Source: Erysipelotrichia bacterium
GTDB lineage: Bacteria; Bacillota_I; Bacilli_A; Erysipelotrichales; Erysipelotrichaceae
Length of the DNA: 24,733 nucleotides
Direction of reading: 5' to 3'
NCBI GenBank assembly: GCA_009929095.1
Contig: SABF01000006.1
Coordinates: 1 to 24,733 of the forward strand
The notes beneath the pieces were generated by a model. The model did no database searches and was not told the DNA's origin. It saw only the letters and a list, made by a program, of their open reading frames with translations. Within the stretch, counting starts at the first letter, position 1. The number at the start of each line of letters is the position of its first letter. The position numbers and the translations under genes are program-made. Positions 1 through 24,733 of the stretch are shown one piece after another.

Positions 1-710
1 GTCCATCATTCACCAGTGAACATATCCTGGCAGCAATCCTGTTTCAGCGAACGATGGAAAGCGAGATTGAAGGAAAGATGACAGCCGATTATCTGTGGGA
101 AGAAAAGGGGATTATTCCAATTCTGAAAGTGGATAAGGGTCTGACAGAACTGAATCATGGAGTCCAGGTCATGAAACCGATCCCGGATCTTGAGGAAGTT
201 CTGAAACTTGCAGTTAAGCGCCATATCTTCGGCACCAAGATGCGTTCTGTCATCAAGGCGGCAGATGCAGAAGGAATCAAAGCAATCACAGATCAGCAGT
301 TTGAGATTGGTGAAAAGATTTATGCGGCCGGACTGATTCCGATTCTGGAGCCGGAAGTTGATATTCATATTGAAGATAAGGCTGCGGCAGAAGATATCCT
401 GCTGGCTGAAATTAAGAAACATCTGGCAGCCCTTCCGGAAGATACCAGACTGATGTTCAAACTCAGTATTCCGACTCAGGCAGGACTTTATAGCATACTG
501 ATGAATGATCCGCATGTTGTAAGAGTTGTGGCATTGAGCGGCGGATATTCGAGAATGGATGCAGACAGACTGCTGGCTGAAAATCCGGGACTGATTGCCA
601 GTTTCTCCCGTGCACTGCTGAATGAACTGAACATTCATCAGACCGAAGAAGAGTTCAACCAGGTGCTGGGTACAGCAGTTGATGAAATATACAGAGCTTC
701 CATCAGCTGA
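1..710 (+). CDS. fda: Class I fructose-bisphosphate aldolase, 3' part
   Basis: The reading frame is open from base 3 and stops at TGA 708-710, so 235 codons are visible and the gene enters from the left. The translation matches the bacterial class I Fda family of about 295 residues, so roughly 60 N-terminal residues are missing. Recognisable family stretches are 'TADYLWEEKGIIP', 'KVDKGL', 'IFGTKMRSVI', 'PILEPEVDIH', 'FKLSIPT' (the Lys at 459-461 is the probable Schiff-base lysine), 'VVALSGGYSR' and 'IASFSRALL'. The enzyme reversibly cleaves fructose 1,6-bisphosphate to dihydroxyacetone phosphate and glyceraldehyde 3-phosphate in glycolysis and gluconeogenesis, in the cytosol, without a metal. 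A hairpin terminator follows about 50 bases after the stop, so it ends its transcription unit. An internal ATG at 54 is not the true start, because homology continues upstream of it. Confidence 0.95.
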   Translation, partial: PSFTSEHILAAILFQRTMESEIEGKMTADYLWEEKGIIPILKVDKGLTELNHGVQVMKPIPDLEEVLKLAVKRHIFGTKMRSVIKAADAEGIKAITDQQFEIGEKIYAAGLIPILEPEVDIHIEDKAAAEDILLAEIKKHLAALPEDTRLMFKLSIPTQAGLYSILMNDPHVVRVVALSGGYSRMDADRLLAENPGLIASFSRALLNELNIHQTEEEFNQVLGTAVDEIYRASIS

Positions 711-757
711 TTCAAGTTGGCAATAAACACAAAATATCAGAAAACTGAACCATTATG

Positions 758-796
758 AAAACATCCTCCATACAGCCTGTGAAGGATGTTTTAGAT
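758..796 (+). terminator. Rho-independent terminator after fda
   Basis: A perfect 10-bp inverted repeat (AAAACATCCT at 758-767, AGGATGTTTT at 783-792) encloses a 15-base loop. The right arm ends in four T. The arms are A/T-rich and the T-tract is short, so its strength is uncertain, but its position just after the aldolase stop supports the call. Confidence 0.6.
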
Positions 797-1246
797 GCAA
801 TACTTGACATTGTGTTCACTACTATAGCTGCTGTTTGACACAAGCGTAGCGGAGGACTCCATAAGTATATGCCATGCGATATATCATAGACATCTCAATC
901 ACTGCTCGACAATGTTTGATTGTAGAAATCAAGTGAAGCCTTTCGGTGCCGCCAGAGTAAATCTGCAGATTTATCAAGATGATGTGCTCTATGTTATGAC
1001 GGTTATTGGCAAGTGAAATCTGTGACTGCATGGTATGAATCTTACACTAATCCCGCCACCTAACTACCGAATTAAACAAAGGTATGTGGAGGCATGCCTA
1101 AATAAAGATACAGATTCCTGTGGGGGCCACAGTTTGGCAGACACTAAAACGAAAGCGATTTATTAGTATATTCAAACGTTTGACGGTTAATAAAGAATAT
1201 AAATGGCAACGAAACACATGACCAAGTGCTTTGTGACCAATAATGC
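797..1246. other. Gene-poor stretch, no recognised gene
   Basis: No frame here gives a protein that I recognise. A 69-codon minus-strand frame (822-1031) has no evident ribosome site and no family motif. The stretch lies just beyond the C-terminal end of the transposase relic at 1247-2192, so it may include the decayed end of that element plus other debris. I could not find terminal inverted repeats by eye. Confidence 0.4.
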
Positions 1247-2192
1247 CTATGTAGCTGACTGCAGCAATATATCTGGTTCTTTGAATTGATGTATGATTGA
1301 ACGCGTTTTGGATTTCTTAACGATCTCAGTATTCGTTCGGTATCCGAAGAATGAGTGAAGGTTATCAGTGAGATCAGTTCTCATATATGAAGGTGTATAC
1401 CCGCAGCCTTCAAATTCTGTGATGTTCATTTTGCGAAGCGTATCGTCGATTTGTTCAAAAGTGTATTCTCCATTCAGTTTTGATTCCGGAATACGATATA
1501 CAAGAAGTGCCGCAAAGCAGATCATAAAATATACTTTGATACATTCTTATCTGGATACATGGACAGGTCTGGCTTCAAAGTCGGTCTTAATAATCCGAAA
1601 GCACTCTTCTATCTGCTATTTTCTTTTATTGATTGCGACGATCTGACAAACGTCTCCGTCAATGTCTGTCACAACTGTATAGAATCCATCGTGTCAAAAT
1701 AAAACTGAAACAAGATCTGATCTGCTGCTTCGCCATCGAAAGTGACTGCAGTACTCTTTAGGAACCTTGCAGGAAGGATTAAGTATGCGTGCATATACCA
1801 GGTCAGAAAATCTGGCGCTCAGATTGTATCCGTAATCATATCGACTGCTAATGTTGCGACAGACGTTGTTAAGTCTTAAGCAGGACAGATTGACTGCAGA
1901 AATAGGTGGCTACATAGAAATAAGAGTCCTTCGTTTTTTTTGATTATTCGGTTAGGAGAAAGCTATGTAATGACAGACTCTGTTTCTTCTTTGAATTTGC
2001 CGGTTTCAATAATCGCGTTCTCTTATGCCAATTCAGCTGCTCTGTCACGATCTGTGTTCAGCGAAGCAGATAGATCCCCAGGTGAGTCGAGTTTTTGTAA
2101 GTGTGAGTAATGCTCTTACCATTCTTGTCAGTGTAGGCCTGTTGAATATAGAAGTGCTCAAAGTTCTTGGATTTGGTTATACAAAGTCGCAT
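1247..2192 (-). pseudogene. Decayed IS1634-like transposase
   Basis: Translated on the minus strand, pieces of one DDE transposase appear in the right order but in different frames. The N-terminus starts at ATG 2192-2190 ('MRLCITKSKN', 'FYIQQAYTDKNGKS'). Next comes 'LSPNRIIKKNEGLLFL...HLFLQSICPA', then 'LRLNNVCRNISSRYDYGYNL' followed by 'DLVYARILNPSCKVP'. After a large internal deletion come 'DGFYTVVTDIDGDV', 'IVAINKRK*QIEECFRIIKT', 'DFEARPVHVSR*' and the intact tail 'FAALLVYRIPESKLNGEYTF' to 'TDNLHSFFGYRT'. The conserved Trp before QIEE is now a TAG stop, and a residue after VSR is a TAA stop. Intact members are usually about 550-600 residues, and only about half remains here. The family (IS1634/IS1549 type) is assigned from the 'RRWQIEECFRIMKT' region and the N- and C-terminal signatures. 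It cannot make a working protein. Confidence 0.8.
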
Positions 2193-2338
2193 AGGACTCA
2201 TAACTAAATAATTATTAGGTATAGAAACGAAATACTTTACAAATTTAACAAGAAAAGCGGTTGCTATGCCGCGTTCCATAATTCGCAACATCATAGTACT
2301 GTCAAAGATCCGAGTTTATACGATTATCAATAAAAGTG

Positions 2339-2367
2339 TTGACAAAGGGTATTTAACGAAGTATAAA
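2339..2367 (+). promoter_or_regulatory. Sigma-A promoter of the alpha-glucoside PTS operon
   Basis: A consensus -35 TTGACA (2339-2344) and a -10 TATAAA (2362-2367) are separated by exactly 17 bases. Transcription should begin near 2374, right at the 5' edge of the folded leader. It is the only good promoter seen before the EIIA gene. I found no cre-like site near it. Confidence 0.8.
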
Positions 2368-2373
2368 TAATTT

Positions 2374-2430
2374 ATCGTGTGACTATTCAATTAGGCATGA
2401 GTCAGAAATATAGACTCATGCCTATTTCTT
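2374..2430 (+). promoter_or_regulatory. Leader terminator with divergent RAT-like antiterminator
   Basis: A perfect 12-bp hairpin (2392-2403 with 2413-2424, 9-base loop) followed by a T-rich run (2425-2430) is a strong intrinsic terminator between promoter and first gene. Immediately upstream, 2374-2400 can fold as a BglG/LicT-type RAT: lower stem TCGTG (2375-2379) with CATGA (2396-2400, one G-U pair) and upper stem CTA (2383-2385) with TAG (2392-2394). The conserved GTNACT-like core and AGGCA are retained. The RAT-like fold uses 2392-2400, the left arm of the terminator, so the two are mutually exclusive. Control by the antiterminator encoded at 2946 is inferred. Confidence 0.65.
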
Positions 2431-2463
2431 TACATTAATTGATTTGCGAACGGGGAGAAGATG

Positions 2464-2949
2464 ATGGTTACTTTTAAGAAGAAGAATACATTCACCGAGG
2501 CGTATGCTGCAGTGCATGGAAAAATTATTGATATAGGGAGTGTAAAGGATCCGACTTTCGCACAGAAGATGATTGGAGACGGTATTGCCATAATACCGGA
2601 TCAAGGAATTGTAACTGCTCCGTTTGATGGGGTAATAATTCTAATTGCAGAAACACTGCATGCATTTGGGATTTGTTCAGAAGATGGTTTAGAAGTTCTG
2701 GTGCATATAGGTATCGATACGGTGAAGCGCAAGGGCGAAGGATTCCACTCATCAGTGCAAACAGGCAGCAGAGTAAAAAGAGGAGATAAAATCCTTGATT
2801 TTGATTACAAGCGTTTACTGGAAGATCATGTGGATTTGACAACGATGATGATTCTAACCAATGCGAACGGATATGATATTGAGGGGATGCAAAGAGAAGG
2901 TGTTACGGAAAATGAACCAATGTTTCTTTTTCGGAAAAGGGAACTATGA
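2464..2949 (+). CDS. PTS EIIA component, glucose-type (stand-alone)
   Basis: This is a single-domain EIIA of the Crr/glucose superfamily, 161 residues from this start. It takes phosphate from HPr on a histidine and passes it to an EIIB domain. Visible motifs are 'IPDQGIVTAPFDGVI', 'TLHAFGI' (conserved support His) and 'EVLVHIGIDTV' with the phosphorylated His, followed by 'GEGF'. The start was chosen at the second of two adjacent ATG codons (2461 and 2464), because GGGGAG at 2452-2457 is 6 bases from 2464 but only 3 from 2461. The stop TGA overlaps the next gene's ATG (ATGA), which suggests translational coupling. The permease two genes on carries only EIIC and EIIB, so this protein is its likely phosphate donor. 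Confidence 0.9.
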   Translation: MVTFKKKNTFTEAYAAVHGKIIDIGSVKDPTFAQKMIGDGIAIIPDQGIVTAPFDGVIILIAETLHAFGICSEDGLEVLVHIGIDTVKRKGEGFHSSVQTGSRVKRGDKILDFDYKRLLEDHVDLTTMMILTNANGYDIEGMQREGVTENEPMFLFRKREL

Positions 2950-3773
2950 TTATTAGCAGAGTATTCAATAACAATGCAATTGCAGTGCTGACAGATGATG
3001 ATCTTGATGCTGTTCTGATTGGTTCCGGAATCGGCTTTGGAAAGAAAGCCGGTGAACAGGCAGATGCAGGCAGAGCAGAAAAGATTTATTACATTCAATC
3101 TGACATGCAGACAAAGTTTCTGAAGTTTCTCGGGAATGTCGACGAGACATATTTGGATATTACGGACGAAATACTTAAGCATGCATCTGAAAGAGGATTG
3201 AAGATAGCACCGCAGGTCATCGTTGCATTGACAGAGCATATCTCATTTGCAGTACAGAGATATCATGACGGTGTACACTTGCCTAATCTGATGCTGTCGG
3301 AAATACAGGCTTATTATCCAAAGGAATACGAAGTGGGAGTCTGGGGCGTAGACCTAATCAATCGTACAATGCATGAATCGTTGGATAAAGATGAAGCAGG
3401 ATACATTGCAATGCATATAATCAACGGTGCTGAGAACATGGACGTTAAGCATACCGTAGAAACACTTGAGTTTGTAAAAGGAACCATCAGTTGCATCGAA
3501 CAGAGTTACAGCATCAAGATTGACATGAACAGATTTGAGACACAGAGACTGATTACACATTTGAAGTTTCTGTCACAGCGTGTGTTTCTCAGTAAAACTT
3601 TGGATACCGACACAACCAAAGATATGTATCAATTTCTGATAGAGAAACATGCAGAGCATTCAAGATTTGCCGATCTCTATCGGGAATATATCAAAGAGAG
3701 ATTTGGATACAATCTAAGCGAACAGGAACTGGTTTATATCTTAATTCACATAACAAAATTTCTATCCAAGTAG
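2946..3773 (+). CDS. licT: LicT/BglG-family transcriptional antiterminator
   Basis: The 275-residue RNA-binding antiterminator has the family's usual length. An N-terminal co-antiterminator RNA-binding domain (about 1-56, 'RVFNNNAIAVL', 'GSGIGFGKKAG') is followed by two PTS regulation domains. The four regulatory histidines fall where LicT has them: H98 ('TEHISFAVQRY') and H157 ('AMHIINGA') in PRD1, H205 ('LITHLKFLSQR') and H268 ('ILIHITKF') in PRD2. In this family phosphorylation by the cognate EII inactivates and by HPr activates. The active dimer binds a RAT hairpin and blocks an overlapping terminator. A near-consensus RAT begins at the last base of its own stop codon (3773), and a divergent one lies in the operon leader, so it should control both its own gene and the permease. 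Start: ATGA overlap with the EIIA gene, after AAAGGG. Confidence 0.93.
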   Translation: MIISRVFNNNAIAVLTDDDLDAVLIGSGIGFGKKAGEQADAGRAEKIYYIQSDMQTKFLKFLGNVDETYLDITDEILKHASERGLKIAPQVIVALTEHISFAVQRYHDGVHLPNLMLSEIQAYYPKEYEVGVWGVDLINRTMHESLDKDEAGYIAMHIINGAENMDVKHTVETLEFVKGTISCIEQSYSIKIDMNRFETQRLITHLKFLSQRVFLSKTLDTDTTKDMYQFLIEKHAEHSRFADLYREYIKERFGYNLSEQELVYILIHITKFLSK

Positions 3774-3800
3774 GATTGTTACTGTAAGGCAGGCAAGACC
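3773..3800 (+). promoter_or_regulatory. Ribonucleic antiterminator (RAT), LicT/BglG type
   Basis: The sequence is GGATTGTTACTG (3773-3784), a short loop, then GCAGGCAAGACC (3789-3800). It differs from the well-known licS/bgl RAT pattern at one position of the 3' half (AAGACC for AAAACC) plus the variable loop. Its 3' bases 3795-3800 are also the left arm of the following terminator, giving the classic either/or arrangement. The first G is the last base of the antiterminator gene's TAG stop. Confidence 0.92.
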
Positions 3801-3839
3801 CAAAGAATGAAAAATCATTTCATTTATTGGGTCTTTCTT
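3795..3839 (+). terminator. RAT-controlled terminator between antiterminator gene and permease
   Basis: AAGACCCAA (3795-3803) pairs perfectly with TTGGGTCTT (3827-3835), and a T-rich tail follows (3832-3839). The loop contains a minor AATGA/TCATT hairpin. It overlaps the RAT by six bases, so a bound antiterminator should prevent it from forming. Confidence 0.9.
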
Positions 3840-3869
3840 CATATAGGAAGAGAAAGGGAGGAATTATTT

Positions 3870-5441
3870 ATGAAGAAAAGTCTAGAAAAGTTTACAAAAG
3901 TGATGATTCAGCCATTGATGTATCTGTCAGTGGTGGGAATTGTCATGGTGCTGGGGGCATTGCTTACAAACACCACACTGCAAGGTATTCTACCGTTTTT
4001 AAACTGGTATCCAATTAAACTATTCGGTAATCTGGTCTACAACTGTCTGATGGTTATCATCAACAACTTAAGTGCAGTATTCATTATTGGTATTGCTGCA
4101 GCAATGGCCAAGAAAGAAAAACAACATGCAGCATTGATTGGATTTATGTCCTATCTGATGTATCTGACTGCGAGCAACACAGTTCTTACAATGAACGGTA
4201 CTCTTGCAGAAGCAAGTGCTTTCCTGGGGTTGATTGGAACCGGACAGTCAAATATTCTTGGCATTCAGAACGTGGATATGAGCGTATTTGGAGGGATACT
4301 GCTTGGGCTGATTACGGGTTTTATTTATAACAAGACTTGTGATAAACAGTTTAAAGGTTCTATGCAGATCTATTCGGGGGCTCGTTTCTCATTTTTCTGC
4401 ATGATCTGGGTTGCAATGGCATTTGGTGTTGTAACAACATATGTGTGGCCTTATGCTCAGCAACTGATCTCTTCACTTGCTTCAGTGATTAAGAACACCG
4501 GCACATTTGGGCTGTTCCTATATGGAATGCTTGAACGCCTGTTGATTCCGACAGGCCTGCATCATCTGATCTATACGCCGTTTCAGTTTTCGGATCTTGG
4601 CGGAGTATTGACAGTTAATGGATCATCGTATGCAGGGGCATATTCAATAGTTATGGCAGAGATGAATATGCCTGATGTGGCGAGATTCTCTGATAGCATT
4701 TATTACATGGCAATCGGGTTTACGAAGATGTTCGGTTATGTAGGTATTGCTTTGGCATTTATTTATACTGCATACAAGAAAAATAAGAAACGTGTAAAGA
4801 GTATGATGATTCCATTAACTATATCTGCATGCCTTGCCAGCATTACTGAACCGATTGACTTTATGTACTGTTTCGCTGCGCCGGTGCTGTTCTTTGTTCA
4901 CTCATGTATTGCAGGCCTGTTCATCGCTCTGCTAAAAGTGTTTGATGTAACTGCATTCTGCGGCGGTAATCTGATTGCATCAACTCTTATGAATGTCATT
5001 GTTGGCGTAGACAAAACACATTATCCGATGATGTATCTATTAGGATTCATTGAGATCATTGTCTACTTCATCGTATTTACGTTCCTAATCAAGAAGTTCA
5101 ATATGCATACTCCTGGCCGTGAAGAAGAAAGCATAGAAATGGCAATAGACGGTATTGATACTCAATCAAGCGATGTAGTACCAGTAAAAGAAATATCTAT
5201 TTCTGAAGGCATTGACAGTCTGATAAAGGGACTGGGAGGCAAGGAAAATATTATCAGTGTAGAAAATTGCTTCACCAGACTCCGTGTATCGATAAAGGAT
5301 CCTGAAAAGGTTGATGAAGGTCTAATAAACAAAATGGCTAACAGCGGAATTGTCAGGGACAATACTGATATTCAGATCGTATTTGGCCTTCAGGTCAATT
5401 CTATTAAAACAGAAGTTGAAAAAGCACTTGAGATTAACTGA
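3870..5441 (+). CDS. PTS EIICB permease, alpha-glucoside (maltose-type)
   Basis: This 523-residue membrane permease belongs to the glucose/maltose PTS superfamily. The N-terminal EIIC domain (about 1-411, many hydrophobic spans) holds 'LIPTGLHHLIYTPFQF' (P227-H232) and the substrate-site motif 'ITEPIDFMYCF' (E327). A polar linker (about 412-446) leads to an EIIB domain with phospho-cysteine C467 in 'ENCFTRLRVSI'. It lacks EIIA, which is encoded separately at 2464. The start ATG 3870 has AGGGAGG 8 bases upstream. An in-frame ATG at 3807 was rejected because it lies inside the terminator hairpin and adds no family sequence. The neighbouring GH4 enzyme points to an alpha-glucoside such as maltose as the substrate. 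MalP, MalB, GlvC and AglA are the closest named relatives, but the exact sugar cannot be read from sequence. Confidence 0.92.
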   Translation: MKKSLEKFTKVMIQPLMYLSVVGIVMVLGALLTNTTLQGILPFLNWYPIKLFGNLVYNCLMVIINNLSAVFIIGIAAAMAKKEKQHAALIGFMSYLMYLTASNTVLTMNGTLAEASAFLGLIGTGQSNILGIQNVDMSVFGGILLGLITGFIYNKTCDKQFKGSMQIYSGARFSFFCMIWVAMAFGVVTTYVWPYAQQLISSLASVIKNTGTFGLFLYGMLERLLIPTGLHHLIYTPFQFSDLGGVLTVNGSSYAGAYSIVMAEMNMPDVARFSDSIYYMAIGFTKMFGYVGIALAFIYTAYKKNKKRVKSMMIPLTISACLASITEPIDFMYCFAAPVLFFVHSCIAGLFIALLKVFDVTAFCGGNLIASTLMNVIVGVDKTHYPMMYLLGFIEIIVYFIVFTFLIKKFNMHTPGREEESIEMAIDGIDTQSSDVVPVKEISISEGIDSLIKGLGGKENIISVENCFTRLRVSIKDPEKVDEGLINKMANSGIVRDNTDIQIVFGLQVNSIKTEVEKALEIN

Positions 5442-5458
5442 GAAAAGGAGATCACAAA

Positions 5459-6811
5459 ATGATTATTGCGATAGTAGGCGGAGGAAGTACATTTACTCCG
5501 GGAATTGTAAAGTCAGTTGCGCTTCGCAAAGATGAATTGGATGTCAATGAAATCAGACTGTTTGATATTGATAAAGAACGGCAGGATAAAGTCGCAGTGG
5601 TTGTGGACTGGATTCTACACAAAGAATTGAAAACAGACATTAAACTTACGGTGACATGCGATGAGAGAGAAGCATATACAGACGCAAGTTTCATTTTTGC
5701 ACAGATGAGAGTCGGTAAATATGCAATGCGTGAACAGGATGAAAAGATTCCACTTAGACATGGGTGCGTGGGGCAGGAAACATGTGGATGCGGAGGTATG
5801 GCATATGGCATGAGGACGATCAATCCAATGATTCATGTGATTGATTCTGTAGAAAAGTATGCAGCGAAAGACCATTGGATTCTGAATTATTCAAATCCAG
5901 CTGCAATTGTTGCGGAAGCATGCCGCAAACTCAGACCGAATGCCCGTATTATCAACATCTGTGATATGCCGATCGCGATCATAGATATGATTGCTCAGTC
6001 ATTGAATATTCCCGACTATACAAAGATCGAATATAACTATTTTGGATTGAATCACTTTGGGTGGTTTACTTCTATAACATATGAAGATCGAGATATACTC
6101 AAAGAAATTAAGTCGTATGTAGAAGAAAAGAAAATCCTACTTCCGCAGACATATATCGATGCAATTGAAGCACATAAGAAGGTCAATGACCGCCATGCAC
6201 AATCGTCATGGAATCATGTTTGGCAGTCAGTATATACTATGCTGCAGCTATTTCCGGAATATCTGCCTAATACATATCTGAACTACTATCTGCTTGCTAA
6301 AGAAGCGGTCGAGTGTTCGAATCCGGAGCATACTCGAGCAAATGAGGTCATTGAAACAAGAGAGAAGAAACTGTTTGAAGGGATTGATCATTATCTAAAA
6401 ACAGGTGTTGTGGATAAAGATACATTTTATGCCGGTGCACATGGCAACTGGATCAGTGATCTTGCAGTAGCATTAAGGGATGATACGCGTCAGAAATTTC
6501 TTGTCATTGTTGAAAATCGAGGCACAATTCCTAATATGCCATATGATGCAATGGTAGAAGTGCCTGCGTATATAGGAAAAAATGGTCCGGAAGTTATTAC
6601 GCAGAATCCCGTTCCGCTGTTCCAGCAGGGTCTGATGACACAGCAGGTTATCTGTGAAAAGCTGATTGTTGAAGGATGCACAGAAGGAAGCTATGAGAAA
6701 GTTCTGGAAGCTTTCACTTTAAATAAGACGGTGCCCAGTGCAACAGTGGCTAAAGAAATACTGGATGAAATGATTGAAGTGAATAAGGATTACTGGCCCG
6801 AGCTAAAGTAA
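5459..6811 (+). CDS. glvA: 6-phospho-alpha-glucosidase, glycoside hydrolase family 4
   Basis: The 450-residue GH4 enzyme is colinear with Bacillus GlvA/MalA and Fusobacterium MalH. It uses NAD+ and a divalent metal to open disaccharide 6'-phosphates to glucose 6-phosphate plus the other sugar unit in the cytosol. Visible features are a Rossmann nucleotide loop 'GGGSTFTPG' near residue 7, 'VGQETCG' (104-110), 'NYSNPAA' (143-149), and the metal-ligand pair C168 in 'CDMP' and H199 in 'GLNHFGW'. The CDMP form is the signature of alpha- rather than beta-specific GH4 members. It starts 17 bases after the permease stop with AAAGGAG upstream, and a terminator follows, so it is the last gene of the operon. 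It supplies the catabolic step for the sugar brought in by the EIICB permease. Confidence 0.94.
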   Translation: MIIAIVGGGSTFTPGIVKSVALRKDELDVNEIRLFDIDKERQDKVAVVVDWILHKELKTDIKLTVTCDEREAYTDASFIFAQMRVGKYAMREQDEKIPLRHGCVGQETCGCGGMAYGMRTINPMIHVIDSVEKYAAKDHWILNYSNPAAIVAEACRKLRPNARIINICDMPIAIIDMIAQSLNIPDYTKIEYNYFGLNHFGWFTSITYEDRDILKEIKSYVEEKKILLPQTYIDAIEAHKKVNDRHAQSSWNHVWQSVYTMLQLFPEYLPNTYLNYYLLAKEAVECSNPEHTRANEVIETREKKLFEGIDHYLKTGVVDKDTFYAGAHGNWISDLAVALRDDTRQKFLVIVENRGTIPNMPYDAMVEVPAYIGKNGPEVITQNPVPLFQQGLMTQQVICEKLIVEGCTEGSYEKVLEAFTLNKTVPSATVAKEILDEMIEVNKDYWPELK

Positions 6812-6821
6812 AATGAATGAG

Positions 6822-6864
6822 AACCCGCACAGCTGGATACAAAACCAGCAGTACGGGTTTTATA
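6822..6864 (+). terminator. Rho-independent terminator closing the PTS operon
   Basis: The outer stem AACCCG (6822-6827) with CGGGTT (6854-6859) encloses an inner stem GCTGG (6832-6836) with CCAGC (6845-6849). The right arm runs into TTTT. It begins 11 bases after the GH4 stop. Confidence 0.85.
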
Positions 6865-8073
6865 TAGTGTGCTGATTTGAAGGACATGGTATTCATAATG
6901 AGATGTTGTTTTCAGACACGTAAAGCAGAGTATCTATACCTTGCTTTAGAGAGATGATTTGAAATAGATGGGCTGCCTTCGCGGCGGCAGTATTGAATAT
7001 ATTCGGGTTTTTGTTCAGTATAAATAAGTCTCTCATTCCTGATGATGGTCAATTGTGATTCAACTCCAGTGTAATCGCAACAATAGTAAAAAAGAAACTG
7101 TTCAACACCTGTATTCGTTATGGATTTCAGGATTCTCATTGCGATATAACTCTGCAAACAACTTCTGTGAGAGAGCTTCACTTTAGCGATTCCAAGTCTA
7201 TACTGCCCACCGTATAATTGATAAAACAAGTGTCAAACAGTATGACCCCCATCTTTTGACGGCAATTCTCGACTGGTGAATTATTATTGGTAATACTGAT
7301 AAGGAAAAATCCATTATTTTGCAGTAAGTAAGTGCTCAATTATCACAGCAGAAACAGATAACGGCGAAGTATATTATTCAACGAGATCAATTGTAAGTAA
7401 GGAGATGAAATGCATTAACCTACTATTATTTCGTGTTTTGAATATCCCCTAAATATAAATTTAGTGGGTGTTTCGATATTGTTTAAAACATGTGCAAAAG
7501 AATTTCAGAGTCATGATCAAACTGCGGTGATCTCCTGATTATGAATAGAGGAAAAGTCATTGTTGAATTCAAACGACTGGATTTCTCTGAAATTGATTTC
7601 GTTCATGCGTAATTATTCCAAATAAATGTGTTTGTTCTGCTGTTAGTGATTATCAGGTATTTTCAAGCTGAATTTTACTGTTGCTTCTGGAAAGAATCAT
7701 TATTACGTACAAATTACTGTACGGTGTTTTCCACGAGTTTTATTGCATGTGAGATCCCTAAAAACTGCTCTATTGGTCTCTGCTCTTATCCTGGGAATGG
7801 CATGAATACTATTCTGGAAAAATGTGAGAATTGCTGATGGTATTCAGCCGAGCATTCTGTTCATCTAGAGATAAAGAAGAGTGGATTTCCCGGCTTGTCC
7901 AGGTCCATATATAATAATTGCTGTAAAGAGTTTTATAAACCCATACAGTTGTCAGAGCGCGATCTCCAGAAACCGTAAAAAAAATGGGCGGAAATGATGA
8001 TTAATTCAAATGTATGTCTTAATAATGCGATAATTCGCATGCGATGATTGTGTTTATATAATACAGACCAATC
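6865..8073. other. 1.2-kb gene-poor stretch
   Basis: No frame in either strand gives a recognisable protein. The longest frames (minus 6912-7229 and plus 7628-7837) lack a convincing ribosome site and family motifs. Visible items are an imperfect hairpin at 7441-7480 (AATATC...GATATT outside, CCCCTAAAT/ATTTAGTGGG inside), a Walker-A-like snippet on the minus strand at 7865-7921 bounded by stops, and a 6-bp palindrome ATGCGA-TAAT-TCGCAT at 8025-8040. It looks A/T-rich by eye. It resembles decayed accessory DNA, but no parent element could be named. Confidence 0.45.
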
Positions 8074-8733
8074 TTAAAAAGATTGTAGTTCATCTGCTTC
8101 CGGGAGCGGTTTGAATACATGATTCATCAGGAGTGTCATGACGACTGCCAGTATCAGTCCGCTGATGACATCAATGATGCTGTGCTGCTTGAGCATCACG
8201 GTTGCAGCACAGATGGAAATATCAAGGAGTCTGAGCATGATCTTAATCCAGCGGTATTTTGGCCCTTTCAGGATAGACGAATTCTGCCAGCCAAGATCCA
8301 TGCATACTGATACATAGACGTGCAGGGATGGGCAGACGTTCATCGGTGAATCAAAGCTATACAGCCAGCGTACAATCAAAGCACAAAGATCAGTTCCTTC
8401 CACTGATGATGGCCGAATGGCAAGGCCATTGGGGACAATGCAGTAGAAGATCAGGCATAGTGTCATGCCGAGATACATAGTGCTGCAGGTGCGGATATAT
8501 TCTTTTCTCGATCCCCATTTCATCATGCCAAGTATCGTGATGGCAATCCAGGGAAACCACAGGCAGTAAGGGATGACAGCATATTTTGAAAAAGGAATCA
8601 GAGCATCCAGCTGACTGGAAACCAGCCATACCGGTGAAGTCACCTGCCGTTCCAGAGTGAAGAAGAACAGCAGATAAAAAATAAAGTAATACACTGAGAA
8701 CAGCAGTGGATTTTTATAGCACCATTTCAGCAT
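8074..8733 (-). CDS. PAP2-superfamily membrane phosphatase
   Basis: The 219-residue integral membrane protein has several hydrophobic spans (about 10-27, 52-72, 84-103, 164-181, 186-205). It carries the three-part PAP2 phosphatase signature: R107 in 'IRPSS', P135-S136-L137-H138 in 'VCPSLHV', and H184/D188 in 'KQHSIIDVISG'. The H138/H184/D188 set is the expected catalytic group. The 'CPSLHV' plus 'KQHSIIDV' form resembles the inositolphosphorylceramide-synthase-like branch of bacterial PAP2 proteins. The likely role is dephosphorylation or head-group transfer on a lipid phosphate at the membrane, but the substrate is unknown. ATG 8733 has AGAGGA just upstream. It lies downstream of the FAD gene on the same strand, but a terminator separates them, so it is probably transcribed on its own. 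Confidence 0.85.
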   Translation of the reverse strand: MLKWCYKNPLLFSVYYFIFYLLFFFTLERQVTSPVWLVSSQLDALIPFSKYAVIPYCLWFPWIAITILGMMKWGSRKEYIRTCSTMYLGMTLCLIFYCIVPNGLAIRPSSVEGTDLCALIVRWLYSFDSPMNVCPSLHVYVSVCMDLGWQNSSILKGPKYRWIKIMLRLLDISICAATVMLKQHSIIDVISGLILAVVMTLLMNHVFKPLPEADELQSF

Positions 8734-8776
8734 AGAATATTCCTCTTCTAGTCATTGCCCGCTCTATTTTAGCATT

Positions 8777-8812
8777 TCAAAAAGCAGAAGACCGGCTGCG
8801 TTCCTCTGCTTT
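8777..8812 (-). terminator. Rho-independent terminator of the FAD-dependent protein gene
   Basis: Read on the minus strand, AAAGCAGA and TCTGCTTT (plus positions 8805-8812 and 8781-8788) form an 8-bp stem with a 16-base loop. The tail continues into T (A at 8779-8783 on plus). It starts 9 bases after the stop of the 8821-10401 gene. Confidence 0.85.
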
Positions 8813-8820
8813 AGACAAAC

Positions 8821-10401
8821 TTAGTGTTTTGGAGCAAAACGTTTAATTATCTGCTCAGCGCACTTTAATCCATCGATGGCACTGGAGACAATTCCGCCGG
8901 CATATCCGGCACCTTCTCCTGCCGGATAGAGACCATTGATCATGGATTCCATGGTGTCTGTATTTCTGAGAATTCGAATTGGAGAAGACGTGCGTGTTTC
9001 CACACCAGTCATGATGGACCCATGATCCGCGAATCCCGGGAAGATGGAATTGGTATGCGACAGCATTTCCTCCAGAGATTGATTCAATGGATCAGAAAAC
9101 AATTCGTGCAGATCTGTCAGATTGACGCCAAGCGGATAAGTTGGCTTGATCTCACCGATCTCTGTATCTGTCACGTGATTCAGATAGCTCTGAATTTTCT
9201 GAGCCGGTGCCTTGCCTCTGCCCAGTTCATATGCCAGGCGTTCCAGCTTTTTCTGATAGTTCATACCGGCAAGAATTCCTTCACCAAAGTCCCTCTGATC
9301 TACCTGAACGACGATTGCACTGTTGGCGTTGATGCCATCCCGAGCGGCATAACTCATGCCATTGGTGACTGCAGTATCTGTTTCAGAAGCTGCAGCGACA
9401 ACATATCCGCCTGGACACATGCAAAAGGAATATACTCCCTTGCCTAGCGTAGAAGTGTGAGAGAAATGATATTCTGCCGGAGGCAGGATGGAATCATTGT
9501 CGACATTGCGATATTGACGATGATTTATAAAGGACTGCAGATGTTCCACACGGACACCGACTGCGAACAGCTTTGATTCCAGGGGCACTCCGGTATCCAT
9601 CAGGGTGACAAAGGTATCTCTTGCACTGTGACCGATTGCCAGGATCACGGCATTGCAGGGAATTTCCTCTCCTTCCTGCGTTGTGATGAACTGAATGGAA
9701 CCATTCCTGATTCCGAAGGACTCCGCTTTTGTATTGAAGCGGATTGTGCCGCCAAGAGATTCAATGGCGGTTCTGATATTCTCATCGATATGAATCAGGC
9801 TGTCGGTTCCAATATGCGGATTGTTCATCCATGCAATGGATGGATCAGCACCTGCTTTGATCAGTTCTTCGAGGATCAGCTGGACACGGTCATCTTTGAT
9901 GCGGGTAGTCAGTTTGCCGTCAGAGAATGCACCTGCCCCGCCTTCGCCAAACTGTACATTGGCCTCCGGGTTCAGCAGACCGGTTTTCCAGTACTGTTCG
10001 ACATTCTGCTTTCGCTCATTAATTGCCGGGCCGCGTTCCAGCACCAGAGGTCTATAGCCCATTCTGGCTAGCAGAAGAGCTGCCGCCATGCCTGCCGGGC
10101 CAAATCCGATAACGACAGGTCTTGCCTTCAAAGTTTCACTTCCCGGCAGTGGCTTTTTATATACATAAGGCTGAACTCTTCGAATTCTGTTCTTCAGTTT
10201 ATTGATATAGTCTGCTTCATTATTGAGCTCAAGGTCAATCTGCCAGACAAAAACAGTCGGCCGATTGGCTCTTGCATCAAGGGAACGGCGGACAATTTTT
10301 GCCGAAATCAGGTCCTTTTCAAGTATGTGATATTTATGCAGTGCATGGGTTACGGGTGATCCGTCGTCATTGATTTTCTGGTTCAGTTCTACTCTAAGCA
10401 T
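8821..10401 (-). CDS. FAD-dependent dehydrogenase, COG2509 type
   Basis: The 526-residue flavoprotein matches the conserved uncharacterised 'FAD-dependent protein' group (COG2509), which is widespread in anaerobes. The first 90 or so residues form the small N-terminal domain typical of the group ('LRVELNQKI', 'KYHILEKDL'). A dinucleotide-binding GxGxxG follows at 99-104 ('VVIGFGPAGMAAALLLARMG') with the acidic strand end 'VLERG'. Further family stretches are 'QFGEGGAGAFSDGKLTT', 'VILAIGHSARDT', 'FCMCPGGYVV', 'GVETRTSSPIRI' and the C-terminal 'GLYPAGEGAGYAGGI' flavin motif. The physiological substrate is not known for this group. ATG 10401 has CGGAGA about 10 bases upstream. It is divergent from the HAD gene and followed by its own terminator. 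Confidence 0.88.
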   Translation of the reverse strand: MLRVELNQKINDDGSPVTHALHKYHILEKDLISAKIVRRSLDARANRPTVFVWQIDLELNNEADYINKLKNRIRRVQPYVYKKPLPGSETLKARPVVIGFGPAGMAAALLLARMGYRPLVLERGPAINERKQNVEQYWKTGLLNPEANVQFGEGGAGAFSDGKLTTRIKDDRVQLILEELIKAGADPSIAWMNNPHIGTDSLIHIDENIRTAIESLGGTIRFNTKAESFGIRNGSIQFITTQEGEEIPCNAVILAIGHSARDTFVTLMDTGVPLESKLFAVGVRVEHLQSFINHRQYRNVDNDSILPPAEYHFSHTSTLGKGVYSFCMCPGGYVVAAASETDTAVTNGMSYAARDGINANSAIVVQVDQRDFGEGILAGMNYQKKLERLAYELGRGKAPAQKIQSYLNHVTDTEIGEIKPTYPLGVNLTDLHELFSDPLNQSLEEMLSHTNSIFPGFADHGSIMTGVETRTSSPIRILRNTDTMESMINGLYPAGEGAGYAGGIVSSAIDGLKCAEQIIKRFAPKH

Positions 10402-10486
10402 TTCATTATTCTCCGGTTTCTCTGATTCATTTTAAACGATCGCACAGATGAGTACACGAAAATGTGCAAATGATCCGCGGCTCGGA

Positions 10487-10492
10487 TATAAT
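10487..10492 (+). promoter_or_regulatory. Consensus -10 box close to the HAD gene start
   Basis: TATAAT at 10487-10492 is a perfect -10 hexamer in the divergent intergenic region. No good -35 was found: with 17-18 base spacing the candidates GTGCAA and TGTGCA match poorly. If used, transcription would start near 10499, the A of the ATG chosen for the downstream gene. Confidence 0.45.
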
Positions 10493-10498
10493 GAGGCT

Positions 10499-11056
10499 AT
10501 GCAGGAATTATATAATGAAGCAGATGTGGAAAATGCACTGCGGCAATGGGTATCTGCCTATCAGAAGGCTAATCCGGGAAAAGAACGCAATCTTCTGTTT
10601 CTTGATTTTGATGGCGTAATCAATACCTATCGTGAGGATAACAGCCGAGAGATGTTTACCGGCAGACGCTCTAATATGAAATTTATGGATGTCAGTGATG
10701 AGGAATCCATGAAGAATCTGAATATACTGGTCAGAAAGTATGACCCGGAGATTATTATATCCAGCAGCTGGCGCTACAGCGGACTGGATTACTGCCGGGA
10801 TTATCTATATCACTGCGGTCTGATGGAAAAGGCCAGGATTTCAGATATTACTACAACTGGGGAAATGGCTCCCAGACATGAAGAGATTCTCAGCTGGCTG
10901 GATAAGCATCATGATTTTTCAAACCTGGTAATACTGGATGATATCTATATGGCAGAACTGGCAGCTCATCAGGTGATGACCCGGTATCCGAGCGGCTTTG
11001 ATAAAGACTGTCTGAAGCAGGCGAAAAAGCTGTTTGCCAAAGGTCCTATTGTTTGA
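10499..11056 (+). CDS. Small HAD-like hydrolase (Swiss-Army-Knife RNA-repair type HAD domain)
   Basis: The 185-residue protein (from this start) is a single HAD-like domain. The nucleophile motif is 'LLFLDFDGVIN' with D36 and D38, motif II is 'IIISSSWR' (88-91), and the late acidic motif is 'VILDD' (D147-D148). The 'SSSWR' form is typical of small HAD domains annotated as related to those in Swiss-Army-Knife RNA-repair proteins. No partner RNA ligase or kinase domain is present, so an RNA-repair role is not supported. It may be a phosphatase of unknown substrate. The frame also has an ATG at 10448, but that ATG has no Shine-Dalgarno and a perfect TATAAT lies between the two. At 10499 only GAGG two bases upstream is seen, so the start remains uncertain. 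A long inverted repeat without T-tract follows the stop. Confidence 0.75.
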   Translation: MQELYNEADVENALRQWVSAYQKANPGKERNLLFLDFDGVINTYREDNSREMFTGRRSNMKFMDVSDEESMKNLNILVRKYDPEIIISSSWRYSGLDYCRDYLYHCGLMEKARISDITTTGEMAPRHEEILSWLDKHHDFSNLVILDDIYMAELAAHQVMTRYPSGFDKDCLKQAKKLFAKGPIV

Positions 11057-11062
11057 CTGCGT

Positions 11063-11106
11063 ATCCAGTATTCAAACATAATCAATTTGAATATCGGTAA
11101 CTGGAT
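11063..11106 (+). repeat. Split inverted repeat downstream of the HAD gene
   Basis: ATCCAGTATTCAAA (11063-11076) finds its complement in two blocks, TTTGAAT (11086-11092) and ACTGGAT (11100-11106), separated by 7 bases, giving a 14-bp hairpin with one bulge. There is no T-run after it, so it is a poor intrinsic terminator. It may be a processing, stability or protein-binding structure. Confidence 0.55.
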
Positions 11107-11206
11107 GGAAACACCGATTTACAAACGATAGTGCCCTATATCATCCCACAGCCAGCTGTACAAGCCAGAACAATAAACTTGAGCGTGTTGCGCATGCAGG
11201 AGGCAA

Positions 11207-12307
11207 ATGTTTCGTTCCTTTATTAAAAAATTGAATTCGGCTGTTTTCAATGAGCATCCTGAGGAGATTCAAAAACGAAACCTCATCGGAATGAGCCAGT
11301 TATTATTGATCACTGTTCTGGTTGCTGCAGTAATGGTTATTTCAATGTGTTTCCTTGGGCTTGGCATATCATTAGGGGAATTGATTTTTCTGGCTGTCTG
11401 CTATGTGATCTGCTATCTGTTTTACAGATATATAGTAAAAACCGGTCGAGGCAATTCCACGATCGTTATTTACTGTATGAGTGCACTGATGCTCATTTCG
11501 GTCATCTTCCGTGACAATATCACGATGCCAGACCGACTGACGTTCTTCTTTCAGATTATTCTGATGGCGGCCCCGGTTTATATTCTGGACAGGCCAAGAA
11601 ATGTTGTGCTGTTCTCTGCTGCAATGAGCGGTATTTATCTGATTGTGATGTATCTCTTCAAAAATCCATCTCTGTTTACTTATGAAATTGAATGTCTGGT
11701 CATGGCATTGCCTGCTTCTCTTGGCGTCACAGTCTTTGTGCTGACAATGAGAATTCAGGACCTTGAGAATGAGGTTTCACTGAAACTGGTTTCTGAACAT
11801 GATGCGCTGACCAGTATTCTCAATCGCGGCGGCGGAGAAGGAAAGATAAGAGAATATCTGAGCCGCGGAGTATGCGGTGCATTCTTCCTTATGGATGTAG
11901 ATAATTTCAAATCAATCAATGATGTATACGGACATTCCCGCGGAGATGAAGTGCTGGAGCAGGCAGCCGCAAGAATAAAGGCGGTATTCCGAACTGAAGA
12001 TATTGTGATGCGAATGGGCGGCGATGAGTTCATCGTATATGCACCAAGCATGGTGGCGGCAGACAGAGTCAAGTTCAAGATCAGCGAAGTCAGACAGAGC
12101 ATCAGCAGAATGTCACTGGAAGGCTGCCCGGATGTTCATATTACCGTATCGATCGGCTGCATTATTAATAAGACTTCTTATACGAGCTATGATGAAGTGT
12201 TCAGCAAGGCCGACAATCTTCTGTATGAAGCAAAGCGGAATGGCAAAAACACCAGTGCAATCCGGATGCTGTACAACCATGGCGGTGAAAACAAAATGGA
12301 ATCCTGA
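11207..12307 (+). CDS. Membrane diguanylate cyclase (GGDEF)
   Basis: The 366-residue protein has six predicted membrane spans (about 27-50, 56-74, 84-101, 111-127, 132-151, 161-180). A short helix (182-197) leads to a C-terminal GGDEF domain. 'DALTSILNR' (199-207) opens the catalytic domain, 'DVDNFKSINDVYGHSRGD' carries the metal and guanine-site residues, and the active loop is an intact 'GGDEF' at 271-275. Five residues before it is R262-T-E-D265, the RxxD inhibitory site that binds product c-di-GMP. It should therefore make c-di-GMP from two GTP at the membrane and be feedback-inhibited. No EAL, HD-GYP or PilZ partner lies in the window. ATG 11207 has an ideal AGGAGG 5 bases upstream. The sensory input of the six-span region is unknown. 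Confidence 0.92.
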   Translation: MFRSFIKKLNSAVFNEHPEEIQKRNLIGMSQLLLITVLVAAVMVISMCFLGLGISLGELIFLAVCYVICYLFYRYIVKTGRGNSTIVIYCMSALMLISVIFRDNITMPDRLTFFFQIILMAAPVYILDRPRNVVLFSAAMSGIYLIVMYLFKNPSLFTYEIECLVMALPASLGVTVFVLTMRIQDLENEVSLKLVSEHDALTSILNRGGGEGKIREYLSRGVCGAFFLMDVDNFKSINDVYGHSRGDEVLEQAAARIKAVFRTEDIVMRMGGDEFIVYAPSMVAADRVKFKISEVRQSISRMSLEGCPDVHITVSIGCIINKTSYTSYDEVFSKADNLLYEAKRNGKNTSAIRMLYNHGGENKMES

Positions 12308-12638
12308 TGACCCCCGATCTGCTGATCCTGAGAATCAAGAGAACCTTTGAATGAATTCCTCTCTATAAAGTTTCCTGCTGCCGCAGATATTCCGCTACGC
12401 ATGCAAGCTGGCCATGAACAGCGGTGATAGAAATCACTCTTTCTTCATGGATATAAATAACTCTCCTATCATTGTGATTCTATGTCTGATCATTGCTTTT
12501 AATGATTCAGTTAAGCCATGAAATCGATAGACCAGTGACTGACGATACGGAGCCGGATCAGTTTGCCTCATTTGGATCTCAATGCATCTGCCGCACGAGC
12601 TTCATGATCCGGGAAATTGAAATGAGTCAAATCTTCTA
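12308..12638. other. Non-coding stretch between the cyclase gene and the pyr promoter
   Basis: No convincing gene is seen. A nested hairpin lies at 12413-12449: outer CATGAA (12413-12418) with TTCATG (12444-12449), inner GTGAT (12424-12428) with ATCAC (12433-12437) followed by TCTTTCTT. The inner part could act as a weak terminator for the diguanylate cyclase gene. The rest holds scattered short repeats only. Confidence 0.45.
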
Positions 12639-12666
12639 TGGACATCTGGCGCACCCGTGCTATAAT
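12639..12666 (+). promoter_or_regulatory. Promoter of the pyrimidine operon
   Basis: -35 TGGACA (12639-12644, five of six consensus bases), 16-base spacer, -10 TATAAT (12661-12666) with an extended TG at 12658-12659. Transcription should start near 12673, giving a leader of about 110 bases before pyrB. Confidence 0.82.
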
Positions 12667-12687
12667 CACTTGGATCAAAACTGAATC

Positions 12688-12769
12688 GGACACCTGGAAG
12701 GCGGCCAACAACAATTACCTGCATGTCAGCAATGCAGCCTTCGGGAATGTCCTGGGGGCTGTATTTTTT
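12688..12769 (+). promoter_or_regulatory. pyr operon transcription attenuator
   Basis: Two exclusive folds are visible. The terminator is an 11-bp hairpin (12735-12745 with 12751-12761, five-base loop, G-U pairs included) followed by TATTTTTT ending at 12769. The antiterminator pairs GGACA (12688-12692) with TGTCC (12748-12752), CCT (12693-12695) with GGG (12743-12745), and GAAGGC (12697-12702) with GCCTTC (12737-12742), about 14 bp in all. It sequesters the whole left arm of the terminator. A small hairpin CTGCAT/ATGCAG (12719-12724, 12732-12737) fits inside the antiterminator loop. The structures are clear in sequence. That UMP/UTP status controls them is inferred from the genes downstream. 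The conserved CAGAGA of PyrR-binding loops was not found. Confidence 0.75.
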
Positions 12770-12783
12770 CTGGAGGATGGAAA

Positions 12784-13653
12784 ATGAAGGATCTGCTTCG
12801 TCTCAGCAATCTAAGCACAGAAGAAATTATCCGTATTCTTGATACTGCGAAGGAGTGCAAAGAAGGAAAGCACAGAGATTCATGCACCGGAAAGGTTGTT
12901 GCCAATTGTTTCTTTGAACCAAGCACCAGAACGCAGTACAGTTTCAATACTGCTGAATTGAGACTTGGCTGCCGTGTCATCAGTTTCAATGCGGAGGCTT
13001 CTTCCATTCAGAAAGGTGAATCATTCTATGACACGCTGAAGACCTTTGAAAGCTTTGGTGTCGATGCTCTGGTAATCAGATCCAGAGAAAATGAGTACTA
13101 CAGTCAGCTGAAAGGATTCAGATGCCCAATTCTCAATGCCGGAGACGGCACAAAGGATCACCCGACACAGTCGCTGCTGGATCTGATGACAATCCGTGAG
13201 GAATTCGGCGGATTTGAGGGACTGAAGATCGCCATGGTCGGGGATGTTCATTACTCCCGGGTAGTACATTCCAATATCGAGGCTATGACACGTCTTGGCA
13301 TGAAATGCTATGTCTCAGGACCGAAGGAATACCGGGAATCAGATCTTGACTTCATTGATTTTGATGAAGCAGTCAGAACCATGGATATTATTATGCTTCT
13401 GAGAGTACAGAACGAACGGCATGAAAAACAGATGGAACTCTCTGTTCCTGAGTACCATAAATATTATGGGATGACCATGGATCGGGTTCATGCCATGAAA
13501 GAGAAAAGCATCATCATGCATCCGGCACCGTTCAATCGCGGTGTTGAACTGTGTGACGAAGCAGTAGAATGCGATAAGAGCAGAATTTTCCCGCAGATTG
13601 CCAACGGCGTATATGTCCGCATGGCAGTGCTGCAGAGAGCGTGGGAGGACTGA
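12784..13653 (+). CDS. pyrB: Aspartate carbamoyltransferase catalytic subunit
   Basis: The 289-residue enzyme joins carbamoyl phosphate and aspartate to give N-carbamoyl-aspartate, the committed step of UMP synthesis. The carbamoyl-phosphate loop 'FFEPSTRTQYSF' has S47-T48-R49-T50. 'DGTKDHPTQSLLD' carries H126-P127-T128-Q129, 'LLRVQNERH' is the aspartate-domain motif, and 'MHPAPFNRGVEL' begins at M245. It is slightly shorter than the usual 300-310 residues but complete. GGAGG at 12772-12776 lies 7 bases before ATG 12784 and just after the attenuator T-run, so terminator readthrough directly exposes this site. No regulatory pyrI is present. It is first in an eight-gene operon, and the pyrC start follows 3 bases after the stop. 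Confidence 0.97.
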   Translation: MKDLLRLSNLSTEEIIRILDTAKECKEGKHRDSCTGKVVANCFFEPSTRTQYSFNTAELRLGCRVISFNAEASSIQKGESFYDTLKTFESFGVDALVIRSRENEYYSQLKGFRCPILNAGDGTKDHPTQSLLDLMTIREEFGGFEGLKIAMVGDVHYSRVVHSNIEAMTRLGMKCYVSGPKEYRESDLDFIDFDEAVRTMDIIMLLRVQNERHEKQMELSVPEYHKYYGMTMDRVHAMKEKSIIMHPAPFNRGVELCDEAVECDKSRIFPQIANGVYVRMAVLQRAWED

Positions 13654-13656
13654 ACA

Positions 13657-14922
13657 ATGCCATTCCTTCTGAGACATGGACAGGTTTACTATAACGGAGA
13701 TTTCATCCGGCAGGATTTATATGTCAGCGAGGATGGAATGGCAGCAGCGGCTGATGCCAATGCTGCAGATGCTGAAGCAATTGACTGCACAGGTTTTCAT
13801 ATTCTGCCCGGGCTGATTGATCCGCATGTTCATCTGAGAGAACCGGGTCATTCTGAAAAGGAAACAATTGCCAGCGGTACAGCCGCAGCAGCGCATGGCG
13901 GTATTTCCACCGTATTTGCAATGCCGAATCTGAATCCGGTTCCGGATTCCGTGGAACATCTGTCGGCAGAAGAAAACATCATTGATCGGGATGCAGTCAT
14001 CGGTACAGTACCGGTGGCTTCAATCACCCGTTCTCAGCAGGGGGAGGCGGTATCTGATATCGCCGCCCTTTCTATGCATGCATTCCTGTTCTCAGATGAC
14101 GGAGTCGGAGTTCAGTCAGAAGAGATCATGGAACAGGCTATGACAGAAGTGAAGAAACATAATGGTGCAATTCTGGCACATTGTGAAGACAATCGGCAGG
14201 TGGCAGCAGGCTGGCGCATCAATGCCGGACATAAAGCAGAAGAGCTTGGACTGATTGGCGTCAATAATGAAAGTGAAGCTAGCGAAGTAAGAAGAAATAT
14301 CGAACTGGTCAGAAAAACGGGCTGTCAGCTTCATATCTGCCATGTTTCCGCAGGAGAAAGCATTGCGGCGATCCGCCAGGCAGTTCGGGAAGGACTGCCA
14401 GTTACCGCGGAAGCAACCCCGCATCATCTGCTGCTCTGTGAGGATGATATTGACAGTGACAGAGGATGCTGGCGCATGAATCCGCCGCTGAGATCCAGAG
14501 AGGATCAGCTTGCATTGATAGAAGCCATCCGTGATGGAACAATCACAATGATCGCAACTGATCATGCTCCGCATACAAGAGCAGAAAAAGAAACGGATCT
14601 GGCGCATGCATTGAACGGAATTGTCGGACTGGAAACTTCCTTTCCGCTGATCTATACGGAACTGGTCAGGCCGGAAATCATCACGATGAAGCAGTGCATT
14701 GAACTGATGAGCACCAATGCAGAAAAGACCTTCAAACTGAAGGAAAGAGGATACTGCCGCAGCGATCTCAGTATCTGGGATCTGAAGGAACAGTACCGCA
14801 TTGATCCGGAAGAGTTCGCATCAATGGGCAGAAGTACGCCATTTGCCGGCAGAAGCGTATACGGCAGATGTGTGATGACGATTCATAACGGAAAGATCGC
14901 TTACAGGAGAATGGGAAAATGA
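13657..14922 (+). CDS. pyrC: Dihydroorotase (class I, PyrC/DHOase)
   Basis: The 421-residue zinc amidohydrolase cyclises carbamoyl-aspartate to dihydroorotate. The HxH zinc motif is in 'LPGLIDPHVHLREPG' (H57, H59). 'FSDDGVGV' (D147-D148) supplies the bridging aspartate seen in class I enzymes in place of a carbamylated lysine, and 'AHCEDN' and 'CHVSAGES' supply further histidine ligands. 'ATDHAPHT' has the catalytic D302. Length and motif order are normal for class I. GGGAGGA lies upstream of ATG 13657, inside the pyrB end. The stop TGA overlaps the carA ATG (ATGA), so the two are probably translationally coupled. Confidence 0.97.
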   Translation: MPFLLRHGQVYYNGDFIRQDLYVSEDGMAAAADANAADAEAIDCTGFHILPGLIDPHVHLREPGHSEKETIASGTAAAAHGGISTVFAMPNLNPVPDSVEHLSAEENIIDRDAVIGTVPVASITRSQQGEAVSDIAALSMHAFLFSDDGVGVQSEEIMEQAMTEVKKHNGAILAHCEDNRQVAAGWRINAGHKAEELGLIGVNNESEASEVRRNIELVRKTGCQLHICHVSAGESIAAIRQAVREGLPVTAEATPHHLLLCEDDIDSDRGCWRMNPPLRSREDQLALIEAIRDGTITMIATDHAPHTRAEKETDLAHALNGIVGLETSFPLIYTELVRPEIITMKQCIELMSTNAEKTFKLKERGYCRSDLSIWDLKEQYRIDPEEFASMGRSTPFAGRSVYGRCVMTIHNGKIAYRRMGK

Positions 14923-16007
14923 AACGAAAACTCGTGCTTCAGGACGGAACGGAAATGATTGGAACTGCCTTTGGCTCTATGAATGAGACAGTAGCGGAAC
15001 TGGTATTCAACACATCCATGGTGGGCTATCAGGAAATCCTCTCTGATCCTTCCTATACCGATCAGATGATCAACATGACATATCCGCTGATTGGCAACTA
15101 TGGCATCATCGATGAGGACTTTGAATCAAGACTGGTTGGTCCGAAGGCACTCATTGTACGCGAGTACAATGACAAGCCTTCCAATTTCCGCTATACCAAG
15201 ACACTGAATGAGTACCTGGAAGAAAACGGAACTGCCGGGATTTCTCATATTGATACCAGAATGCTGACAAGGATCATCCGTGATCATGGTTCCATGCCGG
15301 CAATTCTCTGCGACCTGAATGTATCCAGAGAGGATGCATTGAAGAAGATTGCTGAAACACCAATGCCGCATGATCAGGTATCCAGAGTTTCCTGCAAAAA
15401 GATCTGGTATTCCCGCTGTGCCAATCCGAAGTATTCGGTAGTGGCAGTAGACTGCGGCATGAAGCTGAATATTGTAAGACAGCTCAATGCCCGCGGATGC
15501 AATGTCACAATCGTTCCCTATAACACTTCAGCAGATAAGATCCGCTCGCTGAATCCGGATGGCGTATTCTTCTCCAACGGTCCGGGTGATCCTCAGGATG
15601 TGACGGAGGTGATTGCTCTGATTAAGGAAATTCAGGGCACTCTGCCGATCTTCGGCATCTGCCTTGGCCATCAGATGATTGCGCTGGCCAACGGCCTTGA
15701 AACGTACAAGATGAAGTTCGGACACCGCGGTGCCAATCACCCGGTCATGAATCTTGATATCGGCAGGATAGAGATCACTTCACAGAATCACAGCTATGCT
15801 GTCAGGATGCCTGAAGAAAACAGCGGCCCGATTCATATCACTCATATCAATCTGCTGGATCAGACAGTGGAAGGACTGCGCATTGAAGATCAGGATATCT
15901 TCAGTGTGCAGTATCACCCGGAAAGTGCTCCTGGTCCGGAAGACAGCCGCTGCCTGTTTGAACAGTTCACCGCCAGCATGGCGAAGAGAAAAGGAGGAAC
16001 GCACTGA
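14919..16007 (+). CDS. carA: Carbamoyl-phosphate synthase small (glutaminase) subunit
   Basis: The 362-residue subunit hydrolyses glutamine and channels ammonia to the large subunit. The N-terminal half carries '[20 protein letters not shown]' and '[10 protein letters not shown]'. The C-terminal class I glutamine amidotransferase domain has the nucleophile C248 in 'FGICLGHQM' and H333-P334-E335 in '[11 protein letters not shown]'. It starts within the pyrC stop (4-base overlap) and its own TGA shares a base with the carB ATG (TGATG), as expected for an equimolar pair. This copy lies in the pyrimidine operon (pyrAA in Bacillus usage). Whether a separate arginine-specific copy exists elsewhere cannot be seen. 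Confidence 0.97.
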
Positions 16008-19000
16008 TGCCAAAGAGAACAGACATTCATCGAATCCTCGTTATCGGCTCCGGCCCGATTGTTATCGGTCAGGCCGCTGAATTTGACTACGCCGGCACAC
16101 AGGCATGTCTCTCACTGAGAGAAGAAGGCTATGAAGTCATTCTGATCAACTCCAATCCGGCAACCATCATGACGGATACGCATATTGCCGACAAGGTGTA
16201 TATGGAACCGCTGACGCTGGAGTATGTGTCTCGTATCATTCGAAAGGAACGTCCGGATGCGATTCTTCCTACCTTGGGCGGCCAGACCGGCTTGAATCTG
16301 GCAATGCAGCTGAGTACAAAAGGTGTTCTGGATGAATGCCAGTGTGAAATTCTCGGAACGCCGTTTGCCTCGATTGAAAAAGCAGAGGACAGACTGCTCT
16401 TTAAAGAACTGTGCGAATGCATCAGCGAGCCAACACTTCCTTCAATGATTGCCCATACGATTGAAGAGGTTGCTGACTGTGCAAATAAGATCGGATATCC
16501 GGTTATTCTGCGTCCGGCTTATACGCTTGGCGGTACCGGCGGCGGTTTTGCAGACAATGAAGAGGAAGTCAGAGAAGTCGGCAAGAATGCACTGAAGCTT
16601 TCACCGGTTACTGAAGTGCTGGTAGAGCGTTCCATCAAGGGCTATAAGGAAATCGAATATGAAGTCATGCGTGACTCCAACGATACTGCCATTGTGATAT
16701 GCAACATGGAGAATATTGATCCGGTTGGCGTACATACAGGCGACTCCATGGTGGTGACTCCTTCTCAGACACTGTCCAACAAGGAGTATCAGCTGCTGAG
16801 AAATGCATCATTGAATATTATCCGTGCACTTGGCATCGAAGGTGGCTGCAACGTTCAGTTTGCTCTGGATCCATTCTCCTTTGACTACTATGTAATTGAA
16901 GTCAATCCGCGTGTATCCAGATCATCTGCCCTGGCATCAAAGGCCAGCGGCTATCCGATCGCCCGAGTCAGTGCCAAGATTGCCATCGGCATGCGTCTGG
17001 ATGAAATCAGAATCGCCAATACGTGTGCGGCATTTGAGCCTGCCCTGGATTATGTCGTAACCAAGATTGCCAGATTCCCGTTCGATAAATTCCCGAAAGC
17101 CGATCACTCTCTGAGTACGCAGATGAAGGCAACCGGGGAAGTCATGGCAATCGGCAGAACCATGGAAGAATCTCTGCTGAAGGCAGTGAGATCTCTCGAG
17201 ATCGGTGTCGATCATCTGTACATGGAGAAGTTTGATGACATGCCGACAGAAGAAATGCTGGAATTCATTAAGACTCCGACAGATGAACGTATCTTTGCGA
17301 TTGCCGAACTGTTCCGCCGCAAGACGGATATGATTCGAATTTACAACGCTACAAAGATAGACGTGTTCTTCCTGGATAAGATTCATCATATTGTTGCGGT
17401 GGAAGAACGGGTCAGAAATGATCCGTCTGAGAAAAATCTGATCAAGGCAAAGAAGTTCGGTTTCGGCGACCACTTCCTGGGGACGATCTATGGAAAGAGC
17501 GAGCCGGAAATGATTCGCTGGCGTCAGGAACTTGGCATTGAGCCGGTCTATAAAATGATTGATACATGCGCCAGCGAGTTCAGTGCCTATATACCTTACT
17601 TCTACTCTTCCTATGCAAAAGAAAATGAATCGATTGTATCAAAGAAGAAAAAGATCGTTGTGCTCGGTTCCGGTCCGATCCGCATCGGCCAGGGCGTGGA
17701 GTTTGACTACAGTACGGTGCATGCAGTCTGGACACTGAAGGAAGCAGGCTACGAAGCCATTGTCATCAACAATAACCCGGAGACAGTTTCCACAGACTAT
17801 ACCCTGAGTGACAAACTGTACTTTGAACCGCTGGATCTTGAAGATGTCATGAACATTCTGAATCTGGAGAAACCGGACGGAGTCATAGTATCACTTGGCG
17901 GACAGACCGCCATCAACCTGGCCGCTAAGCTGACCGAGATGGGCGTTCCCATCTGCGGTACTGATCAGGCCGCAATTGATAAGGCGGAAAACCGTGATTC
18001 CTTTGAACAGGTTTGCCATACCATCGGCATTCCGGAACCGGAAGGACAGGCAGTCACCAACATTGAAGACGGAGTCACTGCTGCCAGCCGCATCGGCTAT
18101 CCGGTGCTGGTAAGGCCTTCCTATGTGCTGGGCGGAAGAGCCATGCAGATTGTGAACAACGATGAAGAATTAAAAGAGTATCTGCTGGGTGCTGTCAAGA
18201 TTGATAAGGACCAGCCGGTGCTGGTAGATAAATATGTCAGCGGAATTGAAGTGGAAGTGGATGCCGTATGCGATGGCACAGATGTGCTGATTCCGGGAAT
18301 TATGCAGCTGGTTGAAGCGACCGGTGTGCATAGCGGCGACTCCATGAGCGTCTATCCGCCATACAGTCTGAGCGAACATGTCAGAGAGCTGATCAAGGAT
18401 TATACGGTGAAACTTGGCCTGGCAATCGGAATCCGCGGTCTGTTCAACATACAGTTCATCGTAGATGCCAATGATGAAGTATTTATTATTGAAGTCAATC
18501 CGAGATCAAGCCGCAGTGTACCGTTCATCTCTAAGAGCAGCGGTGTGCCGATGGCAGACATTGCGACTCGGGTTATGCTCGGTGAAACACTGAAGCAGCA
18601 GGGATACGGTACAGAAGTTCTGCCGCAGAAGAAACGCTGGTATGTAAAAACACCGGCATTCTCCTTCTCCAAGATTCACGGTCTCGATGCCTATCTGTCA
18701 CCGGAGATGAAGTCGACCGGTGAGGCAATCGGCTATGACGATACGCTGAACAGAGCACTGTATAAATCGCTGCAGGCAAGCAATCTGAGAGTGGTGAACT
18801 ATGGGACCATCTTTGTGACAATTGCAGATCGCGATAAGGATCGGGCAATTCCGCTGGTCAAGCGATTCTATGATCTCGGCTTCAACATTGAGGCAACTCA
18901 GGGAACAGCAGAAGCGCTGAAGGCGGCAGGGATCAGGACCAGAGCCAAGCGGAAGATCAGTGAGGGCTCTGACGAGATTCTGGATTCTATTCGCAAGGGT

Positions 19001-19183
19001 CATATCACCTACATTATCAATACGCTGAGCCCAAGCGATTCCGGCACTACCAGAGATGGCTACATGATCAGACGCACCGCAGTTGAAAACAATGTCACTG
19101 TCTTTACTTCACTGGATACTGTCAATGTGCTTCTGAATATTCTTGAGGAAATCACCATGCAGGTGAGCCCGATAGATCAGTGA
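16007..19183 (+). CDS. carB: Carbamoyl-phosphate synthase large subunit
   Basis: The 1058-residue synthetase makes carbamoyl phosphate from bicarbonate, ammonia and two ATP. The internal duplication is plain: '[20 protein letters not shown]' from residue 14 recurs as '[16 protein letters not shown]' from residue 554. Each copy is followed by an ATP-grasp domain ('[14 protein letters not shown]' in the first, '[14 protein letters not shown]' in the second) and by 'EVNPR(V/S)SRS' metal-binding strands. The last 130 or so residues form the MGS-like allosteric domain ('[13 protein letters not shown]', '[20 protein letters not shown]'), where UMP or ornithine acts in relatives. Length is normal. 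ATG 16007 uses AAAGGAGG upstream inside carA, and pyrK follows after a 7-base gap. Confidence 0.98.
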
Positions 19184-19190
19184 GGATGCG

Positions 19191-19940
19191 ATGAAGAAAG
19201 AAGAAATGTGTCTCATTGAACTGAATGAACCGATTGCACTGAATACATTCAGGATGGTGCTGAAGACAGATACTTCCTGGCTTGAGCATCCCGGTCAGTT
19301 TGTAAACATTCAGCTGCCGGGCAGATACCTCAGAAGGCCGATCAGCATCTGTGACTGGACCGATCATTCCATTACCCTAATCTACAAGACAGTCGGTGTC
19401 GGAACCAGAGAGATGTCAGTCATGCATGCAGGTGAAATGCTGAATGTGCTGACTGGCCTTGGCAATGGCTATGATACTGAAATAGCTGATGATCATCTTC
19501 TGGTCATCGGCGGCGGTGCCGGCATTCCCCCGCTGTATGGACTGACCAGAGAACTGCTGGCAAAAAAGAAACAGGTCGATGCCATCCTTGGCTTCAATAC
19601 CAAGGCGGAACTCTTCCTGCTGGAAGAGTTTAGGAAACTGGGCGCCAAGGTTCATCTGTGTACCGCAGACGGAAGCGCAGGAGCCAGAGGATTTGCAACA
19701 GACATCATGAAGCAGGAAGATCTGACCGGGATTCCCTACATGGCATGCGGACCGCTGCCGATGCTCAAGGCGGTATACAGGACTTCTGAAAGTCACGGAT
19801 GGATCTCACTGGAAGAACGGATGGGCTGCGGATTCGGCGCCTGCATGGGCTGCAGCTTCAAAACAGTAACCGGCTATAAGCGAATCTGCACTGATGGACC
19901 AATACTGCAAAGCGAGGAACTTCCATGGATGAACGACTGA
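19191..19940 (+). CDS. pyrK: Dihydroorotate dehydrogenase electron-transfer subunit
   Basis: The 249-residue iron-sulfur flavoprotein passes electrons from PyrDB to NAD+. The FAD-binding motif is 'RRPISICDW' (R49-P50-I51-S52) with 'YKTVGVGTREM'. The nucleotide-binding part is 'LLVIGGGAGIPPLYGL'. A [2Fe-2S] cluster is held by C213, C218, C221 and C233 ('MGCGFGACMGCSFKT' then 'RICTDGP'). With pyrD it forms the class 1B heterotetramer, typical of Gram-positive bacteria. GAGGATG lies just upstream of ATG 19191. The end overlaps the start of pyrD by 16 bases in another frame, which is consistent with coupled, equimolar synthesis. Confidence 0.97.
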   Translation: MKKEEMCLIELNEPIALNTFRMVLKTDTSWLEHPGQFVNIQLPGRYLRRPISICDWTDHSITLIYKTVGVGTREMSVMHAGEMLNVLTGLGNGYDTEIADDHLLVIGGGAGIPPLYGLTRELLAKKKQVDAILGFNTKAELFLLEEFRKLGAKVHLCTADGSAGARGFATDIMKQEDLTGIPYMACGPLPMLKAVYRTSESHGWISLEERMGCGFGACMGCSFKTVTGYKRICTDGPILQSEELPWMND

Positions 19941-20845
19941 AGACATCACTTGGCAGCTGGCAGCTGGATAATCCAGTCATGCCAGCAAGCGGAACATTCG
20001 GGTTTGGCTATGAATTCGCTCAGTTCTATGACCTGGATATGCTTGGATCCATGGCACTGAAAGGAACTACAGGCAAGGCCCGATTCGGCAACCCGACACC
20101 GCGCATTGCAGAATGTGATGAAGGAATGATCAACTCTGTCGGACTGCAGAATCCGGGAATTGATCATGTGATCAGTGAGGAACTGCCAAAGCTGAAGAAA
20201 GTATTCCATAAGCAGGCAATTGCCAATGTGGGCGGCTTCTCGGTTGAAGAATATGCCGAAGTGGCACAGAAGTTTGACCGGCAGGAGCAGATAGCTCTCT
20301 TGGAAATCAACGTATCATGCCCGAATGTATCGCATGGCGGAATGAGCTTTGGAACAGATCCGGGATGCCTGAAGCAGGTGATCGCAGCAGTTAAGAAAGT
20401 TACACACAAACCTGTCTATGCCAAGCTGACACCCAACGTCACAGATATCACGGCAATGGCAAAGGCGGCAGAAGAAGCAGGCGCCGACGGAATCAGTCTG
20501 ATCAATACCCTGCTTGGTTCAAGATTTGATCTGAAAACCGGCAAGCCGATCATTGCCAATGTCATGGGCGGCTTCAGCGGTCCGGCAGTTAAGCCGGTTG
20601 CACTCCGCATGGTGTATCAGGTATATGAAGCAGTGCATCTTCCGATCGTCGGAATTGGCGGAATCAGAAGTGCTGAGGATGTCATTGAGATGATGTCAGC
20701 CGGTGCCTCGGCAATTGAGATCGGTGCCCAGAACTGCACAGATCCCTATGCATGCATGAAAGTGATTCAGAATCTGATCCCGTTGATGGATCAGCTTGGT
20801 ATAGACAAGATCAGTGATGTGATCGGAAGGAGCCATAACAGATGA
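19925..20845 (+). CDS. pyrD: Dihydroorotate dehydrogenase, class 1B catalytic subunit
   Basis: The 306-residue FMN enzyme oxidises dihydroorotate to orotate. 'NPVMPASGTFGFG' opens the barrel, 'VGLQNPGID' is the family's FMN/substrate loop, and C132 in 'EINVSCPNVSHGG' is the catalytic base. The cysteine marks class 1, since class 2 enzymes use serine. 'AKLTPNVTDI', 'GGFSGPAVKPVALRMV' and 'GIGGIRSAEDV' supply the FMN-phosphate site. The pairing with pyrK makes this class 1B. GAGGAA precedes ATG 19925 inside pyrK. The stop overlaps the pyrF start (ATGA). Confidence 0.97.
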   Translation: MDERLKTSLGSWQLDNPVMPASGTFGFGYEFAQFYDLDMLGSMALKGTTGKARFGNPTPRIAECDEGMINSVGLQNPGIDHVISEELPKLKKVFHKQAIANVGGFSVEEYAEVAQKFDRQEQIALLEINVSCPNVSHGGMSFGTDPGCLKQVIAAVKKVTHKPVYAKLTPNVTDITAMAKAAEEAGADGISLINTLLGSRFDLKTGKPIIANVMGGFSGPAVKPVALRMVYQVYEAVHLPIVGIGGIRSAEDVIEMMSAGASAIEIGAQNCTDPYACMKVIQNLIPLMDQLGIDKISDVIGRSHNR

Positions 20846-21540
20846 AACGTGATGTAATTATCGCCTGCGACTTTTCAGACAAAAAGACCACCCTTGAGTT
20901 TCTTGATCAGTTCACCGGCCGAAAGCCATTTGTCAAAATCGGCATGGAGCTCTTCTATGCGGAAGGGCCGGAAATGGTACGTGAAATTAAGGCCAGAGGG
21001 CATCGGATATTTCTGGATCTGAAACTGCACGATATTCCGAATACCGTTTACAGAGCGATGAAGAATGTTGTTTCACTTGGCGTTGACCTGACCAATGTTC
21101 ACGCACTTGGCGGAATTGAAATGATGCAGGCTGCCCAGAAGGCAGTCAGCGAAGTGAATCCTGAGACACAGCTGATTGCGGTGACACAGCTGACTTCCAC
21201 TTCAGAAGAAAACATGCAGAAGGAACTGGGCATCTGCATGGGCATCAATGAGTCCATTGCCCGGCTGGCAAAGAATGCCAGAACGGCCGGACTTGCAGGT
21301 GTTGTATGCTCTCCGCTGGAAGCAGGACTTGTCAGAGATGCCTGCGGAGAAGGCTTCATCACAGTAACTCCTGGTATCCGATTTGCGGATGATGCGGCTT
21401 CAGATCAGAAGCGTATCACTACACCGCTGAAGGCAAAAGAAATCGGCAGCAGCCTCATCGTTGTCGGACGCCCCATTACCAAAGCGACGGATCCCGCTGC
21501 AGCATATGAGCGATGCATGAAAGAATTTGCGGAGGACTGA
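20842..21540 (+). CDS. pyrF: Orotidine 5'-phosphate decarboxylase
   Basis: The 232-residue cytosolic enzyme decarboxylates OMP to UMP, the last step of the pathway. 'VIIACDFSD' opens the barrel. The catalytic tetrad motif is 'FLDLKLHDIPNTV' with D59, K61 and D64. 'GVVCSPLEA' and 'TPGIRF' are family strands, and 'IVVGRPIT' carries the phosphate-gripping Gly-Arg. Length is typical for the short bacterial branch. The ATG overlaps the pyrD stop and pyrE begins 3 bases after its own TGA. Placing pyrF before pyrE is common in Gram-positive pyr operons. Confidence 0.97.
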   Translation: MKRDVIIACDFSDKKTTLEFLDQFTGRKPFVKIGMELFYAEGPEMVREIKARGHRIFLDLKLHDIPNTVYRAMKNVVSLGVDLTNVHALGGIEMMQAAQKAVSEVNPETQLIAVTQLTSTSEENMQKELGICMGINESIARLAKNARTAGLAGVVCSPLEAGLVRDACGEGFITVTPGIRFADDAASDQKRITTPLKAKEIGSSLIVVGRPITKATDPAAAYERCMKEFAED

Positions 21541-21543
21541 ACG

Positions 21544-22185
21544 ATGACAGACACAGGAAAACTGATTGCAGAAGATCTTCTCTCCATTCAGGCAGTATTT
21601 CTGAAGCCGGATGATCCATTCACCTGGGCAAGCGGAATCCATTCTCCTATTTATTGTGACAACCGTCTGACACTCTCAGATGTAAAAGTCAGAACAGATG
21701 TGGAAGATGCCATTGCGGCAGCGGTGAAGAAACACTTTCCGGAATGTGAAGCGCTGATGGGAACAGCCACAGCCGGAATTGCCCATGCGGCACTTGCGGC
21801 AGAACGCCTTGACCTGCCAATGGGCTATGTAAGATCCGGTGCCAAAGATCATGGCCGTAAAAATCAGATTGAAGGAAAATGTGAACCAGGTACGAAGGTC
21901 GTGGTCATTGAAGATCTGATTTCCACTGCCGGCAGTTCTCTGGAAGTTGTTGATATCCTGAGAGAGGCTGGCGCAGAAGTTCTTGGCATGGTAGCCATCT
22001 TCACCTATGGCATGAAGAAGGGCATTGATCGCATGAAGGAAGCCAATCTGACCTGGTATACGCTGAGCAGTCTGGATGAACTGGCAGAAGTAGCGGTCAA
22101 AGAGGGATATATCAAACCGGAAGATCAGCAGAAACTGCTGCAGTTTCGCGACAATCCAGCCGATGAATCCTGGATGAAGAAGTAA
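21544..22185 (+). CDS. pyrE: Orotate phosphoribosyltransferase
   Basis: The 213-residue transferase makes OMP from orotate and PRPP. 'DPFTWASGIHSPIYCDNR' is the family's N-terminal signature. The PRPP loop is 'VVVIEDLISTAGSS', with E123-D124 and T128 in the expected places. 'YVRSGAKDHGRKNQIEG' is the flexible catalytic loop with conserved Lys and His. GGAGGA lies upstream of ATG 21544 in the pyrF end. It is the last gene of the operon: the next gene has its own promoter, and a small hairpin (22193-22212) begins 8 bases after the stop. Confidence 0.97.
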   Translation: MTDTGKLIAEDLLSIQAVFLKPDDPFTWASGIHSPIYCDNRLTLSDVKVRTDVEDAIAAAVKKHFPECEALMGTATAGIAHAALAAERLDLPMGYVRSGAKDHGRKNQIEGKCEPGTKVVVIEDLISTAGSSLEVVDILREAGAEVLGMVAIFTYGMKKGIDRMKEANLTWYTLSSLDELAEVAVKEGYIKPEDQQKLLQFRDNPADESWMKK

Positions 22186-22195
22186 TTGAGAGAAG

Positions 22196-22209
22196 TGTAA
22201 TCGCTTACA
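22196..22209 (+). promoter_or_regulatory. cre-like palindrome (CcpA operator candidate)
   Basis: TGTAATCGCTTACA is an exact match to the catabolite-responsive-element pattern TGNAANCGNWNNCA and is a near-perfect palindrome. It ends one base before a TTGACA (22211-22216), a possible upstream promoter, and lies about 70-80 bases before the main predicted pflB start. The same bases form a hairpin (22193-22200 with 22205-22212) that might instead help end the pyr transcript. Confidence 0.65.
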
Positions 22210-22242
22210 TTTGACAGGCGCAGAATCAGTCGATGAAATCAC

Positions 22243-22270
22243 TTGCTTTTATTCTGTTCCACTTTATAAT
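22243..22270 (+). promoter_or_regulatory. Promoter of pflB
   Basis: -10 TATAAT (22265-22270) is perfect. The best -35 is TTGCTT (22243-22248), 16 bases away and only partly consensus. The start would be near 22277, which is exactly the 5' end of the riboswitch P1 stem. A second candidate uses TTGACA at 22211-22216 with TGAAAT at 22234-22239 (17-base spacer). Confidence 0.7.
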
Positions 22271-22276
22271 TTCAGT

Positions 22277-22378
22277 ATCATACGACTGACGGAAGTGGAA
22301 TTGACCACATGAAGTATGATGATAGAGATCTTGAGCCGACCGTCTGGGCATACTCTGCCTGGAGAGGTTGGCTTTTTA
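22277..22378 (+). promoter_or_regulatory. ZTP riboswitch (pfl motif) with expression-platform terminator
   Basis: P1 is a perfect 7-bp stem, ATCATAC (22277-22283) with GTATGAT (22314-22320). P2 is GTGG (22295-22298) with CCAC (22305-22308). The conserved ACTGNCGG core is at 22285-22292 and the hallmark CCGNCTGGGCA is at 22340-22350. GACGG (22288-22292) can pair with CCGTC (22340-22344) as the pseudoknot. Relative to the common GGCGG/CCGCC form this is a compensatory change. A terminator follows: GCCGACC (22335-22341) with GGTTGGC (22366-22372) and TTTTT at 22373-22377. Its left arm shares 22340-22341 with the pseudoknot, so ligand binding should favour readthrough. In characterised members the ligand is ZTP or ZMP, the signal of 10-formyl-tetrahydrofolate shortage. 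Confidence 0.88.
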
Positions 22379-22426
22379 TATATTTCATCTCCAGTGTATA
22401 TATCAGAAATCGGGAGGATGAAAACC

Positions 22427-24679
22427 ATGAATGCATGTCAGCAGTGGGATGGATTTACCGGACGTCTCTGGAAGGAAGAAATCAATGTCAGAGACTTCAT
22501 TCAGCACAATTACAGACAGTACGACGGAGACGCTTCATTCCTGGAAGGCCCAACAGAGGCAACCGACAGACTCTGGCTTGAAGTACAGAAGCTTCAGAAG
22601 GAAGAGCGTGCCAAAGGCGGCGTGCTCGATATGGAAACTGAAGTTGTCAGCAGCCTGACTGCCTATGGGCCTGGCTATATCAAAGAGGAACTGAAGTCTC
22701 TGGAAAAGATTGTCGGGCTTCAGACGGATAAGCCGCTGAAGCGGGCATTCATGCCGTACGGCGGAATCAAGATGGCTGAGCAGGCATGTGAGACCTATGG
22801 CTATCATCCATCGGCAGATCTGCATCATATCTTTACAGAATATGTAAGAACTCATAATCAGGCTGTGTTTGATGTCTATACACCGGAAATGAAGAAGGCA
22901 AGACACAGTCACATTATCACCGGTCTTCCGGATACTTACGGAAGGGGCAGAATTGTCGGTGACTACAGAAGAATTGCCCTGTATGGGATTGATCACCTGA
23001 TTGCTGAGAAGCAGAGAGACTACGTCAACAGCGAAGATGGATCCATGACAGATGAAGTGATTCGTCAGCGTGAAGAAATCGCTCTGCAGATACAGGCACT
23101 GAAGGATATGATGAAGATGGCTGCTGTGTATGGCTGTGATATCTCTCAGCCTGCAGGCACTGCAGGAGAAGCAGCACAGTGGCTGTACTTCGGGTATCTT
23201 GCGGCAGTTAAGACACAGAATGGCGCTGCCATGAGTGTCGGCCGCATTTCCACATTCCTCGACATCTATATCCAGAGAGATCTGGACAGTAAGCTGATAA
23301 CGGAATCCGAAGCACAGGAGATCATTGATCATCTGTGTCTGAAGTTCCGCATGATCAAATTTGCCCGTATTCCTAGCTATAATCAGCTGTTCAGCGGTGA
23401 TCCGGTATGGGCAACACTGGAAGTTGGCGGTTCGGGTGTTGACGGCCGCTCCATGGTTACCAGAACCTGTTTCCGCTTCCTCCATACACTGGAAAACATG
23501 GGTCCGAGTCCGGAGCCGAATCTGACGGTTCTGTATTCGAAGCTTCTGCCGGAAGGATTCAGAAAGTATGCGGCGGAGATATCCATCCGCACCAGTTCTA
23601 TTCAATACGAAAATGATGATGTCATGAAACCGGTATGGGGTGATGACTATTCCATCTGCTGCTGTGTATCTGCTACTCAGACCGGCAAGGAAATGCAGTT
23701 CTTCGGAGCCCGCGCCAATCTTGCCAAGTGTCTTCTGTATGCCATTAATGGCGGTGTCGATGAGAAGATGCATGAGCAGGTAGGACCTGCCTATGCACCG
23801 GTTTCCACTGATGTCCTTGAATATGATGATGTCATGAAGAAGTTTGATGTCATGCTGGAATGGCTTGCTCGCCTGTATGTCAACACACTGAACATGATTC
23901 AGTATATGCATGATCGCTATTACTATGAAGCCGCTGAGATGGCGCTCATTGATACCGATGTAAGACGCACTTTCGCAACCGGGATTGCCGGGTTCAGTCA
24001 TGTGGTGGATTCTCTCAGTGCAATCAAATATGCAAAGGTAACCTGTATCCGTGACGAATCCGGACTGGCTGCGGATTATGACGTGCAGGGAGACTTTCCA
24101 AAATATGGCAATGATGATGATCGGGCAGATGAGATTGCTCTCTGGCTTCTGCGTACCTTCATCGAGAAGATCAAGCGACATCCGACCTATCGAAACAGTG
24201 AAGCGACCACTTCCATTCTGACCATTACATCTAATGTTGTTTACGGAACATATACCGGCATGACACCGGATGGCAGAAAGGCATGGACACCATTTGCCCC
24301 GGGCGGAAGTCCCAGCTATGGTGCAGAACAGAATGGTCTCTTGGCTTCGCTGAACAGCACTGCCAAACTTCCTTATGCATGGGCTCTGGATGGCATTTCC
24401 AATACGCAGACCATCAATCCCGGTGCACTGGGACATGGGGAAGAGGAACAGAGCAGTCATTTGGTTCAGGTGCTGAACGGATACTTCGGTCAGGGTGCTC
24501 ATCATCTGAATGTGAATGTATTTGGTCTTGAAAAACTCAGGGACGCTATGGAACACCCGGAAAAGGAAGAATATGCCAATTTCACAATCCGGGTATCCGG
24601 CTATGCAGTGAAGTTCATCGATCTGACCCGTCAGCAGCAGCTTGATGTCATTTCAAGGACCTGCCATGAGCGGATCTGA
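22427..24679 (+). CDS. pflB: Pyruvate formate-lyase (formate C-acetyltransferase)
   Basis: The 750-residue glycyl-radical enzyme converts pyruvate and CoA to acetyl-CoA and formate under anaerobic conditions. The N-terminus '[19 protein letters not shown]' and 'FLEGPTEAT' match true PFL rather than dehydratase relatives. The active-site cysteines are C412-C413 in '[12 protein letters not shown]', followed by '[15 protein letters not shown]'. The radical site is G725 in '[10 protein letters not shown]' near the C-terminus. GGGAGG at 22412-22417 lies 9 bases before ATG 22427. In-frame ATGs at 22316 and 22418 were rejected: the first lies inside the riboswitch and the second touches the ribosome site. 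A third cysteine (C411) replaces the Ala usual before the catalytic pair. The riboswitch suggests formate is needed here for folate one-carbon supply. The pflA start overlaps its end. Confidence 0.97.
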
Positions 24680-24733
24680 GAACATCGGACTGATTCATTC
24701 ATTGGAAACATTCGGCTGTGCAGACGGTCCGGG
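24666..24733 (+). CDS. pflA: Pyruvate formate-lyase activating enzyme, 5' part
   Basis: An ATG at 24666 opens a frame that runs off the window. It reads '[20 protein letters not shown]' followed by 'GPG', the typical N-terminus of PFL-activating radical SAM enzymes ('IHSxExFGxxDGPG'). The CxxxCxxC cluster motif would lie beyond the window end. It overlaps the pflB end by 14 bases, and AAGGA lies 6-7 bases upstream, so it is probably coupled to pflB. It would install the glycyl radical on G725 of PFL using SAM. Confidence 0.88.

Follow-up and report, generated by a model that had tools for sequence, protein, structure and literature searches.

The closest described systems are the pfl RNA motif as a class and the pfl riboswitch of Clostridium beijerinckii. 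In Weinberg et al. 2010 (PMC2864571), the 5 commonest gene partners of the pfl RNA motif are purH, fhs, pfl, glyA, and folD, and the terminator overlaps the 3′ region of the aptamer; the identification of the ZTP ligand is recounted in a 2020 review (PMC7266159). Strand displacement in the C. beijerinckii pfl switch was described by Bushhouse and Lucks in 2023 (PMC10085676): an invader strand displaces P3 and the pseudoknot and builds the terminator, the ligand blocks this displacement, and the invader is imperfect, with bulges and G-U pairs.

We analyzed a 24,733-nucleotide stretch (the window) of contig SABF01000006.1 from an Erysipelotrichia bacterium (assembly GCA_009929095.1), in which a ZTP riboswitch of the pfl motif precedes pflB. 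Comparison between this element and the described systems revealed that (i) relative to the class as set out in PMC2864571, it has the same aptamer, an overlapping terminator, and a pfl partner, with no difference in kind; (ii) its pseudoknot has an A-U pair where the Rfam RF01750 consensus has G-C; (iii) as in C. beijerinckii, the predicted invader takes up P3 and the pseudoknot, and the stem is imperfect in both; and (iv) the species and the invader sequence differ from those of C. beijerinckii, and the window element is known here from its sequence. The gene pairing, logic, and mechanism are already published in PMC2864571 and PMC10085676, with the class and the pairing described since 2010. 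The riboswitch in front of pflB is confirmed as real, ordinary, and well formed, and gives a known class another well-supported example, from an Erysipelotrichaceae-type bacterium, which is of value for annotation and not a surprise. A literature search for the ZTP riboswitch in Erysipelotrich- bacteria found no paper in the library searched.

Structure and covariation of the aptamer

A covariance-model search, which the original prediction had proposed as a check, yielded a significant match to the ZMP-ZTP family RF01750 at 22272–22356 of the plus strand with 59.4 bits (gathering score 39; E = 1.6e-7), covering the full model (1–86 of 86). No other Rfam family reached its gathering score in the whole window, and this is the single RF01750 match in the genome (G000; 2.14 Mb in 507 contigs, 74.6% complete). 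The aptamer is composed of the following elements:

22272..22356 (+): ZMP/ZTP riboswitch aptamer (pfl motif), Rfam RF01750, full length
22277-22283/22314-22320 (+): P1, AUCAUAC/GUAUGAU, a perfect 7-bp helix enclosing the core and P2
22285-22292 (+): core, ACTGACGG, inside P1
22295-22298/22305-22308 (+): P2, GUGG/CCAC
22335-22337/22347-22349 (+): P3, GCC/GGC, from the Rfam match and the alignment
22288-22292/22340-22344 (+): pseudoknot, GACGG/CCGTC, from the Rfam match and covariation

P1, P2, and the conserved core ACTGNCGG, by which members of RF01750 are recognized, are all present, as are P3 with the CCGNCTGGGC block and the pseudoknot to the core. The ZTP/pfl assignment of the original prediction is upheld by the score and by the covariation in relatives, and the perfect P1 (7 of 7 base pairs), P2, core, and pseudoknot that it listed could all be traced; its 5′ boundary, 22277, has to be moved, since the aptamer match begins 5 bases earlier, at 22272.

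Covariation was assessed in an alignment of 24 aptamers, which comprised the window itself, 22 of the further 29 loci that the family search returned, and the congener G177 (L005, L012, L019, L021, L022, L026, and L030 were excluded). Standard pairs occupied 99.1% of cells, and 10 of the 19 pairs were changed on both sides. None of 500 shuffles had as high a covariation score; 4 of the 5 measures were attained by no shuffle at all, and the fifth, the number of further pair types, by 42 of the 500. When the partner columns were offset by 1 to 3 positions, pairing fell to 31–46%. P1 was paired in 97.6% of cells, with changes on both sides at all 7 pairs, and the window and its sister differ in P1 by a matched change (AUCAUAC/GUAUGAU versus AUCGUAC/GUACGAU). 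P2, and likewise P3 with the pseudoknot, were paired in 100% of cells. One of the 5 pseudoknot pairs was changed on both sides (AU in 20 sequences, GC in 4), and the other 4 were invariant. The window shares 27 invariant columns with its 23 relatives.

A broader collection of 56 aptamers was used to follow the form of the pseudoknot (the best 50 of 60 family-search matches and 6 from genus searches, some of which are near-copies): GACGG/CCGTC occurred in 42, GGCGG/CCGCC in 13, and the G-U hybrid GGCGG/CCGTC in 1. The window pseudoknot, described originally as departing from a frequent GGCGG/CCGCC form, does carry a matched pair change from the Rfam consensus, but its own form is that of the majority of these relatives (42 of 56). 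Relative to the covariance model, strict text patterns missed 4 of 57 loci in one set and picked out exactly the model's 4 of 80 in another. In relatives of genus code g50 (L126–L129, L122, and L030), the aptamer matches span 95–100 bases, longer than the others; in L030, as seen in the alignment, extra bases sit between the core and P2.

Terminator and proposed switching

The expression platform and the signals around it are as follows, with the promoter and the ribosome-binding site read directly from the DNA:

22333..22377 (+): intrinsic terminator, hairpin 22333-22374, loop 22351-22355, T tract 22373-22377 (five T)
22243..22270 (+): likely sigma-70 promoter, weak -35 TTGCTT 22243-22248, 16-nt spacer, perfect -10 TATAAT 22265-22270
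22412..22417 (+): pflB ribosome-binding site, GGGAGG

In the predicted fold, the lower stem of the terminator pairs GAGCCGACC (22333–22341) with GGTTGGCTT (22366–22374), the upper stem pairs TCTGGGCA (22343–22350) with TGCCTGGA (22356–22363), and between the two lie bulges of 1 base (22342) and 2 bases (22364–22365). The region 22330–22378 folds at −26.1 kcal/mol compared with a shuffle mean of −12.65 (z −4.87), and 0 of 200 shuffles folded as well. The stem consumes both P3 strands and 4 of the 5 bases of the pseudoknot strand, an overlap far larger than the 2 bases originally claimed. A generic consensus and pattern scan of 21900–22500 called neither a terminator nor a promoter, because the stem is bulged, while the scan needs an unbroken one, and because the −35 box fits at only 3 of 6 positions.

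The −10 box at 22265–22270 places the RNA start at approximately the 5′ strand of P1. In the congener loci L132, L137, and L130, the aptamer start is preceded at 7 or 8 bases by TATAAT, which has TTGACT 16 nt upstream of it, and each locus has an overlapping terminator. A TATAAT-like box (at most 1 mismatch) was found near 26 of 56 aptamer starts compared with 274 of 2,800 random spots.

For the comparison of terminators across the 56 aptamers, an overlapping terminator was defined as a hairpin of −10 kcal/mol or lower that ends at a T run and takes up at least 3 pseudoknot bases or 3 of the 4 bases of GGGC, which holds the P3 3′ strand; the gene partner was the first downstream match to 8 reference proteins, and in the control the 3′ flank was permuted letter by letter, 5 times per aptamer. 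Such a terminator followed 24 of the 27 pflB-linked aptamers (the window and near-copies included), with 3 of the 27 lacking one, versus 1 of 135 with shuffled flanks; for all partners together, the numbers were 36 of 56 versus 4 of 280. It was also found at 7 of 7 fhs-linked, 2 of 5 formate/nitrite-transporter-linked, 1 of 1 pflA-linked, 1 of 1 AICAR-transformylase-linked, and 1 of 2 purC-linked aptamers, and at none of the 8 purE-linked, the 4 IMP-cyclohydrolase-linked, or the single unassigned aptamer. Among the relatives examined, terminator use is thus split by partner, mostly present with pflB and fhs and absent with purE and IMP cyclohydrolase.

We consider the element a transcription-termination ON switch for pflBA, with a probability of roughly 0.93. 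By folding and by comparison, the terminator and P3 with the pseudoknot are mutually exclusive; ON-switch logic follows because the terminator forms only by breaking aptamer P3 and the pseudoknot, which lends support to the switching direction given in the original prediction and agrees with the published pfl RNAs. Ligand, binding, switching direction, and physiology are presumably those of the published class. By this analogy, the RNA would begin at about P1 from its own promoter; when ZMP/ZTP is low, the invading strand (22356–22374) would pair across the aptamer's 3′ half, taking up P3 and the pseudoknot strand; the terminator would form, and RNA polymerase would halt at the T tract, short of pflB. 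When 10-formyl-THF is short, ZMP/ZTP would build up, the bound aptamer would keep P3 and the pseudoknot and block the terminator, and pflBA would be made; pyruvate formate-lyase would then yield formate, which Fhs could convert to 10-formyl-THF.

A genuine aptamer might instead act mainly on translation: the bound RNA would expose the ribosome-binding site of pflB, and the hairpin would be a poor terminator. The short T tract (five T, of which the stem can pair two) and the silence of the simple scan would suit this arrangement, as would the purE (0 of 8) and IMP-cyclohydrolase (0 of 4) loci at which no overlapping terminator was found, which indicate that other modes exist in the family. We judge it improbable, since a very stable hairpin runs directly into the T tract, 24 of 27 pflB leaders share this layout, and the ribosome-binding site starts 38 bases past the hairpin and lies outside it.

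Downstream genes and the purine context

The genes downstream of the switch are as follows:

22427..24679 (+): pflB, formate C-acetyltransferase (pyruvate formate-lyase), 750 aa
24666..24733 (+): probable start of pflA (PFL-activating enzyme), cut by the contig end

The identity of pflB as the regulated gene, named as such in the original prediction, was established by NCBIfam TIGR01255 (1097.5 bits, cut-off 994.2), with PF02901 and PF01228 also matched, and pflB is a partner in purine, formate, or formyl-THF metabolism as is characteristic of the class. The closest named record to the protein belongs to a Solobacterium sp. MAG (86%), and a megablast search of 22240–24733 against phage records gave no match. 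No Pfam match was obtained for the 22-residue pflA stub; 15 of its residues align with the N-terminus of L123 PflA (E = 0.008), a full-length relative of which (46% identity) lies directly 3′ of pflB in the sister locus L031.

Directly upstream, at 12784–22185 of the window, lies a pyrB-pyrC-carA-carB-pyrK-pyrD-pyrF-pyrE operon named by best NCBIfam matches, with that of pyrK below the curated cut-off; the sister has pyrE at the equivalent place (86% identity), and no Rfam element was found before pyrB (12300–12800, E up to 1). Farther upstream, at 2461–6811, the translations of open reading frames resemble a PTS IIA protein, a BglG-type antiterminator, a PTS IIBC permease, and a 6-phospho-glycosidase.

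The genome has purC, purB, and fhs; therefore, the last steps to ZMP exist and formate can be converted to 10-formyl-THF. The proposed link of pyruvate formate-lyase to purine and folate status fits these genes and the gene partners in relatives. HisF was not found over its cut-off in G000, and purine synthesis is therefore the likely source of ZMP. AICAR transformylase was not found in this 74.6% complete assembly; it is present in 58 of 70 genus genomes, including G223, G177, and G222. The pur cluster of G000 stops at a contig end in purM, and in the sister G223 a 395-aa transformylase lies approximately 1.9 kb beyond (purE, purF, purM, purN, and IMP cyclohydrolase were named from translated open reading frames for this comparison). 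The missing enzyme looks like an assembly gap, and in view of the contig edge and the G223 synteny we set aside its absence as a sign of a switch without ligand.

That the aptamer is a relic no longer able to sense ZMP in this species, followed by an ordinary terminator that separates the pyr operon from pflB, is very improbable: the unseen transformylase and the sporadic occurrence across genus members (8 of 70 genomes) would fit such a loss, but the 27 invariant columns common to the window and 23 relatives, the matched P1 change from the sister, and the presence of the ZMP-making genes purC and purB speak against it.

Distribution in the genus and family

The riboswitch occurs in 8 of the 70 genus genomes searched, and 19 of the 70 have a PflB match (E ≤ 1e-100). 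It accompanies only four of these 19 pflB copies (those of G000, G223, G177, and G222); among the other 15, the sequence of L146 begins approximately 119 bases before pflB, too little to judge. The remaining 4 genus riboswitches (G243, G197, G210, and G214) lie before purE, with purC next. Among the best 80 of 585 PflB loci, an aptamer was found at 4 (the sister L031, L076, L077, and L093; model E up to 1), a few of the 80 having only some 260–370 bases upstream. The aptamer and the −10 box are kept in the sister locus and 2 further congeners. In relatives, the class also precedes fhs, purE, purC, AICAR transformylase, IMP cyclohydrolase, and a formate/nitrite transporter.

The occurrence of pflB-linked riboswitches in 2 separate species pairs among the 19 copies, with 4 congeners using purE-purC, raises the possibility, which we hold to be doubtful on balance, that, in this genus, placing pflB under a ZTP riboswitch is a mobile regulatory option. 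If so, the riboswitch would have been repeatedly joined to or lost from pflB, so that formate supply entered and left the purine-stress regulon; here it would also gate readthrough from the pyr operon into pflBA.

The window PflB is 80–82% identical to Gemmiger/Faecalibacterium relatives versus 74–78% to 17 of the other 18 copies in the genus, and a quick pflB tree placed the copy with the former (SH-aLRT 95). The AU test rejected neither a single clade of all 19 genus copies (p = 0.466) nor one of a smaller set of 8 (p = 0.143); horizontal transfer of pflB from these relatives is not claimed.

Two further partners were observed in the family. A ZTP riboswitch precedes a stand-alone IMP cyclohydrolase at L006:773–1486, L018, L019, and L021 (PF07826 in L006, tblastn in the rest); no overlapping terminator was found at these loci, and control there may therefore be translational. 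In 5 family genomes a ZTP riboswitch precedes a formate/nitrite transporter (L013:1623–2225, L121:1351–1950, L022, L115, and L125), a pairing for which a literature search (ZTP riboswitch with formate transporter or FocA) found no paper in the library searched; the transporter was identified by PF01226 in L013 and L121 and by tblastn similarity to L013 in L022, L115, and L125.
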